Part shown: positions 1 through 64,000 of the stretch, piece by piece
How positions within the stretch are numbered: the stretch's first letter is position 1
Layout of the letters: each line of letters begins with the position of its first letter
Assembly (NCBI GenBank): GCA_033344915.1
Contig: JAWPML010000001.1
Coordinates: 2,786,369 to 2,850,368 of the forward strand
Direction: 5' to 3'
Length of the DNA: 64,000 bases
DNA from: Acidimicrobiales bacterium
GTDB taxonomy: Bacteria; Actinomycetota; Acidimicrobiia; Acidimicrobiales; Aldehydirespiratoraceae
Notes under the pieces: model-generated
Told to the model about the DNA's origin: nothing
Databases searched by the model: none
Seen by the model: the letters and a program-made list of their open reading frames with translations, nothing else
Made by a program: the position numbers and the translations under genes

Positions 1-163
1 GGTGGGCCTGGCGGGTGATCGCCCAGAACCCCGGGCCCATGTCACCCTCGTCGACCCAGTGGATGCCCGGATCGGTCTCACGCAGCTGTTCGAGCATCGC
101 GTGGTGTTCCTGGCGCTGGAACGCATCCATGTCCCAGAGATCGACATCTTCAAACGTGGTCAT
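1..163 (-). CDS. Cytochrome P450, N-terminal fragment (runs off the window)
   Basis: Only the first 54 codons lie in the window. The translation begins MTTFEDVDLWDMDAFQRQEH and continues through a segment reading GPGFWAITR. This is the typical N-terminal pattern of actinobacterial soluble P450s (short acidic lead-in, LRETDPGIHW, then GFWAITR of the beta-1 region). The heme Cys, I-helix and ExxR motifs would lie outside the window, so the subfamily and substrate cannot be assigned. The ATG at 163 is preceded by a GAGGAG Shine-Dalgarno at a normal distance, which fixes the start. The gene lies downstream of, and on the same strand as, the citrate-synthase-like gene, about 80 bp away, so the two may be cotranscribed. 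Confidence 0.8.
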   Translation of the reverse strand, partial: MTTFEDVDLWDMDAFQRQEHHAMLEQLRETDPGIHWVDEGDMGPGFWAITRQAH

Positions 164-242
164 TCGGACCTGCTCCTCACCCCGAACCGGGGAAACCTTC
201 CGTGGAAGACAAACCCTAGGACGCGGCGGGAACCGGGGCGAG

Positions 243-1382
243 TCAGCCCGGCACGGCGACCTGCGGTTCCGGACCGATGTAGCGGGCGCTGGGGCGAACG
301 ATCTTGCCGACACCGTGCTGCTCGATCACGTGGGCGGACCAGCCGATCGACCGGCTCACGGAGAACGTCGGGGTGAACATGGCCCGGGGCAGCCCCGCGA
401 GCTCGAGCACGACGGCCGCCCAGAACTCGACGTTGGTCACGATTCGCTGGCCCGGCTTCCACTCGGCGAGCACGGCCAGGATCTCCCGCTCGATGCCGGC
501 CGCCCGTTCGACCAGGTCTCCCCCGAGCCGCTCGGCCGCTTCGCGCAGCACCACACCTCGCGGGTCCTCCGCCCGGTACACCGCGTGGCCGAAGCCCATG
601 ATCTTCTCGCCGGTGTCGAGTTGACGGCGGACCCAGTCGGCCGCCCGATCCGGTGTCTCGATCTCGTCGATCATCGCGATGCACCGACTCGGCGCCCCAC
701 CGTGCAGCGGACCGGTCAGCGCGCCGACGGCCGCGACGAGCGACCCTGCCATGTCGGCCCCCGTGCTCGCGACGACGCGGCCGGTGAACGTCGAGGCGTT
801 GAAGCCGTGGTCCACTGTCGCGACGAGGTACTGCTCGACCGCTCGCGCCGCCGCGGGATCCGGCATCGAGTCCGTCGCCATGCGGAGATAGTCCGCCGCG
901 TGCCCGAGCTCGGGATCGGGCGGGACCGGTGCCTCGCCCTGGCGAACCCGATGGTGCCGGGCGAGGAGCGTGGGCACGACGGCGACCAGGCGAAGGGCGT
1001 CGTCGTCGATCTGCTCGTCGGTGCGATCGAGCATGGACCCGCGGGCCTCGTGGTCGCCGAGTGTCAACAACCCGACCCGCAGCGTGACCATGGGGTCGGC
1101 CACCCGGGCCGCCGTCTCGTCGACGAGCTCGGCGACCGAGCCCGGCAGGTGGCGGTAGCGGCCGCCGTCGATCGACTCGGCCGCCGGCGGCAGCTCACCG
1201 CGCAGCTGGAGGGTCCAGACGTCCTCGAGCGTGTGGGTACGGGCGAGTTCGGCCGCGTCGTAGTGGCGATAGTGGAAGAAGCCCTCCTGGCCGCGAACGT
1301 CGCCGAGCACGGTGTCGGCGACCGCCAGACCCTTCAGACCGGGGGGAGCGATGAGTGGATCAGGGGTGTCGTTGTCGGTCAT
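243..1382 (-). CDS. Citrate synthase family protein (CitA-like)
   Basis: 379 aa, the length of a type I prokaryotic citrate or 2-methylcitrate synthase. The two catalytic-histidine segments are present (GPLHGGAPS and GFGHAVYRAEDPR), as is the C-terminal SIGWSAHVIEQ helix that binds CoA/oxaloacetate. The usual NVD containing the catalytic aspartate reads NVE (TNVEFWAAVVLE), a Glu for Asp substitution that I believe also occurs in the actinobacterial CitA branch. Condensation of acetyl-CoA (or propionyl-CoA) with oxaloacetate is the family reaction; which substrate is used here is open. The ATG at 1382 is preceded closely by GGAG; a start six codons upstream (1400) is possible. It is divergent from the HTH-citrate synthase gene, with the palindromic box array between them. 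Confidence 0.82.
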   Translation of the reverse strand: MTDNDTPDPLIAPPGLKGLAVADTVLGDVRGQEGFFHYRHYDAAELARTHTLEDVWTLQLRGELPPAAESIDGGRYRHLPGSVAELVDETAARVADPMVTLRVGLLTLGDHEARGSMLDRTDEQIDDDALRLVAVVPTLLARHHRVRQGEAPVPPDPELGHAADYLRMATDSMPDPAAARAVEQYLVATVDHGFNASTFTGRVVASTGADMAGSLVAAVGALTGPLHGGAPSRCIAMIDEIETPDRAADWVRRQLDTGEKIMGFGHAVYRAEDPRGVVLREAAERLGGDLVERAAGIEREILAVLAEWKPGQRIVTNVEFWAAVVLELAGLPRAMFTPTFSVSRSIGWSAHVIEQHGVGKIVRPSARYIGPEPQVAVPG

Positions 1383-1407
1383 GTCTCCAACCTGCGCCAT
1401 CGCGGGT

Positions 1408-1450
1408 ACATTGACAACATTGATCGGCTCAACATTGATCGAATCAATGT
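1408..1450. promoter_or_regulatory. ACATTGAT box array with perfect palindrome, probable operator
   Basis: The intergenic DNA between the two divergent citrate-synthase genes is much more AT-rich than its surroundings. It holds three direct ACATTGA(C/T) boxes (starting at 1408, 1417 and 1432). The third forms a perfect inverted repeat with ATCAATGT at 1443-1450: 8-bp arms around a 3-nt centre. A TTGACA hexamer (1411-1416) lies inside the array and could be a -35 element for the plus-strand gene. The obvious candidate ligand is the DNA-binding domain fused to the neighbouring citrate synthase, but that pairing is inferred. Confidence 0.7.
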
Positions 1451-1483
1451 ATGGGCATCGGGCCAGGGGAGGAGAGAGGAGTG

Positions 1484-2695
1484 ATGGTGAGCGTGCCGGA
1501 CGACGAACGCATCAGTGCCGCCGAGGCCGCCTCCCGGCTCGGGGTGAAGCGGGAGACGATCTACGCCTACGTGAGCCGCGGCCTCCTGCACTCGAAGCGA
1601 CACCTCGACGGGAAGTCCTCCACGTTCGACCCGGCCGAGATCGACCGATTCCGGCGTCGCAAGGCCGACGATCGACCCGGTCGGCTGGAGGTGCCGGTCG
1701 CCTCCGGGATCACCGAGGTCCTCGACGGGTCGGTCCGTCTCCGCGGCCACTCGATCGGCGATCTCGTCGACGCCGGCCACAGCTATGAGTCGGTCGCGGA
1801 GCTGCTGTGGACGTCGACACTCACCGAGCCGGTCCCCTGGACCCCGTCGGCCCCCGTCGCCCGAGCGGTGCGCAAGGCCGGGGCAGCGCTGCCCTCGCAC
1901 GCGACGCCCACCGACCGCATGATGGCGGGCGTCGTCGCCGCCGGTGCCGTCGACCCGTTCCGCGACGACCGGTCCGTCGCCGGCGCGACAGCCACGGCCC
2001 GACAGCTGATCCGGGCGATCGTCGACTCACTGCCGACCGATCACGACGTCGCGACGGACCGGATCGCCCAACGGCTGTGGGTCCGCTTGACCGACGCCGA
2101 CGAGCGGGCCTGGCCCGCCCTGCAGACCGCGATGGTGATCCTCGCCGATCACGGCATGGCCACATCGACGCTCGCCGCCCGCCTCGCGGCATCGACGCGA
2201 GCGGCACCCCACGCGATCGTGCTCGCCGGGCTCGGTGCGGTGGCCGGTCCCCTGCACGGTGCGGCAAGCCGAACCGTGCATCTCCTGTTCGCCGACGCCG
2301 AGGCGAGCGGGCCCGACGCGGCGATCGCCGAGGTGATGCGGCGCGACGGTCGGGTTCCCGGCATCGGTCACTTCATCCACAGGGAGCGCGACCCGCGCCA
2401 CGACATCCTGTTCGACGCGCTCGCGGACCTTCCCCTCGACGGGCCGAGAATGGACGTCGTGGCCTCGGTTGTCGCCCGCACGACCGAGCGCATCCCGGCC
2501 GCGCCCAACGTCGACCTCGCGCTCGGCGCGCTCACCTACATCAGCGGCATGAGCCCGAACGCCGGCGAGGTGATCTTCGCGATCGCCCGCACGGCCGGCT
2601 GGATCGCCCACGCGCTCGAGGAGTACGAGGAGACGCCGATCCGCTTCCGGCCGGTCGGGCGCTACGTCGATCCGGTCAATCGTCGTCCGCGATGA
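1484..2695 (+). CDS. Citrate synthase-like protein with N-terminal helix-turn-helix domain
   Basis: 403 aa. Residues about 8-60 form an excisionase/MerR-type HTH (ISAAEAASRLGVKRETIYAY, then a Phe-Asp-Pro-Ala-Glu-Ile turn). The rest is a citrate-synthase fold: GPLHGAASR (His), GIGHFIHRERDPR (His), APNVDLALGA (catalytic Asp retained) and TAGWIAHALEEYEE. Such HTH fusions occur in other actinobacteria, but their role is poorly defined; a metabolite-sensing, self-regulating enzyme or enzyme-like repressor is a reasonable inference. The start at ATG 1484 follows a purine-rich GGAGGAGAGAGGA; an upstream ATG at 1451 would begin at the edge of the palindrome. The 3' end overlaps the convergent lysyl-oxidase gene by 20 bp. 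Confidence 0.85.
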   Translation: MVSVPDDERISAAEAASRLGVKRETIYAYVSRGLLHSKRHLDGKSSTFDPAEIDRFRRRKADDRPGRLEVPVASGITEVLDGSVRLRGHSIGDLVDAGHSYESVAELLWTSTLTEPVPWTPSAPVARAVRKAGAALPSHATPTDRMMAGVVAAGAVDPFRDDRSVAGATATARQLIRAIVDSLPTDHDVATDRIAQRLWVRLTDADERAWPALQTAMVILADHGMATSTLAARLAASTRAAPHAIVLAGLGAVAGPLHGAASRTVHLLFADAEASGPDAAIAEVMRRDGRVPGIGHFIHRERDPRHDILFDALADLPLDGPRMDVVASVVARTTERIPAAPNVDLALGALTYISGMSPNAGEVIFAIARTAGWIAHALEEYEETPIRFRPVGRYVDPVNRRPR

Positions 2696-4871
2696 TGACC
2701 ACACCCAGTCCCCAGAACCCGGGCCAGAGATCGGCATTGGGCGACGGCGAACTGTGGACCACCACACCCCATTCCCCCAACCACGCCGGCGGTTCGTCGG
2801 CGGTGTCACCGTGGACCGTGATGTCGATCGAGGTCGTCGTCGTGCCCGGTGCGAACGTGGCGGTGCCCGACCCCGCGCCGATGTCGGAACCCACGGACGC
2901 CAGCGGTGCGGCGCCGTCGTGGACCGTCCAGTCGACCGTCACGGGCTGTGACACCGGCTCCGAGAGCGTCAGCGGGAGCGACACCACCTGTGATCCCGCG
3001 TCGCCCTCCCAGACGGCGACGACTCCGGGCCGGATCTCCGGGCGGGGGTCGATGATCCAGTCGAAGTCGACATCCGCGGTGTCGGTGCCGTCGTCCGTGG
3101 TCACGGTCACGGGGAAGGTGCCCGTCGTCGTCACGGTGCCGGTGATCACCCCGGTCGTCGGGTGGATCGAGGTGCCGGTCGGGAGGCCCGTCGCGGCGAA
3201 CGTGAACGGGTCGCCATCGGGGTCCGTCGCCCCGATGGGGAGGTTCACGGCGTCGCCGATGGTCGACGCCTGATCACCGGGATCGACCATCACCGGTGCG
3301 TTGTTGGGCACCGGATCGATCGTGATGGTGACCTCGTCGTGGATCGACGGGTCGTCGTCGAGCGTCGCTCGGACGATGACGTCGTCCCCCGGCGGCGGGG
3401 AGGCCGGCGCGACGTAGAGGCCCCCGGTCGTGATCGTGCCCACGGTGCTGTTGCCGCCACCGACGCCGTCGACCGACCAGGACACGCCGTCGGGCGCGTC
3501 GGTGACCGTCGCCGTCAGCTGGGCGGAGGTGCCGGCGATGAGCGAGGCCGGCGCGCCGGAGATCTCGACCGCCGGGTCGAGCGCGGCGCCGACATCGAGC
3601 GACACCGAGGCGATGGTCGGGTTGAGCGGATAGGCGCTGGAGTTGTCCCGGGCGATGTACTCGAAGCTGTCGGGACCGTTGTAGCCGGGATCCGGCGTGT
3701 AGGTGACGTTGGGCGACGAGAACGAGGCGCCGACCGACCGGCTCAGCGAGCCGTGGGCCGGCGCGGTCACGATCTCGAAACGACGGCTGCCGGGCGAACC
3801 GAACGACTCGGACTCGAGCGTGACGCCGACCGCGGTGTTCTCCACCGTCGACACGGGTCCGACGGGAAGGGCGTTGTAGCCGGGGATCGTCGACGCGACC
3901 TCGGCGAACCCGATCTGGTTGTTGGTCTCGTCCGACTCGACGATCCGGTTGTGCGGGTCCGCCTCGTTGGCGAGGTAGTAGATGCCGGGAGCCGTCTCGG
4001 AGACGTCGACCCACTGGAACGTGAGGTAGGCGCCGTAGACGTCGCGCCACCCCTCGCTGGTGCCCATGATCAGGCTCGTCGTGTTCGGGTTGTTGCTGTC
4101 ACAGAACTGGGTGACCGACCCCGTGTACTCCCGACTCGGGTGCGAACCGGACCAGTCCTCGGATTCCGCGTGTTCGATGTCGTAGAGGCAGAAGCCGACC
4201 TTCTGGCCCGGCGCGGCCTCGGCGGTCTTCGATTCGTTCCACAACGAGTAGCGACCGACCTCCATCAGGTGGAAATGGTTGTGACTGTCGGCCGTCTCGT
4301 ACTGGACGAGCGGCGTCGCGACGATGTGCCAGGTGCCGGTCGAGTCGATGGCGCGCTGGTGCACGGCGCTCGGGTTCGACGAGTCGGTGATCTGCGGATT
4401 ACCCGACACCTCGAGCGGCCCGTCACCGACATTGGTCACGTAGCCGTCGAACCGCAGGACCAGCCGCGGTGTCCCGGTGTAGGAGTTCACCTCGAGCGAG
4501 ACCGGGTCCGGCTGATCGGAGATGAGGTCCGGCAACAGGATCGCCTGCGTGGCGGCCTGAGCCGTGGCCAGCGGAACCGAGACCAGGGCCGCGGCGGAGA
4601 CGATGGCGATCGCTCGCCGGGGCCGCAGCCGGGGCAGACCGGCGCGGGCGAGGAACACCACGGCGAGCGCCACGGTGGCGGCCACGACCACGCCGAGCGG
4701 GATGCCACCCCCGCTCGCCGCGTCGACCGGCAGCGCCTCCGCCGCAGCCTCGGCCGCGCGGAGCTGGTCCGGGTCGTGGTGTGCGCCGGCCGGCGAGGCC
4801 GACCACAGCACGGCGGCACCGGCGAGAAGGGCGGCGGCCGTGCGGCGAAGAAGAACAGGGGACGTCAGCAT
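2676..4871 (-). CDS. Secreted lysyl oxidase-like protein with Ig-like and Calx-beta C-terminal domains
   Basis: 731 aa. Signal peptide at 1-30 (ends SPAGA) and a second hydrophobic stretch with a signal-like segment at about 58-107, so the N-terminus may stay membrane-associated. Residues about 110-325 match bacterial lysyl oxidases: the copper-ligand cluster SHNHFH (His197/199/201), GRYSLWNES, VGFCLYDIEH and WVDVSETAPGIYYL with NRIVESDETNNQ. LOX enzymes are copper amine oxidases acting on lysine side chains or amines; the substrate here is unknown. C-terminal to this come cadherin/Ig-like repeats (about 340-610) and a Calx-beta-like domain (about 615-731, ending in IIADDD). No wall anchor is visible. 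The ATG follows GGAGATCC at suitable spacing. Confidence 0.78.
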   Translation of the reverse strand: MLTSPVLLRRTAAALLAGAAVLWSASPAGAHHDPDQLRAAEAAAEALPVDAASGGGIPLGVVVAATVALAVVFLARAGLPRLRPRRAIAIVSAAALVSVPLATAQAATQAILLPDLISDQPDPVSLEVNSYTGTPRLVLRFDGYVTNVGDGPLEVSGNPQITDSSNPSAVHQRAIDSTGTWHIVATPLVQYETADSHNHFHLMEVGRYSLWNESKTAEAAPGQKVGFCLYDIEHAESEDWSGSHPSREYTGSVTQFCDSNNPNTTSLIMGTSEGWRDVYGAYLTFQWVDVSETAPGIYYLANEADPHNRIVESDETNNQIGFAEVASTIPGYNALPVGPVSTVENTAVGVTLESESFGSPGSRRFEIVTAPAHGSLSRSVGASFSSPNVTYTPDPGYNGPDSFEYIARDNSSAYPLNPTIASVSLDVGAALDPAVEISGAPASLIAGTSAQLTATVTDAPDGVSWSVDGVGGGNSTVGTITTGGLYVAPASPPPGDDVIVRATLDDDPSIHDEVTITIDPVPNNAPVMVDPGDQASTIGDAVNLPIGATDPDGDPFTFAATGLPTGTSIHPTTGVITGTVTTTGTFPVTVTTDDGTDTADVDFDWIIDPRPEIRPGVVAVWEGDAGSQVVSLPLTLSEPVSQPVTVDWTVHDGAAPLASVGSDIGAGSGTATFAPGTTTTSIDITVHGDTADEPPAWLGEWGVVVHSSPSPNADLWPGFWGLGVVIIADDD

Positions 4872-5036
4872 TGCGGGTGGATCTCCGTGGAGTCGGACGG
4901 AGGGGCCGGTTTCGCTGTGGCTTCTCCTCAGCGCCGCGACCAGGCCAGCTGAGGGATCATCGCCTCCCCGCAGGCCGAGAGTACGAGACGAATCCGCGTC
5001 CGTCGATACCCGACACGGGGAAGGGGGAGGATCGAC

Positions 5037-6017
5037 TCAGTCGCCGAGCAGGCGATCGACAGCCGCAGCCGGGGTCGTCTCGCCGGCCAACACTGCGGCT
5101 TCGAGCTCACGTTGGCGACGTCGCAGCGCCGGATCCGCCTCGAATCGCTCGACGAGGCGCTCGCGCACCATCGCCCGCATCCAGGCCAACTGCTGCTCGC
5201 GACGCCGTTCGTCGCGCTCACCGGTGGCGGTCAGGGTGGACCGGTGGAGCTCGATCTGCGCCCACACGTCGTCGAGCCCGTCACCGGTGAGGGCGGAACA
5301 CGTGAGCACCGGTGGCGTCCACGAGGGGCTCGGCGGCTGGAGGAGGTGCAACGCCCGCCGGTAGTCCGCTGCGGCGAGGGTCGCCGGCTGCACATTGTCG
5401 CCGTCGGCCTTGTTGACCGCGAGGAGATCCGCGAGTTCGAGCACCCCCTTCTTGATGCCCTGGAGTTCGTCGCCCGCGCCGGCCAGCATCAGCACGACGA
5501 AGATGTCGACCATGCCGTGCACGACCGTTTCGCTCTGGCCGACGCCGACCGTCTCGACGATGACGACGTCGTGACCGGCCGCTTCGAGCACCAGGATCGA
5601 TTCGCGGGTCGCTCGGGTGACGCCGCCGAGCGTGCCGGCCGAGGGCGACGGCCGGATGAAGGCGCCGTCGTCGACCGCGAGCCGGGGCATGCGGGTCTTG
5701 TCACCGAGGATCGAACCGCCGGTGCGTGAGCTCGACGGGTCGACCGCGATGACGGCAACCCGATGGCCGGCCGCCGTGAGCCGGGTGCCCAGCGACTCGA
5801 TGAAGGTGGACTTCCCGACGCCGGGCACACCGGTGATCCCGACCCGATGCGCTCCGCCGGTGTGGGGCAACAGCACGTCGAGCACAGCGGCGGCGCGGGC
5901 CCGATCGTCCGGGCGCGTGGACTCGACGAGTGTGATCGCCCGGCCGATGGCGGTGCGATCACCGGCGAGGACGCCGTCGACCAGCGTCCGGTCGTCCTCG
6001 CTCATTTCCGTCGCCAT
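5037..6017 (-). CDS. meaB: Methylmalonyl-CoA mutase-associated GTPase MeaB (G3E family)
   Basis: 326 aa. Walker A GVPGVGKS (63-70), switch/Mg region AVDPSSSRTGGSILGDK, DIVxxET-type segment VVIVETVGVGQSE and NKAD for guanine specificity: the standard MeaB/ArgK set. MeaB is a GTP-dependent chaperone that protects and reactivates the B12 cofactor of methylmalonyl-CoA mutase. mutB lies 0.7 kb away, which supports the assignment. The ATG at 6017 has no Shine-Dalgarno but sits 7 nt after a TAACGT -10 hexamer, so it is probably translated from a leaderless mRNA; Met5 (6005) is an alternative start. The promoter overlaps that of the divergent Dabb gene. Confidence 0.93.
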   Translation of the reverse strand: MATEMSEDDRTLVDGVLAGDRTAIGRAITLVESTRPDDRARAAAVLDVLLPHTGGAHRVGITGVPGVGKSTFIESLGTRLTAAGHRVAVIAVDPSSSRTGGSILGDKTRMPRLAVDDGAFIRPSPSAGTLGGVTRATRESILVLEAAGHDVVIVETVGVGQSETVVHGMVDIFVVLMLAGAGDELQGIKKGVLELADLLAVNKADGDNVQPATLAAADYRRALHLLQPPSPSWTPPVLTCSALTGDGLDDVWAQIELHRSTLTATGERDERRREQQLAWMRAMVRERLVERFEADPALRRRQRELEAAVLAGETTPAAAVDRLLGD

Positions 6018-6024
6018 CGCCGCG

Positions 6025-6034
6025 ACGTTACCGT
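6025..6034. promoter_or_regulatory. Overlapping divergent -10 boxes for meaB and the Dabb gene
   Basis: ACGTTACCGT contains TACCGT on the plus strand (6029-6034), 6 nt before the ATG at 6041, and TAACGT on the minus strand (6030-6025), 7 nt before the ATG at 6017. Both match the TANNNT hexamer placed for leaderless starts, and they share the TA step at 6029-6030. Two RNA polymerases could not occupy both at once, so expression of the two genes may be mutually exclusive at any instant. This is read from sequence only. Confidence 0.6.
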
Positions 6035-6040
6035 CTCGCC

Positions 6041-6334
6041 ATGATCCGACACACCGTCCTCATCGCCTGCGACGGCGCCGCCACCGACGCCGTCGATCGA
6101 ATCGTCGATGAGCTGCGTGCGCTGCCGCCGCTGATCCCCGAGATCAAGGGCTACACGGTGGGGCGCAACCTGGGGCTGGACGGTTCCACCGCAGACGTCG
6201 CAGTGATCGCCGATTTCGCGTCGGTCGAGGACTACGCGATCTACAGCGCTCACCCCGAACACGTCCGCGTCGTGACGGACTTCGTGAAGCCCGTCGCGAC
6301 CGGACTCACCCGGGCACAGTTCGAGCTCGACTGA
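6041..6334 (+). CDS. Dabb-family (stress-responsive alpha/beta barrel) protein
   Basis: 97 aa, the size of a single Dabb domain (dimeric alpha/beta barrel). It begins MIRHTVLI, has PEIKGYTVGRNLG and ADFASVEDYAIYSAHPEHV, and ends in VKPVATGLTRAQFEL; the DyxxYxxHPxHxxV pattern is diagnostic. Members are small cytosolic proteins, some enzymes of polyketide or aromatic metabolism and many uncharacterised, so no specific role can be given. The start is leaderless-type (TACCGT, 6 nt, ATG). It ends 6 bp before the convergent LAxTG gene. Confidence 0.8.
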   Translation: MIRHTVLIACDGAATDAVDRIVDELRALPPLIPEIKGYTVGRNLGLDGSTADVAVIADFASVEDYAIYSAHPEHVRVVTDFVKPVATGLTRAQFELD

Positions 6335-6340
6335 CGCCGG

Positions 6341-6724
6341 TCAGCCCGTCGAGCGACTCCGGCGCCCGAGCAGAGCACCCGCGGCGATCAGGCCGACACC
6401 CAGTGCGGCCAACGCCCCCGTCTCGACGCCGGTGTACGCGAGTTCACCGTCGTTGGTCTCGGTGGTGCCGAGCACCTGGGTGGGCACCGTCGTGACGACC
6501 GGCGGCGCGGTGGAGGTGACCGTGGGTGCCGGCGGCGCGACCGACGTCGGCGACGACAGTTCGATCGTGGTGGTCGTGGTCTGCACCGGCGGCAACTGGG
6601 CAATGGTGGTGGTGGACACCGGATCGTCGACGGTGACGGGGTCGTCCTGAGCGGCGACGGGCGCGGCGAGCACTGCGAGCGCCATCGTGATCGCGGCGAG
6701 GGCGGAGAGCAGGCGTCGGGTCAC
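6341..6724 (-). CDS. Small secreted Thr/Pro-rich protein with LAxTG sorting signal
   Basis: 127 aa. Signal peptide 1-25 (ends APVAAQ), a Thr/Val/Pro-rich low-complexity stalk (about 26-90), then [10 protein letters not shown], a hydrophobic span [17 protein letters not shown] and a basic RRSRS tail. This is a C-terminal cell-wall sorting signal of the LAxTG type used by class E sortases of actinobacteria, so the protein is probably a covalently anchored stalk. No sortase gene is in the window. The start is a GTG overlapping the mutB stop (GTGA), with GGAG inside the mutB 3' end, so it looks translationally coupled to a cytosolic mutase, an odd pairing. An internal start within the signal region cannot be excluded. 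Confidence 0.72.
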
Positions 6725-8847
6725 AGCAACTCCAGGAGTTCGAGGGCGGCATCGGCGATGACCGTGCCCGGCGGGTAGACGGCGACGGCGCCCATGTCGA
6801 GCAGCGTGGGCACGTCGTCGGGCGGGATGACGCCGCCGACCGTGATCCGTATGTCCTCACGCCCGAGGCGGGCCAGTTCGTCGCGGAGTTCGGGCACGAG
6901 TGTGAGGTGGCCGGCCGCCAGCGACGACGCGCCGACCACGTGCACGTCGGCCTCGACGGCCTGGCGGGCGACTTCGGCCGGCGTCTGGAAGAGCGGCCCG
7001 ATGTCGACGTCGAATCCGAGATCGGCGAACGCCGTGGCGATCACCTTCTGGCCCCGGTCGTGGCCGTCCTGGCCCATCTTCGCGATGAGGATGCGGGGGC
7101 GGCGCCCGTTGGCCGCGGCGAAGTCGTCGACCTTCGCCCGGACTTCGGTGACGGAATCGGAATCGGCACCCACTTCGGCTCGATACACCCCTTCGATCGT
7201 GCGGATCTGCGCGACATGACGACCGTAGACCGTCTCGAGCGCGTCGCTGATCTCCCCGACGCTCGCCTTGGCGCGTGCGGCGTCGATGGCGAGGGCGAGC
7301 AGATTGCCGGTGCCGTCACGGGCCGCCGCGGTCAGCGCCGCGAGGGCGGTGTCGACCTCGGCCTGGTCCCGCTCGGCCCGCAGCTGCTCGAGCTTCGCGA
7401 TCTGGGCGGCGCGCACCTCGGCGTTGTCGATCCGGAGGACGTCGATGTCCTCGTTCTCGTCGAGGCGGTACTTGTTGACGCCGATGACCGCCTGACGACC
7501 CGAGTCGATGCGGGCCTGGGTGCGAGCCGCCGCCTCCTCGATGCGCATCTTCGGGATCCCGGCCTCGATGGCGGCGGCCATGCCGCCCATCTCCTCGACC
7601 TCGGTGATGTGGTCCCACGCCTTCTTGGCGAGCTCGTGGGTGAGCCGTTCGACATGATGGCTGCCGCCCCACGGGTCGACCGTGCGGGTCGTGCCGCTCT
7701 CCTGTTGGAGGAAGAGCTGGGTGTTGCGGGCGATCCGGGCGGAGAAGTCCGTGGGCAGCGCCAGCGCCTCGTCGAGCGCGTTGGTGTGCAGCGACTGGGT
7801 GTGGCCCTGCGTTGCGGCCATCGCCTCGACGCAGGTGCGGACGACGTTGTTGTAGACGTCCTGCGCGGTCAGCGACCACCCGCTGGTCTGGCTGTGGGTC
7901 CGCAGCGACAGCGACTTCGGGTTCTGCGGCTCGAACTCCTTCATCAGCTTCGACCACAGGAGACGCGCCGCTCGGAGCTTCGCCACCTCCATGAAGAAGT
8001 CCATCCCGATCGCCCAGAAGAAGCTGAGGCGGGGGGCGAACGCGTCCACGTCGAGCCCGGCCTCGATGCCGGCCCGGACGTACTCGACACCGTCGGCGAG
8101 CGTGTACGCGAGCTCGAGATCGGCCGTCGCCCCCGCTTCCTGCATGTGGTAGCCCGAGATCGAGATCGAGTTGAACTTGGGCATCTCCTCGCTCGTGAAG
8201 GCGAAGATGTCCGAGATGATCCGCATGCTCGGGGCCGGCGGGTAGATGTAGGTGTTGCGGACCATGAACTCCTTGAGGATGTCGTTCTGGATGGTCCCCG
8301 CGAGCTGTTCCGGCTTCACCCCCTGCTCCTCGGCCGCGACGACGTAGAGGGCGAGGATCGGCAAGACCGCCCCGTTCATCGTCATCGAGACGCTCATCTG
8401 ATCGAGCGGGATGCCGTCGAACAGCTGGCGCATGTCGAGGATCGAGTCGATGGCGACACCCGCCATCCCGACATCGCCGGACACGCGGGGGTTGTCGGAG
8501 TCGTAGCCCCGGTGGGTGGCGAGGTCGAACGCGACGGACAGACCCTTCTGGCCGGCCGCGAGGTTGCGTCGGTAGAAGGCGTTGGACTCCTCGGCGGTCG
8601 AGAACCCGGCGTACTGGCGGATCGTCCACGGTTGGTTGACGTACATCGTCGGGTACGGACCCCGCAGGAACGGCGGCAGGCCGGGAAGGGTCTCGAGAAA
8701 GTCCAGATCGGCGATGTCGTCGGCCGTCGTGACGGCGGGGATCTCGATCCCCTCGGGAGTCTCCGACACATGGTCCGACGCGGCCGTCGGCGCGGTCGCG
8801 GCTTCGAGATCGAGGTCGATCGTCGTGAAGTCCGGGATCACGCTCAT
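6721..8847 (-). CDS. mutB: Methylmalonyl-CoA mutase large (B12-binding) subunit
   Basis: 708 aa, full length for the catalytic subunit. The N-terminal TIM barrel has YPTMY (65-69), [38 protein letters not shown] and the CoA-tunnel segments. The C-terminal cobalamin domain has the base-off motif DGHDRG (594-599; lower-ligand His596) with GASSLAAGH and GGVIPPDD. It isomerises (R)-methylmalonyl-CoA to succinyl-CoA in propionate, Val, Ile and odd-chain fatty acid breakdown. It pairs with mutA about 2.4 kb upstream and with MeaB. The ATG lies 6 nt after TACCGT (leaderless-type), although a GGAG also falls in the gap. The LAxTG gene overlaps its stop codon. Confidence 0.96.
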
Positions 8848-8884
8848 GGCTCCACGGTACCGAGGCGACGCGGGTTTTCGAAAA
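8848..8884 (-). promoter_or_regulatory. mutB promoter with TTTTCGAAAA palindrome
   Basis: On the minus strand a TACCGT -10 hexamer (8859-8854) lies 6 nt before the mutB ATG. Seventeen nt further upstream is TTCGAA, a possible -35. That hexamer is embedded in the perfect 10-bp palindrome TTTTCGAAAA (8875-8884), which stands out in this GC-rich DNA and could be an operator overlapping the -35. It could instead be part of the 3' end of the upstream beta-helix gene transcript. Confidence 0.4.
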
Positions 8885-8902
8885 GCGCGCCGCCCCGGTA
8901 GA

Positions 8903-10318
8903 TCAGATGTCGAGCTCGACCTCGCCGTCGGTGTTGCCCGACAGGTCCGACGTGGTCACGTTGACGGAGCCGGAGCCACCCGCGGCCTCGACGCCCCATT
9001 CACCGTTGCCGGTCAGGGTGGACCTCGCGACGGTCACCAGCACGGTGCCGCCGTCGTCCTCGACCGCCTTGACGCCGGAACCGTCCGCCCCGGTCGACGT
9101 GACCCGGGTGACCACGACGGTGACCGTGCCGGTGCCGTCGCCGTCCTCGGACTCGACTTCGATCTGGTCGTTGCCGGCGTCCTCGAAGGTCGACCGCTTG
9201 ATGTTCGCGGTGTTGTCGCCGCCGTCGGCTTCGGAGGCCTTGTAGCCCTCGTCACCATTGCGGGACGCCTCCGTCCGGGTGACCGTGGCGACGATCGAGC
9301 CCTCACCCGCCTCGTCCATGTCCATGCCCTCGTCGAAGTTGTCGCTCACCTCGGAGCGGCGGACGAGCACGATGATGTCGCCGCCGTCCGCCTCGTCGAT
9401 GTCGAAACCGTCGTCGAGATCCTCGATCGGCTCGCCGAGATCGCCTGCCTCGCAGAGTCCGTCGTCGCCACCGTTGGTCGTCGGCACGGTGCAGAGGATC
9501 GAGACCGTGTCGCCATTGGCGTTGAACGTCGAGCGTGCGACGTGGGCATCCACCGAGCCCTCGCCCTTCTCGTCGAGCTCCACTCCGTCGGCGAGGTTTC
9601 CGTCGAAGTTCGATCGAGTCAGCGTGGCGGTGAGGTCGCCGTCGCCGCCCTGATCCACGCGCAGACCGTCGAAGTCCTGAGGGCAACCGGTGGCCTGCGT
9701 GATGTCATAGCCATCGAGCTGACCGGAGCCGGTGACGGACGAGCGCCTCAACGTGATGTCGATGTTGATGTTCGAGTCGACCGGGTGCGGGTCCACACAG
9801 TTCGGATGGATGAAGTCGTCAGTGTTGTAGCCGGTCGTGGACTGGCCATCGATGAGCACGCCGTGGAACTGGGCGCCGGTGACGTTGACCTCGGTGAGGA
9901 CGATCTCCACGCTGCCCTTGTCCGCCGGGAGGAAGACGGCGAGACCGTTGTTGAAGCTGTCGGCGAAGGTGAGATCGCGGATCGTCAGATCGCCCGTGGA
10001 CTCCGAGACGAACAGGCCCGAGTCCCAGGTGTCGGTGTCGGCCGCCACGGTGGCGCCCGAGATCGTCGCCCCGCGACCCGCGAGGACCAGATCCTGCGAT
10101 CCGGTGAACCGAACCTCTTCGGTCAGCTCGATGACCGCGCCGCGCTCGAAGATAATCCTGCTGATCCGCGGGTCCTTGTTGGCCAGGGCCACGGCCGCCC
10201 GCAGTTCCTTCTCGTCGGACACCCCTGACGGGTTTGTCCCGGCGAGGACGGGTGACGCGGCGAGGCCGACCACGGCCAGTGCGATCGCCACGAACGCAGC
10301 AACGAATCGGATCTTCAT
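8903..10318 (-). CDS. Secreted right-handed beta-helix repeat protein
   Basis: 471 aa. Signal peptide at 1-26 ([20 protein letters not shown], cleavage after PVLAG). The rest is a series of about 25-35-residue rungs of parallel beta-helix type: [70 protein letters not shown]. Rungs in the C-terminal half are strongly acidic (EADGGD, EDGDGTG), which suggests Ca2+ binding. The fold is used by polysaccharide lyases, hydrolases and adhesins; no catalytic residues can be identified. ATG 10318 has an excellent GAAGGAG Shine-Dalgarno; the frame is open further upstream but without a signal peptide there. It lies between the SDR and mutB genes on the same strand. Confidence 0.75.
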
Positions 10319-10462
10319 GCTTCTCCTTCGAGTGGGTGAACCAGCTACCGGAGACATGGATATCGAGCGGTTCTGAACCCCCCGTGAACGGGCGCGAGCG
10401 CGAACTGAACACTCGACGGCCGTCACACGTCAGGTCGCGTGAGCCAGAACGTCGGACGCGCG

Positions 10463-11197
10463 CTAGAGGACGAGGGTGGTGCCGCCGTCGACCTTCATGA
10501 TCGTGCCGTTCAGGTAGGTGTTGGTCACACACGCCATGATCGCCTGGGCGCAGTCCTCGGGAGTAGCCGACCGCTTCATGGGATTCATCGCCGCCATCCC
10601 GGCGTGGAGATCGTCCCAGTCCTCGGTCCAGGGCGTCGCGACGAGGCCGGGCGCGACCGCGTTGGCCCGTACGGGGCCGCAGTACCGCGCGAGGTCCTCG
10701 GTGAAGCTGTTGAGCGCGGCCTTGGCCATGCCGTACGCGAGGGAGGATCCGAGCGGGCGGATTCCCGCGATCGAGGTGACGTTCACGATGCATCCCTCGC
10801 TCTCCTGGAGGGCGGGCATTGCCGCCCGAGTGAGCCACCAGGTGCCGTAGACGTTGACCTCGAAGGTCTTGAAGAGGATGTCGTTGGTGAGCGCTTCGTG
10901 GTCACGGTGGTCGACGCGGGTCGTCCACCCCGCGTTGTTCACGAGGATGTCGAGGCGGCCGAACCGGTCGAGGGTCTGGGCGACGAGCGCGCGGTCCTGG
11001 TCTTCGTCGGCGATGTCGGCCTGGATGTAGATCGAGTCCGTCGGCAACGATGCGGCGACCGCGCTACCGGCCTCGACCGAGCTCGACGAGTTGACGACGA
11101 CCGACGCACCCACGGCCGCGAGCGCTCTCGCGGTGGCTTCGCCGATCCCACTCGACGACCCCGTGACGATCGCGACCTTCCCGTCCATTGCACCCAT
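10463..11197 (-). CDS. Short-chain dehydrogenase/reductase (classical SDR)
   Basis: 244 aa. Rossmann nucleotide motif TGSSSGIG (12-19), NNAG (87-90), catalytic Ser142, Tyr155 and Lys159 (LAYGMAK), and a PG motif after strand beta-6 (APGLVATPW). NAD(P)-dependent oxidoreductase; the Asn35-Ser36 after beta-2 leaves cofactor preference open. A GGAG seven bases before the ATG sets the start. It lies 45 bp downstream of mutA on the same strand, so a role in acyl or branched-chain metabolism with the mutase is possible, but sequence alone does not give the substrate. Confidence 0.87.
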   Translation of the reverse strand: MGAMDGKVAIVTGSSSGIGEATARALAAVGASVVVNSSSSVEAGSAVAASLPTDSIYIQADIADEDQDRALVAQTLDRFGRLDILVNNAGWTTRVDHRDHEALTNDILFKTFEVNVYGTWWLTRAAMPALQESEGCIVNVTSIAGIRPLGSSLAYGMAKAALNSFTEDLARYCGPVRANAVAPGLVATPWTEDWDDLHAGMAAMNPMKRSATPEDCAQAIMACVTNTYLNGTIMKVDGGTTLVL

Positions 11198-11242
11198 GGC
11201 TGTTCTCCGATCCCTGTCCGGGGAGAACCGTACCCGCGTCGC

Positions 11243-13042
11243 TCAGAGGCCGAGCGTGGCGTGGAGACGGGTGAGGGCGTCGAGCACGTCCACACCGACA
11301 TGCCAGTACTCGTCGACACCGGCGGCATCGAGTTCGGCCCGGAGGTCGCCGGGCGCACCCGCCAGGACGACGTGGAGCGCACCTGCTTCCTTGAGCGCGG
11401 TGGCCGTCGCCGCGGCGCGTTCGGCGTAGACCCCGTCCGACGAGCAGATCACCGCGACGGTGCACCCGCTGTCGACGAAGCGGGCCTCGGCCTCGATCGG
11501 TGAGGTCGCGCCGTCGGTGTCGCCCCCGTCCGCGGCGATGCCACCGACCGCCAGGAGGTTGGCGATCCATGCGCTGCGGGCGGTGTGGGTGGCGAGGTCG
11601 TGGAGCGTCGCCAGGTGCACCGTCGGCCGGGCCCCGGTGTCGGCGAGATGCCGGTCGGCGGCGTCGCGCAGCTCCTCGAACGGGGCCGCCAGTCGGCGGA
11701 CCGGGAAGCCGGCGGTGCTCGTTGCCGGGGCCGGGCGGGTGAGGAGGGTCTCGTCGAGATCGGGGAACTCCGACACGCCGGTGATCGACTGGCGGCGGGT
11801 GCCGAGCGCGTCCAGGCGTGCCGCCCAGGATGCATCGAGGCTGTCCTGGATCCGACCGGATTCGAGTGCGGCTTCCATGCCGCCATCGGCCTCGATGCCC
11901 TGGAACACCGACCACGCGGCCGTGGCGAGACGTCCGGTGAGGGACTCGACGAACCAGGATCCGGCGGCCGGGTCGACCACCCGGGCCAGATGGGATTCCT
12001 CGACCAGCAGCAGCTGGGTGTTCCGGGCGACCCGGCGGGCGAAGTCGTCCGACTGGCCGACGGCGTCGTCGAAGGGGAGAACGGTGACGGCGTCGGCACC
12101 GCCGACACCCGCGGCCAGCGCGGCGGTCGTGCCCCGCAGCATGTTCACCCACGGGTCGCGGCGGCTGTACATCGCGGCGCCGGTGACCGCCTGGACGACG
12201 GCGGGGGCGGCGTCGGCGGGAACACCACAGACCTCCAGCACCCGCGCCCAGGCGACTCGCAGCGCCCGCAGCACCGCGATCGTCATGAACTGGTCGGCCC
12301 CGATCCCGATCCGGAACGCGATCGTGTTGGCCGCCTCCTCGATCGACATGCCGGCGGACTCGAGGGCGCGCAGGACGGCAACCGCCGACGCGATGCTCCA
12401 GCCCAGTTCCTCGGCCTCGGTCGCGCCGGCGTCGCCGTAGCGACTCGAATCCACCGTGATCGTGCGCCCCGCGGGCAGCGTCGGTGCGAGCTCGGCGGCG
12501 AGGGCCGCGCAGGCCGCCAGGTCGGCGTGCTCCCCACGGCTGGTCGCGCCCATGGGGTCGAGGCCGAGCCAGCTTCCCGTCGTCTCGAGGTCACCACGGG
12601 CGGCGATCACCGCGTGCAACGCCCGCGCCGCGTCGAGGTCCGCGTGGGGGGCCAGGCAGATCGGAGCGAGGTCGAGGAGCACGCCGGCAATGGCCGCGTC
12701 GAGCCGCTCCGTCGTCCACCCGTCGGCCGGTGACCGGAGCTCGATCGAGGTGACGCCGCGCTCCAGCTCGGCGACGATCCCGAGCGCGCACCCGGCCGAG
12801 CCACCCTCGTGGACCTGCCGGACATCCCACCCGTGCGTGAGTCGTGTCGGGGACGCCGCCGCCGGAACCGGCGTCGGCATGGCGTCGTCCGCGGTGTAGA
12901 GCGGTTGGATGTCGAGCCCGTCGCGGGTCGAACCGACGAGTACCTTGTCGAACGGCCGGCCCCGGAGCACCTTCTCCACCGCGGCAATCCATTCGGCCCG
13001 GTCAGGTGTCGGAAACTCCGCAGCGAGGTCGAGTTCAGTCAC
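11243..13042 (-). CDS. mutA: Methylmalonyl-CoA mutase small (non-cobalamin) subunit
   Basis: 599 aa. It aligns in layout with the catalytic subunit (TELDLAAEFPTPDRAEWIAA at the N-terminus, FRIGIGADQFMTIAVLRALR, MYSRRDPWVNMLRGTTAA, RVVDPAAGSWFVESLT). The C-terminal Rossmann domain lacks the DxHxxG cobalamin motif and reads VAVICSSDGVYAERAAAT instead. That is the hallmark of MutA, the structural partner of the heterodimeric mutase. The GTG at 13042 lies 6 nt after TACCGT with no Shine-Dalgarno, so a leaderless start is likely; the frame stays open upstream but without family similarity. It heads a same-strand run SDR, beta-helix, mutB and is divergent from the liv operon. Confidence 0.92.
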   Translation of the reverse strand: MTELDLAAEFPTPDRAEWIAAVEKVLRGRPFDKVLVGSTRDGLDIQPLYTADDAMPTPVPAAASPTRLTHGWDVRQVHEGGSAGCALGIVAELERGVTSIELRSPADGWTTERLDAAIAGVLLDLAPICLAPHADLDAARALHAVIAARGDLETTGSWLGLDPMGATSRGEHADLAACAALAAELAPTLPAGRTITVDSSRYGDAGATEAEELGWSIASAVAVLRALESAGMSIEEAANTIAFRIGIGADQFMTIAVLRALRVAWARVLEVCGVPADAAPAVVQAVTGAAMYSRRDPWVNMLRGTTAALAAGVGGADAVTVLPFDDAVGQSDDFARRVARNTQLLLVEESHLARVVDPAAGSWFVESLTGRLATAAWSVFQGIEADGGMEAALESGRIQDSLDASWAARLDALGTRRQSITGVSEFPDLDETLLTRPAPATSTAGFPVRRLAAPFEELRDAADRHLADTGARPTVHLATLHDLATHTARSAWIANLLAVGGIAADGGDTDGATSPIEAEARFVDSGCTVAVICSSDGVYAERAAATATALKEAGALHVVLAGAPGDLRAELDAAGVDEYWHVGVDVLDALTRLHATLGL

Positions 13043-13176
13043 CCCGTGACGGTACCGGCGCGCCTGGGCGAGCGTCGATCCGGGCCGGGCTGTGCCGTCT
13101 GGCACATCCGCGAACCCAGCAAGTATCGTCCGTCCTCTGCCGAGCGCCGGATCTCGGCAGCGTGTCTGGGGGCACC

Positions 13177-14646
13177 ATGTCCAGAAAGCTCGTCCTGCGG
13201 ATCTTCGCCGCATTCCTCGCGATGGGACTCATCGCCTCCGCCTGCGGCGGGCGCGACGACAACGCCACCGACACGGCCACGACGACGACCACGACGACCA
13301 CCGCCGCACCGGACGACTCCCCGGACCCGGACGAGCCGGCGGACCCGGACGATCCCGCGGAGCCCGACGAGCCGGCGGAGCCGGACCCGTGCGCCGACGT
13401 CACGCTCGAAGCCACCGAGATCGGGGTGAGCGAGGACACGATCAAGGTCATCGTCATGGCCGACAGCGAGAACGCGCTCGCGGCCGGCCTCTTCGAAGGC
13501 GCCCGCGTCGGCGCCTTCGCGTGGGCGGAGGACGTGAACAGCCGCGGCGGCATCGGCTGCCGCACCGTGGAGATCGAGTTCTGGGATTCCATGCTCAACC
13601 CGACGGAGACGGAGAACGGATTCCTCCGCGCCTGCAGCGAGGCCTTGGCCCTCGTCGGCACGACCGTGCTGTTCGGCACGAGCACCGACGACCTCGAGAC
13701 CTGCGACGACGCCAACGGCGACCCGACCGGCGTGCCGGACCTGGCCTACATCACCACCGAGGTGCCCCATCAGTGCTCCTCGGTGAGCTTCCACCTGAGT
13801 CGCCCGGGCGCCGAATGCCCCTACGAGTCCGGTGACCGCAACCACACCGCGGTGAACGGACAGGTCTCGTGGCTGGCCGAACATGTCGGCGAGGATCTGC
13901 ACGGCCTCTTCCTCGTGCCGGGCGACTTGCCGTCGACCACCGCGTCCGCCGTACCGCAGCTCGCGGCGCACGCCGAGGCGGGCATCGTCTACGAGAAGGC
14001 CTACGGCATCAGCGGCGCGGCGCCGCAGGCGTCGTTCACCCCGTACGTCCAGGCGATCCGGGAGAACGGCTCGAACTTCGTCTACAACGGCTCGAACGAC
14101 GCCACCATGGCGAAGCTGATGAACGAGGCCAACGACCAGGGGCTCGACATGAGTTCGGTCAACTGGTTGTGCACCCTCTCCTGCTACACGCCGGCGTTCC
14201 TCGAGAACGGTGACGTGGTCGAGGGCACCTACCTCTGGACCTTCTTCCTCCCGTTCGAGGAAGCGGACACCAACGAGGAACTCGCCCGGTTCCTCGATGC
14301 CGTCGGCGACGACTTCCCCGAGGCGTGGGCCGCGGGAGCCTGGGCGGCCGGCATCCTCTTCGAGCAGGCGATCAACGGGATCGTCGAGACCGATGGCCCC
14401 AACGCCATCACGCGAGCCCGGCTGCTGGAAGAGCTCCGCAGCATCGATTCGTTCGACGTCAACGGGTGGTGGGGCACGGCGGACTTCGCCAGCTCGAACA
14501 CCATCTCCGAGTGCTTCATGGTGATGCAGATCCAGGACGGCGAGTACGTCCGGGTCCATCCCGAGGAACGAGGCACGCTCGACTGCGACTCGAGCAACGT
14601 CACGGCGGTGACCGTCGACGCGGGGACGTTCACCCCCGACAGCTGA
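13177..14646 (+). CDS. Branched-chain amino acid-type ABC transporter substrate-binding lipoprotein
   Basis: 489 aa. Lipoprotein signal peptide with lipobox LIASAC (lipidated Cys about residue 23), a Thr-rich then Asp/Glu/Pro-rich linker (about 30-75), and a type-I periplasmic-binding fold (IKVIVMADSENALAAGLFEG, then FAWAEDVNSRGGIG and NWLCTLSCYTPAFLENGDVV). Family members capture leucine/isoleucine/valine, amides or other small polar ligands outside the membrane. It is the first gene of a receptor, fused permease, LivG, LivF operon; 16 bp separate it from the permease. The ATG is preceded by a GGGGG-type Shine-Dalgarno; the frame is open for 110 codons upstream, but these lack coding character and would bury the signal peptide. 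Confidence 0.88.
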   Translation: MSRKLVLRIFAAFLAMGLIASACGGRDDNATDTATTTTTTTTAAPDDSPDPDEPADPDDPAEPDEPAEPDPCADVTLEATEIGVSEDTIKVIVMADSENALAAGLFEGARVGAFAWAEDVNSRGGIGCRTVEIEFWDSMLNPTETENGFLRACSEALALVGTTVLFGTSTDDLETCDDANGDPTGVPDLAYITTEVPHQCSSVSFHLSRPGAECPYESGDRNHTAVNGQVSWLAEHVGEDLHGLFLVPGDLPSTTASAVPQLAAHAEAGIVYEKAYGISGAAPQASFTPYVQAIRENGSNFVYNGSNDATMAKLMNEANDQGLDMSSVNWLCTLSCYTPAFLENGDVVEGTYLWTFFLPFEEADTNEELARFLDAVGDDFPEAWAAGAWAAGILFEQAINGIVETDGPNAITRARLLEELRSIDSFDVNGWWGTADFASSNTISECFMVMQIQDGEYVRVHPEERGTLDCDSSNVTAVTVDAGTFTPDS

Positions 14647-14662
14647 TCGACCACACCGTCCC

Positions 14663-16882
14663 GTGAAACGCTTCGAGCTCCGAACGTCGCAAGCCGCCGC
14701 GCTCGTCGGCGGGGCGGCGTTCCTGATCGCCCTGGTGTGGTTGAACTGGGCCGGCAACGCCGTCGCGTTCGACAGCTTCCTCGCGGCGACGATCGCCGGA
14801 CTCTCGATCGGGTCGCTCTACGCGATCTCGGCGACGGGGATGGTGGTGGTCTACACCACGACGGGCACCTTCAACTTCGCGCACGGCGGCATCGGGGTGT
14901 TCTCCGCGTTCTTCTACTGGGAGCTCGTCGAGAACGCCGACGGAGCCGGTCTGCCCAACTGGCTCGGACTCATCCTCGTCGTCCTGGTGGTGGCCCCGGC
15001 CATCGGTGTCCTGCTCGACATCGTCCTGATGCGGAGTCTGCGCGACGCGCCGATGGTCGTGCAGCTGATGGTGACGGTCGGCCTGATGGTCTTCCTGCTG
15101 ACCTTGACGGGCCAACTGTGGCAGGGCGACCGGTCGCGCAAGATCGAGAAGTTCTGGCCCGACAACGGCATCGACATCGGCGAGTTCCGCGTGTCGTGGC
15201 ATCGCTTCCTCGTCATCATCGTCGCCGCCCTGATCGCCGCGCTGCTGCGGGTCCTGCTCTTCCAGACCCGGCTCGGGGTCGCGATGCGCGCCGTGGTGGA
15301 CAATCGCGATCTCACGGCGCTCAACGGTGCACGACCGGGCACGCTGTCCTCGTTCGCGTGGGCTCTCGGTGCGTCGCTCGCCGCCCTCGGCGGGATCCTG
15401 ATCGCACCGGAGTTGGATCCGCTGGATCCCGGCAACCTCAACAACCTGATGCTGATCGCGGCGATCACCGCGGCGGCGATCGGCCAACTCCGGAACCTTC
15501 CGATGACCGTGCTCGGCGGGCTCCTGATCGGGCTCATCGCCCAGCACCAGGCCCAATGGTTGAGCTTCGGCAGTGACTGGCCCTTCGTCCGCGACGCCGC
15601 CGCGCCGGTGCTGCTGTTCATCGTCGTGCTCGCCCTGCCCCAGTCGCGGCTCGCCGTCGGACGGACCGCCAGCAACCTGCGCCCGATCGAGCGCACGACG
15701 AACTGGTGGGAGGGGGCCATCGGCGCGGTGGCGCTGGTCCTGGTCGGCGTCGTGTTCGCGAACGGGTCGCTGAACTTCGGCTTCTGGGATCCGGGGGCAT
15801 GGGATCAGATCGCCCTCAACAACGGCATCGCCGCTCTCGTCCTCGCCATGATCGGCCTCTCGCTCATCCCGCTGACGGGATGGGCCGGGCAGATCAACTT
15901 CGCGCCGCTGGCGTTCGCCGGGTTCGGCGCGTTCATCTTCCTCGAGTTCGGCGGCGACAGCGGCAACCTGCTGTGGCTGCCGCTCGTGGGCCTGCTCTGT
16001 GCGCCGCTCGGCGCGCTGGTCGCCCTGTTCGCGGCCCGGCTGAGCGGCCTCTACCTCGCCCTACTGTCCCTGGCGTTCGCGCTGGTCATGGGGCGCCTCG
16101 TGCTCCCCCATCCGAAGATCTTCCCCACCATCCATCGCTTCGAGGACCCGACCCTGTTCGGCTACGAGATCGACAGCCGCTATCGCTACTTCATCACCTT
16201 GTTGTGCTTCCTGGCGTTCGGCATCTTCGCGCTGGTCATGCTGCGGCGGTCCCGGTTCGGTCGGCGGTGGATCGCCATGCAGGACTCCGAGGCGGCGGCC
16301 GCGACCATCGGGGTCAACACGATGCTCACGAAGGTGGTCGTCTATGCCTTCTCCGCATCGCTGGCCGGAACCGCCGGGGTGTTCTGGGCGCTCAGCAAGG
16401 GAAGCATCGATTCCGGTCGCGACTTCGAGGTGCTGGCCAACTTCGAGATCGTGCTGCTCATGGCGGCCGCCGGACTCGCGTTCCCCGCGGCGGCGTTGTT
16501 CCTGTCATTCCGCTTCGTCATCGAGGCACTGGGCGGCCGCCTCGACGAGTCCGGATCCGTCCCCTGGCTCGTCTGGCTGCTCGACGACTTCCTCGCGAAA
16601 TTCGGGCCCGGACTCCTCGCGATCGGCATGGTGGTGAACCAGCGGGGCGCGATCTTCGAGATGGGTCGGGGGTTCGCCCCGATCCTGCCGTGGCGCCGGG
16701 ACGCGCGCGCCGAGCTCGCGCAGGAACGTGCATCCAAGAAGGTGCGCGAGGTCGGTGGCCTCGGGCTGACCGAACCGTTCACCAACGAGTCCGTCATCGC
16801 GCTCGACAACGAGCTCGGCATCGTCGATGACGTGACCCCCTCCGGCGGCTACACCCATGGCGTCGAGGCGGAGCCGACATGA
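14663..16882 (+). CDS. Fused LivH-LivM branched-chain amino acid ABC permease
   Basis: 739 aa, about twice a single permease. The N-terminal half (about 30-325) is LivH-like (SLYAISATGMVVVYTTTGTF, NFAHGGIGVFSAF, GVAMRAVVDNRDLTALNG with the EAA-type loop). The C-terminal half (about 345-650) is LivM-like (IPLTGWAGQINFAPLAFAGF, RRWIAMQDSEAAAATIGVNT). The last 80 residues form a soluble cytoplasmic tail. Both transmembrane subunits of the importer are thus on one chain, a fusion also found elsewhere in actinobacteria. It starts at a GTG and its stop overlaps the livG start (ATGA), indicating translational coupling. Confidence 0.9.
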   Translation: MKRFELRTSQAAALVGGAAFLIALVWLNWAGNAVAFDSFLAATIAGLSIGSLYAISATGMVVVYTTTGTFNFAHGGIGVFSAFFYWELVENADGAGLPNWLGLILVVLVVAPAIGVLLDIVLMRSLRDAPMVVQLMVTVGLMVFLLTLTGQLWQGDRSRKIEKFWPDNGIDIGEFRVSWHRFLVIIVAALIAALLRVLLFQTRLGVAMRAVVDNRDLTALNGARPGTLSSFAWALGASLAALGGILIAPELDPLDPGNLNNLMLIAAITAAAIGQLRNLPMTVLGGLLIGLIAQHQAQWLSFGSDWPFVRDAAAPVLLFIVVLALPQSRLAVGRTASNLRPIERTTNWWEGAIGAVALVLVGVVFANGSLNFGFWDPGAWDQIALNNGIAALVLAMIGLSLIPLTGWAGQINFAPLAFAGFGAFIFLEFGGDSGNLLWLPLVGLLCAPLGALVALFAARLSGLYLALLSLAFALVMGRLVLPHPKIFPTIHRFEDPTLFGYEIDSRYRYFITLLCFLAFGIFALVMLRRSRFGRRWIAMQDSEAAAATIGVNTMLTKVVVYAFSASLAGTAGVFWALSKGSIDSGRDFEVLANFEIVLLMAAAGLAFPAAALFLSFRFVIEALGGRLDESGSVPWLVWLLDDFLAKFGPGLLAIGMVVNQRGAIFEMGRGFAPILPWRRDARAELAQERASKKVREVGGLGLTEPFTNESVIALDNELGIVDDVTPSGGYTHGVEAEPT

Positions 16883-17601
16883 GCAGCGCCATCCTCGAAG
16901 CCGTGGACGTCGACGTCCGCTTCGGCGGGCTCCAGGCGCTCGCCGGGGCCAACATCGAGGCCCACCCCGGCACGATCACGGGGCTCATCGGCCCGAACGG
17001 CGCCGGCAAGACGACACTGTTCAACGTGATCACCGGTCACCAGGCACCCACGGCGGGCGACGTCCGGCTCCTCGGGAAGAGCGTGCGGCGCCTCGGTGTC
17101 GCCCGGCGGGCGCAGCTCGGCATGTGCCGCACGTTCCAGAAGCTCGAGGCGTTCAACTCGCTGAGTGCGCGCGACAACGTGCTCGTCGCCGCGGAGATGC
17201 ACCGCTCGATCCGCAATCCGGCCGGGTTGGCGGACCAGATCCTCGACCGGGTCGGGCTCGGCGACGTGGCCGAGATCACCGTCGGCACCCTGCCCACCGG
17301 CACCGCCCGGCTCGTGGAGCTGGCCCGGGCCCTGGCCACGCAGCCCAAGGTCCTGCTGCTCGACGAGGCCTCCTCGGGTCTCACCGAGGAGGAGACGAAC
17401 GCGGTCGGCGACCTGTTGAAGCAACTCGTCACCGAAGACGACCTGGCCGTGCTCCTGGTCGAGCACGACATGAGCTTCGTGATGAACACCTGCAGCCTGA
17501 TCCACGTGCTCGACTTCGGCCACATCATCGCCGTCGGCACCCCCGACGAGGTGCAGGGCGATGCGGCCGTCCGGGCCGCCTATCTGGGGGTGGACGAGTG
17601 A
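16879..17601 (+). CDS. livG: Branched-chain amino acid ABC transporter ATPase LivG-type
   Basis: 240 aa. Walker A GPNGAGKTT (38-46), Q-loop in CRTFQKLEAFNSLS, Walker B VLLLDEASSGL, switch His in LVEHDMSFV and a C-terminal AYLGVDE, characteristic of LivG. The ABC signature is divergent (LPTGTARLVELARAL instead of LSxGQxR), as in some actinobacterial LivG proteins. It powers import together with LivF and the fused permease. It overlaps the permease stop by 4 bp, and its own TGA overlaps the GTG start of livF. Confidence 0.92.
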   Translation: MSSAILEAVDVDVRFGGLQALAGANIEAHPGTITGLIGPNGAGKTTLFNVITGHQAPTAGDVRLLGKSVRRLGVARRAQLGMCRTFQKLEAFNSLSARDNVLVAAEMHRSIRNPAGLADQILDRVGLGDVAEITVGTLPTGTARLVELARALATQPKVLLLDEASSGLTEEETNAVGDLLKQLVTEDDLAVLLVEHDMSFVMNTCSLIHVLDFGHIIAVGTPDEVQGDAAVRAAYLGVDE

Positions 17602-18314
17602 GCGCCCCCCTCCTCGAGTTGCGCGGCATCCGGGCCGGCTACGGCATCATCGACGTCCTGCACGGCGTGGACCTCGTCCTCGAACGGGGCCAGGTCGTCG
17701 CCCTGCTCGGCCCCAACGGCGCCGGGAAGAGCACGACCCTCGCCGTGGCGAGCGGCCAGATCCACCCCAGCGCCGGACAACTGATGATCGGCGGTCGAGA
17801 GGTCAACGGCGTGCGCCCCGACTCGCTCGCCCGGGCCGGTGTCTGCCTCGTGCCGGAGGGCCGGGGAATCTTCCCCAACCTCACCGTGGCCGAGAACATC
17901 CGCATGATGACCTTCAGCGGCAAGCCGCTCGACGAGGTCCAGGACCGCGCCTACGAGCTGTTCCCGCGGCTCGGCGAGCGACGTCGCCAACTCGCCGGCA
18001 CGCTTTCCGGCGGTGAGCAGCAGATGCTCGCCATGTCGCGGGCGATGGCGACGGACCCGGCCCTGCTGATGCTGGACGAGCTGTCGATGGGGCTTGCGCC
18101 GATCATCGTCGAGGAGCTCTACAGTCAGGTCGCCGAACTGGCCCGAGGTGGCCTGTCGATCCTGATCGTCGAGCAGTTCGCCCAGACCGTTTTGGGCGTC
18201 GCCGACCAGGCCGCGATCATGCTCCATGGGCGGGTCACCCGCACCGGCCCACCCGCGGAGATCGCCGAAGAACTCACCGCTGCCTATCTGGGCATCGACG
18301 ATGGAGGAACGTGA
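17598..18314 (+). CDS. livF: Branched-chain amino acid ABC transporter ATPase LivF-type
   Basis: 238 aa. Walker A GPNGAGKST, signature LSGGEQQMLAMSRAM, Walker B LLMLDELSMGLAP and C-terminal AAYLGIDD: LivF family. The GTG start overlaps the livG stop (GTGA), so the start is set by coupling rather than by a separate ribosome-binding site; an in-frame open stretch further upstream lies inside livG and is not coding. With LivG it forms the ATPase heterodimer on the inner face of the membrane. Confidence 0.93.
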   Translation: MSAPLLELRGIRAGYGIIDVLHGVDLVLERGQVVALLGPNGAGKSTTLAVASGQIHPSAGQLMIGGREVNGVRPDSLARAGVCLVPEGRGIFPNLTVAENIRMMTFSGKPLDEVQDRAYELFPRLGERRRQLAGTLSGGEQQMLAMSRAMATDPALLMLDELSMGLAPIIVEELYSQVAELARGGLSILIVEQFAQTVLGVADQAAIMLHGRVTRTGPPAEIAEELTAAYLGIDDGGT

Positions 18315-18333
18315 ATGTGTCGGAGGACAAGCC

Positions 18334-18693
18334 ATGAGTGACGAGACCAGCCCCCGGCTCCGGGAGTTCCAGGAGCACGTCGACGAACTGAAGCTGCACG
18401 GCGGAGGTGCCAATCCCGAGCGCACCGCGGTTCGACTGTCGATCGTGCTCTTCGTCGTCGCGGTCGTGATGGAGGTCGTCGCCTACTCGGGCTCGCGCAA
18501 CACGTCCAGCAGCCTCGAGCAGAACGACTTCCTCATCCTCGCCATCCTCGGCGTCGTCGTCGCACTCGGTGCGGTGGCGCTGTTCGTGCGGGCCTCGATG
18601 ACGCGCTACCTGCGCTACTGGCTCGTCCGACTCATCTACGAGGATCGGGCGGGCACGGACCGCATCGTCGAAGCGATCGAGGAGAGCAACTGA
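18334..18693 (+). CDS. Small two-TM membrane protein of the liv operon, function unknown
   Basis: 119 aa. A charged N-terminus (about 1-35) is followed by two hydrophobic helices (about 38-52, LFVVAVVMEVVAY, and about 68-87, FLILAILGVVVALGAVALFV) and a cytoplasmic tail with LRYWLVRLIYEDRAGTDRI. I do not recognise a family. A strong GGAGG precedes the ATG. It lies 19 bp after livF and one base before the amidohydrolase gene, so it belongs to the same transcript; an accessory role in the transporter or a membrane scaffold for the hydrolase is conceivable but not shown. Confidence 0.75.
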   Translation: MSDETSPRLREFQEHVDELKLHGGGANPERTAVRLSIVLFVVAVVMEVVAYSGSRNTSSSLEQNDFLILAILGVVVALGAVALFVRASMTRYLRYWLVRLIYEDRAGTDRIVEAIEESN

Positions 18694-18694
18694 C

Positions 18695-19558
18695 ATGACG
18701 CACCCGATGGACGGCATCGGTGCCGTCGACTGCATGATCTCGTTCCCGGCGGCCGACTTCACCCAGTACGACTTCATCCGCGACCAGCTCAAGGACAGCG
18801 AGTCGACCGACTTCGAGTTCCCCGTCGAGTACATGTTCAAGGGCGTCCCCAAGGAGCTCTACGGCAGCGACGACCCGATCTCCCTGACGCTCGGCGAGAT
18901 GGACAAGTACGGCATCGAGTGGGGGCTGATCGGATGCGAGGGCGAGGTGAGCCAGACGGCGCTGCGCGATCATCCGGACCGGTTCGTGGCGCAGAGCAAC
19001 TGCGACCCCAACGACGTGGTCGGTGCCGTGCGCAAGATCCGTCGCGAGCACGAGGAGTTCGGCACGCGATCGGTCGGCGCGTTCCCCGCCGGCTGCAACC
19101 CGCAGGTGCCGATCGACGATCCGAAGTTCTATCCGATCTACGCGACGTGCTGTGAGCTCGACCTCCCCATCTTCGTGTGTGCGGGCGTGCCCGGACCCCG
19201 ACTCCCGATGTCGCCCCAGCACGTCGAGCGCATCGACCAGGTGATGTACGACTTCCCCGAACTCACCTTCGTGACCCGCCACGGATGCGAACCGTGGGAG
19301 GACCTCGCCGTGAAGCTCATGCTGAAGTGGCCCGGCCTGCACTACTCGACCTCCGCGTTCGCGCCCAAGCACTACCCCCAGGCGGTCATCGACTACGCCA
19401 ACACCCGCGGGGCCGAGAAGGTGCTCTACGCGGGCTACTTCCCGATGGGCCTGTCGATCGAGCGGATCATGACGGAGATGCGCGACGTCCCCTTCCGTGA
19501 TCACGTGTGGGAGCCGTTCCTGCGGGGCAACGCGGCCCGTCTGCTGAAGCTCGACTGA
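18695..19558 (+). CDS. Amidohydrolase family protein (TIM-barrel, amidohydrolase-2 type)
   Basis: 287 aa. The sequence matches the amidohydrolase-2/ACMSD-like group: DHPDRFVAQSNCDPN, YPIYATCCELDLPIFVCAGVPGP, MYDFPELTFVTRHGCEPWED and a C-terminal FLRGNAARLLKL. The usual N-terminal HxH metal site is not evident (the start reads GIGAVDCMISF), although His and Asp ligands occur later, so metal dependence is uncertain. Related proteins are decarboxylases or hydrolases of cyclic or aromatic acids. It is the last gene of the liv operon and may act on the imported compound. The MFS gene converges on its 3' end with 6 bp between them. Confidence 0.8.
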   Translation: MTHPMDGIGAVDCMISFPAADFTQYDFIRDQLKDSESTDFEFPVEYMFKGVPKELYGSDDPISLTLGEMDKYGIEWGLIGCEGEVSQTALRDHPDRFVAQSNCDPNDVVGAVRKIRREHEEFGTRSVGAFPAGCNPQVPIDDPKFYPIYATCCELDLPIFVCAGVPGPRLPMSPQHVERIDQVMYDFPELTFVTRHGCEPWEDLAVKLMLKWPGLHYSTSAFAPKHYPQAVIDYANTRGAEKVLYAGYFPMGLSIERIMTEMRDVPFRDHVWEPFLRGNAARLLKLD

Positions 19559-19564
19559 CCGCCG

Positions 19565-21124
19565 TCAGAAGTCGCCCAGGCGACCGGCGATCGGCGCATC
19601 CTCGGGGTTGATGTCCTCCAGCTCGCGCCGCGCGGTCTCGGGGTAGAGGAACGCGACCATGGCGGCGACGACCAAGGCGCCGATCCCGAGCAACGCGATG
19701 CCGCGGCCGAGGCCGCCGTAGCGGTCGTCGAGTCGTCCGGCGATCACGAGCCCGAGCGCCGAACCGGTGACGGTCACCGTCGTGATGATCGCGTTGGCCC
19801 GGCCTCGCAGCTGGGTCGGGAAGAGCTCGGGTCCGTAGACACCGAGGGCGGGCACGGCCGCCGCGCTGAAGATGATGGTGATCACCGCCAGCCCCCACAT
19901 GCCGAGGCCGTCCGTTTGGTACGTCGCCACCATCGCCGCGCCGCCGACGAGGATGCTGACGGCGCCGACCCGTCGCCGACCGAACCCTTCGGCAAGACGT
20001 CCGCCGATGACGATCCCGAGGATCCCGGGAAGCGACGTCGCCATGCGAAACAGCGAGATCGTGCCGGCCGAGAATCCCCGCTCGTCCTTGAGGAAGTCGT
20101 TCAGCAGCTGGTGGGCCGGGGCCTGGAACGAGGCGTGGATGAAGCCTGCGGTGCCGAGGAGCAGCAGTCGGCTGCGGAAGTGGCGGCGGGCATCGGGTTG
20201 GCGACGCAGCTCCTCGTCCTCGTCGCTCGACTCCGCGGCCAGGAACCGGCGCGACTCCGGCAGCGTTCGGGCGATCGAGCGACACGCGGGGAGAAACGCC
20301 AGCGGCACCAGGAACAGGAGGCGCCAGGTCCAGTCGGCGAGGCCGGCCACCGGCAGGAGCATGATGGCGAAGAAGCCGCCGGCACCGCCGGTCATCACGA
20401 GCATGCCGATCGCGTAGGCACGGCTGCGGGCGCCGACCTCCTCGGCGGCGACCACGCCGAGCAGGATGCTGGCCGTGGTCGCGAGGCCCCGGGTGAGGGT
20501 CTGGGAACCGGCCAGCAGGTAGATGTTCGGCGCCACGGCGCCGAGCGCGGCCGTGACGCATCCCGCCGCCACCGTCCCGATGAGGATCCCCCGCCGACCC
20601 CGACGATCGGCGATGCCGAGCAGCACGAGCGACATCAGCACGCCGATGCGCACAGAAGCGAGTGCGTTCCCCTGCGCCGAGTCGGACACACCGAAATCGT
20701 CGACGGCGAACGTCATCGTCTGGGTCGTCACCGCGGTGGCGTAGCCGATCACGAACGCCAGGGCGCAGAGCAGGCCGAGCATGTGCGACACCCGGGCGTT
20801 CTGCCGCTCCGGGGGGATCCACCACGGCCAGCGGGTCGCGTCGGTGGAGATCTCCCCGACCTGGCGACGGATGTTGCGGTGGAACACCGCGCCGAAGAAC
20901 GGCATGGCGACGCGATAGCGGACCGTCTGCACGACCGGCCACGAGCCGTCGCGCTCCTCTCCGATCTCGACCTGTCGCTCGTACGCGTGGAACGGGCCCT
21001 CCACGAGCTCGAAACGCCCCGGCTCGGCCTCGGCTTCCAGGACGAAATCGTCGCGTGGCGTCTCCAGTCGTCGGCGGGTGGCGTCGTCGACGAGGAGTTC
21101 GGTGACGACGACGGCCTGACGCAT
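19565..21124 (-). CDS. MFS transporter with 110-residue cytoplasmic N-terminal extension
   Basis: 519 aa. Residues about 115-500 hold 12 predicted TM helices with MFS signatures (ADRRGRRGILIGT between TM2 and TM3, GGRLAEGFGRRRVGA between TM8 and TM9, GPELFPTQLRGRANA). This resembles the sugar/organic-acid porter branch. The first 110 residues are hydrophilic with no TM (VVTELLVDDATRRRLETPRD, GPFHAYERQVEI) and end in a WPWWIPP motif; they look like a separate small domain of unknown role. The ATG at 21124 has no clear Shine-Dalgarno. Substrate unknown. Confidence 0.8.
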   Translation of the reverse strand: MRQAVVVTELLVDDATRRRLETPRDDFVLEAEAEPGRFELVEGPFHAYERQVEIGEERDGSWPVVQTVRYRVAMPFFGAVFHRNIRRQVGEISTDATRWPWWIPPERQNARVSHMLGLLCALAFVIGYATAVTTQTMTFAVDDFGVSDSAQGNALASVRIGVLMSLVLLGIADRRGRRGILIGTVAAGCVTAALGAVAPNIYLLAGSQTLTRGLATTASILLGVVAAEEVGARSRAYAIGMLVMTGGAGGFFAIMLLPVAGLADWTWRLLFLVPLAFLPACRSIARTLPESRRFLAAESSDEDEELRRQPDARRHFRSRLLLLGTAGFIHASFQAPAHQLLNDFLKDERGFSAGTISLFRMATSLPGILGIVIGGRLAEGFGRRRVGAVSILVGGAAMVATYQTDGLGMWGLAVITIIFSAAAVPALGVYGPELFPTQLRGRANAIITTVTVTGSALGLVIAGRLDDRYGGLGRGIALLGIGALVVAAMVAFLYPETARRELEDINPEDAPIAGRLGDF

Positions 21125-21222
21125 CCGGGCAGCCTGTCAGACCGGCCGGTCACGATCGAAACAGCCATCGCCTCCCGAGCCGACCCAAGGCACGAGGGCC
21201 GGCTCGAGGGGTGTGGCGCCCG

Positions 21223-21360
21223 TCAGCCCAGCGGTGCTTCGCCGGGGTCTGCGTCGTCGCGAACGAGGCGTCGACCGGTGGCGATCGTCGCGAGAGCCAG
21301 CGCGCCGCTCACGATGAGTGGGGTCGAGCCGGGCGGAAGTATCGCCAGGATCGTTTGCAT
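21223..21360 (-). CDS. Putative 45-residue single-TM protein
   Basis: A short ORF in the 524-bp gap between the MFS and acyl-CoA ligase genes. GGAGG stands 6 nt before the ATG, a better ribosome-binding site than most genes here have. The protein reads MQTILAILPPGSTPLIVSGA, then LALATIATG and a short charged tail RRLVRDDADPGEAPLG: one hydrophobic helix with a basic stop-transfer and acidic end. The good start signal and amphipathic design argue for a real gene; no family is recognised and no homologue can be cited. Confidence 0.45.
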   Translation of the reverse strand: MQTILAILPPGSTPLIVSGALALATIATGRRLVRDDADPGEAPLG

Positions 21361-21469
21361 GTCGGCACCTCCGATCTCTCTCGAACGTCGTTGTCCCCGA
21401 ATCGTCGGCGCGCCGAGCGCTGGGGTTGACCCGAAACCGTCGAAGCACCCATGCGGTGGTGACGCGATT

Positions 21470-21489
21470 CCCGGGACGGAGGTCCCGGG
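21470..21489. other. GC-rich hairpin in the intergenic region
   Basis: CCCGGGAC, then a 4-nt GGAG centre, then GTCCCGGG: a perfect 8-bp inverted repeat in the gap between the small ORF and the acyl-CoA ligase terminator. It lies about 20 bp from the strong terminator and could act as a second stem, or as 5' leader structure for the small ORF. No T-run follows on either strand. Confidence 0.4.
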
Positions 21490-21502
21490 CCGTTCAGCCC
21501 AC

Positions 21503-21545
21503 GAAAAAGTGACACTCCCGGGGGTGAGCGTCCCCCGGGAGTGTC
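21503..21545 (-). terminator. Rho-independent terminator of the acyl-CoA ligase gene
   Basis: A perfect 14-bp inverted repeat (GACACTCCCGGGGG, 7-nt loop, CCCCCGGGAGTGTC; 21511-21545) is followed on the minus strand by ACTTTTTCG. A long GC stem plus U-run is the textbook intrinsic terminator, and it is the clearest one in the window. It lies about 100 bp beyond the stop of the minus-strand acyl-CoA ligase gene. Confidence 0.88.
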
Positions 21546-21648
21546 CAAGACAGAACGCACCTCGCTGGACAGGAAGGGTCGGAGCGTTCCGCTGCTCAAT
21601 CGGCGCGTGGCGAACCGATCTGAGGTTTTGCGGGACCGCTCGGTCCTC

Positions 21649-23199
21649 TCAGATCGAACGGCCCGCCTCGGACCAGTACTCGTCCTTGAGCAGCCGCTTG
21701 TAGAGCTTCCCCGTCGGGTGGCGGGGCAACTCCTCACGGAAGTCGATGGTCCGGGGGCACTTCACGTCAGCGAGCTTCTCGCGGCAGTAGGCGACCAGCT
21801 CACGCGAGAGAGCGGCCGCAGCGGCATCGTCCGCAGGCATCTCGACCGGCTGGACCACGCCCTTGACCTCTTCGCCGAAGTCGTCGTTCGGCACGCCGAA
21901 CACCGCCACGTCCTCAACCGCCGGGTGCATGGTGAGCACGTCCTCCGCCTCCTGCGGATAGATGTTCACCCCGCCCGAGATGATCATGTACGCCTTGCGG
22001 TCGGTGAGATACAGGAAGCCGTCCTCGTCGAGGCGGCCCACATCGCCGAGCGTCGTCCACCCCTCCGGGTGCCGCGAGTCCGCCGTCTTCTCGGGGTCGC
22101 CGTGGTATTCGAACTCGGCTTCGCTGTCGAAGTAGATCGTGCCCTCCTCGCCGACGGGCACCTCCTCGCCGTCGTCGCCCACGATGTGGATCACCCCGAG
22201 GATCGCCGTGCCGACGGTGCCCGGATGGGCGAGCCACTGCTCGCTGTTGCAGTACACGAAGCCGTTGCCCTCGGTGCCGGCGTAGTACTCGTGGATGACG
22301 GGCCCCCACCACTCGATCATCCGGCGCTTGACGTCCACCGGGCACGGTGCGGCCGCGTGGATGCAGGCCCGCAGGCTCGACACGTCGTAGGCCGCGCGCG
22401 TCTCCTCGGGCAGCTTCAGCATCCGGACGAACATCGTCGGCACGACCTGCGACATCGTGATCTGGTACTTCTCGATCAGCCGGAGATAGTCCTCCGGGTC
22501 GAACCGCTCCATCACGTAGACCGTGCCACCCGTGATGTGCACGCCCATGCAGAACCGCAGGGGGGCCGCGTGGTACAGCGGGGCGGGCGACAGGTAGCGC
22601 TGGTCCTCGTCGAAACCGAACAGCAACGAGCCGAGCCCCGACACCCCGGTGCCGGCCTGGTCGAGCGGGGTCGCACTCACGGTCGGCAGGATGCCCTTCG
22701 GGCGTCCGGTCGTGCCCGAGCTGTAGAGCATGTCGGTGCCGGCGACGCGGTTCGACAGGGGCGTCGAGGAGGCATGCTCGATCGCGGCCTCGTAGCTGTC
22801 GTAACCGTCGATCGTGGCGTCGACCATGAGCCGGAGTTCGACCGCCGGCATCCGGTCGCGCAGCTCGGCAGCCTGATCCGCCTTGTACGGCGACGTGATG
22901 AACACCTTCGCGCCACAGTTCTCGATGATGTACGCCATCTCGTCGGTCGTGAGTCGACTGCTCATCGCCGTGTAGATCAGCCCGGCGTAGTGCGCGCCCC
23001 AGCAGATCGCGAGGAACCGGGGGTGGTTCTCCATGCAGAACGCCACATGGTCGCCGGGTTCGAGGCCCATGGATCGAAAGACGTTCGACAGCCGGTTGGC
23101 CTCTTCGTCGAGCTCCGCGTAGGTGATGACGTCACCCGTGGCGGCCATGACAACGGCGGGATGATCGGGGCGGGCGGCGGCGTGACTTCCGGGGTACAA
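21649..23199 (-). CDS. Acyl-CoA synthetase (AMP-forming, FadD family)
   Basis: 516 aa. P-loop-like YSSGTTGRPKG (159-169), HEYYAGTEGNGF, TLGDVGRLDEDGFLYLTDRK hinge and C-terminal catalytic PRHPTGKLYKRLL with the AMP-ligase lysine. It activates a carboxylic acid to its acyl-CoA through an acyl-adenylate; chain length is not readable. The N-terminus MYPGSHAAARPDHPAVVMA is typical of this branch and starts at a TTG preceded by GAGGAG, so I keep that rare start codon; the next ATG (Met18) would remove conserved residues. It is followed by a strong terminator, so it is probably monocistronic. Confidence 0.9.
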   Translation of the reverse strand: MYPGSHAAARPDHPAVVMAATGDVITYAELDEEANRLSNVFRSMGLEPGDHVAFCMENHPRFLAICWGAHYAGLIYTAMSSRLTTDEMAYIIENCGAKVFITSPYKADQAAELRDRMPAVELRLMVDATIDGYDSYEAAIEHASSTPLSNRVAGTDMLYSSGTTGRPKGILPTVSATPLDQAGTGVSGLGSLLFGFDEDQRYLSPAPLYHAAPLRFCMGVHITGGTVYVMERFDPEDYLRLIEKYQITMSQVVPTMFVRMLKLPEETRAAYDVSSLRACIHAAAPCPVDVKRRMIEWWGPVIHEYYAGTEGNGFVYCNSEQWLAHPGTVGTAILGVIHIVGDDGEEVPVGEEGTIYFDSEAEFEYHGDPEKTADSRHPEGWTTLGDVGRLDEDGFLYLTDRKAYMIISGGVNIYPQEAEDVLTMHPAVEDVAVFGVPNDDFGEEVKGVVQPVEMPADDAAAAALSRELVAYCREKLADVKCPRTIDFREELPRHPTGKLYKRLLKDEYWSEAGRSI

Positions 23200-23238
23200 C
23201 GATGCTCCTCAGTCGGGACCTCGGGAAGTTAGCGCCGC

Positions 23239-23673
23239 TCAGCCGTCGCCGTCGACGCCGAGTCGGCGCATGAGGTCGCGCACGCGCCCCTCGATCACGT
23301 CGCGGATCGGACGCACGGCGTCGACCCCTTGACCGGCCGGGTCGTCGAGCGGCCAGTCCTCGTACACCGTCCCCGGTACGTAGGGGCACTCGTCGCCACA
23401 GCCCATGGTGATGACGACGTCGACGGCCTCGAGGTCACTGTCGGCCCAGCGCCGGGGCCGGGCGGCGGAGATGTCGATGCCCAGCTCCGCCATCGCCTCG
23501 ACGGCGGCGGGGTTGACGGCGTCACCGGGGGTGGACCCGGCGCTGAGGACCTCGACGCCGTCGCCGCCGAGGTGGCGCAGGAATCCGGCAGCCATCTGTG
23601 ACCGGCCTGCGTTGTGGACGCAGAGGAAGAGCACCGCGGGAATCTCACCGGCAACCGGGATCATGTCCGTCAT
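23239..23673 (-). CDS. arsC: Arsenate reductase-like low-molecular-weight phosphatase (ArsC)
   Basis: 144 aa. LMW-PTP fold with P-loop CVHNAGR (Cys18 to Arg24), STPGDAVNPAAVEAMAELGIDI, VVITMGCGDECPYVPG and DWPLDDPAGQ. These are the motifs of the actinobacterial arsenate reductases coupled to thioredoxin or mycothiol. It reduces arsenate to arsenite; no arsenite efflux pump or ArsR is adjacent, so it may act alone or in phosphate-like housekeeping. The ATG at 23673 has no Shine-Dalgarno but a TACGGT lies 8 nt upstream, consistent with a leaderless or near-leaderless mRNA. Confidence 0.88.
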   Translation of the reverse strand: MTDMIPVAGEIPAVLFLCVHNAGRSQMAAGFLRHLGGDGVEVLSAGSTPGDAVNPAAVEAMAELGIDISAARPRRWADSDLEAVDVVITMGCGDECPYVPGTVYEDWPLDDPAGQGVDAVRPIRDVIEGRVRDLMRRLGVDGDG

Positions 23674-23745
23674 GGGCCGTGACCGTAGCCAGCGTGGGGG
23701 TTCGGACGGTGACGTCTGCGGGTACGGACGGTGAAGTCTGCGGGT

Positions 23746-24540
23746 TCAGACGGTGAAGCCACCGTCGACATCGAGGTGCTGGCCGGTGATGAAGCGAGCC
23801 CGGTCCGAGGCGAGGAAGCAGACCGCCTCGGCGATGTCGGCGGCCACGCCGAACCGACGCATCGGGATGTTGGCGCGGGCGGCATCGAGGGCCCGTTCGT
23901 CCAGGTCGCCGTCCGCCATGAGCCGCTGCGCCATGCCGTCGGTCAGCATCCCCGGGCCGACCGTGTTGGCCCGCACGCCGAACCGCCCCTCCTCGGCCGC
24001 GAAACCGCGCACGGCCGCCTCGACCGCGGCCTTCGGGATGGACGACAGGCCGTCGCGCACGGGGAACCGCCGAGTGGCTGCCGTGGTGACCGCGACGAGA
24101 TTGCCCTCGACCTCACGAAGGAATGGAAGCGCCGACTGGGCGACGGCGAAGAATCCCGCCGCGTCGTTGTCGAGCTGTTCGCGGACGACGCCGGGATCAA
24201 CGGTGCTGAGATGCTTCTGGGGGACATGCGGCCCCGCGGCGTACACGAGCGTGTGGATGCCGCCCGCCGCTTCGGCGACCGCGTCCACGGATGCCTTCAC
24301 CTGGGCGTGGTTGGTCAGGTCGAGGCCGACGGCCCACGCTCGCCGGCCCCACTCGCTGATGTCGGCGGCGAGGGCCTGGGCGGCGTCCTCGTTGCCCCGA
24401 TACGTGAGCGCGACGTCGCTGCCCCGCACGGCGAGCTCCCGGCAGATCACCGCGCCGAGGCCACCGCTCCCGCCCACGACGAAGGCCGCGCCACTGCGGG
24501 CGGCGAAATCGGCGGTGAGGTCGGTGCCGTGCTCGGTCAT
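23746..24540 (-). CDS. Atypical SDR-family protein lacking the catalytic tyrosine
   Basis: 264 aa. Glycine-rich VVGGSGGLGA replaces TGxxxGIG but keeps the spacing, YAAGP stands where NNAG is usual, and GPGMLTDGM and a C-terminal TGQHLDVDGGF follow the SDR plan. At the active site GLSSIPKAAVEAAV has Ser four residues before Lys, where classical SDRs have Tyr. Cofactor binding is likely; ordinary dehydrogenase chemistry is doubtful, and reductase/dehydratase-like or non-enzymatic roles are possible. I chose ATG 24540; a GTG at 24576 with AGAAGG just upstream would add 12 residues. It is divergent from the LLM gene. Confidence 0.75.
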   Translation of the reverse strand: MTEHGTDLTADFAARSGAAFVVGGSGGLGAVICRELAVRGSDVALTYRGNEDAAQALAADISEWGRRAWAVGLDLTNHAQVKASVDAVAEAAGGIHTLVYAAGPHVPQKHLSTVDPGVVREQLDNDAAGFFAVAQSALPFLREVEGNLVAVTTAATRRFPVRDGLSSIPKAAVEAAVRGFAAEEGRFGVRANTVGPGMLTDGMAQRLMADGDLDERALDAARANIPMRRFGVAADIAEAVCFLASDRARFITGQHLDVDGGFTV

Positions 24541-24592
24541 GGCGAAAGCGTGACCCAAACCCCGCACCGATGCCACCTTCTAGGATCACGCC

Positions 24593-25498
24593 ATGCGCAT
24601 CGGCGTGTCGATCTCATCCACCCAGTTCGTCGAGAACCACGCCGAGGGCGCGCAGCACATCGTCGACCGGGCCCGCGCGGCACGCGACGCGGGCCTCGAC
24701 TCGCTCAGCCTCGGCGACCACCACTCGATGGCGATCCCCTACTACCAGAACGTGCCGATGGTCGGCCGGCTGACCGCCGAATGGGCGCCGGATCGACCGC
24801 TCGGCTGTCTGTTCCTGCTGCCCCTGTGGAACCCGGTGCTCGTCGCCGAACAGATCGGCACGCTGGCGGCCCTTCACGCGGCGCCGTTCATCGTCCAGAC
24901 CGGCATCGGCGGCGGCGCCGATCAGTTCGCGGCGATGGGGGCGGAGCTGTCCACGCGTGGCACCGTCCTCGACGAGGCGATCCGGGTGGTCGCCGCACTG
25001 CTGGCCGGCGAGACCGCATCGAGCGAACGCTTCGGCATCACCGACGCCCGGGTGAACCCCCGACCGCCGGCCGGCGTGGAGTGGTGGATCGGTGCAGGCG
25101 CCGACGGTCCGTTGCGCCGGGCCGCCCGGGTCGGCGATGCGTGGTACGGCGGACCGAACGTCACCGCCGCGGACGCGCCGCGGATGCTGGACGTCTACCG
25201 CAGCGAGGCGAACCGCCTCGGCCGGCCCCATCGGGCGATCGTGCGCAAGGACGTGATCATCCTCGAGGACGCGGCCCGGGCCGAGGCGCTCGGCGACGAC
25301 CTGTTCGCGGCCGGCTATCGGGGCATGCCCCGCGAGGCGATCGTGTACGGCGGCGTCGAACGGGTCACGGCGGAACTCGGCGAGTACGCCGCGCTCGGCT
25401 TCGACGACGTGATCATCCGCTGTATGACGATCCCGCAGGCCGACGCGCTGGAGACGCTGACGCTCGCCGGGCAGGTCAGGTCCAGGCTTCTCGCCTGA
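24593..25498 (+). CDS. LLM class flavin/F420-dependent oxidoreductase
   Basis: 301 aa, a bacterial-luciferase-like TIM barrel: MRIGVSISSTQFVENH, ARDAGLDSLSLGDHH, IGTLAALHAAPFIVQTGIGG, WWIGAGADGPLRRAARVGDAWYGG and GFDDVIIRCM. These proteins use FMN or F420 to oxidise or reduce diverse small molecules; the substrate is unknown. The start follows a TAGGAT hexamer by 6 nt and has no Shine-Dalgarno, hence leaderless-type. Its 3' end overlaps the convergent GNAT gene by 23 bp. Confidence 0.87.
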   Translation: MRIGVSISSTQFVENHAEGAQHIVDRARAARDAGLDSLSLGDHHSMAIPYYQNVPMVGRLTAEWAPDRPLGCLFLLPLWNPVLVAEQIGTLAALHAAPFIVQTGIGGGADQFAAMGAELSTRGTVLDEAIRVVAALLAGETASSERFGITDARVNPRPPAGVEWWIGAGADGPLRRAARVGDAWYGGPNVTAADAPRMLDVYRSEANRLGRPHRAIVRKDVIILEDAARAEALGDDLFAAGYRGMPREAIVYGGVERVTAELGEYAALGFDDVIIRCMTIPQADALETLTLAGQVRSRLLA

Positions 25499-26039
25499 CC
25501 TCCCAGATCACCTCGACACCGACCTCGCCGACGGCGCTGATCTCCGCCTCACGACGGACAGCCTCGGTGAAGCCGAGCTTCTCGGCGACCCGACCACTCG
25601 CCCCGTTCGCCGCGTCGTGGTGGATCACGACCGCGTCGACGTCCCGCAGCCCGAAGGCCGCGTCGGTGAGCAGCCGGGCGGCCGCGGTGGCGATTCCGGC
25701 GGCGGCCCGATCGGACCGCACCCAGTAGCCGACCTCCAGTCGCCCCGGCCCCTGTCGGGTCATCAGGCCGCACCCACCGATGACCTCGCCCGTGACGGGA
25801 TCGGTCATGACGTAGTTGAACTCCCGTCGCTCCCGCCAGAACACCTGCCATGTCGCCAGGACGTCGAGCGTCACCTCCCGCGATTGCGGCGCGTCGTCCT
25901 GCGCCCAGTTCATGAACCGGCGGAGCTCGGCATGGCTCGTCTCGACGGCCGCGTGGAGTCCGTCGATGTGGCTCGGCCGGGCCCGGAGCAGGACGACGAC
26001 GTCGCCCACGAGGCGATCGGGGGGTTCCAGACGATTCAT
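25476..26039 (-). CDS. GNAT family N-acetyltransferase (RimJ/RimL-like)
   Basis: 187 aa. Conserved features of the RimJ/L-type GNAT fold: VVLLRARPSHIDGL at the N-terminus, WAQDD, VIGGCGLMTRQGPGRLEVGY (beta-4), WVRSDRAAAGIATAAARLL with the acetyl-CoA pyrophosphate loop (degenerate RxxGxA, here RAAAGIA) and HHDAANGASGRVAEKLGF. It transfers acetyl from acetyl-CoA to an amine, either a protein N-terminus or a small molecule. It starts 6 bp after the stop of the molybdopterin oxidoreductase gene on the same strand, so the two are likely cotranscribed. Confidence 0.87.
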   Translation of the reverse strand: MNRLEPPDRLVGDVVVLLRARPSHIDGLHAAVETSHAELRRFMNWAQDDAPQSREVTLDVLATWQVFWRERREFNYVMTDPVTGEVIGGCGLMTRQGPGRLEVGYWVRSDRAAAGIATAAARLLTDAAFGLRDVDAVVIHHDAANGASGRVAEKLGFTEAVRREAEISAVGEVGVEVIWEVRREAWT

Positions 26040-26045
26040 CGCCGT

Positions 26046-28298
26046 TCAGGCAGGGACGACCTCGACGGGGATGCCGTTGAGGACCGCGTTGCCCGACAGT
26101 GGATCGATGGCCTCCGGGTCCGTGAGCACGTTGCTGTTCACACCGGCATGTTCGGCCGCGATGCCCATGCGGATGCCGGGTTTCGAATGCCCCCAGCCGT
26201 GCGGGAGGCTCACGACACCCGGCATGACCGAGTCGGTCACCTCGACCGGTGCGGTCACCTCGCCGACCCGGGACCGGACGATCGCCGCGTCGCCATCGGT
26301 CAGGCCGAGGTCCGCCGCGTTGTCCGGATGCAGCTGCAGCGTGCAGCGCGGCTTTCCCTTCACGAGCACCTGGACGTTGTGCATCCAGGAGTTGTTGCTG
26401 CGCAGGTGGCGCCGGCCGACGAGCCGGAGGCGATCGTCGTCGGCCCACTCGGGCAGCCGATCGGCGAGGCGCTCCAGGTCCTGCGCGAACGGACCGGCGA
26501 ACAGGTCGAGACGCTGCTCCGGCGTTCGCAGCAGTGCAGGCAGCCGCGGCTCGAGCGCGCCGAAGTCGATGCCGTGCGGGTTGTCCCGGAGCAGCGCGAG
26601 CGACAGCCCGCCCTCGACGGCCCCGAACCCGTCGCCGCGCGGACCGGTACGCAGCATCGCGTCGAGCAACCGCTCACTCCCGCTGTCGCCGTCGACCATC
26701 GCCAGCAGCTCGTCGAGGTCGCGACCGGCGACGGGCGACTCGGGGGTGTCGATCTCCGCCTGGAGCAGTCCGGCCAGCACCTGTCCGTGGAGAACGTCCG
26801 GATCGGCGTCGGGCCCGAACCCCAGGGCGATGAGCGCGAGCTTGGCGAGGATGTCCTCCTCGGTCGGACCGTCGGCCTCGAAGATCGCGGGCGAGAAGTT
26901 CGCCACGTTGCGGATGCTGAGGCCGGTGAAACTGAGGTCGTAGTGGCTCTTCTCGAGCGAGCCCGGAGGCGGGAAGACGACGCTCGCGTGGCGCGTCGTC
27001 TCGTTCAGGTAGATGTCGACGCTGATCATCGCGTCGAGCGAGCCGAACGCCTCGTCCATCCGTTCGCCGTCCGGACAGCTCAGCACCGGGTTGCCGGCGA
27101 CGGTGAACAGCATCCGTAGCTGCCCGTCGCCCTCGGTGAGCACCTCGTCCGGCAGGTCGGCGACCGGGAACTCGCCCTGGATCTCGGGCCGGTTGTTGAC
27201 CCGACTGTGACGACGGCCGACGCGGTACGGGCGACCGGGGCGTTCGGCGCGGACCCGCTCGTGCGACGCATGGGGGAACATCATCCCGCCCGGTTCGTCG
27301 AGGTTGCCGGTGAGGATCGAGATCACGTCGAGCAACCAGGTGGTGAGTGTCCCGAACTCGACCGTGCACACGCCGATGCGGCCGTAGACCGCCGCCGACC
27401 GCGCGGCTGCGATCTCGTCGGCCAGCGCCTCGATCGTCACGCCGTCGACGCCCGTCGCCGCCGCGGCGAGCTCGGTCGTGAACGGCGCCACCGCGGCGCG
27501 CAACTCGTCGACGCCGTCGACGAATGCCATGAACCGATCGTCCGGCGTCGCGCCACCCTCGAGCAGGCGCCGCACGACGGCCGCGAGGAGCACCGCGTCG
27601 GTTCCCGGCTTCACGGGAATGTGGAGATCGGCCTGCTCGGCGGTCCGGGAGCGCCGCGGGTCGATCACGATGACGCGACCTCCGCGTTCCTGCACCGCCT
27701 CGATCCGGCCCGGGAAGTCCGGCGCCGTGGCGATGCTGCCGTTGGACGCGTAGGGGTTGGCCCCCATGCAGACGAACAGATCCGTGCGGTCGATGTCGGG
27801 CACGGGCATGGACCCGCCGCTGCCGTAGAGATAACCCGATGCGACGTGCCGGGGCATCTGGTCGACGGTGCTCGCCGAGAAGACTGCGCCCCCGCCGAGG
27901 GCCTTGATGAGGTGACGGGTGTGCGTCGTCGCCCCGAGCACGTGGGCGCCCGGGTTGCCCAGGTACATGCCGACGGCCTCGTTGCCGTGGGCGGCGCGCA
28001 CCTCGCCGAGCAGCCGGTCGGCCTCGGCGAACGCCTCGTCCCAGGAGACCTCCTCGAAGATCGGCGCACCCGCGTGGTCGAACCCGCGGCGGATCACCGG
28101 CTGGCGGAGTCGATCCGGGTCCTCGTGCAACTGCTTCAGCGTGGAGCCCTTCGGGCAGATGAACCCGTGGGAGAACACATCCTCGCGATCGCCCCGGATG
28201 CGGCGGACGGCGCCGTCGGTGATCTCGATCTCGAGGCCACACGTCGCCTCGCAGAGGGGGCAGGTGCGAAAGACGGTGCGATCGGCGGTGTCGGTCAT
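26046..28298 (-). CDS. Molybdopterin-dependent oxidoreductase (bis-MGD, [4Fe-4S]; formate dehydrogenase-like)
   Basis: 750 aa. N-terminal iron-sulfur motif Cys13-x2-Cys16-x3-Cys20-x27-Cys48 (CPLCEATCGLEI and ICPKG), then the MGD-binding domains (LGNPGAHVLGATTHTRHLIK, CMGANPYASNGS, VIVIDPRRSRTAEQADLHI, PGTDAVLLAAVVRRLL) and the C-terminal dinucleotide-binding beta-barrel (LQLHPDNAADLGLTDGDAAI). This is the catalytic-subunit plan of DMSO-reductase-family enzymes. The Mo-ligand position (near ASTVDQMPRHVASG) lacks the Cys or Sec of true formate dehydrogenases. No twin-arginine signal, so probably cytosolic. ATG 28298 was chosen; a GTG at 28319 is possible. The phosphotransferase-like gene is divergent. 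Confidence 0.85.
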   Translation of the reverse strand: MTDTADRTVFRTCPLCEATCGLEIEITDGAVRRIRGDREDVFSHGFICPKGSTLKQLHEDPDRLRQPVIRRGFDHAGAPIFEEVSWDEAFAEADRLLGEVRAAHGNEAVGMYLGNPGAHVLGATTHTRHLIKALGGGAVFSASTVDQMPRHVASGYLYGSGGSMPVPDIDRTDLFVCMGANPYASNGSIATAPDFPGRIEAVQERGGRVIVIDPRRSRTAEQADLHIPVKPGTDAVLLAAVVRRLLEGGATPDDRFMAFVDGVDELRAAVAPFTTELAAAATGVDGVTIEALADEIAAARSAAVYGRIGVCTVEFGTLTTWLLDVISILTGNLDEPGGMMFPHASHERVRAERPGRPYRVGRRHSRVNNRPEIQGEFPVADLPDEVLTEGDGQLRMLFTVAGNPVLSCPDGERMDEAFGSLDAMISVDIYLNETTRHASVVFPPPGSLEKSHYDLSFTGLSIRNVANFSPAIFEADGPTEEDILAKLALIALGFGPDADPDVLHGQVLAGLLQAEIDTPESPVAGRDLDELLAMVDGDSGSERLLDAMLRTGPRGDGFGAVEGGLSLALLRDNPHGIDFGALEPRLPALLRTPEQRLDLFAGPFAQDLERLADRLPEWADDDRLRLVGRRHLRSNNSWMHNVQVLVKGKPRCTLQLHPDNAADLGLTDGDAAIVRSRVGEVTAPVEVTDSVMPGVVSLPHGWGHSKPGIRMGIAAEHAGVNSNVLTDPEAIDPLSGNAVLNGIPVEVVPA

Positions 28299-28368
28299 GC
28301 GGTCATCGTGGCACGACACCCGGTTGCGGTCACGGCCACGGCTCGCCGGCGACCGCTAACGTCGGGCG

Positions 28369-29193
28369 ATGCGGTCCGGGCGATCCACCGGCGTCGAGCG
28401 TTCCCGGGCAACCGAGTTCAGCGCCGACGGGGTCACCAAGTACTACGACGACCTCGCCAAGGCGACGGCGGCCGCCGCGAAATACCAGGCCCTCGCCGCC
28501 ATCGGCGGGACGCGGTTTCGCAGTCCGGTCGTGCGATCCGTGTCCGACGACCCGCCCCGCATCGAGTTCGAGATCCTTCCCGCCGCCCGCACCGCGGATG
28601 CCGCAGTCGTCGCCGCGCTCCGCGACCACGACGAGCCAGACGCCCGCGCGATCGTGGCCGCGGTCGGGACGGCCTTGGCGGGCATCCACGACGATCTCGA
28701 TCTCCCGACCGCGCAGGAACGGTCGCGGGCCCCAGCCCTGCGCGACGCGCTGCCGCCCGGCGGGTTGAGCCGATTCGCCCCGAGCACGCTAGTCACGCTC
28801 CACGGCGATTTCGGCTTCTCGAACGTCTGGCTCGCCGACGACGGCGTGCCCGTCATCTTCGATCCGGAGCCGTCGCGCTACACGAGCAACGCCATCGACG
28901 CGGTCGATTTCCCGGAGATGGACCTCGCCACGTACGTCACGTGCCTGGCGGGTCGGGCCGCCCGCCTGTCCGATGCCCGGCTGCTCCGGCGGCACGCCTC
29001 CGAGCTGATCCCGGCGTTCCTGTCGGCCTATCGCGAGGCGAGAGCCGACTCGGCCGGCGCCTGCGACGGTGAGCGGCTCGCGTGTCTCGTGCGCGCCCAG
29101 GTACGCGCCTATCGGCGCATCGCGACCTGGCGCAGCGGACTCGGCGTGGCCCTCGCCGCCCGGCGAGCCGCGGCGATCAGCGGGCGGGGCTGA
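28369..29193 (+). CDS. Aminoglycoside phosphotransferase/choline kinase-like protein
   Basis: 274 aa. Protein-kinase-like C-lobe with catalytic loop LHGDFGFSN (His145, Asp147, Asn152) and metal-binding VIFDPEPSRY (Asp165). The N-lobe is short and degenerate, beginning with TEFSADGVTKYYDDLAKATA, where Lys24 may be the ATP lysine. The family phosphorylates hydroxyls of aminoglycosides, choline, amino sugars or lipids; resistance cannot be inferred. A TAACGT hexamer 6 nt before the ATG and no Shine-Dalgarno point to a leaderless mRNA. The 3' end overlaps the convergent methyltransferase gene by 17 bp. Confidence 0.78.
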   Translation: MRSGRSTGVERSRATEFSADGVTKYYDDLAKATAAAAKYQALAAIGGTRFRSPVVRSVSDDPPRIEFEILPAARTADAAVVAALRDHDEPDARAIVAAVGTALAGIHDDLDLPTAQERSRAPALRDALPPGGLSRFAPSTLVTLHGDFGFSNVWLADDGVPVIFDPEPSRYTSNAIDAVDFPEMDLATYVTCLAGRAARLSDARLLRRHASELIPAFLSAYREARADSAGACDGERLACLVRAQVRAYRRIATWRSGLGVALAARRAAAISGRG

Positions 29194-30364
29194 CGCGGCG
29201 GAGCAGGGCCAGCGGCCGCGGACCGCAGATGCCGTCCGCGTGGGTCGACGACTCGAGCACCTCTGCGGACCAGCGCTTCTCCATTGCCGCGAAGTTCTCC
29301 GCCGTGACCTTTGGATCCTCGTTCTCCTTGCCCTCGAACACGAGGTACTCCCACGGGATCTCGGCAACCCCGGTCGGGAACGACACGTGGTGCCACGCCG
29401 CGAGGAAGAGGCAGACCGAGCCATCGACCGGCAGCCACGTCGGCACGGCGGACGCGAAGTCCGTGTCGTCGTCGATCGACACGCCGTGCACGCTGCTCCG
29501 CCCCGCGCCCAGCGAGCCGAGGAGTTCGTCCGCCGCGGCTGCGACGCCCGGCAGATCCCAGCCCACGGCCCATCGAGCGCCGCGGGCGAGGGCTTCGCCC
29601 ATCATCATGCCGCTGTTGCAGCACACGTCGAAGACCGTGCGACCGGCGAACCCGCCACCGTGGCGGGCGAGCATCGCTTCGATGGCCTCGATGCGTGACG
29701 TGGTGTCCCGTCGGCCCGGCGCCGCCCGGCCCGGCACGTCCTGGTAGAGGAAACGTTCGCCGCCGTTCACGACGCTGAGGACGTCGCCGAAGTGCAAGGT
29801 CTCCTCGTGGCGGTCGATCACCCGATCGGTCAGCGCGGTCCGCGCCACGCCGCGGGCAACGGCTTCGGAGCCGCCCGCGTCGGTCACGACGACGCCCCCC
29901 GATGCCGTGGCGACCGCGTCGTAGGGGCGAGGGCCACCATCGAGCCACGCCGCGGTCACCGCGACCGATCGGGCATCGACGCTCGCTCGATCGCCCGTAC
30001 CGAGCACCAGGTACTCGGCGTCCGGCGGGAACACCGCGGCCGCGGGCCCGAACACGGACGGGGCCGCGGACCCGGGGGCGACGACGAGTCCGTCGTCCAC
30101 CTCGGCCACGCCGACGCCGGCAGCGGACGCCCGTGAGCGAACCGCCTCGACGCCGAGGTCGGACCATCCCTCGAGCGGCGCCTGCCAGGCCTCGTCGCCA
30201 CCGCCGTCACCGTCGCGACGCGCCTTGGCCCGTCGATAGCGGGCGAGCTTCAGCGCGACCACGCCTTCCTTGGCGAGGCGATGCGCGACCGGGACGCGCT
30301 TGAGCGACCGCCGCGCCACATTGCGCACGGCGGCGCGTACGCCGGTGGTGCTGACCTCAGCCAT
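29177..30364 (-). CDS. SAM-dependent methyltransferase-like protein with long N-terminal region
   Basis: 395 aa. A Rossmann SAM motif is visible at about residue 243 (VFDVCCNSGMMMGEALARGA, then AVGWDLPGV), followed by VCLFLAAWHHVSF, where a motif-IV-like segment is expected, and IPWEYLVFEGKE. The first 170 residues are Arg/Ala/Val-rich with no clear domain; the segment at 175-240 (DRVIDRHEETLHFGDVLSVV) resembles the lead-in of tRNA-mo5U34-type or DUF1698 methyltransferases. Substrate unknown. The ATG is 7 nt after TACCCT and lacks a Shine-Dalgarno (leaderless-type). Confidence 0.68.
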   Translation of the reverse strand: MAEVSTTGVRAAVRNVARRSLKRVPVAHRLAKEGVVALKLARYRRAKARRDGDGGGDEAWQAPLEGWSDLGVEAVRSRASAAGVGVAEVDDGLVVAPGSAAPSVFGPAAAVFPPDAEYLVLGTGDRASVDARSVAVTAAWLDGGPRPYDAVATASGGVVVTDAGGSEAVARGVARTALTDRVIDRHEETLHFGDVLSVVNGGERFLYQDVPGRAAPGRRDTTSRIEAIEAMLARHGGGFAGRTVFDVCCNSGMMMGEALARGARWAVGWDLPGVAAAADELLGSLGAGRSSVHGVSIDDDTDFASAVPTWLPVDGSVCLFLAAWHHVSFPTGVAEIPWEYLVFEGKENEDPKVTAENFAAMEKRWSAEVLESSTHADGICGPRPLALLRRVSPAR

Positions 30365-30412
30365 CGCGCCGAGGGTACCGGTCGGCCCTGCGCCGAGACA
30401 GAGGCGACCGGC

Positions 30413-31561
30413 TCAATAGTCCAGATAGCCCTTGAGGCTCTCGACGGCCTCGATGAACTCCTCGACCATCTCCATGACGACCTGGGTGGACGACTTGCGC
30501 TGGTTCATGTTCCCGACGATCTGCCCGACGAAGTAGTTCGACAGCTTCTCCGCGCCCGACCCGGCGTGGTGCGACGCGCGGTTGATCCGTCGCTGCGCCT
30601 CCGCGGTGAGGATGGGCTGGAGCGGCATGCCGAGGGGGTCGGGCGTGTCGGGGCTCTCCCATTCGTCCGTCCAGGCCGACTTGAGCATGCGGGCGTGCTT
30701 CCCCGTGAGCGACCGGGAGCGGATCGTGTCGGCCGACGTCGCGGCGAGGAACTTGTCCTTCACGACCGGATGGGTCTCGGCCTCGTCGGTGGTCAGCCAG
30801 ACCGACCCGCACCACACGCCCTGCGCGCCGAGGGCCATCGCCGCGGCCATCTGCCGCCCGCGGCCGATGCCGCCGGCACCGAGCACCGGTCGTGACGTGG
30901 CGTCCACGATCTCGGGGATGAGGACCATCGTGCCGATCTCGCCGGTGTGGCCGCCGGCCTCGGACCCCTGGGCGATGATGATGTCGACGCCGGCCCGCTC
31001 GTGGGCCTCGGCATGCGACGGTCGTCCGGCGAGGGCACCGACGACCCGGCCCGCACCCTTCACCGCGTCGATCATGTGTTGGGGGGGCGGGCCGAGTGCG
31101 TTGGCGACGAACGCGGTCTTCTTCGCCAGGGCGACGTCGATCTGAGGACCCGCCGCGTTCGCGGAGAACGGCGCCGCACCGCTGCGGTCCATGCCGCCCT
31201 GACCGCGGCGCTCGTCGTCGTCGCTCTCCGGCAGCGGCGGCACGTCGTAGCGGGCGAGGATGTCGTCGAGGAACTCGCGGTGCTCCGCGGGGATGAGCTG
31301 GATCAGATCCGCGGTGGTGTAGCCGCCCTGGTCGTCGCCCGCGTACTTGGCGGGGATGATCAGATCGACGCCGTAGGGCTTGTCGCCGATCTCGTCCTCG
31401 ATCCAGTCCAGGTCGATCTCGAGCTGCTCGGGCGAGTGGGCGACCGCGCCCAGCACGCCGAGGCCGCCGGCCTTCGAGACCGCGGCGACCACGTCGCGGC
31501 AGTGACTGAACGCGAAGATCGGGAACTCCAGATCCAGCATCTCGGTGACATCGTTCTGCAT
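30413..31561 (-). CDS. Nitronate monooxygenase/2-nitropropane dioxygenase-like flavoprotein
   Basis: 382 aa. TIM barrel with FMN-binding signatures of the NPD family: FPIFAFSHCRDVVAAVSKAG near the N-terminus, IIAQGSEAGGHTG, VLGAGGIGRGRQMAAAMALG and GAQGVWCGSVWL. Residues 115-135 form a charged insertion (ESDDDERRGQGGMD). Family members oxidise nitronates or act as enoyl reductases. A GGGGAGAG Shine-Dalgarno precedes the ATG, with a TAGCGT -10-like hexamer about 35 nt upstream. It is divergent from the sigma-factor cluster; its start and the first ECF gene are 139 bp apart. Confidence 0.85.
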   Translation of the reverse strand: MQNDVTEMLDLEFPIFAFSHCRDVVAAVSKAGGLGVLGAVAHSPEQLEIDLDWIEDEIGDKPYGVDLIIPAKYAGDDQGGYTTADLIQLIPAEHREFLDDILARYDVPPLPESDDDERRGQGGMDRSGAAPFSANAAGPQIDVALAKKTAFVANALGPPPQHMIDAVKGAGRVVGALAGRPSHAEAHERAGVDIIIAQGSEAGGHTGEIGTMVLIPEIVDATSRPVLGAGGIGRGRQMAAAMALGAQGVWCGSVWLTTDEAETHPVVKDKFLAATSADTIRSRSLTGKHARMLKSAWTDEWESPDTPDPLGMPLQPILTAEAQRRINRASHHAGSGAEKLSNYFVGQIVGNMNQRKSSTQVVMEMVEEFIEAVESLKGYLDY

Positions 31562-31655
31562 CGCGCTCTCCCCGGCAGGTCGCTTCCGACGCTATCGGAG
31601 CAGTTCGCGATCGTTCACATCTGGACGGACCGTCGCGGGGTCGTCGATTCTCGTG

Positions 31656-31681
31656 AAGGATTCAGTGGCGCATGACGTCCA
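31656..31681 (+). promoter_or_regulatory. ECF-type promoter P1 (first sigma operon)
   Basis: AAGGAT at 31656-31661, 14 nt, then CGTCCA at 31676-31681. The same two blocks with the same 14-nt spacing occur ahead of the three other plus-strand transcription units in the cluster. A purine-rich AA-containing -35 and a CGTC -10 are the usual style of ECF sigma promoters. The ATG of the sigma gene follows about 20 nt downstream with its own Shine-Dalgarno. Probable autoregulation by one of the encoded sigmas. Confidence 0.65.
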
Positions 31682-31700
31682 AACACTCGTGAGAGGAAAG

Positions 31701-32234
31701 ATGTCGTCGACGAACGGCCTCGAGACCGCAGCGCGACGCGGGGACGAACACTCGTTCACCGCGCTGCTCGAACTCCACGACGAAACGATGCGCCGTCTCG
31801 CGTTCCGGCTTCTCGGGTCCGCCGCGTCAATGGACGACGCGCTGCAGGACGCCTATCTGAAGGCCTTCCGGAACATCGGCCGGTTCGAGGGACGATCCGC
31901 ATTCGGCACGTGGTTGTACCGGATCGTGTACCGCACCTGCGTCGACCATCTGCGGGCGCGGCAACGTCACACCCACCTGGCGCTGGGCGAGGCACCCGTC
32001 CTGTCCAGCCCCGATCCCACCGACGCCGCACTCGACGTCCACCACGCGATCCATCTGCTGGCGCAGCTCCCGATCGACCTCCGCGCCGTGGTCGTCCTCG
32101 TCGACGGTGAGGGAATGAGCTACGCCGACGCCAGCGCAGTCCTCGATGTGCCCGAGGGAACGGTGGCGAGCCGTCTCCATCGCGCGCACCGCGACCTGCG
32201 TCGGATCGCCGACACGGAAGGAGGCCTGAGATGA
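31701..32234 (+). CDS. ECF-family RNA polymerase sigma factor (first of three)
   Basis: 177 aa. Sigma-2 region about 20-88 (ELHDETMRRLAFRLLGSAAS, MDDALQDAYLKAFRNIG, GTWLYRIVYRTCVDHLRAR) and sigma-4 HTH about 115-170 (MSYADASAVLDVPEGTVASR, then LHRAHRDLRRI). Sigma-3 is absent, as in all ECFs. It would redirect RNA polymerase to a small regulon, probably the motif found at P1-P4. The ATG has GAGAGGAAAG directly upstream; the open frame further 5' runs through the promoter and is not used. Its TGA overlaps the start of the transglutaminase-like anti-sigma gene (ATGA), the usual sigma/anti-sigma coupling. Confidence 0.92.
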   Translation: MSSTNGLETAARRGDEHSFTALLELHDETMRRLAFRLLGSAASMDDALQDAYLKAFRNIGRFEGRSAFGTWLYRIVYRTCVDHLRARQRHTHLALGEAPVLSSPDPTDAALDVHHAIHLLAQLPIDLRAVVVLVDGEGMSYADASAVLDVPEGTVASRLHRAHRDLRRIADTEGGLR

Positions 32235-34702
32235 ACATCGAAGAGTTGCTCCGGGACACACCGACTCCGAGCCACGGCGACGGCTTCTGGGATGCGGTTC
32301 GCGCCGAAGTCCGTGCCCACGCACGCGAGCCGAACTCCGGTCCTGCCGTGACCGACGAGGTCGCAATCATCGAGCCTGCTGAACTCCATGCCGCGGGACC
32401 CGATGGGCGGCCCCAGGGCGCCCGGCCCTCCCGCCGGCGATGGCTCGTCCCCGTGGCGGTCGCGGCGGCGATCGCCCTCGTCTTGTTCGGATTGTCGGCC
32501 GAGGACGAGGAACAGCCGGCGGTCACGGACGACCGGCCCGTGCCCGGCGACGCGGAGGTCGGCCCCGAGACGCGATCCGTGCTGAGTCCGCTCGTGCAGC
32601 TCGGGAGCCTGCTCCTCGAGCAAGCAGAGCTCGAACTCTTCACCGTTCGGGTCGATCCGGATCATCGCGGCTACTGGCGAATGATGGCGCTCACCGAGTT
32701 CGAGGACGGGATCTGGCGCCGCTCCTCCAACTTCGACCCCGCAGTCGGCGCAGTCGAATCCGGCGTCGCCGAGGGCGTCTCGCGCACAACGGTTCGCCAG
32801 GAGATCACCGTCTCCGGGCTCGACGGCATCTACCTCCCCGCGGCCTTCGAGGTCAGCCGCATCGTGTTCACGGACGGCGTCGAACTCGAGTACGAGGTCG
32901 AAACCGGAGCGCTCGTCGTCGAGCACGGCCTCGCCGAGATACCCGATTCGTTCACCTACGTCATCGAGTCCGCGGTCCCCGACTACGACGTCGACAGCCT
33001 GCCCGCGGACGCCGGGGCAGGGGTCGACGACGCCTTCATGGAAGAGCACACGCAGCTCCCGCCCGTCTGCTCGCCGGGCTCGACCGCGGCCGGTCGGGAG
33101 TGTTGGCCCGAGGAGATCTCGGCGCTCGCTCGCGAGGTCACCGCCGGCCAGCAGACCGACCTCGCTCGCGCCGTCGCGCTGCAGAGCTTCTTTCGGGATC
33201 CCGAACGCTTCGTGTACGACCTGGACGTCGCCCTCGACCAGTCAGCGGCCGACATCGAGAGCTTCCTCGCCATCGGGCGCGGATACAGCGAACAGTTCGC
33301 CTCGGCCTTCGCCGCGATGGCTCGCAGCATCGGCATCCCGTCGCGCGTCGCCGTCGGATTCACCTGGGGCGAGTACGACTCGGCCCTCGACGAGTACCTC
33401 GTGTCGGGGAAGCACGCCCATGCATGGCCGGAGCTGTACTTCGCCGATGCCGGCTGGATCCCGTTCGAGCCGACTCCGGGGCGGAGCTCGACGGGGGAAC
33501 AGTCGGTTGCCCCGACCGACCACACCGGACTCAACTGGACCCGAGCCGCGGCACCTCCCGGGAGCGCCGCGACGATCTCGTGGGCCGGTTCGACCTTCGC
33601 CGCGGGCACGACCGAAGGGCTCTTCCTCAGCGCCGACGGGGCGAGCTGGTCGAAGGTCGAGAGCGTCGCAGGTGTCTCGATCGAGGGCGCGACGGGCGAC
33701 GGCGAGTCGATGGTCGCCTGGTCGGATTCCGACGCGAGGCTGTGGTCCAGTGTCGACGGCGGGAACTCGTGGACCGAGATCCCGGCCGGCGACCTTCGGC
33801 CCCCGGACCTCCGCGATCCGGCGCTCGGCGCCAGCGTCGAGTTGGCGGCCGCAGCGGTCACCGGACGCACCGTGGTGGTGGTGGCCATCCAGGACGTCGG
33901 ACTCGACGATGCCCTCGCCGCCCTCCGTAACGGAGGCGTGCCGGTCCCCGACGTCGTCGTGGGCCCGTGGCCCGGACCGTTTCGCGTGGTCCCGGCCGCG
34001 GACCCCGCCGACGCGCCGACGATCTCGTACTGCCCGGCGTTCGACACGGATACGGGCGAGTGCCCGACGGAGTCGGACTGGGACTCGTACACGCTCGCCG
34101 ACTTGGGAATCGATGAGTCCGCGGTGGCTCGCTGGGACCCGCACCCGCTCGTCTATCGGTCGGTCGACGGTGAAGCGTTCCAGCGGGTCGACGGCGCGCC
34201 CGAAGCCGCGCTCCTGGGAGTCGCCGACGGGAGCTTCGTCGCTGTGGCGGGTGACGCGTTGGCCGTTTCGTCCGACGGTGTCGAATGGCGCGAGCGGCCC
34301 TTCGACGGCTCCCTTCGCTCGGTCACGTTCGCCGACCGTGCCATCTACGCAGGGCGGGGCGCGGGGATCATCCGGTCGGACGACCTTGGGCTCACCTGGG
34401 AGTCGGTTCGGGTCGAAGGCGGTCACGCGGGGTTCGGGATCTCGGCCGGCCCGGCCGGCATCATCGCCTATGGCCTGCTCGACACCGACGATCTGAGCGA
34501 CCCCCGGGTCGTCGCCTGGTCGACGGCCGACGAAGACGAGTTGTCGGACTGGACGCTCACGGAGACGATCCTCGCGTCGGACTTGAGCGTGATGTCAGCA
34601 GCGGTCGGGACCGATCGGGTCGTCCTCCAACTCACGTCGGGAGTCAGTGGCTCCTCACCGGAGCCGAGCGGGATCGCCGTTGGCGTCGTGGTCTCTCCCT
34701 GA
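32231..34702 (+). CDS. Membrane anti-sigma-like protein with transglutaminase-fold and Asp-box propeller ectodomains
   Basis: 823 aa. Cytosolic residues 1-68 include LLRDTPTPSHGDGFWDAVRA, the FW motif shared with the two other anti-sigma-like proteins of the cluster; no ZAS Zn motif. TM at 71-90. Outside: a beta-rich region and helical lead-in (about 110-340), then a transglutaminase-like core (about 345-415). In the core the catalytic Cys position of GYCEQFA is Ser353 (GYSEQFASAFAAM, AGC codon 33287-33289), while the His (HAHAW, His397) and acidic residue (PFEPTPGR, Glu413) remain. Residues about 430-820 carry at least five Asp-box repeats (LFLSADGASW, LWSSVDGGNSW, VSSDGVEW, IRSDDLGLTW), so a beta-propeller. 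Probably a surface sensor that holds the sigma factor; enzyme activity is doubtful. Confidence 0.8.
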   Translation: MNIEELLRDTPTPSHGDGFWDAVRAEVRAHAREPNSGPAVTDEVAIIEPAELHAAGPDGRPQGARPSRRRWLVPVAVAAAIALVLFGLSAEDEEQPAVTDDRPVPGDAEVGPETRSVLSPLVQLGSLLLEQAELELFTVRVDPDHRGYWRMMALTEFEDGIWRRSSNFDPAVGAVESGVAEGVSRTTVRQEITVSGLDGIYLPAAFEVSRIVFTDGVELEYEVETGALVVEHGLAEIPDSFTYVIESAVPDYDVDSLPADAGAGVDDAFMEEHTQLPPVCSPGSTAAGRECWPEEISALAREVTAGQQTDLARAVALQSFFRDPERFVYDLDVALDQSAADIESFLAIGRGYSEQFASAFAAMARSIGIPSRVAVGFTWGEYDSALDEYLVSGKHAHAWPELYFADAGWIPFEPTPGRSSTGEQSVAPTDHTGLNWTRAAAPPGSAATISWAGSTFAAGTTEGLFLSADGASWSKVESVAGVSIEGATGDGESMVAWSDSDARLWSSVDGGNSWTEIPAGDLRPPDLRDPALGASVELAAAAVTGRTVVVVAIQDVGLDDALAALRNGGVPVPDVVVGPWPGPFRVVPAADPADAPTISYCPAFDTDTGECPTESDWDSYTLADLGIDESAVARWDPHPLVYRSVDGEAFQRVDGAPEAALLGVADGSFVAVAGDALAVSSDGVEWRERPFDGSLRSVTFADRAIYAGRGAGIIRSDDLGLTWESVRVEGGHAGFGISAGPAGIIAYGLLDTDDLSDPRVVAWSTADEDELSDWTLTETILASDLSVMSAAVGTDRVVLQLTSGVSGSSPEPSGIAVGVVVSP

Positions 34703-34752
34703 GCCCGCAGACGCTCGCATGGCCGCTCGGCCGCCGGATTTCACGCCACCGG

Positions 34753-34778
34753 AAGGATGCGCGGCTCGAGTCCGTCTC
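34753..34778 (+). promoter_or_regulatory. ECF-type promoter P3 (barrel protein-esterase operon)
   Basis: GGAAGGAT with core AAGGAT at 34753-34758, 14 nt, CGTCTC at 34773-34778. It lies in the 105-bp gap after the first anti-sigma gene and 30 bp before the ATG of the membrane-anchored barrel protein. Block sequence and spacing match P2 almost exactly. Confidence 0.65.
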
Positions 34779-34807
34779 ATGAACGAGACAACGGACGGAG
34801 CGGGCAG

Positions 34808-35965
34808 ATGGCTCGAAAGGCGGAAGCGGTGGTCGTCGCGGAGAACGCGGCCGAACGAGTCAGGCGCGCAGCGGCGGTGCCGCTGATGCTGGGCGTCATG
34901 GCCCTCCTCGCCACGATCTACGGCCACACCGCGAGCCCCCATCGTGCGGCTCCGGACGACCCCGTTCCCGCGCCGGTGTCGTCTCGCGCGATCGATGACG
35001 ACCCGCCGGAGGAGGAACCCGAGTACATCGAGGTGACCTACTGGGAGGCTGTGCGCGACGACGCGGCGGGGGCCTCCTTCGAGGGGGTCGCGACGCACCT
35101 GGGCCGAGCCTCGGGCGTGACGGTGGAGGGCTCCGTCTCGTGTCCGCAGGACGAGTCGCCGCCGACGCGACAGGTCATCGGAGGAACGATCACGTCGCAG
35201 TGGGGCGAGGAGATCCACTACACGGTCGGCACCTGCTCCGGCGATCCGGATGTCCGGGTCGTCACCGGAGGTTCGGGGCGCTTCGAGGGGGCGACGGGAG
35301 CCATCTCCACCGCCGCGAGCACGCTGCCCGAGTTCTCGAGCTTCGCGACGGGTCGGCTTCGGGTGCGCGCGGACCTCTGGGAGGACTGGCTGCCCTCGGC
35401 CCCGCGTTCGGCACCGCCATCCCCGGCCGGCCTCGTCGAACTGGCGTACTTCGAGGGACTCGTCGCGGTGGAGACCTCGGCGCCGGAGAGCGGCTGCGAT
35501 CACAGCCTCACCCCGCTCGTCGTCTGCGACTTCCACGAAACGGGCGAGCTGCGCGGTCCGACGATCGGCGAGGCGACCTACGCCGCGACCGGCCATCGCG
35601 CCATCGGGACGAGCATGTCGTGCGACAACGACGACGGATCCACCAGCCGACCGGAGCTACGCCTGGCGACGGGCACGATCACCGTCGAGGGAGGCGATCA
35701 ACTCTTCTACTCGTCGTTGGCCCGGCTCGGCGGGTGCGCCGACCACGGATCAGGCCTCGAGACGACGGTCACGTACCGCCTCATCACCGGGGGCACCGGG
35801 CGCTTCGAGCGTGCGCACGGGTTGATCTCCGGCGTCGAGGTCCCCGAACTGGGATTCGCCGCCATCGGCCTCGGAAGATTGTTCGTGCACGACGCCGGCG
35901 AGGGAAGGAACGCGGGAGCCGCTTCGTCTACTCGGGAAAGCACCCACACAGGAGCGGCGGAATGA
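34808..35965 (+). CDS. Membrane-anchored tandem AOC/dirigent-like beta-barrel protein
   Basis: 385 aa. A short basic cytosolic lead, one TM (about 22-40, AVPLMLGVMALLATIYG), an acidic linker, then two related repeats (about 75-190 and 215-365). Each ends in the motif VVTGGSGRFEGATGAIS or LITGGTGRFERAHGLIS followed by a FATGRL/AIGLGRL strand. That GGTGRFxxAxG turn is characteristic of allene-oxide-cyclase/dirigent-like eight-stranded barrels. Each repeat holds Cys pairs that suit extracytoplasmic disulfides. Ligand or activity unknown. GGAG precedes the ATG; the stop overlaps the esterase start (ATGA). Confidence 0.65.
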   Translation: MARKAEAVVVAENAAERVRRAAAVPLMLGVMALLATIYGHTASPHRAAPDDPVPAPVSSRAIDDDPPEEEPEYIEVTYWEAVRDDAAGASFEGVATHLGRASGVTVEGSVSCPQDESPPTRQVIGGTITSQWGEEIHYTVGTCSGDPDVRVVTGGSGRFEGATGAISTAASTLPEFSSFATGRLRVRADLWEDWLPSAPRSAPPSPAGLVELAYFEGLVAVETSAPESGCDHSLTPLVVCDFHETGELRGPTIGEATYAATGHRAIGTSMSCDNDDGSTSRPELRLATGTITVEGGDQLFYSSLARLGGCADHGSGLETTVTYRLITGGTGRFERAHGLISGVEVPELGFAAIGLGRLFVHDAGEGRNAGAASSTRESTHTGAAE

Positions 35966-37158
35966 CTTCATCGGCGGACATCATCATCGAGGAGGAGCCG
36001 GCGGGTTCCCACGACCCGGCACGGCGGCGGATCTGGACGGTCCGAGCCGTCGGCGTGATCACGATCGCAGGCCTGGTCGCACTCGGCTGGCCGCTCGCCG
36101 CCCGTTCTCCGGCGAGCATCGAGCCCCTGGAGCTCGGCGCCGGCGGCGACTCGGCCTTCGCTCCCCCGGGACCGCAGGCTCCGGCAGCACCCCCGGCGGT
36201 CGCGGCGGCCGTCGAGGAGTCGGCGCCTACCGACGAGCCGGTGCCTGCGGCTCCTCCGGAGGAGTCGAGCGTCGACCCGATCATCGTCCCCGATCCCCGC
36301 CCTGGCGACCTCCGGGTGGACGCGAACGCGGACGTGTTGCCCACGGCCTACACCCCGGAGCCCCCACGGGCTCCGCAACTCGACGTCCCCTACGGACCCG
36401 ATCCGGAGCAGCAGCTCGACGTGTACCTCCCTGCTCGCGACCACGCGCCCGCAGTCGTCTACCTGCACGCCGGCGGTTGGGTCGCGGGCGGCAAGGAACA
36501 CCTGCCGGACATGGTCCTACGGTTCGCGGAACTCGGCTACGCGGTGGTGTCGGTCGGCTACCGGCTCGCCCCGGATCATCCGTTCCCGGCACCCGTCGAA
36601 GACGTCAAGCGCGCCCTTCGCTGGGTCAAGGTGATGGGCGAGGAGACCGGCGCCATCGACGGTGACCGCATCGTGCTCTACGGCGCGTCCGCCGGAGGCC
36701 ACCTGGCAGCGTTCGTCGCGGCGACACCAGGCGACTTCGAACCGACCGGGTTGACGCCGGCGGAAGAACGCGTCGACTCGACGGTGGCAGGGGTCGTGAG
36801 CGTTGTCGGACCGACGGACCTCGTGTCCTTCGCCGACCACCCACACGACTGGGCGCTGACGCTGACCCGGGCGCACCTCGGCTGTGAGCTGTGCACCGAC
36901 GAGACGCTGGCGCACGCCAGCCCGCTGTGGCGGCTCGGGGACGACGTCCCTCCGGCCTACTGGGCCGTCGGAGCCCAGGATCCGCTCGTCGATCCCGACA
37001 CCCAGGGCGCCCCGGTCGCGGCCGCATGGGCAGCCGCCGGTGGGCCGCTGTCCTCGTGGTACGACGTCGTGGACGACGCGGGCCACAACATCGACGAGAG
37101 CATCATCAACCAGCGTTTCGTGGAGCTCTTCGTCGAGTTCGCCACCCAGGCCGGGTGA
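35962..37158 (+). CDS. Membrane-anchored alpha/beta-hydrolase (HSL-type esterase), paralogue 1
   Basis: 398 aa. Cytosolic N-terminus, TM about 26-46 (VRAVGVITIAGLVALGWPLA), an Ala/Pro-rich linker (62-105), then PDPRPGDLRVDANAD, a motif repeated in the second esterase of the cluster. Catalytic domain: oxyanion loop YLHAGGWVAGG (HGGG-like with Ala for the first Gly), nucleophile elbow GASAGG (Ser243), acid in GAQDPLVD and His in DAGHNID. This is the hormone-sensitive-lipase/BD-FAE type; it should hydrolyse esters outside the membrane, perhaps envelope acyl groups. ATG overlaps the barrel gene stop; GGAG precedes it. The second sigma operon starts 91 bp later. Confidence 0.83.
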   Translation: MTSSADIIIEEEPAGSHDPARRRIWTVRAVGVITIAGLVALGWPLAARSPASIEPLELGAGGDSAFAPPGPQAPAAPPAVAAAVEESAPTDEPVPAAPPEESSVDPIIVPDPRPGDLRVDANADVLPTAYTPEPPRAPQLDVPYGPDPEQQLDVYLPARDHAPAVVYLHAGGWVAGGKEHLPDMVLRFAELGYAVVSVGYRLAPDHPFPAPVEDVKRALRWVKVMGEETGAIDGDRIVLYGASAGGHLAAFVAATPGDFEPTGLTPAEERVDSTVAGVVSVVGPTDLVSFADHPHDWALTLTRAHLGCELCTDETLAHASPLWRLGDDVPPAYWAVGAQDPLVDPDTQGAPVAAAWAAAGGPLSSWYDVVDDAGHNIDESIINQRFVELFVEFATQAG

Positions 37159-37173
37159 TGCAGAAGCGGGTGG

Positions 37174-37199
37174 AAGGATTCATCTCCCTCGTGCGTCTC
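37174..37199 (+). promoter_or_regulatory. ECF-type promoter P2 (second sigma operon)
   Basis: GGAAGGAT with core AAGGAT at 37174-37179, 14 nt, CGTCTC at 37194-37199, in the gap after the first esterase gene. The GTG start of the second sigma gene is 51 nt downstream of the CGTCTC block with its own strong Shine-Dalgarno. The extended block GTGGAAGGATTCA closely matches P1 (TCGTGAAGGATTCA). Confidence 0.65.
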
Positions 37200-37249
37200 A
37201 CCCATTGATGGAACACTCGAGGCGGCGGATCTCGCGAGGGAGGAGGGCG

Positions 37250-37801
37250 GTGGACCCGGTCACGCCAGCGGCAGATCTCGTTCGCGCTGCCCAGACCGGG
37301 GACCACCGCGCCTTCTCCCAGCTGATCCGCGACTGCGACGAGCGGATGCGCCGTCTCGCCTTCCGGCTGATGGGCTCGGCCGCCGCCATGGACGACGCGC
37401 TGCAGGACGCCTACCTGAAGGCGTACCGGAAGCTCGACACCTACAACGGGAGTGCCGCCTTCTCGACCTGGCTCTACACGATCGTCTACCGCACGTGCCT
37501 GGACCACCTCCGGCGCCGCCGCAACCGACGGGAAACCGACATCGATCTCGTGGCGGAGTCGGTGTCCGTCGGTGCCGACATCTCGAAGCAGGCAGTCGAT
37601 GCCGATGCATTGGCGGCGGCGCTCGCCGACCTGCCGGCGGACCAGTGTGCCGCGGTGCTGCTCGTGGACGGCGACGGCCTTTCCTACGCCGAGGCCGCCA
37701 GCGTTCTCGACGTCCGCGAGGGCACCGTCGCCAGCCGCCTGAACCGGGCCCACGCCCGACTCCGAACCGTTCTCGGCGACCCGGGAGGTGATCTCGGATG
37801 A
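37250..37801 (+). CDS. ECF-family RNA polymerase sigma factor (second of three)
   Basis: 183 aa. Sigma-2 (CDERMRRLAFRLMGSAAAMD, DALQDAYLKAYRKLDTYNG, STWLYTIVYRTCLDHLRRRR) and sigma-4 (LPADQCAAVLLVDGDGLSYA, EAASVLDVREGTVASRL). It is very similar to the first sigma over both regions, so the two are paralogues. I chose the GTG at 37250 because it follows GGGAGGAGGG; an ATG at 37208 would add 14 residues without a ribosome-binding site. The TGA overlaps the next start (ATGA). Confidence 0.9.
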   Translation: MDPVTPAADLVRAAQTGDHRAFSQLIRDCDERMRRLAFRLMGSAAAMDDALQDAYLKAYRKLDTYNGSAAFSTWLYTIVYRTCLDHLRRRRNRRETDIDLVAESVSVGADISKQAVDADALAAALADLPADQCAAVLLVDGDGLSYAEAASVLDVREGTVASRLNRAHARLRTVLGDPGGDLG

Positions 37802-39720
37802 GCGCGCTCGGCGACCTCCTGAACGACCTTCCGGTGCCGGAGCACGGTGACGACTTCTGGGCCCGACTCGAGCGCGACCTCGTGGACGACACCCTCGTCG
37901 TCGAGCCCTCGCCCACCACGGTGGGCGAGGGCGGCGCGGACACGACCATCGAGCCCGACGGCGACGAACTTCGACGGCGACGAACGAGGCGATTCCTCCT
38001 CGTCGCCGCGGCCGCGGCTGCCGCGGTGATCGCCATCATCATCGGCTACGGCAGCCTGATCGAGGACAGCGGCCCCACCCGTGTCGTCGACGACCCGCCG
38101 ACGCCGACGCCGACACCCACGGTCCTCGATCCCCCCGATGACGCGACCGTCCGGTCGGTCGGGGCTCTCGAATGGACCGAGACGGCCGCCGCGGTCCCGG
38201 AGAATGCGGCGACGGGGATGTTGGGGTTGGTGCCCTGGGGGCCGGCGGGCTTCTCGGCGTTCGACTACACCACCGACCCCGGGACGCTCTTCGTGTCTCG
38301 CGACGGCCGCTCGTGGAACGAGGAGGATCGACTGCCGGACGCGTTCGGAGCCCAGTGGATCGGGGGCCGGGACGACGACTGGGTGGCGACCGAATCCGGC
38401 AACGAATCCGTGCGGGTGATCGCCAGCCGCGACGCGGGCGACTCGTGGACCGAGCTCCCCGTGCTCGAGCCCGACCTCGTGCTGTCCGAGTCCGTGACCG
38501 GGTGGATCCAGGACGCATCGGCGTTGGTCAACGACGGCACGATCCTGCTGACCGTGCGGTTGCAGACCATCGTCGACGACATCGCGGTCATGCGTGCAGC
38601 CGGACACCGGGCCGAGGAGCTGATCATCCAGTGGGGATCGTGGAACGAGGCCGGCCACTATGTCGTCACCGCCTGCGATCGAAATGCCGTCGAGCCCGAG
38701 GCGAACCAGTTCCCCGCATGCCCGGACGCGGCGACCGACGAGTACGACCTCGGCGACCTCGGCGTCGGCGTCCCCTGGGGCAACGCCGTGAAGTGGTTCG
38801 TCTCGGACGACGGCGGGCCCTTCACCGAAACCGAGGGGCCCGGTGTCGCCGCTGCGGTCCAGCTCGTCGTCGGAGGCGAGTTCCTCGTACTCGGCCAGGT
38901 CCCGGCCGGGGGCACGTCCGCGTTGCACCGCTCTGCCGACGGAAGGGACTGGACCTCGGGGTCCTTCTCGGCCGAAGGAACCAACGACTTCCAGGCCCTC
39001 TCGCTCTTCTCGACGGGCGAGATCCTCTTCGCCATGCGCGACGGAGTCCTGATCCGCTCCCTCGACGTCGGCCGCACGTGGGAGGAGTTGGACACGCCGC
39101 CGGGCGAGATCGACCGTGTCGCCGTCGGCCCGGGTGGCATCGCGCTCGCCGGCCGGATCGACGTCGATCCGGCGGTCGCGGAGCCACCGGTGATCGAACG
39201 CGACGGCTACACCATCGAGTTCGTGCTCGGTGACGGGATCGTGGTGACCGACGGCGACGGCCGGACGATCCTGCGCACCGCTCATGGGCTCGAGTCCGAG
39301 ACCCACACCGCCGAACAGGTGGACGACGGGCCGGTGGCCTATCGGCTCGTCGACGAGACGGGCGCGGTCGTCCTCGAGATCACCTATGAGGAGACGTTGG
39401 CCCTCGCCTTGCCGGGCAACGGCTCGGAAGGACAGCCGCCGACCGCGGTGATCGCCTGGTCGCCGGACGGCGCCGGACTGGTCTGGACCCCCGTCCACGA
39501 GGTCTTCGATCTCGACCCGTCCGGCACGCCGAACCTGAGTGTCCTCGGAGTCGGCGAGACCACGCTGCTCGCAGTCGTCAGCACGAGCGGGCCGACCCGA
39601 GAGGTCGACGCCCGAGAACTGCTCGACAACTTCACAGAGGTCGACCCGATTCCGGGCAACGCAACGGTGACCATGGCGGGCGAGTCGACCGTGCGCACCT
39701 ACGTGGCGGATCTGCAGTGA
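37798..39720 (+). CDS. Membrane anti-sigma-like protein with Asp-box beta-propeller ectodomain
   Basis: 640 aa. LGDLLNDLPVPEHGDDFWAR at 4-23 is the shared cytosolic FW motif; TM about 66-86 (FLLVAAAAAAAVIAIIIGYG); a Pro/Thr linker (95-115). The ectodomain (about 120-635) has repeated Asp-boxes: LFVSRDGRSW, VIASRDAGDSW, WFVSDDGGPF, ALHRSADGRDW, LIRSLDVGRTW, IAWSPDGAGLVW. That is a sialidase/sortilin-type propeller without visible sialidase catalytic residues. Unlike its 823-aa relative it has no transglutaminase-like part. Translationally coupled to the second sigma; its own stop overlaps the third, degenerate sigma (GTGA). Presumed sensor and sigma tether. Confidence 0.77.
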   Translation: MSALGDLLNDLPVPEHGDDFWARLERDLVDDTLVVEPSPTTVGEGGADTTIEPDGDELRRRRTRRFLLVAAAAAAAVIAIIIGYGSLIEDSGPTRVVDDPPTPTPTPTVLDPPDDATVRSVGALEWTETAAAVPENAATGMLGLVPWGPAGFSAFDYTTDPGTLFVSRDGRSWNEEDRLPDAFGAQWIGGRDDDWVATESGNESVRVIASRDAGDSWTELPVLEPDLVLSESVTGWIQDASALVNDGTILLTVRLQTIVDDIAVMRAAGHRAEELIIQWGSWNEAGHYVVTACDRNAVEPEANQFPACPDAATDEYDLGDLGVGVPWGNAVKWFVSDDGGPFTETEGPGVAAAVQLVVGGEFLVLGQVPAGGTSALHRSADGRDWTSGSFSAEGTNDFQALSLFSTGEILFAMRDGVLIRSLDVGRTWEELDTPPGEIDRVAVGPGGIALAGRIDVDPAVAEPPVIERDGYTIEFVLGDGIVVTDGDGRTILRTAHGLESETHTAEQVDDGPVAYRLVDETGAVVLEITYEETLALALPGNGSEGQPPTAVIAWSPDGAGLVWTPVHEVFDLDPSGTPNLSVLGVGETTLLAVVSTSGPTREVDARELLDNFTEVDPIPGNATVTMAGESTVRTYVADLQ

Positions 39721-40181
39721 GCACCGACGGGGCGGCGCGTCTCGGTCTGCACGCACTGCGTCTCCACGACGAGCGGATGCGCCGCTACGCGCACCGGATG
39801 GTCGGCTCACCCTCGGACATGGACGCGGTGCTCACGGTCGCGTACGCCGCGGCCCACCGCGAACAGGTCGACCGGGCCACGGCGCCGAGTCCACTGATCC
39901 GGCTGTACCGAGCCGTCCACCGTAGTTGCCGCGCCCATCTCAGCAAGCCGATCGAGGGGGACGGGGCCCCGGCACCGGAGGCGAACGCCGGGGTTCTCGG
40001 CGCGCTCGCCCTCGTACCGATCGACGACCGCGGTCTGGTCCTGCTCGTCGACGGCGAGGAATTGGCAGTGCCGGACGCGGCTCAGGCGGTGGAGATCGAC
40101 GAAACCGGTGCGCCGGCTCGGCTCGCGCACGCCCGCGCCGTCATCACCGAAACCCTCGAGCACGATCGGGGGCAAGCATGA
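39717..40181 (+). CDS. Degenerate ECF sigma-like protein (third of three)
   Basis: 154 aa. It lines up with the two active-looking sigmas from LHDERMRRYAHRMVGSPSDM to the end, but key parts are eroded. DDALQDAYLKAFR is MDAVLTVAYAAAHRE, the conserved Trp of GTWLYRIVYR is lost (LIRLYRAVHR), and the sigma-4 recognition helix PEGTVASRLHRAHR reads DETGAPARLAHARA. The overall length and frame are intact and it is coupled at both ends (GTGA with the gene before, ATGA with the gene after), so it is not simply a pseudogene. It may bind an anti-sigma or core RNA polymerase without normal promoter recognition. Confidence 0.75.
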   Translation: MSTDGAARLGLHALRLHDERMRRYAHRMVGSPSDMDAVLTVAYAAAHREQVDRATAPSPLIRLYRAVHRSCRAHLSKPIEGDGAPAPEANAGVLGALALVPIDDRGLVLLVDGEELAVPDAAQAVEIDETGAPARLAHARAVITETLEHDRGQA

Positions 40182-41650
40182 GCGATCTCTCCGATCTCCT
40201 CCGCGAGCTGTCCGTCCCCGAGCACGCACCGGACTTCTGGACGCGTCTCGAATCGCAGATCGACGCGGTGGACGCGACCGAGTCGGCGCGTCAGCGACGG
40301 CTCGCTCCCGTCCCGGAAACGGAACTCGTCGTCGTCGAGCCCGACCCCGGGGAGCCCGCGCCCCATCGGCTCCGACGTCGGGCTCTGCTGATCGCGGCCG
40401 CAGCGGCCACCGTGCTCGCGGTCCTGTTCGGATTGGGCGAGCTCGCGGACGACGGCGCCCCCGCGCCGACGATCACCGACGAGGATCTGCCGACGACGAC
40501 CACGCGTGCGTCGACGACGACCACCACCACGACCGAGGGTCCGCCGGACTCGTCGACGGTCCCGGCGCCGGCCGACGACGGGAGTGCCGAGCTGCGTTCA
40601 CTCGGCCTCCCCCTCGACTTTTCGAGCGCGACGGGTCTGACCGATCTCCAGCCTGTCGAAGTCGCGGGCTCGGGCTTCGATCCCGGAGCCTCGCTCGCCG
40701 TGTTGCAGTGCCACGGCCCGATGGACTCGCCGGACGACGGCAACCTCGTCGCAGCAGTGGACGGCTGCGACCTGAGCGGATATCGGACCCTCGTCGCCGA
40801 CGAGAACGGCGAGTTCGTCACGACCTATCAACCCCGCCGATTCATGTCGAACGAACACGGGTCGTTCGACTGCGCGAACCCCGGACCGCCCAACGTGTGC
40901 GGCATCGCGGCGGGCGACACGCTCGACCTCACGAGCTTCGGGATCCGCGAGGTCACGTTCGCGGCAAGCGCCGACGCGTCGGCTGCCCCCCACCTCGTGG
41001 TCGATCGCAGCGTCCCCTTCGCCGCCGGCCAGACCGTGACGGTCACCGGCCGCGGTTTCGCGCCCGGCGAGCCGGTCGAGGTCGCGATCTGCTCGCTCGA
41101 CGCCCCCGCGTGGAGTACGTGCCGGGGATCGACCGCGGCCTACCGGTTCACGGCCGACGGGAACGGCGAGTTCGTCGCCGAGATGCCGATGCACCGGATC
41201 GCCGGCGGAGCCGACTGCACGTCCATCCTTTTCGGGTGTCGCCTCGTCGGCTTCGGGGGCCGGGTGACCCATCCTCTGCTCCTCGAGTTCGACACGACGG
41301 AGGCCGCGACCGGTCCGGCCTCGTTGCCGGACGCGCGCGTTCCGGCCGATGCCGCTTCGGCGCGGCTGGAGATACCGACTTCCGAAGCGCCCGCCGGCTC
41401 GATGATCGAGGCGAGGGTCTGCACCGACGTCAATCGGCTTCCACCCGAACAGATCTGCGGCCCAGCCGTCTCGGCGACGGGGACGGGCGCGACGACGACC
41501 GTGGAGATTCCGGTCGGCACGACCATCGGCGACGGAGAGAGCGTCGCCGACTGCATCGACTGGCGATCGACCGCGACCGACTTGTGCCACCTCGTGGTCA
41601 CGACCGACTCCTACCGCTATCCGCCCGTGAATCTCGTCTTCGAGCTGTGA
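40178..41650 (+). CDS. Membrane anti-sigma-like protein with neocarzinostatin-like ectodomains
   Basis: 490 aa. LSDLLRELSVPEHAPDFWTR at 4-23 repeats the FW motif of the other two; TM about 69-87; a Thr-rich linker (about 95-125). The ectodomain contains at least two sandwich domains of the neocarzinostatin/macromomycin type: LQPVEVAGSGFDPGASLAVL with QCHGPMDSP, and VTVTGRGFAPGEPVEVAICS. Both have paired Cys, and a third more divergent unit (about 390-490) follows. These domains bind small hydrophobic ligands in the antibiotic proteins, so ligand sensing is plausible. Its partner would be the degenerate sigma or one of the intact ones. Confidence 0.73.
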   Translation: MSDLSDLLRELSVPEHAPDFWTRLESQIDAVDATESARQRRLAPVPETELVVVEPDPGEPAPHRLRRRALLIAAAAATVLAVLFGLGELADDGAPAPTITDEDLPTTTTRASTTTTTTTEGPPDSSTVPAPADDGSAELRSLGLPLDFSSATGLTDLQPVEVAGSGFDPGASLAVLQCHGPMDSPDDGNLVAAVDGCDLSGYRTLVADENGEFVTTYQPRRFMSNEHGSFDCANPGPPNVCGIAAGDTLDLTSFGIREVTFAASADASAAPHLVVDRSVPFAAGQTVTVTGRGFAPGEPVEVAICSLDAPAWSTCRGSTAAYRFTADGNGEFVAEMPMHRIAGGADCTSILFGCRLVGFGGRVTHPLLLEFDTTEAATGPASLPDARVPADAASARLEIPTSEAPAGSMIEARVCTDVNRLPPEQICGPAVSATGTGATTTVEIPVGTTIGDGESVADCIDWRSTATDLCHLVVTTDSYRYPPVNLVFEL

Positions 41651-41690
41651 CGCGGCGCTGCGTGCGAAGCGTCCCAACCGATGGTCGCGC

Positions 41691-42491
41691 TCAGGTCCCG
41701 GCCCGCTGCTCGTCGGCGATCTCGCAGGCGTGCTCGTAGAGCTCACGGTCGAGGGTCGTGTCGTCCTCGATCGCTGCGGTGAGCGCGTCGGACACGACCG
41801 CCCGATTCGACGACACACGAACCCGCTCGATCCGCTCGAACGAGATGCCGGCCCGCCGGGCGAGCCGGGTGGCCATCCTGTCGAGCCGTTCGGTGACACC
41901 GACCACGTCCACCCGACGCAGCCGGGCGAGCGCCGCGGCAAGGTCCGCGGCGACCATGATCGTCGGGTCGCCGACGCCGGTCGCCAGCGCCGACAGCAAC
42001 ATGGTCTGGACCTCGTCCGGCTCCATGTTCGCTGCGGCGACCGCGGCGGCATCCTTCCCGGCCTGATGCGTCGACGCGTCCGCGGCGAACAGTCGCGTCT
42101 GGTAGTTGCGCAGACGGTCGCGCCAGGCGGGAATCTCGTAGATCGCTTCGAGGTCGTCCGGCGTTGCCTCGTAGCCGGCGACCTGGCGCAGGTGCGAGAT
42201 CGTGCGGGCCGTCGGCTCGCGCAGCACCGTCACGTGCAGGTGATGGGGTGCCACCTCCTCCGCCACCCATGCCGGAACATGCGGCGTCAGGAGATCGAAC
42301 CCCGTATCGCCGCGCACCCGCTCGAGAAGTGCGTCGATCGAACCCTTCTCCTCGAAGAGCGCGTCCGGCGTCGGATAGCAACGCGATGGCGCATAGGAGC
42401 CCTGGAGGGCCCGGATCAGTGCGCTACCGCCGGTCTTCATGACGTGGACGAAGAAGATCGGACTCGGTGGAGAACGGACCTGGCTACCCAT
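41691..42491 (-). CDS. Sulfotransferase family protein
   Basis: 266 aa. The N-terminal PAPS 5'-phosphosulfate loop is clear (IFFVHVMKTGGSALIRALQG, with the KTGGS core), and the 3'-phosphate region VTVLREPTARTISHLRQVAG follows at about residue 100. This is the layout of membrane-carbohydrate or chondroitin-type sulfotransferases. It transfers sulfate from PAPS to a hydroxyl or amine acceptor, perhaps a surface glycan. It lies on the minus strand between the third anti-sigma and second esterase genes. ATG 42491 is 8 nt after TACCGT (leaderless-type); an ATG at 42497 is nearer. Confidence 0.83.
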   Translation of the reverse strand: MGSQVRSPPSPIFFVHVMKTGGSALIRALQGSYAPSRCYPTPDALFEEKGSIDALLERVRGDTGFDLLTPHVPAWVAEEVAPHHLHVTVLREPTARTISHLRQVAGYEATPDDLEAIYEIPAWRDRLRNYQTRLFAADASTHQAGKDAAAVAAANMEPDEVQTMLLSALATGVGDPTIMVAADLAAALARLRRVDVVGVTERLDRMATRLARRAGISFERIERVRVSSNRAVVSDALTAAIEDDTTLDRELYEHACEIADEQRAGT

Positions 42492-42565
42492 GGCCATCGA
42501 CGGTACCGCCCCCGGCCGCGGCGACCCCCAGACGACGATCTCTCGGATGTTTTCGTGATGTCGGG

Positions 42566-42591
42566 AACGAAACGGCCGACGGACACGTCAT
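42566..42591 (+). promoter_or_regulatory. ECF-type promoter P4 (second esterase)
   Basis: GGAACGAA with core AACGAA at 42566-42571, 14 nt, CGTCAT at 42586-42591. The -35 block differs from P1-P3 at two positions (AACGAA for AAGGAT), but the 14-nt spacing and the CGTC are conserved. It lies 68 nt before the chosen esterase start. It is the weakest of the four; its agreement with them is the reason to list it. Confidence 0.5.
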
Positions 42592-42658
42592 AGGACACAA
42601 CCACCCCCCATCGCGTGTCCCGGCGGAGACATCCCGGGCATCAGAGGCAGGCACCCCC

Positions 42659-43789
42659 GTGGGCCCTTCGAGAGCACCTTCCCCCGACGCGCCCCGACGC
42701 GGGCGCACCAGCGACCAGCGCGGTGTCCTCGTGCTGCTCGGCGCCATCCTCCTCGTCGCCGCGATGGGCGTTGCGCCGAGCATCGTGTCGGGCGAGCCGG
42801 TGGTCGTCGACGATCCGGCCGCCGATGATCCGACGACGCCGACATCCGCGCCTGCCGTCGAGCGCATCAGCGACCCGACGACGACGCTCACTCCTGCGGG
42901 TCCCACACAGGTGCAACTCGTCGCCGATCCGCGGCCGGGTGATCTGCGCGTCGACCCGAACGGCGACCTCCTGGCGAACGACTACGAGCCCTGGAGCGGG
43001 CGCGAGATCCGACGGGATGTCGAGTACGGACCCGACCCGTACCACCGCTACGACCTGTACCTCCCGGCCGACGACGGCGCGCCGCTGATCGTCTACCTCC
43101 ACTCCGGCGGTTGGATCGGCGGCGACCGTTCGTACGTGCCGCCGATGGTGTTGCGCTTCGTCGAGCTCGGCTACGCCGTGGCCTCCGTCGAGTACCGGAT
43201 CGCGCCGTACAGCACGTTCCCCGGCCCCGTCGAGGACGTGAAGCGGGCGATCCGTGAGCTCAAGGCGATGGGGGTCGAGACCGGGCTGATCGATCCCGAC
43301 CGCGTCGTGGCCTACGGGACGTCCGCCGGCGGCCACCTCGCCACCTTCGCCGCGGCATCGGTCGGCGAATTCGAGCCGACCGACGTCTCCCCGACCGCCC
43401 AGGCCTTCGATTCGAGCGTCGCCGCCGTCGTGTCCGCCGTCGGCCCGACCGACCTCGTGCAGATGTACGGCCACCCGAACGCGTGGGCGGCCCCGATGAC
43501 CGGCACGTTCATGGGCTGCTTCCCGACCTGCACGCCGGATCAGCTGCTGCCCGCCAATCCGGCCGAATACCTGCACGCCGACCTCCCGCCGGCGTATTGG
43601 GCCTACGGCGCGCTCGACCCGCTCGTCGATGCGGACGCACAGGGCGTCGTGATCGCCGAGGCGTGGGCGGCCGCCGGGGCCGAGAGCTGGCTCGACGTCG
43701 TGGAGAACGGCGACCACAATCTCGACGGCACGCTCGTCAACCAGCGTGCCATCGAGGCGTTCCTCGCGCGGGCGATCGCCGCCGACTGA
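42659..43789 (+). CDS. Membrane-anchored alpha/beta-hydrolase (HSL-type esterase), paralogue 2
   Basis: 376 aa. Basic N-terminus, TM about 22-42 (GVLVLLGAILLVAAMGVAPS), an Asp/Thr/Pro linker, then ADPRPGDLRVDPNGDLLAND, matching the first esterase. The catalytic domain has YLHSGGWIGG, nucleophile GTSAGG, GALDPLVD and NGDHNLD. Most of the chain is collinear with paralogue 1 (VLRFVELGYAVASVEYRIAP, PVEDVKRAIRELKAMGVETG, SAVGPTDLV). It is predicted to act outside the membrane on ester bonds. The start is uncertain: GTG 42659 gives a normal TM topology and matches the paralogue, but the Shine-Dalgarno is poor; the frame is open to an ATG at 42467, which precedes the promoter. Confidence 0.8.
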   Translation: MGPSRAPSPDAPRRGRTSDQRGVLVLLGAILLVAAMGVAPSIVSGEPVVVDDPAADDPTTPTSAPAVERISDPTTTLTPAGPTQVQLVADPRPGDLRVDPNGDLLANDYEPWSGREIRRDVEYGPDPYHRYDLYLPADDGAPLIVYLHSGGWIGGDRSYVPPMVLRFVELGYAVASVEYRIAPYSTFPGPVEDVKRAIRELKAMGVETGLIDPDRVVAYGTSAGGHLATFAAASVGEFEPTDVSPTAQAFDSSVAAVVSAVGPTDLVQMYGHPNAWAAPMTGTFMGCFPTCTPDQLLPANPAEYLHADLPPAYWAYGALDPLVDADAQGVVIAEAWAAAGAESWLDVVENGDHNLDGTLVNQRAIEAFLARAIAAD

Positions 43790-43809
43790 ATGGCGCGAGT
43801 GCGCCGAAT

Positions 43810-43838
43810 GTGAACGATCGCTAACTTCTGGGTACGCT
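43810..43838 (+). promoter_or_regulatory. Promoter of the thiolase gene (leaderless)
   Basis: GTGAAC (43810-43815), 17 nt, TACGCT (43833-43838), then 6 nt to the ATG. A near-consensus -35 and -10 with ideal spacing place transcription start at or next to the ATG, so the mRNA should lack a 5' leader. This is the best-formed housekeeping-type promoter I found in the window. Confidence 0.65.
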
Positions 43839-43844
43839 GCGTGC

Positions 43845-45044
43845 ATGAGCGAACCCCGTACTTCCGAGCGAGATGTCGTCATCGTCGATGCCGTGCGCAG
43901 CCCCATCGGCAAGCGCAACGGCGAGCTGTCCACCATGCACAGCATCAACCTGCTGGGCGACGTCCAGAAGGCGATCTTCGATCGCACCGGCATGGATCCG
44001 GCCGAGGTCGGTCAGGTCGTCGGTGGCTGTGTCGGTCAGGTCGGCATGCAGACCATGAACGTCGCCCGCAACGCGTGGCTCGCCGCCGGTCTCCCGCTCG
44101 GGGTCGCGGCGACCACCGTCGACGCCCAGTGCGGCTCGAGCCAGCAGGCGACCAACCTCGCCTACTCGCTCGTGAAGTCCGGCGTCGTCGACTCCGCCCT
44201 CTCCTGCGGCATCGAACTGATGAGCCAGATCAAGATGGGCGCCACCATCCCCGACGCCGACACCACCGGCGTGCCGGTCAACGCCCGCTACTGGGAGAAC
44301 TACGAGTGGACCTCGCAGTTCGAGGGAGCCGAGCGCATCGCCGACCAGTGGGGCATCACCCGCCAGGACGCCGACGAGTTCGGTCTCCGCAGTCAGGAGC
44401 TCGCCGCGAAGGCGTGGGCCGAGGACGCGTTCAGCACCCAGATCGTCCCGGTCGAGGCGCCGGTGCGCGACGAAGAGGGCAACGTCTCCGAACAGACCAC
44501 GACCGTCACCCGTGACGGCGGCCTGCGCGACACCACGCTCGAAGGACTGGCGAACCTCAAGCCCGTCGCCCGCGAGGACGGCGTGCACACCGCCGGCTCG
44601 TCGAGCCAGATCAGCGACGGCGCCGGTGCCGTGCTGATGATGACCCGCGAGAAAGCCGACGAGCTCGGGCTGAAGCCGCTGGCCAGGATCGTCGACACCT
44701 GCCTCGTCGGCACCGACCCGGTCCTCATGCTGACCGGTCCGATCGACGCCACGAAGAAGCTGCTCGACGACAACGGGCTCACGATGGACGACATCGGTGT
44801 CGTCGAGATCAACGAGGCGTTCGCCTCGGTCGTGCTCGCCTGGGAGAAGGAGTTCTCCCCGAACATGGACACCGTGAACCCCAACGGCGGCGCCATCGGC
44901 CTCGGTCATCCGCTCGGCGGCACCGGCTCGATCCTGGTGACCAAGGCGGTCCACGAGATGCAGCGCTCCGACATCGAGTACGGCCTCGTCACCATGTGCT
45001 GCGGCGGCGGCCTCGGCACCGGCACCCTCCTCCAGAAGCTCTGA
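43845..45044 (+). CDS. Acetyl-CoA acetyltransferase (thiolase family)
   Basis: 399 aa. Nucleophile Cys96 in TVDAQCGSSQQA, GSSSQISDGAGAVLMM, EINEAFASVVLAWEKE, His in GGAIGLGHPLGGTG and the second Cys in TMCCGGGLGTGTL: complete thiolase active site. It catalyses CoA-dependent cleavage of 3-oxoacyl-CoA or the reverse condensation; degradative versus biosynthetic use cannot be told. The start is supported by the leaderless promoter; a longer open frame upstream overlaps the esterase 3' end and is not used. A long inverted repeat follows 5 bp after its stop. Confidence 0.93.
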   Translation: MSEPRTSERDVVIVDAVRSPIGKRNGELSTMHSINLLGDVQKAIFDRTGMDPAEVGQVVGGCVGQVGMQTMNVARNAWLAAGLPLGVAATTVDAQCGSSQQATNLAYSLVKSGVVDSALSCGIELMSQIKMGATIPDADTTGVPVNARYWENYEWTSQFEGAERIADQWGITRQDADEFGLRSQELAAKAWAEDAFSTQIVPVEAPVRDEEGNVSEQTTTVTRDGGLRDTTLEGLANLKPVAREDGVHTAGSSSQISDGAGAVLMMTREKADELGLKPLARIVDTCLVGTDPVLMLTGPIDATKKLLDDNGLTMDDIGVVEINEAFASVVLAWEKEFSPNMDTVNPNGGAIGLGHPLGGTGSILVTKAVHEMQRSDIEYGLVTMCCGGGLGTGTLLQKL

Positions 45045-45048
45045 CCCG

Positions 45049-45081
45049 CGCTTCAACTGGGGTCTGACCCCAGTTGAAGCG
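45049..45081. terminator. Long perfect inverted repeat between convergent genes, probable bidirectional terminator
   Basis: CGCTTCAACTGGGGT, a 3-nt CTG centre, ACCCCAGTTGAAGCG: 15-bp perfect arms filling the whole gap between the convergent thiolase and DUF3048 genes. There is no T-run, so it would be an L-shaped (non-U) terminator as often seen in actinobacteria, working in both directions. It may be a dispersed repeat in the genome, which one window cannot show. Confidence 0.65.
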
Positions 45082-45083
45082 GA

Positions 45084-46313
45084 CTAGGCGAACGTCGTGG
45101 TGTCGGCGCGGGCGAGTTCGATCCAGGTGGTGCCGGGGGTGAGGGCGACGGGGACGCCGTCGGGGGTCGTCCACGTGGCGACCGAATGGATCGAGGGTTT
45201 CGTCCACGTCACCTCGATGACGTGACCGTCGGTGAAGACCCAGCCGCGGCCGGAGCCCAGGAACTGCTGTTCGAACACCGTTGACCCGGCCGTGTCCACC
45301 GACCCGGTGGCGACGTCGCGCACCTCGGCGACGACGACGTTCGCGGCGACCACCCGCTCCCCCTGCGCGTCGACGTGTTCGGTGCCGCCCTGGGTGCGGG
45401 CCCATCCCTCGAGGGTCGGGTCCCAGTCCCACTGGGCCGTCACCGAGGGGAACGAGACGGTGACGGACGTGGCGGGCTCGGCCGTCTCCGGCAGCCCGAC
45501 CGCGGCAGTGCGGTACTCGAAGTGGGGGGACGGCGCCGAGCCGTCACGGCCGGCCGCGATCTCGTGCAGCGTCTCGGCCTCGATCATCAGGTCGTAGGTG
45601 CCGGGCCGGTCGGCGGCGCGGAAGTACTCGCCGCGACTCTGGGCCCCGAGGTCGATCATGTTCTGGCGACGCAGCAGCGCGGCGTGGACCAGGTTCGCCC
45701 CTGACCACGCGAAGATCGGCGTGTTGAGCGAGCCGAGGATGGCGATGTCCGTCGTACGGCCGGACCGGATGGGACCGAGCAGGGGCGCGTGCGAGTGATA
45801 GACCGCGGCGAGCCGCGTGAAGCCACCCTCGATCATCTCCTCGTAGACGAGATCCGCCTGGGCCAACGCCTCCTGCGGACGACCTTTGCTCGTGTTGTCG
45901 ATCTTGACGACGATCGCCGGCCGGGCGGCCACCGAAGCGTCGTCCAACGGCAGACCCGTCAACGGCGCGATGCCGTCCGCGACAGGCGCCGGCGGCAAGG
46001 CCACCGCGGCGACGATGTTGCGATCCGGGTCGACCTGGCCGAGCACCCCGCGGTACGCCGGTTCCCCGCTCAGCACCGTCAGGGCGCCGACCGCGCCCAG
46101 CGGCTCGACCACGAGGTCCGGCGCGGGGCCGCGCGTCGTCGGTGGACCGACGGGAAGCGTCGAGCTCGATGCCGACGTCGTCGAGGTCTCGTCACCGGCG
46201 GGGACGGACGAATCGGTCGTCGACGATGTCTCCGGCTCGTCGGACCCGCCCCCACCGCACGCAGCGGCAAGGAGACCCAGAACGGCAACGGTCGCAAGGA
46301 GGCGGCGGGGCAT
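45084..46313 (-). CDS. DUF3048-domain lipoprotein (YerB-like)
   Basis: 409 aa. Lipoprotein signal peptide with lipobox LLAAAC (Cys19), a Ser/Thr-rich linker to about residue 60, then two DUF3048 regions: IAPLTGLPLDDASVAARPAI, VVKIDNTSKGRPQEALAQAD, VYEEMIEGGFTRLAAVYHSH, LLGPIRSGRTTDIAIL, and C-terminally GRGWVFTDGHVIEVTWTKPS. YerB-type proteins are surface lipoproteins of unknown biochemical function. The ATG has no Shine-Dalgarno; TAGCGT lies 8 nt upstream. Confidence 0.87.
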   Translation of the reverse strand: MPRRLLATVAVLGLLAAACGGGGSDEPETSSTTDSSVPAGDETSTTSASSSTLPVGPPTTRGPAPDLVVEPLGAVGALTVLSGEPAYRGVLGQVDPDRNIVAAVALPPAPVADGIAPLTGLPLDDASVAARPAIVVKIDNTSKGRPQEALAQADLVYEEMIEGGFTRLAAVYHSHAPLLGPIRSGRTTDIAILGSLNTPIFAWSGANLVHAALLRRQNMIDLGAQSRGEYFRAADRPGTYDLMIEAETLHEIAAGRDGSAPSPHFEYRTAAVGLPETAEPATSVTVSFPSVTAQWDWDPTLEGWARTQGGTEHVDAQGERVVAANVVVAEVRDVATGSVDTAGSTVFEQQFLGSGRGWVFTDGHVIEVTWTKPSIHSVATWTTPDGVPVALTPGTTWIELARADTTTFA

Positions 46314-46363
46314 GGCGGGTCACGCTAGACCCGGCGCACCGCGATTCGTCGGCGCGGCGCCGG

Positions 46364-46903
46364 TCAGTCGGTGGCGGACCCGTCCGTCGACCAGAAGGCG
46401 TGCCACGACGCCTCGCTGTAGGGCATGGAGCCGAGCCCGACCTGCCGCTCGGGCCAATCGGCCGGCGCTTGGGCCAACGGCGCCGGGTCGTCGTGCTTCC
46501 AACCGAGCCAGAGGAGGTGCTTGCGGCGGGTGAAGCGCCACTCCCCGCCGATGCGGACGTAACGGTCGTCGTACTTGATCAGCTGCTGGATGAAGCCCTC
46601 GTCGTGGTCGTCGATGAACCCGTGGGCCCAGACCGTTCCGGTCGCGTTGTCCGCGTCCTCGAACTCGATGAGGTGATTCGCGACGAGGACGACGGCGATG
46701 CCGATCTCCCGGAGGGACTCGTCGAAGAACGCCCGGGCCGCGTCCGCACCCTCGCCGTGCTCACCGAAGCGGGCATCGGGTCGGTACAACGCCGCCAGGG
46801 CGTCGATGTCGCGCCGATCCAGCGCGTCGCTGTACCGGTAGGCGAGCCGGCGGATGTCCTCCGTCGCGACGACCCGGTCGAGCGGACTCATCTCCTCGGT
46901 CAT
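46364..46903 (-). CDS. NTF2-like/SnoaL-like domain protein
   Basis: 179 aa. Cone-shaped NTF2 fold features: EDIRRLAYRYSDALDRRDID, LAALYRPDARFGEHGEG, VVLVANHLIEFEDADNATGT and RYVRIGGEWRFTRRKHLLWL. The Tyr/Asp/His pattern resembles ketosteroid-isomerase/scytalone-dehydratase or dioxygenase beta-subunit relatives; substrate unknown. ATG 6 nt after TAGCGT, no Shine-Dalgarno. It shares an overlapping divergent promoter with the Gfo/Idh gene, which suggests a common substrate. Confidence 0.82.
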   Translation of the reverse strand: MTEEMSPLDRVVATEDIRRLAYRYSDALDRRDIDALAALYRPDARFGEHGEGADAARAFFDESLREIGIAVVLVANHLIEFEDADNATGTVWAHGFIDDHDEGFIQQLIKYDDRYVRIGGEWRFTRRKHLLWLGWKHDDPAPLAQAPADWPERQVGLGSMPYSEASWHAFWSTDGSATD

Positions 46904-46909
46904 GTCCGG

Positions 46910-46919
46910 ACGCTACCGT
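46910..46919. promoter_or_regulatory. Overlapping divergent -10 boxes for NTF2-like and Gfo/Idh genes
   Basis: ACGCTACCGT carries TACCGT on the plus strand (46914-46919), 7 nt before the GTG at 46927, and TAGCGT on the minus strand (46915-46910), 6 nt before the ATG at 46903. This is the same arrangement and almost the same decamer as at 6025-6034. The whole divergent promoter region is only 23 bp between start codons. Confidence 0.6.
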
Positions 46920-46926
46920 TCCCGCC

Positions 46927-47931
46927 GTGACCGACGCGACCGACGACCCGGCGATCCGCTTCGCGGTGATCGGTGTCGATCACCCCCACGCCCTGGAGCT
47001 GACCGGCGAGCTCCTGATTGCCGGCGCCGAATGCGTCGGCTGGGTGGAGACCCCGGGCGAGCCGGACGGCCTGTTCCCCGCGATCTTCCCGGACATTGCG
47101 AGCGTCGACGTCGACGATGCGCTGGACGCGGGCATCGACCTCGTCGTCGTCGCCGCCGTCCCGAACCTCCGCCCCGACTACGCCATCGCGGCCATGCGGT
47201 CCGGCGCGGATGTCCTGGTCGCCAAGCCCGCCGCCACGGACATGGACCAGCTCGCCGAGATCGAGACGACCGCGGCCTCCACCGGCCGCCGTTGGTGGGT
47301 CGCCTTCACCGAGCACTTCACGAGTCGGGCCGTGAACCGGGCCCACTCGCTGATCGCGGACGGGCGGATCGGCACGGTGCGCCACGTCATCGGCCTGGGC
47401 CCCCACCGCCGCGGCGATACCCGCCCGGCGTGGTTCTCCGACCCCGCTCGGTCAGGGCCGATGCTCGCCGATCTCGCCAGCCATCAACTCCACCACGCGG
47501 CGACGCTGCTCGGCTCCACCGATCTGTCCGTGGTCGCCGCCCGCACCACCGCGGCGCCCGGCGGCACGCATCCCGAGATCCTGGCCGAAGTCATGCTCGA
47601 GGGCGGCACCGGCAGTGCGTACTGCCGTGTCGATTGGATGACCCCGGCCGGCCTGCCGACGTGGGGCGATGTCCGCTTGATGATCACGGGGGACACCGGC
47701 ACGATCGAGGTGCGGTCGAACTGCGATCCCGGCGGCGCCGACGACGGCGACCACCTCATCGTGGTGGACGCGGACGGCGTCGAACGTCTCGATTGCCGCG
47801 CCGACCTGCTCACGTGGGCGACACAGCTCTGTGCCGATGTGCGCGACGGGACCGAAGCGCTCGTCACCACCGCCCATTCGTTGGCGGTCAGCCGGCTCGC
47901 GCTCGACGCGGCCGCCGTCGCCCGGCGCTAG
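46927..47931 (+). CDS. Gfo/Idh/MocA family oxidoreductase
   Basis: 334 aa. N-terminal Rossmann domain (IRFAVIGVDHPHALELTGEL, LVVVAAVPNLRPDYAIAAMR), with VLVAKPAATDMDQLAEIE carrying the conserved Lys-Pro of the EKP motif, then the alpha/beta C-terminal domain (GPMLADLASHQLHHAATLLG, with HQLHH near the active site). NAD(P)-dependent oxidation of sugars, inositols or related compounds. The nucleotide motif IGVDHPH departs from GxGxxG. The GTG start is leaderless-type. Its 3' end overlaps the convergent SRPBCC gene by 4 bp. Confidence 0.84.
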   Translation: MTDATDDPAIRFAVIGVDHPHALELTGELLIAGAECVGWVETPGEPDGLFPAIFPDIASVDVDDALDAGIDLVVVAAVPNLRPDYAIAAMRSGADVLVAKPAATDMDQLAEIETTAASTGRRWWVAFTEHFTSRAVNRAHSLIADGRIGTVRHVIGLGPHRRGDTRPAWFSDPARSGPMLADLASHQLHHAATLLGSTDLSVVAARTTAAPGGTHPEILAEVMLEGGTGSAYCRVDWMTPAGLPTWGDVRLMITGDTGTIEVRSNCDPGGADDGDHLIVVDADGVERLDCRADLLTWATQLCADVRDGTEALVTTAHSLAVSRLALDAAAVARR

Positions 47932-48350
47932 GACGCGTCCGCCTCCGCGGCCTCGACCAGCCGGTCGAGGAACCCGCCGATGACCCCCAGGGCCAGGTCG
48001 ACGAACGCCCACCCCGCCTCGGTCGGTTCCGGATCGACGACGAGCCCCCACGACACATGGCACTCGTCGCCGTCGTCGCGGAGCACGAAGGTGCCCTCGT
48101 AGAGCTCGAGTCCGTGGTCGCCCTCCACCTTGTAGCTGCGACGCCACGGTGGCTCGAACGACAGCACCGTCTCGACGAGCGCAGTCTCCTCGAGCGCAGT
48201 GTCTTCGAGCGCAGTGTCCTCGAGCGCAGTGCCGCCCGTGCCCGCCTCGATCAGATCGAGCAGCACCGTCCACGTGTGTTCCCGCGGTGCCCGCACGTGC
48301 CGCTCCAACGACCGGGATGTGTGACGCACCTTCTTCGGCTTGTCGGTCAT
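47928..48350 (-). CDS. SRPBCC (START-like) family protein with internal repeat
   Basis: 140 aa. Helix-grip fold features: LERHVRAPREHTWTVLLDLI at the N-terminus, SFEPPWRRSYKVEGDHGLEL, FVLRDDGDECHVSWGLVVDP and a long C-terminal helix GGFLDRLVEAAEA. The loop after helix 1 has TALEDTALEDTALEETAL from a 15-bp tandem repeat. Such domains bind hydrophobic ligands or act as aromatase/cyclase-like enzymes. GAGGAG precedes the ATG. It is followed by the CysQ-like gene on the opposite side of a 15-bp gap, same strand orientation reversed in order (the phosphatase gene lies upstream). Confidence 0.72.
   Translation of the reverse strand: MTDKPKKVRHTSRSLERHVRAPREHTWTVLLDLIEAGTGGTALEDTALEDTALEETALVETVLSFEPPWRRSYKVEGDHGLELYEGTFVLRDDGDECHVSWGLVVDPEPTEAGWAFVDLALGVIGGFLDRLVEAAEADAS
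48177..48236. repeat. Four-copy 15-bp tandem repeat inside the SRPBCC gene
   Basis: Units beginning GAGCGCAGT recur at 48177, 48192, 48207 and 48222 with 15-bp period and few mismatches; they encode a five-residue TALE(D/E) unit on the minus strand. Since the unit is a multiple of three, copy number can change without a frameshift. Confidence 0.85.
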
Positions 48351-48365
48351 CGACTCCTCGATCCG

Positions 48366-49121
48366 TCAGCGGCTCCGCCGCGACATGGCCGCGACGATGT
48401 CGTCCACCAGGTCGGCCCGACTGATGATCAGGCCGGGCGACCACGGGTCCTCCTTGTTGAACCACAGTGGCGAGCCGTCGAGGCGGCACGCAACCAGTCC
48501 CGCCGCCTCGGCGACCGCGGCGGGGGCGCACGAGTCCCACTCGTAGAGCCCGCCGCCGTGCACGTACGCGTCGACCTCTCCCCGCACGACCGCCATCGCC
48601 TTCACCCCGGCGGACCCGACGGCCATCACGTCGGCACCGAGCGCCTCCTGGAGCAGGCGTCCGTCCATGTGCCGTCGCGAGCGGGACACGACGATCCGCG
48701 GTCGGTCGCCGACGCGCGACATGATCGGCTGCGGAGTGGGTTCCGTCGCCCACGTCGTGCGCCATCCCGGCACGGCGACGGCACCGGCGGTCACCACGCG
48801 GTCCTCCACGAGCGCGACATGGACCGACCAGTGGTCGCTCCACCCGAAGTCGCTCGACCCGTCGAGCGGGTCCACGATCCACACCCGGTCGGCGCTCAGC
48901 CGAGCCGGATCGTCCCGTCCCTCTTCGGACAGGACATGGTCCTCGGGCCGCTCCCTGGCGAGCTCGCCGACGATGAAGTTGTGCGCCGAACGGTCGCCCG
49001 TGTATTCGATCGAGCTCCACCCCTGTCGGTGCGCGTCGGGGTCGTCGAGGAGCGCGACGAGGAGGTCACCGGTGTCGGAGGCGATGCGCGCCGCGAGCGC
49101 GTGATCAGAGGCGTCGGCCAC
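48366..49121 (-). CDS. Inositol monophosphatase/CysQ-like phosphatase
   Basis: 251 aa. Li-sensitive phosphatase family: SEEGRDD (metal site 1), WIVDPLDGSSDFGWSDHWSV (metal site motif DPLDGS) and GLYEWDSCAPAAVAEAAGL (WDxxA). The closest style is actinobacterial CysQ, a 3'-phosphoadenosine 5'-phosphate/inositol phosphate phosphatase, which would recycle PAP from sulfotransferases such as the one near 42 kb; that link is inference. The GTG at 49121 comes 7 nt after the SDR stop; the frame is open upstream but lacks coding character. Confidence 0.85.
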   Translation of the reverse strand: MADASDHALAARIASDTGDLLVALLDDPDAHRQGWSSIEYTGDRSAHNFIVGELARERPEDHVLSEEGRDDPARLSADRVWIVDPLDGSSDFGWSDHWSVHVALVEDRVVTAGAVAVPGWRTTWATEPTPQPIMSRVGDRPRIVVSRSRRHMDGRLLQEALGADVMAVGSAGVKAMAVVRGEVDAYVHGGGLYEWDSCAPAAVAEAAGLVACRLDGSPLWFNKEDPWSPGLIISRADLVDDIVAAMSRRSR

Positions 49122-49128
49122 CGGCTGC

Positions 49129-49962
49129 TCAGGGTTCCCAGCTCGTGGGGGGATCGCCGTCGACGAGGCGCCGGCTCCGCTCGAGGATCTGCTCGGCGAA
49201 CTCGGGATGGGGAAGGATCGTGAACCGACCGCTCTGGAGCGCCTCGAAGATGCGCTCGGCCACCTCTGCCGGGGGGATGCCACTGGCGACGAGCTCGCGC
49301 ATCGCGGCCCGCATGAGGTCGTTGTCCTCCCCCATGGCCAGCGGCTCCGCCAGGTGTTCGGGCTTGTTGCGATCGCTGTCGGCGATGTTGGTCGCGACGA
49401 ATCCGGGGCACAGCACGTGGACCTGCATCGCCGACCCCTGCGTCTCGAGCGACAGGGTCTCGCTCATCGCCACCACCGCGTACTTGGACACAGTGTAGGA
49501 CCCGAGCATCGGGGTGGGCAGCAGGCCGGCCATGGACGCGGTGCTCACGATGGCGCACGGTTCACCGTGCGCGAGCATCCCGGGCCCGAACGCCTTGATC
49601 CCGTGGACCACCCCGAAGAGGTTGACGCCCAGCGTCCAGTTCCAGACGTCCAGCTCGGTGTCGAGCATCGGCCCGCCGCCGCCGACGCCGGCGTTGTTGA
49701 AGAGCACATGGACGGGACCGAACCGTTCGACCGCAGCTTCGGCCAGCGCGGTGACCGCGTCGAAGTCGGCGACGTCGGTGGTCACCCCGATGACCGCGTG
49801 ACCGTCACCTCGGAGGCGGTCGACCTGTTCGTCGAGCACGCGCTCCTCGATGTCGCCGAGGACGAGGTTCATCCCGGCACGGCCGAGTCGCTCCGCGGTG
49901 GCGAGTCCGATACCGCTCGCCCCACCCGTGATCACCGCGGTCCGCCCCGTGAATTCCTGCAT
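49129..49962 (-). CDS. Short-chain dehydrogenase/reductase (classical SDR)
   Basis: 277 aa. TGGASGIG near the N-terminus, LGDIEERV (acidic residue after beta-2, favouring NAD), NNAG, STASMAGLLPTPMLGSYTVS with YTVSK active site, and CPGFVATNI. It belongs to the larger classical SDRs with a 30-residue C-terminal extension (FAEQILERSRRLVDGDPPTS). Substrate unknown. The codon before this ATG is a GTG that could also initiate; AGGA lies upstream. Followed immediately by the CysQ-like gene. Confidence 0.86.
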   Translation of the reverse strand: MQEFTGRTAVITGGASGIGLATAERLGRAGMNLVLGDIEERVLDEQVDRLRGDGHAVIGVTTDVADFDAVTALAEAAVERFGPVHVLFNNAGVGGGGPMLDTELDVWNWTLGVNLFGVVHGIKAFGPGMLAHGEPCAIVSTASMAGLLPTPMLGSYTVSKYAVVAMSETLSLETQGSAMQVHVLCPGFVATNIADSDRNKPEHLAEPLAMGEDNDLMRAAMRELVASGIPPAEVAERIFEALQSGRFTILPHPEFAEQILERSRRLVDGDPPTSWEP

Positions 49963-50019
49963 CACCCGATCCTCGCACGTCGGTCGGCGCGGCCACGAAC
50001 ACGGCCGACCGGCCGGGGG

Positions 50020-50607
50020 TCACCGGGCACGGTGCACGGAGACGGCATAGTCACCGCCGGCGAAGGGCCGGCGATCCCATGTCGACCAGCGGTCGACCAC
50101 CTCGAGGCCGGCGGCGCGGCAGTGCGCGTCGTACTCGTCGACGGTGAGCCGGCCACCGCCCGTCTGGAAACCGGCGACCACGAGTCCGCCGGGTCGGGTC
50201 TGACGAGCCAGGTTGGACAGGACGGCCGACTCCGTGCCGGGCGCCACGAAGATCATGACGTTGCCGGGCATCACGACGAGGTCGAACGAACGACCGAGAT
50301 CGACGTCCAGCAGATCACCCACGGTCCAGGCGAGTTCCGGCGCCTTCGACCGAGCCTCGGCCAGCATCGCCTCGTCGAGGTCGACACCCACGACGTCGTA
50401 GCCACGATGCGCCAACTCGATCGCGACCCGCCCCGTGCCACAACCGGCGTCGAGGAGGACCGGGTCGGCGAACCCCTCCCGGTCGATCAGCCATTCGACG
50501 AGGTCGACCTCACCGTGGATCGACTCCCCCGCCGCCGCCATCGCCTTCCACCGCTCGTCGTACGCCGCCCCGCGCGGCACGTCGTCACGCTCGCGCCATC
50601 GTGACAT
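50020..50607 (-). CDS. Class I SAM-dependent methyltransferase
   Basis: 195 aa. Motif I VLLDAGCGTGRVAIELAHRG, acidic motif II GVDLDEAMLAEAR, motif III-like WTVGDLLDVDLGRSFDLVVM and post-motif LARQTRPGGLVVAGFQ. Small-molecule methyltransferase of the COG2226/UbiE type. It starts 2 bp after the stop of the Crp-family gene, so it is cotranscribed with it. No strong Shine-Dalgarno, consistent with translational coupling. Confidence 0.87.
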   Translation of the reverse strand: MSRWRERDDVPRGAAYDERWKAMAAAGESIHGEVDLVEWLIDREGFADPVLLDAGCGTGRVAIELAHRGYDVVGVDLDEAMLAEARSKAPELAWTVGDLLDVDLGRSFDLVVMPGNVMIFVAPGTESAVLSNLARQTRPGGLVVAGFQTGGGRLTVDEYDAHCRAAGLEVVDRWSTWDRRPFAGGDYAVSVHRAR

Positions 50608-50609
50608 CG

Positions 50610-51242
50610 CTAGCCGACCGCGACCCGTTGCAGGGCCGTCAGATCGGTGATCCCGATCCGACGCCGGCCGGTGATGACACAACCTCTGTCGCGCAGCGTG
50701 CGCAGGGAGCGAGCGGTCGCCTCACGGGTCGCGCCGATCCAACCGGCGACGTCCTCCTGGGACAGCGCGAGATCGATGTTGACCCCGCTGCCGTTCACCT
50801 CGCCGTAGCGCTGGGACAGGTCACACAGCAGCATCGCCAGCCGCTGGGTGGTGTCCGCGCTCGCTCGCGCCGTCGTGCGGTGGACCGCGCTCCGCAGATC
50901 CTGGCTGACCCGTCGGAGGAGGTCGACCGCCAGCCCCGGTTCCTCCTCGAGGGCGCGGAGGAACTCGTCCACGCTCGCCTGGACGAGCTGCACGTCCTCG
51001 ACGGCCACGGCGGTCGCCGAGCGCGTCGTGCCGTCGAGCGCACCGAGCTCGCCGAGCAGGTCGCCGGGCTCCTTCACACCGAGCACGAGCCGTCCGCCGG
51101 TGGGCGTCGTCACCTCGATCCGGATCCGGCCACCGACGACGCCGTACGCCGCCCCGGACGGGTCGCCCTCGCGAAAGACGATGTCGCCCGCCCGCACCCG
51201 CATCGCGGTGCCGTACCCCTCGAGCAACCGTGCCAAGTCCAC
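50610..51242 (-). CDS. Crp/Fnr family transcriptional regulator
   Basis: 210 aa. Cyclic-nucleotide-binding jelly roll (about 12-115: VRAGDIVFREGDPSGAAYGV, EPGDLLGELGALDGTTRSAT), a dimerisation helix, then a winged HTH (LSQEDVAGWIGATREATARS, recognition helix followed by LRTLRDRG). The phosphate-binding GELxxxxxxxRxAT motif fits cAMP or a related nucleotide; no Cys cluster, so not an Fnr. The GTG start lies 7 nt after TAACTT (leaderless-type). The promoter overlaps the 3' end of the upstream surface-protein gene on the same strand. Confidence 0.9.
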   Translation of the reverse strand: MDLARLLEGYGTAMRVRAGDIVFREGDPSGAAYGVVGGRIRIEVTTPTGGRLVLGVKEPGDLLGELGALDGTTRSATAVAVEDVQLVQASVDEFLRALEEEPGLAVDLLRRVSQDLRSAVHRTTARASADTTQRLAMLLCDLSQRYGEVNGSGVNIDLALSQEDVAGWIGATREATARSLRTLRDRGCVITGRRRIGITDLTALQRVAVG

Positions 51243-51252
51243 GCCGGGGAAG

Positions 51253-53538
51253 TTACCCCCGGTCGTCGACCACGTCTTCTTCGTGTTCGTCGTCGTGTTC
51301 GCCTCGCAGCGTGGTCTCGGCCCGCCGGGACCCGAGCAGGAAGAGGAGTCCCACGGCCGCGCTGGTCGCCATCAGCCCGGCGGGTTCCGCGAGGAACGAC
51401 GTGAGCGCGCTCAGGCCGGTTCCGCTGATCGGCGGACTGGAAGATGGGCTCGAGGGCGGCGATGCCGGTGGGCTGATCGGCGGCTCGTCGTCCTCCCATG
51501 CGACGACGGTGACCGGCCGGCAGCCGAAGGCGCGTTCGTCGGAACTGTTGGTGCCGGCGACGCAGAGCTCGGTGTCACCGACGTCGATGTCGAGCTCCGA
51601 GGAGAGCCCGCCCCAGTTCGCGTCGGGGTACCCGTTGCCGGTCTGATCGACGACCGTGTCGCCACCGCCGGTCATCTCCGCTTCCAGACCGGTCGGCCCG
51701 GCCCAGAACTGCGACCCGAAGAACGTGATCCCCGGCAGGAATCCCTCGGAGCCCTCGAGCACCATGCGGAACGAGATGTCCTCGGTCGCGGGGACGCCCG
51801 CGGTGACGACGTCGGGTGTCCCGAACCGCCCCTCGCGGACCGAGTACACGAACACCCGTTGGCAGGTGTCGAACGTGTCGCTCGACGCTGCGCCGTCCGC
51901 ACAGGTGGCCGCGCTCCACACCGCTCGCGGGTAGCGGGCGGTCGTGATGTCACCATCGGTGAAGTCCGAGAGGACGAAGAGACCGTCGTCGAATCGACCG
52001 TGCAGGTACACGCCCTGGGCCGAGGAGCCGATGAAGCGCGAGCCCTCGAAGCCACCGTCGAGGAGCGCGAGGTCGAGGGTCGAACTGATGAACGTCACCG
52101 CGCCGGAACCGCCGGTGAAGTCGGCCGCCGTCAGGTCGAGGTTGGCGAAGGTGGCGCCGTCGAGGTTCGCATCGGTGGCCACGATGTCGGACCAGTCACC
52201 GTTGACGATCGTCGCCCCGGCGAAGTTCGCCCAGCGCAGGTCGGCGCCGGCGAGATCCTCGCCGACCAGGGTGGCCCCGGAGAAATCACACCACGAGAGG
52301 TTCGCGCCGGGGCCGAGTCGGTCGAAGCAGTCCGGGAACGGCTCGTCGTTGAGGACACCGAGGAAGGCGAGGCCGAAGAAGCCGCCCGGTCGTGCGTTCT
52401 CCACCCGTGTGATGCCGACGAGAACGAGCTCGTCCTGTTCGGGCACGTCGTCCTCGACGATCTCGACCGGGATCTCGGCCGTCAGCTCGCCGGCAGGGAT
52501 CGTGGCGGTGCCGGAGGCCGCCACATAGTCCTCGCCCGGGTTGGTGGTGGGGCCGTGGCCGCCGACGACCCAGTCGAACGTGACGTCCTTCGCCGAGTAG
52601 TTGTCGAGCGTGAAGGGAACCATCACGGTGGCGTCGTCCTCGAGGACTACGACGTCGCCGGGAATCAACCTCGGCGGCTCGTCGTCGTCGACGATCGTCA
52701 CGATGGAGAGACCGTAGAAGCCGCCGATCGTCGCGCCGCCGTCGGGGAGCTGGAACCGCACGACCGCGCGCTCGTCGACCTCGTCCAGCAGATCGCCGAA
52801 CACACGCAGGACGATGTGATCGTCGAGGGAGAGGTCCACCGAGTCGACGAGGAGGTTGATGTCGGTCGGGTCGCTCGTGGGATAGCTCCCACCCTGCGTC
52901 TTGGCCTCGACGCCGATGATGTCGAGCTCCGCGTACACCGGCCAATCGACCTCGCGCGACAGGCTCAGGTCGATGTCGAGGGACCGGACACCGACGTCGC
53001 CTTCGTCGGTCGACACGCTCGCTTCGATGACCGCCACGGGCAGATCCTCGACGGTGCTCACGGCGACGGCTCGGCGCCAGAGCTCGGCGCCGTTGACGTC
53101 GAATCCCGTGATCAGGATCCGGCATGCCACCGGCGCATCGGCATAGCAGGTGGCGCCGTTCGTGAAGTTCTGGTCCCACACGTAGGAGAACGTGTAGTCC
53201 GCCCCGTCCACGGGGTTCGGCAGGAGTCCCCGACCGGAGAACGAGTCGCCGTCGGCGATGAGCGGCGGATGCGACCCGCTGTGGCAGTAGGCGTCCGTCT
53301 CGGCGAAGTACGGCAGACCGTTCTCGGCGTTGCCGCAGCTCGTGATGACCAGCGCGTCGGCCCCGTCGTAGCCGTTGGAACCGTCGATCACGAGGGCGAT
53401 GACGTCACCGTCCGCGGGTGCGCCGGTGGGCGCAGGCACGATGATGTCGGGCTCGGCCCCGACCGACGGGACGACGAAGAACGCGACGAAGAGCACGATC
53501 GCGCCACCGATGACCGATGCCCGTGTTCGCCTCGCCAC
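51253..53538 (-). CDS. Large surface protein with Calx-beta and pentapeptide-repeat domains
   Basis: 761 aa. Signal peptide (about 1-30), an N-terminal unknown domain, two Calx-beta-like domains ending in TIVDDDEPP and GVLNDEPFPD (about 190-400), then a right-handed pentapeptide-repeat stretch (about 425-520: ANLSWCDFSG, DLAGADLRWANFAGATI, ANLDGATFANLDLTAADF). A Pro/Ser-rich stalk, one TM (about 720-742) and an acidic cytosolic tail complete it. A membrane-anchored extracellular protein, probably adhesive or structural. Start: GTG 53538 after GGGAG; a GTG five codons upstream is possible. A TACGGT -10-like box stands further upstream. Confidence 0.77.
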   Translation of the reverse strand: MARRTRASVIGGAIVLFVAFFVVPSVGAEPDIIVPAPTGAPADGDVIALVIDGSNGYDGADALVITSCGNAENGLPYFAETDAYCHSGSHPPLIADGDSFSGRGLLPNPVDGADYTFSYVWDQNFTNGATCYADAPVACRILITGFDVNGAELWRRAVAVSTVEDLPVAVIEASVSTDEGDVGVRSLDIDLSLSREVDWPVYAELDIIGVEAKTQGGSYPTSDPTDINLLVDSVDLSLDDHIVLRVFGDLLDEVDERAVVRFQLPDGGATIGGFYGLSIVTIVDDDEPPRLIPGDVVVLEDDATVMVPFTLDNYSAKDVTFDWVVGGHGPTTNPGEDYVAASGTATIPAGELTAEIPVEIVEDDVPEQDELVLVGITRVENARPGGFFGLAFLGVLNDEPFPDCFDRLGPGANLSWCDFSGATLVGEDLAGADLRWANFAGATIVNGDWSDIVATDANLDGATFANLDLTAADFTGGSGAVTFISSTLDLALLDGGFEGSRFIGSSAQGVYLHGRFDDGLFVLSDFTDGDITTARYPRAVWSAATCADGAASSDTFDTCQRVFVYSVREGRFGTPDVVTAGVPATEDISFRMVLEGSEGFLPGITFFGSQFWAGPTGLEAEMTGGGDTVVDQTGNGYPDANWGGLSSELDIDVGDTELCVAGTNSSDERAFGCRPVTVVAWEDDEPPISPPASPPSSPSSSPPISGTGLSALTSFLAEPAGLMATSAAVGLLFLLGSRRAETTLRGEHDDEHEEDVVDDRG

Positions 53539-53589
53539 GCCCGTCTCCCTCACTCTCCGTGGTCACCGTACCGCACGTCGCGGCTGTTG

Positions 53590-54240
53590 TCAGCTGCGGC
53601 GGGAGATCCGGTAGACGCAGCGTTCATCGCCGGCGAGCAGGTGCTGGCTGCGCTCGACCGCGGCACCCTCACCGAGCGCATCGGCGAACAGGGCGAGCTC
53701 GTTGCGACACAGGCTCTGACACTCGGTCGCCGCGGCACACACCGGGCAGTGATGCTCCACGAGCAGCAGTTCGTCACCGTCGGGCACGACCTCCGCCATG
53801 TAGCCCTGCCGCGACCGCGCCTCGGCCAGCACCTCGACCCGGGCGCCGAGGTCGTCGGCCGCGAGTCCGTCCATCTGGGCCTCCAGCGCGGCGAGATGCT
53901 GTTTGTCGCGGGCGGCCAGGACGGCATCGAGGGCCTCGTCCCCCAGCTCGGCCCGCATCGTCTGGAGCAGCTCGACGGTGAGGTCGGCGTGGCGGTCGGG
54001 AAACAACTCGATCGCCAGGTCGGTGAGCGCCCAGCCGACCGGCGGGCGGCCCCGGGTACCCGTGACGAGGGTCTCCGAACGCACGAGACCACGCTCCTCC
54101 AGCTCGACGAGTTGGGGTCGCACGGCCTGGGTGGTCACGGCGAGTGCGTCCGCGATGCCCGCCGTGGTGGACGCGCCGGCCCGCTTGAGGAAGTCGACGA
54201 TGCGACGTTGGGCGTCGCCGATACCGGCGCGATCGGACAT
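53590..54240 (-). CDS. HTH transcriptional regulator with cysteine cluster (SufR-like, COG2345 type)
   Basis: 216 aa. N-terminal winged HTH (IGDAQRRIVDFLKRAGASTT, ALAVTTQAVRPQLVELEERG, with a GTRGRPPVGWALT wing) and a C-terminal domain with HHCPVCAAATECQSLCRNEL: Cys165, Cys168, Cys174, Cys178, plus Cys208. This is the layout of SufR-type regulators that sense an iron-sulfur cluster. The ATG lies 7 nt after TACGCT with no Shine-Dalgarno. It is divergent from the VOC gene; palindromes in the shared 97-bp AT-rich gap are likely operators. No suf genes are in the window. Confidence 0.85.
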   Translation of the reverse strand: MSDRAGIGDAQRRIVDFLKRAGASTTAGIADALAVTTQAVRPQLVELEERGLVRSETLVTGTRGRPPVGWALTDLAIELFPDRHADLTVELLQTMRAELGDEALDAVLAARDKQHLAALEAQMDGLAADDLGARVEVLAEARSRQGYMAEVVPDGDELLLVEHHCPVCAAATECQSLCRNELALFADALGEGAAVERSQHLLAGDERCVYRISRRS

Positions 54241-54337
54241 GTCCACGAGCGTAGCCGATATTTCACAAGAGTCGTCTTGACAATTGTCGAGTCGCGCCAC
54301 AATATAACAAGCACATACTTTCCTAAAGGAGCCCTCC
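54241..54337. promoter_or_regulatory. Divergent control region of the SufR-like regulator and VOC gene
   Basis: An unusually AT-rich gap. It contains the inverted repeat CAAGA-N4-TCTTG (54266-54279) adjoining the perfect palindrome GACAATTGTC (54279-54288; 16 bp with one mismatch if extended). A TTGACA -35 (54277-54282) overlaps both. Plus-strand -10 candidates are CACAAT (54298-54303) or TATAAC (54303-54308), neither at ideal spacing. The minus-strand TACGCT -10 for the regulator lies at its other end. Overlap of a palindrome with the -35 is the arrangement expected for a repressor site. Confidence 0.6.
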
Positions 54338-54715
54338 ATGCCCGGCATGCTCGAACACGCCAACGTCACCGTGACCGATCCGACAGCCTCGGCGGCGATG
54401 CTCGAGCGGGTGTTCGACTGGCATGTCCGCTGGGAGGGCCCGTCCATGCTCGGCGGCCGGACGGTGCACGTCGGAACCGACACGCACTATGTCGCGCTCT
54501 ACACGCCGCCCGAACCTCCCGAGCCGATGGCGGACGCCGACCGGCTCGGCGGCCTGCAACACCTCGGCATCCTCGTCGACGACCTCGACCTGATCGAGAC
54601 GCGGGTGCGCGCGGAGGGCATCGAGCCGTACAGCTTCATGACGTACGACCCCGGACGGCGCTTCTACTTCAACGACCACGACGGAGTCGAGTACGAGGTC
54701 GTCAGCTACCGCTGA
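54338..54715 (+). CDS. VOC superfamily protein (glyoxalase/dioxygenase fold)
   Basis: 125 aa, one pair of beta-alpha-beta-beta-beta modules: MLEHANVTVTDPTASAAMLE, VGTDTHYVALYTP, LQHLGILVDDLDLIETRVRA and FYFNDHDGVEYEVVSY. Candidate metal ligands are His7, His82 and Glu121, the VOC pattern. Could be a glyoxalase, dioxygenase, epimerase or binding protein. AAAGGAG stands before the ATG. As the first gene divergent from the SufR-like regulator it may be its target. Confidence 0.82.
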   Translation: MPGMLEHANVTVTDPTASAAMLERVFDWHVRWEGPSMLGGRTVHVGTDTHYVALYTPPEPPEPMADADRLGGLQHLGILVDDLDLIETRVRAEGIEPYSFMTYDPGRRFYFNDHDGVEYEVVSYR

Positions 54716-54771
54716 CGGTCGACACCGGAGAGAACGTCGGCACCGCGCTCCCGACGTGGTTCACTCTCTGG

Positions 54772-56355
54772 GTGCCGAACCCGAGGGCGAGCAGCATTCC
54801 GAAGCCGAGCATGGGCGACGTGATCGCCGGCTTCTCGGTCGCCCTGGTGCTGATCCCCCAGTCGCTCGCCTACGCGGAGATCGCCGGCGTACCCGCCCAC
54901 ATCGGATTGTTCGCGGCCGCGCTGCCCCCACTCATCGCCGCGCCGCTGATGTCCTCGCCGTATCTCCAGACGGGTCCGGTCGCGCTCACCTCACTGCTCA
55001 CCTTCGGCGCCCTGTCCGGGCTCGCCGCCACCGGTTCCGCCGAATACGTCGAACTCGCCGCGCTGTTGGCGCTCATCGTCGGTGTCACCCGGTTCCTGCT
55101 CGGGCTGCTGCGCATGGGGACGCTCGCGTACCTGATGTCGCAACCCGTGCTCCAGGGCTTCACCAGCGCCGCCGCGATCCTGATCGTCTCGTCCCAGCTC
55201 CCGTCGATGTTCGCGGTGGACCCCGACACCGACGGCGTCTTGCCCCGCGCCTGGTCGACGATCACCTCACCGGGCGACTGGTCGGGCACCGCGCTGACCC
55301 TGACGATCCTCACCACCGTCGTCGTCCTCGGCTCCCGCAAGGTGCACAACCTGTTCCCCGGCGTGCTGCTCATGGTGATCGGCGCGACCGTGTGGAGCGC
55401 CGTCACCGACTACGCCGGCCCCACGGTCGGCAATCTCCCGGACGGCTTCATCACGCTCAGCCTCGACCTCCCCTACGACCAGTTCGGCGACCTGATCATC
55501 CCCGGCGTCGTGATCGCCCTCGTCGGGTTCGCCGAACCCGCATCGATCAGCCGCACGTTCGCGGCGCTCGACCGGATTCCCTGGAGCGCCAATCGGGAGC
55601 TCATCTCCTCGGGCGTGGCCAACGTGACGTCGGCGATCTCCGGCGCGTTCCCGGTCGGCGGCTCGTTCTCGCGCAGTTCGCTCAACCGCTTCGCCGGGGC
55701 GAAGAGCAACTGGTCCGGCGCCGTCACCGGCGCGACCGTGATCGCGGCGCTCCCGCTGGCCTCGAACCTCGAGACCCTCCCCCGCGCCGTGCTGGGAGCC
55801 GTGGTCTTCACCGCCGTCTACCGACTCATCCAGCCGAAGCCGATCATCCGCATGTGGCGCCAGAGCGCACCCCAGGCGGCGATCGCGACGGGCACCTTCG
55901 TCGCCACGCTCATGTTCTCCCCCAACGTCGAGCGGGGCGTCCTGCTCGGCGTCGCTCTCGCGATCGGCTTCCATCTCTACCGCGAGATGCGGGTCGATCA
56001 CGTCTACGAGAGCGACGGCGACAGCCTCACCGTCCGGCCGGCGGGGGTCGTCTGGTTCGCGTCCACCCCGGCGTTGGAGGATGCGTTCCGCAATGCGGTC
56101 GCCGAGCATCCGGAGACCACCCACATCGTCGTCGACCTGGGCCAGTGCGGTCGCCTCGACTACTCGGGCGCCAACACGCTCTCGGAACTGATCGCCGATC
56201 TCGAGCGGGACGACATGACCATCGAGTTCGTCAACGTCCCCGACCACGCGGCCCGCGCCCTCGCGGTGTTCCTGGGTGGATCACACGGCGTGCCGTCGAT
56301 CGAGGATCTCCCCGACGCGGCCCGCTTCCAGTGGGTCGCGCCGTGGCGGCGGTAG
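54772..56355 (+). CDS. SulP family anion transporter with STAS domain
   Basis: About 527 aa. SulP signature near the N-terminus (VIAGFSVALVLIPQSLAYAE, then IAGVPAHIGLFAA), 10-14 TM segments through about residue 400 including FPVGGSFSRSSLNRFAGAKS, and a cytosolic STAS domain (about 430-525, IVVDLGQCGRLDYSGANTLS) without anti-sigma function. It transports sulfate, bicarbonate or other small anions. The start is the least certain in the window: GTG 54772 is the first reasonable codon, but no Shine-Dalgarno or leaderless -10 supports it, and the N-terminus may begin slightly upstream. Confidence 0.86.
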   Translation: MPNPRASSIPKPSMGDVIAGFSVALVLIPQSLAYAEIAGVPAHIGLFAAALPPLIAAPLMSSPYLQTGPVALTSLLTFGALSGLAATGSAEYVELAALLALIVGVTRFLLGLLRMGTLAYLMSQPVLQGFTSAAAILIVSSQLPSMFAVDPDTDGVLPRAWSTITSPGDWSGTALTLTILTTVVVLGSRKVHNLFPGVLLMVIGATVWSAVTDYAGPTVGNLPDGFITLSLDLPYDQFGDLIIPGVVIALVGFAEPASISRTFAALDRIPWSANRELISSGVANVTSAISGAFPVGGSFSRSSLNRFAGAKSNWSGAVTGATVIAALPLASNLETLPRAVLGAVVFTAVYRLIQPKPIIRMWRQSAPQAAIATGTFVATLMFSPNVERGVLLGVALAIGFHLYREMRVDHVYESDGDSLTVRPAGVVWFASTPALEDAFRNAVAEHPETTHIVVDLGQCGRLDYSGANTLSELIADLERDDMTIEFVNVPDHAARALAVFLGGSHGVPSIEDLPDAARFQWVAPWRR

Positions 56356-56373
56356 GGCCCGGTCGCGGCAGCC

Positions 56374-57381
56374 CTAGCCCTTCACGACCTCGGCGACCCG
56401 CTTGATGTCGTCGGGGGTGCGAGCCGAGACGTTCAGCATCGTGACGGGGCTCTCCTCCCAGGCCTGGAGGCGGTCGCGGATCCGCTCGACCGAGCCGACG
56501 AGCGAGATCTCGTCGGCGAAATCAGTGGGCACCGTGGCGATCGCCTCGTCGCGCTTCCCCTCGAAGAACAGATCCTGGATCTTGTAGGCCTCTTCCTCGT
56601 AACCCATCCGCGCCATCAGCTTGGTGTGGTAGTTCTGCCCCTTCGCACCCATGCCCCCGATGTAGAAGCCGAGCGACGCCTTCGTGCCGTAGAGGGCCGC
56701 CTCGATGTCGTCGGTGATGTTCAACGAGACGTTGACGGCGATCTCGAAACCCGGCTTCGCGTCCTTCAGCTGCTCCGCGTACACCTCGGGTCGGAACGGC
56801 GAGTAGTAGAGCGGCAGCCAGCCGTCGGCGATCTCGGCGGTCTGGGTCACGTTCTTCGGACCCTCGGCGCCGATCCAGATCGGGATCTGACGCAGCGGGT
56901 GGGTCATGATCTTCAGCGGCTTGCCGAGGCCTTCGGCTCCTTCGCCGGTGTAGGGCATCTGGATGTGCTCGCCGTGGAACTCCGCCGGACCCTCCCGGTC
57001 CATGATCTGGCGGAGCACCTGGACGTACTCACGCGTGCGGGCGAGCGGCTTGCGCGAGGGCATGCCGTACCACCCCTCGACGACCTGGGGGCCGGACACG
57101 CCGAGGCCGAGGATGACCCGGCCGCCCGAGAGATGGTCGAGCGTGACCGCGTGCATCGCGGTGGCCGCCGCGGTGCGGGCCGACAGCTGCACCACACCGG
57201 TGCCGAGCTTGATCCGGTCCGTGTGGGCGGCGATGTAGGCGAGCGGCGAGAACGCGTCACTCCCCCACGACTCGGCCGACCACAAGCAGTCGAACCCGGC
57301 GTCCTCGGCGGCCTTGCTCAACTCGATCAGGTTGTCGGGCATCGCCCGCGTCCAGTAGCCCCACGTGAATCCCAGCTGCAT
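56374..57381 (-). CDS. LLM class F420-dependent oxidoreductase
   Basis: 335 aa. MQLGFTWGYWTRAMPDNLIE start, AEDAGFDCLWSAESWGSDAF, TDRIKLGTGVVQLSARTAAA, LDHLSGGRVILGLGVSGPQV, IWIGAEGPKNVTQTAEIADG: the F420-dependent methylene-H4MPT-reductase-like branch of the luciferase family, in which Acidimicrobiia and mycobacteria are rich. Substrate unknown. ATG 57381 lies 7 nt after TACGGT and lacks a Shine-Dalgarno; a much longer open frame upstream has no family similarity and is not used. Confidence 0.9.
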   Translation of the reverse strand: MQLGFTWGYWTRAMPDNLIELSKAAEDAGFDCLWSAESWGSDAFSPLAYIAAHTDRIKLGTGVVQLSARTAAATAMHAVTLDHLSGGRVILGLGVSGPQVVEGWYGMPSRKPLARTREYVQVLRQIMDREGPAEFHGEHIQMPYTGEGAEGLGKPLKIMTHPLRQIPIWIGAEGPKNVTQTAEIADGWLPLYYSPFRPEVYAEQLKDAKPGFEIAVNVSLNITDDIEAALYGTKASLGFYIGGMGAKGQNYHTKLMARMGYEEEAYKIQDLFFEGKRDEAIATVPTDFADEISLVGSVERIRDRLQAWEESPVTMLNVSARTPDDIKRVAEVVKG

Positions 57382-57519
57382 GGCGCCGACCGTACTGTCT
57401 CGCCTCGTGCAAGCTGTAGTCCGTGCGCCCCGGTCTACCGAGGCCTCGTGGGATCCGACGGCGGGCTCGTTCCCTAGGCCAGGATGCCGGAGGGCGCCGA
57501 AGCGGCGATACTGGTCACC

Positions 57520-58062
57520 ATGTTCACGCGCATGGACGAGGGTTCGACCGAAGAGTGGCTGGAGATCCGCGAGCTGACGCTCGCCAGCCAGAAGCAGGTC
57601 GCCGACCGGATCATCCCGATGCTCGAGTGGTTGCGCAACAGCGTCGACGGCTACGCGGTCGACCAGTTGACGCATTCGCTGCAGACCGCGGCCCGGGCCG
57701 AAGCCGACGGCGCCGACGACGAACTCGTCATCACCGCGTTGTGCCACGACATCGGCAAGTTCGTGTCGACCGCGAACCATGCATCGATGTCGGCCGAGGT
57801 ACTCGCCCCCTATGTCCGGCCCGAGCTCTACCAGCTGATCCAGCACCACCAGGTCTTCCAGGGGGCGGCCTACAACCACCACTTCGGTTGGGATCCCGAT
57901 GCCCGCGAGGCGTTTCGCGACGAGCCGTGGTTCGACCTGGCGGTCACGTTCGCCGACGACTGGGACCAGATGTCGTTCGATCCCGGCTACCCCACGCCGC
58001 CCCTCTCCCACTTCGAGGAGCGCCTCCGGGCGGTCTTCGCCGAGCCCCGCATCACCAAGTAA
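57520..58062 (+). CDS. HD-domain protein related to PhnZ-type diiron oxygenases
   Basis: 180 aa. HD motif residues: His in LTHSLQTAARAEADGADDEL, HD in ITALCHDIGKF, then NHASMSAEVLAPYVRPELYQ, IQHHQVFQGAAYNHHFG and DDWDQMSFDPGYPTPPLSHF. The spacing and the FQG and DQxSFDP segments resemble the mixed-valent diiron HD oxygenases of the PhnZ/TmpB/MIOX kind more than HD nucleotidases. A C-P bond-cleaving or related oxidative activity is therefore possible but not established. MFTRMDEGSTEEW is the usual N-terminus; an ATG 12 codons upstream (57484) is an alternative. Confidence 0.75.
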   Translation: MFTRMDEGSTEEWLEIRELTLASQKQVADRIIPMLEWLRNSVDGYAVDQLTHSLQTAARAEADGADDELVITALCHDIGKFVSTANHASMSAEVLAPYVRPELYQLIQHHQVFQGAAYNHHFGWDPDAREAFRDEPWFDLAVTFADDWDQMSFDPGYPTPPLSHFEERLRAVFAEPRITK

Positions 58063-58074
58063 CGCGTCCGCGAT

Positions 58075-60699
58075 TCACCCGCCCGCGACGACCTCGTCGA
58101 GCAGGGCGAGGGTCGCCTCGGCGATCGGCTGCCAGTCGAGGGCGGCCTGCCGTTCGGGCATCGCGGCGCGACAGGCCGCGAGCCGGTCCTCGGTCAGCCC
58201 GTCGACACAGGCCGTGAGGTCCTCGGCGGCGTCGCCGTAGTAGATCGCCGCGTCGCCCAGGGCCTCGCGGAGGTACCCCCACGAGGAGGCGAGGGTGGGG
58301 ATCCCGGCGCCGATCGCGTCGGCCATGGTCCCCGTCGTCAGCATCCCCTCGGTGAACGGCATCACGAGTGCGTCGAGGGTGTGGAGCCGGCGGGCATAGA
58401 CCGCGTGATCGGTCATCTCGTAGGGCTCGGCGATGATCCGGGGGTCATCGGGGACCGTCTCGCCGTCGAGGCTCCACACCCGCAGCTCGATGTCGTCGCG
58501 GGTGCTCGCGTGCACGGCGTCGAGCACGAGCTGCACGTCCTTTTGCACACGCGGCGCGCCGACCACGCCGAGCCGCAACGGCACCGCGTCCATCCCACAC
58601 GCCTGCTCGGCCTCCGCCTTTCCGCCGGCCGGGCGCAGCGGTTCGAGCATGTGTCCCCAGTGACCGTGGGGGATCACGGCGTGGCGGGTGTGTTCGCCGT
58701 AGGTGTACTCCCGCTCCATCACCGCCCGGCCGTATTCGCTGTGGTGCACGACGACGTCGGCGTTCGCCGCCCACACCGCATACATGTCGGCGGCGTCCTG
58801 GTGGCGGTGGGGAACGCGGTTGTGCTGCGTCCAGAAGATGGTGACGCCGGCCTCGCGGAGCTTGCCGATCGTGCGCTCGGCCGCCTCCGGGGTCGGGCCG
58901 CTCGTCCACTCCGGCCAGTGGATGTGGGCCACGTCGAAGGCGCTCATCGCCGCGGGATCCTCGAGGATCCAACCCGACGAGTGGCGCGTGACCCGGTCGC
59001 CGAGCGGATCCCAGAGACTCGAGTCGTACCAGTGACCGTGGGCGGTGCTCGCCACCCGCAGCGCGGGGGTGACCCGGCACCGGTAGGACAGCGAGCGAGC
59101 GGGTTCGAGGACGAGTTCGTGGCTGCGGCCGTGCTCGTGCCAGAACGACCGGTGCTTCTGCATGCCTGCGGTGTCGACGACCGTGGCGGTGTGGGGCAGG
59201 TCCGTCTCGAACTCGACGGCGAGCGGCCGGACCGTGGTCTCCGGGATCGACACCGAGATCGCGTCGATGGTCGCCGGATCGCGATCCAGCTCGAGCTCCT
59301 CCTCGATCACGAGCGAACGCCGCTCGACCCGATAGCGGGTGCGTCGGGTGCCGTCGATCGCGATGTTGGCCGGCTCCTTCGCGCCGAGATCGAACGAGCT
59401 GAACCGGTCGAACGACACCGTCACCGCGTTCGGCTCGTGGGCGACCGACGCCGGGGGGCCCTGCGTGGAACGAACGGTGCCGTCGGCGTGGATCAGGGGG
59501 AGCCAGCCGATGTGGTGATTGCTGTCGACCGGCGTCTCGAAGGTGCCCGGGAGCCGCGGCGACGCCGCGTAGTCACCCCAGAAACCCCCGACGAACGGCA
59601 GGACGAAGTCGACGCCGCCGCCCCGATGGGCCCACACCGCGGCTTCGCGCTCGTCCTCGAACCGGACCAGGCGGTCCACCGGGCCGAAGCTCTGCGCCGG
59701 AGACGCGGCCTCGACGTCCGCGCCCCGCCGCAACTCGCCGACGGCCTGCACGAGCTTGCCGAGCAGGTCGAGCGTCATCTGGAGCCGGCGCTCCGGACCG
59801 CGGTAACCCATCGTCATCTTGTGCTGATGGGCGGTGACCACGCCATCGACGAACCAGTCCCGCAGCGCCCGCGCCGCCAGCGCCGCCTTGCCCAGCCACG
59901 CCCCGGGGTCATCGCTCATGTCGCGACCGACCGCGGTCGCACCCAGCTCGACGTTCATGACCACGCCGAGGGCCCCGGTCGAACGCCCCCACGACACGGC
60001 GCCACCCGGGGTCGCGACGTCCGCAAGGTCCCCCAGCACGGCCCGTAGCCCCGTCGCCCAGCTCTCGCCCAGCTCGTCGGCGAAGGGCTCGGCGAACAGG
60101 TACACGTCCGGCGTGTACATGTCGTAGTTCGCCCCGCCGAAGTCGTCCCACCAGCCGTAGGGCAGGCCACCGAAGAGTCCGCGGAGCGTGTCGAGCAGTT
60201 CGTCGAGGCGGTTGTCGTCCGGCAGTCGACCGAGCGCCCGTCGGGCGATCTCGCACCGGGTCAGCACGACCGCGAAGTTGTTGGGGAGCGTGCCGTCGTC
60301 GAGCATCGACAACATCGAGGTCGAGTCGATCGCGGACTCGACGTTCGCGATGTCGTCCGCCGTCCAGTGGGCCAGCCGCGGATTGTCGTCGAGTCCGCCG
60401 AGCCGAGCGAGCGTCTCGGCGGCGCGGTACGAGTAGAAGCTGTGCGTCGTCGGGCCGTCGAGTCGGCGCACGATCTCGAGCGCCACATCGTCGCCGCGAA
60501 CACCAGCCACCTTCTCGACGCCCTCGGCGTGGAGCAACCCGAGCGTGAACGCGAGGTCCGCCCGGGCGTCGGCCCCGACGAGATAGCCACCGAACACCGG
60601 CGGGAGTTCGAGGGCGGGCGCGTGGTGCGACTCGAGCTCGGTCAGCACGTCGACGGTCATGTCCAGCAGCTCGTCGGCGAGCTCGGCCGCGGTCGTCAC
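58075..60699 (-). CDS. Fusion of an alpha/alpha-toroid plus beta-sandwich (lyase-like) region with a GT4-like glycosyltransferase
   Basis: 874 aa. Residues about 1-330 are helical with DUF2264/heparinase-like features (YGWWDDFGGANYDMYTPDVY, VSWGRSTGALGVVMNVELGA). Residues 340-620 are beta-rich (RYRVERRSLVIEEELELDRD). Residues 640-870 form a GT-B-like glycosyltransferase (FDVAHIHWPEWTSG, IFWTQHNRVPHRHQ, HAVIPHGHWGHM, LRLGVVGAPRVQKDVQLVLD, MPFTEGMLTTGTMADAIGAG). The first part resembles polysaccharide-degrading enzymes, the last a retaining glycosyltransferase. I do not know such a fusion in the literature. GTG 60699 follows a strong GAGGAGGTG Shine-Dalgarno. Divergent from aldose epimerase. 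Confidence 0.68.
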   Translation of the reverse strand: MTTAAELADELLDMTVDVLTELESHHAPALELPPVFGGYLVGADARADLAFTLGLLHAEGVEKVAGVRGDDVALEIVRRLDGPTTHSFYSYRAAETLARLGGLDDNPRLAHWTADDIANVESAIDSTSMLSMLDDGTLPNNFAVVLTRCEIARRALGRLPDDNRLDELLDTLRGLFGGLPYGWWDDFGGANYDMYTPDVYLFAEPFADELGESWATGLRAVLGDLADVATPGGAVSWGRSTGALGVVMNVELGATAVGRDMSDDPGAWLGKAALAARALRDWFVDGVVTAHQHKMTMGYRGPERRLQMTLDLLGKLVQAVGELRRGADVEAASPAQSFGPVDRLVRFEDEREAAVWAHRGGGVDFVLPFVGGFWGDYAASPRLPGTFETPVDSNHHIGWLPLIHADGTVRSTQGPPASVAHEPNAVTVSFDRFSSFDLGAKEPANIAIDGTRRTRYRVERRSLVIEEELELDRDPATIDAISVSIPETTVRPLAVEFETDLPHTATVVDTAGMQKHRSFWHEHGRSHELVLEPARSLSYRCRVTPALRVASTAHGHWYDSSLWDPLGDRVTRHSSGWILEDPAAMSAFDVAHIHWPEWTSGPTPEAAERTIGKLREAGVTIFWTQHNRVPHRHQDAADMYAVWAANADVVVHHSEYGRAVMEREYTYGEHTRHAVIPHGHWGHMLEPLRPAGGKAEAEQACGMDAVPLRLGVVGAPRVQKDVQLVLDAVHASTRDDIELRVWSLDGETVPDDPRIIAEPYEMTDHAVYARRLHTLDALVMPFTEGMLTTGTMADAIGAGIPTLASSWGYLREALGDAAIYYGDAAEDLTACVDGLTEDRLAACRAAMPERQAALDWQPIAEATLALLDEVVAGG

Positions 60700-60727
60700 C
60701 CCAGCACCTCCTCGGTGGCAGAAGTCG

Positions 60728-60734
60728 TACGGTA
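60728..60734. promoter_or_regulatory. Overlapping divergent -10 boxes for aldose epimerase and the fusion gene
   Basis: TACGGTA at 60728-60734 gives TACGGT on the plus strand, 7 nt before the GTG at 60741, and TACCGT on the minus strand (60734-60729). The latter would start an RNA with a short leader carrying the GAGGAGGTG Shine-Dalgarno of the fusion gene. It is the third such overlap in the window. Confidence 0.55.
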
Positions 60735-60740
60735 GTTCCC

Positions 60741-61769
60741 GTGCCCTCGCCGTATGGAATGACCGCCGGTCACCGTCTGCAACCACCCACGCCCGTGCAC
60801 CGCCACCGCCTCGAGAGCCCGAGCGGCCTCTCGATCGAACTTCTCGACCTCGGCGCCACGCTCTGTCGGATCGAGATCCCCGGCCCCCACGGCCCGATCC
60901 CGCTCTCACTCGGTCTCGATTCCGTGGCGGCCTACGAAGACCCGGTTCGCAACCCCTACCTCGGGGTCACCGTCGGGCGTTTCGCGAACCGGATCGGTGG
61001 CGCGATGTTCACGATCGACGACATCGCCTACGCCCTCGACGCCAACGAGGGCGACAACCAACTCCACGGCGGGTCGCTCGGGTTCTCACGATTCGTGTGG
61101 GACGCCGACGCGACCGATGACGCGGTCACCTTCCGACGCACGAGCCCGGACCGCGAGATGGGGTTCCCCGGAACGCTCCACGCCGCGGTGACCTTCCGGC
61201 TCGACGACCGCACGATCCACATCCGCCACGAGGCCACCTGCGATCAAGCGACCATCGTGTCGATGACGAACCACACCTACTGGAACCTCGGCGGGCCGAC
61301 CGAGGCCGACGTGCGCGAGCACGCCGTGCAGATCGACGCGACGACGGTCGTGCCGGTGGACGACGCGACGCTGCCGAGCGGTCCGCCGCACCCGGTCGCC
61401 GGCACGACCCACGATCTGCGCGCGGCGACACGACTCGGTGACCGCCTCGGCTTCGGCCTGCCGAACGGCTACGACGACTGCTTCGTCGTCGACGGCGACG
61501 GTCTCCGCCGCCACGCCCGGGTCGACCACCCGTCCGGACGAGCGCTCGAGGTGTGGAGCGACCAGCCGGCCGTGCAGTTCTACACCGGGGCGTTCCTCTC
61601 GGGTGGTCCCGGTGCCGACGGCCGCGCCCACGACCCGTTCGCTGCGTTCTGCCTCGAACCGCAACACATCCCCGACGCGCCCAACCTCGACTGGGCACCA
61701 TCGGCGGCGCTGCGACCGGGCGAGCGCTACGTTCACGAACTCGAGTTCCGCCTCGACTGGGCCGACTGA
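60741..61769 (+). CDS. galM: Aldose 1-epimerase (galactose mutarotase family)
   Basis: 342 aa. GalM fold with GVTVGRFANRIGGAMFTIDD (substrate Asn-Arg), NQLHGGSLGFSRFVWDA (catalytic-region His), MTNHTYWNLGG (second His), YDDCFVVDGDG (Asp) and FCLEPQHIPDAPNLDWAPSA with the catalytic Glu. Interconverts alpha and beta anomers of aldoses. The GTG start is 7 nt after TACGGT (leaderless-type); an ATG six codons in is an alternative. Divergent from the lyase-glycosyltransferase fusion gene, which suits a carbohydrate context. Confidence 0.92.
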   Translation: MPSPYGMTAGHRLQPPTPVHRHRLESPSGLSIELLDLGATLCRIEIPGPHGPIPLSLGLDSVAAYEDPVRNPYLGVTVGRFANRIGGAMFTIDDIAYALDANEGDNQLHGGSLGFSRFVWDADATDDAVTFRRTSPDREMGFPGTLHAAVTFRLDDRTIHIRHEATCDQATIVSMTNHTYWNLGGPTEADVREHAVQIDATTVVPVDDATLPSGPPHPVAGTTHDLRAATRLGDRLGFGLPNGYDDCFVVDGDGLRRHARVDHPSGRALEVWSDQPAVQFYTGAFLSGGPGADGRAHDPFAAFCLEPQHIPDAPNLDWAPSAALRPGERYVHELEFRLDWAD

Positions 61770-61780
61770 TCGCGAGCGTC

Positions 61781-62566
61781 ATGACCAATCCCCGTCTCAC
61801 CAGCCGCAGCCGTTCCGTCGCCGGGAAGGTGGTGCTGATCACCGGCGCCGCGTCCGGCATGGGGCGGGCCGAAGCGCACCTCTTCGCGGACGAGGGCGCC
61901 ACGGTCGCCGTGACCGACCTGCGCGAGGCGGACGTGGACGTCGTCGTCGACGAGATCACCGCCGTCGGCGGCACGGGGGCGGGCTATGTCCTGGACGTCA
62001 CCGACCCGCAGGCGATCACGACGGTCGTCGACCGGATCCGGGCGGACCTCGGCCCGGTCGACATCCTCGTGAACAACGCGGGCGTCTCCCTGGGGGGACC
62101 GGTCGACGCCGACGACTTCGAGGACACCTGGGCGCTCGCCCTCGACGTTCTCCTCACGGCGCACCAGCGCATGGTGCGGGCCTGTCTGCCGGATCTTCGC
62201 GCGAGCGGCGAGGGCCGCATCATCAACATCTCGTCGACCGAGGGACTCGGCGCCCAGCGGGGCACGCTGCCCTACACCACGGCCAAGCACGGGGTCATCG
62301 GGCTCACCCGGGCGCTCGCGGTCGATCTCGCCACCGACGGCATCACGGTGAACGCGGTCTGCCCCGGCCCGATCCTCACCGGTATGACCGAGTTGATCCC
62401 GCCGGAGCACCGCGAGAAGTTCGCCCGCCGCCGAACGGCACTGCGCCGTTACGGCGACCCGGAGGAGGTCGCGCACATGGTGCTCAACCTCGCCCTGCCC
62501 GCCTCGTCCTACGTCACCGGCACGGTGATCCCCGTCGACGGCGGCCAGACGATGAAGAACGACTGA
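61781..62566 (+). CDS. Short-chain dehydrogenase/reductase (classical SDR)
   Basis: 261 aa. TGAASGMG near residue 20, TDLREADV after beta-2 (Asp, NAD preference), NNAG, ISSTEGLGAQRGTLPYTTAK (Ser and YTTAK), CPGPILTGM and YVTGTVIPVDGGQTM. Complete classical SDR active site. It lies 11 bp after galM on the same strand and may oxidise the sugar or lactone; the substrate is not evident. Start at ATG 61781; the open frame further upstream is inside galM. Confidence 0.88.
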   Translation: MTNPRLTSRSRSVAGKVVLITGAASGMGRAEAHLFADEGATVAVTDLREADVDVVVDEITAVGGTGAGYVLDVTDPQAITTVVDRIRADLGPVDILVNNAGVSLGGPVDADDFEDTWALALDVLLTAHQRMVRACLPDLRASGEGRIINISSTEGLGAQRGTLPYTTAKHGVIGLTRALAVDLATDGITVNAVCPGPILTGMTELIPPEHREKFARRRTALRRYGDPEEVAHMVLNLALPASSYVTGTVIPVDGGQTMKND

Positions 62567-62657
62567 TCCGCTCGGTTTCCACGGGTCCCGTCGTCGGGTA
62601 CCGTTGCTCCCCGTTCATTACGTTTCTGTGACGACAGAACGTGTGCACCGCCTCGTC

Positions 62658-63854
62658 ATGACCGTCCGCCGTCGCTTCCGTCGCCCTCGTGCCTTCGTCG
62701 TCATCGTCCTGGCGGCGTCCGCCTTCACGGCATCGCTCGCCGGCGCGGCCGACAGCCCGGACGAATTGCGCGAACAACGCCGCGAGGTCCAGGAGGACAC
62801 GGCCGACATCGAGATCCTCGTCAACGCACTCACCGTCGACGCCGAGACGCTGACGGAGGAGCTCGACAAGCTCCGCGAGTCGATCGACGCGCAGCAGGCC
62901 GCGCTCGATGCCGCCCAGCGGCGCGTCGACGCGGCGGTCAGGCAGGAGATCGCGGCCCAGCTCCGCATCGACGATCTCGAACGCGACGTCGGGCGGGTGC
63001 AACAGCTGCTCCAGGACACCGCGGTCAACGCGTTCGTCGGGTTCCAGGGTCCGAACTCCGACAACGCCGCCCTCGACGAGAACCCGTGGCAGTACGCCCG
63101 CACCGAAGCACTGATCGACTTCGGCACCGGCAACACGACGGAGATCATCGACGAGCTGCGCGCCCTCGGCGCCGAGCTCGACCGCCAGCGAGAGGAAGCG
63201 GCAGCCACGAGGGCGGAGCAGGAGGACCAGGCGGCCGAGGTCGCCCGCCACAAGGCAGCCCTCGACGAGGCGTACGCCACGGAGGAAGAGGCGTTGCGCG
63301 CGGTCGAGGACCGGCTGGACGCCCGACTCGCCGAGGTCGCCGCCCTCGAAGCGCTCGACGCCGAGCTGGCCGCCGAGATCAAGGCCGAGGAGCAACGGAT
63401 CGCCGACGCCATCGCCCAGCGCAACCGCGAACGCGGACCCGTCACCATTCCGAACGATGCGCCCGTCGAGCTCACCACGGTGCGGGGCATCGTCGTGAAC
63501 GCGCTCATCGCCGAGCAGGTCGAGGGGTTCCTCGCGGCCATGGAGGCCCGCGGCTACCCACTGTCCGGGGGCGGCTACCGCAGCTCCGATTCCCAGATCC
63601 GTCTCCGCCGCTCCCACTGCGGCACGTCGGACTACGCCATCTGGGAGATGCCCGCCTATCAGTGCAGTCCGCCGACCGCCCGGCCCGGCCGGTCCGCCCA
63701 CGAACGCGGACTCGCGATCGACTTCACCTACAACGGCTCCATCATCCGCAGTCGTAGCTCGTCGGTGTTCCAGGTCATGAGCGAGGTCGCCGGCGACTTC
63801 GGCCTCATCAACCTCCCCAGCGAGCCCTGGCACTGGTCGACCACCGGCGGCTGA
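62658..63854 (+). CDS. Secreted coiled-coil protein with C-terminal VanY/M15-like peptidase domain
   Basis: About 398 aa. Basic N-terminus and signal peptide (AFVVIVLAASAFTASLAGAA), a long coiled coil (about 35-255, DELREQRREVQEDTADIEIL, LDAELAAEIKAEEQRIADAI), then an M15 peptidase domain: YRSSDSQIRLRR, SAHERGLAIDF (zinc His and Asp) and a second zinc site in EPWHWS. D,D-carboxypeptidase or related action on peptidoglycan is the family function; the coiled coil is like those of FtsX/EnvC-type envelope hydrolases. Start uncertain: ATG 62658 or GTG 62628; TACCGT and TACGTT -10-like boxes lie upstream. Overlaps the next gene by 1 bp. Confidence 0.84.
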   Translation: MTVRRRFRRPRAFVVIVLAASAFTASLAGAADSPDELREQRREVQEDTADIEILVNALTVDAETLTEELDKLRESIDAQQAALDAAQRRVDAAVRQEIAAQLRIDDLERDVGRVQQLLQDTAVNAFVGFQGPNSDNAALDENPWQYARTEALIDFGTGNTTEIIDELRALGAELDRQREEAAATRAEQEDQAAEVARHKAALDEAYATEEEALRAVEDRLDARLAEVAALEALDAELAAEIKAEEQRIADAIAQRNRERGPVTIPNDAPVELTTVRGIVVNALIAEQVEGFLAAMEARGYPLSGGGYRSSDSQIRLRRSHCGTSDYAIWEMPAYQCSPPTARPGRSAHERGLAIDFTYNGSIIRSRSSSVFQVMSEVAGDFGLINLPSEPWHWSTTGG

Positions 63855-64000
63855 TGATCCTCGACCTCGCGGCGGCGGAGCCGGACACGCTCGCCCTGAC
63901 CGACGACCTCGGCGGACAACGGACCCGCGCCGAGTTCGTCGATCGGGCCACCCGGCTCGGCCATGCGTTGCGCGACGAGCTGGCGGTGCCCGCCGGCGGT
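63854..64000 (+). CDS. AMP-dependent acyl-CoA synthetase/ligase, N-terminal fragment
   Basis: 49 codons before the window ends. MILDLAAAEPDTLALTDDLG is followed by TRAEFVDRATRLGHALRDEL, the usual opening of acyl-CoA ligases (a short aliphatic start, then an xxAELVDRATRLAHAL helix). All catalytic motifs lie outside. The ATG overlaps the peptidase stop (TGATG), indicating translational coupling. Confidence 0.7.
   Translation, partial: MILDLAAAEPDTLALTDDLGGQRTRAEFVDRATRLGHALRDELAVPAGG

Follow-up and report, generated by a model that had tools for sequence, protein, structure and literature searches.

A likeness to the locus described here is offered by the SigI/RsgI system of Clostridium thermocellum, in which there are several paralogous sigma/anti-sigma pairs, most with overlapping genes (PMC4711584, PMC12203970). 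The RsgI anti-sigmas carry interchangeable polysaccharide-binding ectodomains, one of which is an enzyme domain turned binder (PMC4711584). SigI1 reads its own promoter, enzymes are the output, and overlap among the SigI paralogues has been suggested (PMC4711584, PMC12203970). A second parallel is the Tt-RpoE1/Tt-TolB pair of Thermoanaerobacter tengcongensis, an ECF sigma factor and an anti-sigma with a 39-residue binding segment, one transmembrane segment (TM) and a TolB-type ectodomain. The two genes are adjacent, Tt-RpoE1 transcribes from its own promoter, and CGTC is the functional -10 element there (PMC3397946).

The locus lies in a window (the whole 64,000-nucleotide stretch of DNA analysed) from an Acidimicrobiales genome. 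Judged from its sequence, it resembles SigI/RsgI in its paralogous pairs with overlapping genes, varied ectodomains, predicted own-promoter reading and putative enzyme outputs. The N-terminal region of RsgI, however, has about 165 residues, whereas its counterpart here has about 65-75 and lacks the RsgI domain (no Pfam or NCBIfam match to the RsgI N-terminal domain in the three anti-sigma-like proteins, asf1-3). The locus tags of the SigI pairs are far apart in the genome, whereas the units here adjoin, and the SigI promoter consensus is C-----AAA-N13-14-CGWA, as against GGAAGGAW-N14-CGTC here. Nor are the sigmas of the SigI family by Pfam or NCBIfam: no SigI model stands among the 25 best NCBIfam matches listed for each, and the Pfam matches are ECF-type. 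To our knowledge, SigI is not an ECF sigma factor. Polysaccharide binding by the ectodomain, as in RsgI, may be hinted at by a CBM60, which is seen in one relative only. With Tt-RpoE1/Tt-TolB the locus shares an ECF sigma with an adjacent, short-segment membrane anti-sigma and a CGTC -10, a likeness of features; in the accessible part of that work a single pair is studied and no esterase outputs are reported (PMC3397946). The kind of circuit is already known, since SigI/RsgI works alike and Tt-RpoE1/TolB has a similar anti-sigma. The first-pass annotation knew of no described system of such composition, a view that is not supported, given the paralogous sigmas, interchangeable ectodomains and enzyme outputs of SigI/RsgI (PMC4711584). 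Novelty resides in the lineage, in the motif of the anti-sigmas, in an ectodomain that is a pseudo-enzyme and in a degenerate sigma.

All features of the cluster are on the plus strand. Promoter site 1 (31654..31679, TGAAGGAT-N14-CGTC) lies 21 nt 5' of sig1 (31701..32234), which is followed by asf1 (32231..34702); a ribosome-binding-like GAGAGGAAAG is seen at sig1. Site 2 (34751..34776, GGAAGGAT-N14-CGTC) lies 31 nt 5' of the gene for an anchored putative barrel protein (34808..35965), and site 3 (35903..35928, GGAAGGAA-N14-CGTC) 33 nt 5' of the ATG of est1 (35962..37158). Site 4 (37172..37197, GGAAGGAT-N14-CGTC) is 52 nt 5' of sig2 (37250..37801), after which come asf2 (37798..39720), sig3 (39717..40181) and asf3 (40178..41650). 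Site 5 (42564..42589, GGAACGAA-N14-CGTC) is 69 nt 5' of est2 (42659..43789), so that the gap from site to gene is 21-69 nt for all five. The start of est2 is uncertain, the gene caller favouring 42731.

AAGGAT-N14-CGTC occurs at 31656, 34753 and 37174 on the plus strand and nowhere else on either strand of the window, and AACGAA-N14-CGTC is present at 42566. The first-pass annotation had proposed a motif common to these four transcription units, which is borne out and was an understatement: the full site at 35903 had been overlooked. Its reading of the -35 regions (TGAAGGAT, GGAAGGAT, GGAAGGAT and GGAACGAA at 31656, 34753, 37174 and 42566, respectively) is confirmed, as is the absence of CGTC at N14 from the AAGGAT sites that it used as controls (49213 on the plus strand, 42056 and 28578 on the minus strand); a further one at 41230 (minus) also lacks it. 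Scored with a matrix made from 13 sites of relatives, the five cluster sites are the top five of the window on both strands (17.5-21.5). Looser matches are AAGGAA-N14-CGTC at 11392 (minus), the next in rank at 15.0, and GGAACGAG-N14-CGTC at 38642 (plus), inside asf2, at 13.7.

The products of sig1 and sig2 are 54% identical. Both match Sigma70_r2 and Sigma70_r4_2 above the Pfam cut-off, the ECF make-up of sigma2 and sigma4 without sigma3, and at the sequence level both have the ECF trait of an own promoter with a GGAA-type -35 and a short -10. The best NCBIfam model for each is SigM, below its cut-off. Both retain the family-conserved residues of the DNA-contact regions, so that one sensor or the other might suffice to turn on all the genes of the set, an OR-logic.

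Start and stop codons of sigma and anti-sigma genes overlap in all three pairs of the window. The asf proteins share a short cytoplasmic motif with the consensus P-x-H-x-x-x-F-W-x-x-L, for which there is no model in the Pfam scans. It extends to relatives: for 20 of the 24 related sigma genes with fetched loci, the next protein has F-W (18 cases), F-Y or F-F near its N-terminus; one partner (L118) has F-D in place of F-W, and the His is absent in some (L050, L069, L070). Gene adjacency and this motif are what would point to inhibition of each sigma by the partner encoded after it. The NCBIfam anti-sigma model NF052375 gives 15.7-28.4 bits in 4 of 13 anti-sigma-like proteins scanned (asf1, asf2, L057, L066), below its cut-off of 100 bits. 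As in Class I anti-sigma domains, a membrane anti-sigma gene stands beside an ECF gene (PMC7406223). In asf1-3, however, the sequence ahead of the TM is free of Cys and hence has no HxxxCxxC of the Class I zinc anti-sigmas (ZAS); the cytoplasmic segment does not reach the 101 residues of an average domain, and ectodomains vary within the group, whereas they are typically conserved per group in the accessible part of that survey (PMC7406223).

Each asf protein, like est1 and est2, has an N-terminal TM with a net positive inner flank. In asf1 the TM (~72-90) is accompanied by TgpA_N and transglutaminase-like domains and a BNR-like tail (below cut-off), in asf2 (TM ~66-84) a BNR-like ectodomain (below cut-off), and in asf3 (TM ~69-87) neocarzinostatin-like repeats. 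Additional weaker hydrophobic windows are seen in the ectodomains of asf1 and asf2. Aligned to TgpA (6g49), the transglutaminase-like domain of asf1 has Ser for the catalytic Cys and Glu for the Asp, a pseudo-enzyme to which the GH10 domain turned binder of RsgI6 is akin (PMC4711584, accessible part). Among relatives, PD40 is just above cut-off in L057 and CBM60 is present in L070; for 18 of 20 the ectodomain is without a Pfam match above cut-off, which makes a sugar ligand a guess. The earlier proposal of anti-sigmas with exchangeable sensor ectodomains is supported in the form of anti-sigma-like membrane partners with differing ectodomains.

The third sigma is different. It has 154 residues, no Pfam sigma match above cut-off and no receiver match, and its predicted fold is sigma-like. 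It resembles the sigma-like domain of PhyR in the PhyR/NepR/EcfG system (PMC4598750), matching NCBIfam NF006623 (E 4.7e-9, below cut-off) and the folds 4qic and 2lfw (ranks 12 and 14), although sig3 lacks a receiver domain and its putative partners are anchored in the membrane. The PhyR domain is unable to read promoters and binds the anti-sigma. In sig3 the DNA-contact residues of regions 2.3-2.4 and 4.2 are largely lost: 7 of 18 family-conserved columns are kept there versus 15 of 20 in regions 2.1, 2.2 and 4.1, a contrast that is borderline (Fisher 0.047) and depends on region borders set by the analyst. Of the three sigma/anti-sigma pairs named in the first-pass annotation, the membrane anti-sigma-like partners stand, but the third sigma has degenerated and is probably unable to read promoters.

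That sig3 is a functionless, decaying duplicate has a chance only slightly short of even. Its branch is very long (4.6 changes per column), too long for placement in the tree, and no orthologue was found in 51 family genomes (E<=1e-6, all candidates scored). A search of 397 genomes of the order (E<=1e-9, best 9 candidates per genome, so that counts are lower bounds) yielded no hits beyond sig1, L195 and two ordinary sigmas. Decay is harder to reconcile with an intact frame whose start and stop overlap both neighbouring genes, with a composition that a gene caller without training on sig3 takes as coding-like, and with the borderline retention in regions 2.1, 2.2 and 4.1. A tentative and rather unlikely proposal sees in sig3 a sigma mimic that stands alone, a translationally coupled pseudo-ECF that has lost promoter binding and probably core binding. 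It would still dock on the anti-sigmas with the F-W motif, titrate them and in this way set the threshold of the shared, OR-gated regulon. L195, a second degenerate sigma from another family of the order, has the region 2.2 loss of sig3 (MDAxLxVAY for MDDALQDAY), which hints that such sigmas may form a recurring class.

The regulon had also been called self-contained. Every strict site of this genome with a called gene after it does belong to the cluster, but site 5 is also conserved 5' of the orthologous esterase in two genomes of the same genus, G028 and G030, where the search turned up no sigma more than 38% identical to sig2 (completeness of the two assemblies is no higher than 82% and 66%). 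Because the site is kept there without a detected sig1 or sig2, it may predate the cluster, and another ECF may read it. Two nested circuits have a chance somewhat below even: sites 1-4 would form the sig1/sig2 regulon, and the est2 promoter would belong to another ECF of the genus (GGAAC/CGTC), the sigma cluster having been inserted later. Site 5 indeed differs in sequence (GGAACGAA) and has the lowest matrix score of the five; the surrounding block hardly varies between G000, G028 and G030, amid diverging flanks, and in G030 the esterase adjoins an NPD-like gene with no sigma cluster in between. On the other hand, L056, a relative of sig1 and sig2, has GGAACGAT 5' of its own sigma gene, so a C there is compatible with the family; the G028 and G030 assemblies have gaps, and of the genome's other ECF loci, the seven that were read have no such site 5' of their sigma genes. 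A candidate second copy of site 1 in G030 (L278:99-124, 22/26 identical) is antisense within a called gene with no sigma nearby and is taken as chance. The order-wide search for est2 (397 genomes, best 4 candidates per genome) gave none outside the own genome and is untrustworthy, having missed the relatives in G028 and G030, which are probably among the 397. Three order-wide searches were confined to the top 8, 9 and 4 candidates of each genome, and counts from the first two are lower bounds, whereas family searches scored all; absences across the order are therefore weak.

The cluster is likely to be a compact, positively auto-regulated ECF sigma regulon in which several sensors feed one promoter type. 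In the resting state, the short cytoplasmic segment of an anti-sigma would tether sig1 or sig2 to the membrane. The ectodomains (a transglutaminase-like pseudo-enzyme with BNR-like repeats, BNR-like repeats, or a neocarzinostatin-like sandwich) would sense a ligand outside the cell, in all likelihood a polymer that comes from biomass or from the cell envelope. The anti-sigma would then lose its activity, probably through regulated proteolysis, and the sigma so released would read GGAAGGAW-N14-CGTC, firing both sigma operons again and switching on the anchored barrel-like protein and the two anchored esterases. In this scheme sig3 would have ceased to read DNA, and would either be a relic or act on the anti-sigmas as a decoy.

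The outputs look anchored and outward-facing. Both est1 and est2, which are 51% identical and have the N-terminal TM, match BD-FAE, alpha/beta hydrolases named for feruloyl and acetyl-xylan esterases; the family name is a hint of a possible substrate only. The barrel protein, put forward in the first-pass annotation as an output, is a weak lead: it has allene-oxide-cyclase/dirigent-like stretches below cut-off, no Pfam match above cut-off, and a single-sequence AlphaFold model (pLDDT 36) that was unusable and discarded. Envelope stress is a common role of ECF systems, and the anti-sigmas might sense damage instead of a nutrient polymer, with the esterases and barrel protein modifying or protecting the cell's own surface. 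SigM as the best, sub-cut-off model for both sigmas and the anchored, outward-facing outputs are consistent with this. We regard it as somewhat doubtful, as the Pfam scan of the cluster revealed no recognisable envelope-stress gene, one relative (L070) has a xylan-binding CBM60, and the esterases bear the BD-FAE name.

The shared promoter extends beyond the window. KGAASGAW-N14-CGTC has 12 matches in the 4.48-Mb genome, 5 of them within the 10.9-kb cluster stretch, and its reversed control has none; the binomial value for this concentration is 7e-11, for a pattern that had been fitted to these same sites. Independently of that pattern, GGAA-N18-CGTC is the top word pair in an unguided count 5' of 27 related sigma genes, from which two near-duplicates had been removed (14/27, versus at most 7 in each of 30 shuffled sets). 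The full promoter form lies within 300 bp 5' of the sigma gene in 13 of the 27, and the other 14 have no full -35/-10 match in that range. Among ECF loci of the family outside this set, 1 of 29 has the word pair (Fisher 4e-5 versus 14/27; these loci were unthinned and read over 350 bp, versus 300 bp for the related genes). One sigma gene (L120) is frameshifted in its assembly; it was kept out of the protein alignments and only its upstream site was counted. The site-bearing sigmas as one clade are unsupported, as sites are scattered over the tree and its deep forks are unresolved.

Of the seven strict sites outside the cluster, none is followed on its own strand by the start of a called gene within 200 bp. 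In raw ORF lists for six of these loci, three (L072, L073, L082) have an ORF of at least 100 aa starting within about 100 nt; two of these ORFs are antisense to longer called genes, and the caller chose none. The relaxed pattern GGAAGG-N16-CGTC has 40 sites in the genome versus 12 in the reversed control. Loci were available for 30 of the 40, of which 24 were new and read, and of the ten others one (L083) had been read before. Five of the 24 have a called start within 200 nt, all of them discounted: in L216, L228 and L232 the site is embedded in a coding gene, and the starts of L211 and L224 come a mere 13 and 5 nt after CGTC. In relatives, the clear cases precede sigma genes (30 sites with loci read, of 52 listed, in 20 genomes, the low-G+C ones lacking usable gene calls), and a wider regulon beyond sigma genes is evident in the own genome only. 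The scan of genome and relatives found both concentration in the cluster and conservation 5' of related sigma genes, and the proposal of one shared ECF-type promoter is supported by the full form in 13 of 27 distant relatives. That the repeat is a chance or compositional pattern is highly improbable: the pattern was derived from four sites and G+C-rich genomes yield some CGTC randomly, but this is contradicted by the relatives-only matrix and the unguided count, by the 5 of 12 matches in the cluster with none in the reversed control, by outside sites that precede no called gene, and by the rarity of the word pair at other ECF loci.

For an ECF lineage of Acidimicrobiales that has yet to be characterised, these results supply a promoter rule that can be put to the test, and they name a short anti-sigma motif. 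If the mimic reading of sig3 is true, sigma mimicry would occur outside the alphaproteobacterial PhyR pathway, and without a receiver domain, and, were sig3 a decoy, such mimicry would be amenable to study within a single operon. The cluster offers a small natural circuit in which differing outer sensors may feed one promoter.

The first-pass annotation placed AAGGAT (or AACGAA), 14 nt and CGTC before four transcription units of the ECF sigma cluster, and a pattern search of the window finds all four exactly, before the sigma genes sig1 (31654) and sig2 (37172), the barrel gene (34751) and the second esterase, est2 (42564, site 5). A fifth copy, GGAAGGAA-N14-CGTC (35903-35928), lies 33 nt upstream of the first esterase, est1, still within the 3' end of the barrel gene. 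The genome-wide scan proposed with that annotation supports it: in the genome (4,481,363 bases, one contig), 5 of the 12 matches to KGAASGAW-N14-CGTC are inside the cluster, and the reversed control gives none. Spacings of 13 or 15 nt after GGAASGAW add three matches, none of them in the cluster. On the same strand, no called gene begins in the 200 bp after any of the seven outside sites; at three of the six outside loci with raw ORF lists, an ORF that the caller did not pick starts about 100 nt or less away.

Since this pattern derives from the finding itself, it was also tested free of such fitting. A matrix was built from 13 sites that precede sigma genes of other genomes; applied to both strands of the window, it puts the cluster sites at ranks 1-5 (17.5-21.5 bits; next best 15.0). 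When all 4-mer pairs are counted over 300 bp of upstream sequence for 27 sigma relatives (29 minus two near-duplicates), GGAA-N18-CGTC comes first, at 14 of the 27 (maximum of 7 in 30 shuffled sets). The full KGAASRAW form is found upstream of 13 of the 27 and is absent from 14. A further 29 ECF loci of the family, taken as the best sig2 matches (350 bp each, near-duplicates kept in), include one with GGAA-N18-CGTC; five of the 29, sampled for a tree, form one clade separate from the sig1 and sig2 relatives. At one related locus, L065, the motif (12116, minus strand) lies 332 nt before a peptidoglycan-binding-like gene (11224-11784) and not directly at the sigma gene; there and at a second sigma locus (the gene at L118:1281-1928), a putative peptidoglycan-binding protein gene, judged by eye, lies upstream of the sigma gene and is read in its direction.

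Gene starts in the cluster were set from reading frames and upstream purines. A codon-usage caller for which nine of these genes served as training set gives the same starts, est2 excepted: there it favours an inner start (42731), and 42659 was retained. The sig2 query finds some ECF sigma in 49 of the 51 family genomes, and no relative above 43% identity in any other genome among them. Across the order, with the best eight candidates per genome considered, matches at E≤1e-32 occur in at least 21 of 397 genomes, our own included, the others being 41-55% identical. Given that sig1 and sig2 are 54% identical, and that sig1 has every one of the 18 columns conserved by the family in the DNA-contact regions (numbered on sig2), we infer that both should use the same promoter sites.

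The cluster is flanked in the window by an NPD-like gene and a thiolase. The two adjoin directly in two genomes of the same genus (G026 and G027) and are separated by one other gene in a third (G029); a further contig (G025) ends within the thiolase and is not informative on cluster presence. Two more members of this genus carry est2 there: G030 has an est2 orthologue alone between them (56% identical), and G028 an est2 orthologue (54%) with one other gene. Before both orthologues (L236:1270-2512 and L235:5774-7020, beside the thiolase), TGATGTCGGGAACnAAACGnCCGAC ... CGTCATA is identical to the window and the flanks have diverged; in G028 the called start is upstream of the site, and a later start is assumed. 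Site 5 and est2 therefore exist without the sigma cluster, whose position between the NPD-like gene and est2 looks, from this gene order, like the result of an insertion. In the G028 and G030 assemblies (82% and 66% complete), the search found no sigma exceeding 38% identity to sig2. The regulon had been described as self-contained; the occurrence of site 5 and est2 apart from the sigma genes is the main qualification of this. An order-wide est2 search (best four candidates per genome) found no relative in other genomes, a negative that is unreliable because orthologues exist in G028 and G030. A site 1-like stretch in G030 (L278:99-124, 22/26 identical) is probably due to chance, being antisense within a gene that we take to be PhoH-like. 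Between asf3 and est2 sits a minus-strand gene (41691-42497), presumably sulfotransferase-like from its FFVHVMKTGGSA start, with no Pfam match above cut-off. The sole tRNA gene found in the window is tRNA-Ala (ggc; 1578-1667, minus strand).

Twenty of 24 related sigma genes at the fetched loci have a downstream partner carrying F-W (18 cases), F-Y or F-F close to its N-terminus, the partner script being restricted to these pairs. The four without such a partner are in L051 (one), L058 (one) and L071 (two); the partner at L118, found later than these 24, has F-D. The anti-sigma-like proteins otherwise have little in common (mean column identity of 14% among 23). Above the Pfam cut-off, asf1 has transglutaminase and TgpA_N domains and asf3 a neocarzinostatin-like domain; the BNR match of asf2 is under it. 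Among relatives, 18 of 20 have no match above cut-off, PD40 passes narrowly in L057, and the protein at L070:7523-8476 ends in CBM60, a xylan-binding module (E 2.7e-12). The transglutaminase-like domain of asf1 matches TgpA (6g49; E 1e-9) with Ser at the Cys position, Glu at the Asp position and His kept, all three presumably catalytic in TgpA. Such an apparent pseudo-enzyme domain fits a sensor role. For the GH10 domain of RsgI6, binding with very low activity is reported (PMC4711584).

The third sigma, sig3, is degenerate. No Pfam sigma domain scores above cut-off in it; among NCBIfam models PhyR ranks first at 36 bits (cut-off 240), with SigM lower at 25.8 bits. A sequence search of solved chains gives no match at E≤1. 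Its AlphaFold model (pLDDT 87.5, nine-row alignment) has sigma2- and sigma4-like parts; the top fold matches include anti-sigma-bound sigmas (SigW-RsiW, RpoE-NepR) and SigG1, with PhyR-NepR at ranks 12 and 14. Conservation in sig3 was scored at columns that at least 80% of 24 family rows share, with region borders chosen by the analyst: 15 of 20 are retained in regions 2.1, 2.2 and 4.1 versus 7 of 18 in 2.3-2.4 and 4.2 (Fisher 0.047). In region 2.2, sig3 is missing two residues of MDDALQDAY, the Gln and an Asp, which we take to be contacts to core polymerase. L195:403-1599 (G261, of a different family in the order) encodes a second degenerate, sigma-like protein, which lacks the same two residues but keeps 16 of 20 and 11 of 18 columns; it has a long Pro/Ala-rich C-terminal tail and is followed by a membrane protein. 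That sig3 is functionless is quite possible, if slightly doubtful: it sits on a very long branch in the tree, and no orthologue was found in the 51 family genomes or among the best nine candidates scored per order genome; its reading frame and its overlaps with both neighbouring genes are intact.

As a whole, the cluster would form a regulon under ECF control, with several sensors and positive feedback. Sigma release may occur by proteolysis, by analogy with RsgI (PMC12203970). SigI/RsgI and Tt-RpoE1/TolB are already known systems of the same general kind; the cluster is not a SigI/RsgI member because its sigma and anti-sigma domains differ. Among the matches listed in the open-access literature, with subscription papers mostly outside it, no title or abstract concerns this ECF lineage or a transglutaminase or neocarzinostatin anti-sigma, both weak absences. 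The cluster is thus a variation on a known kind of system, the kind itself not being new, and sig3 is the one component that could be more than that.
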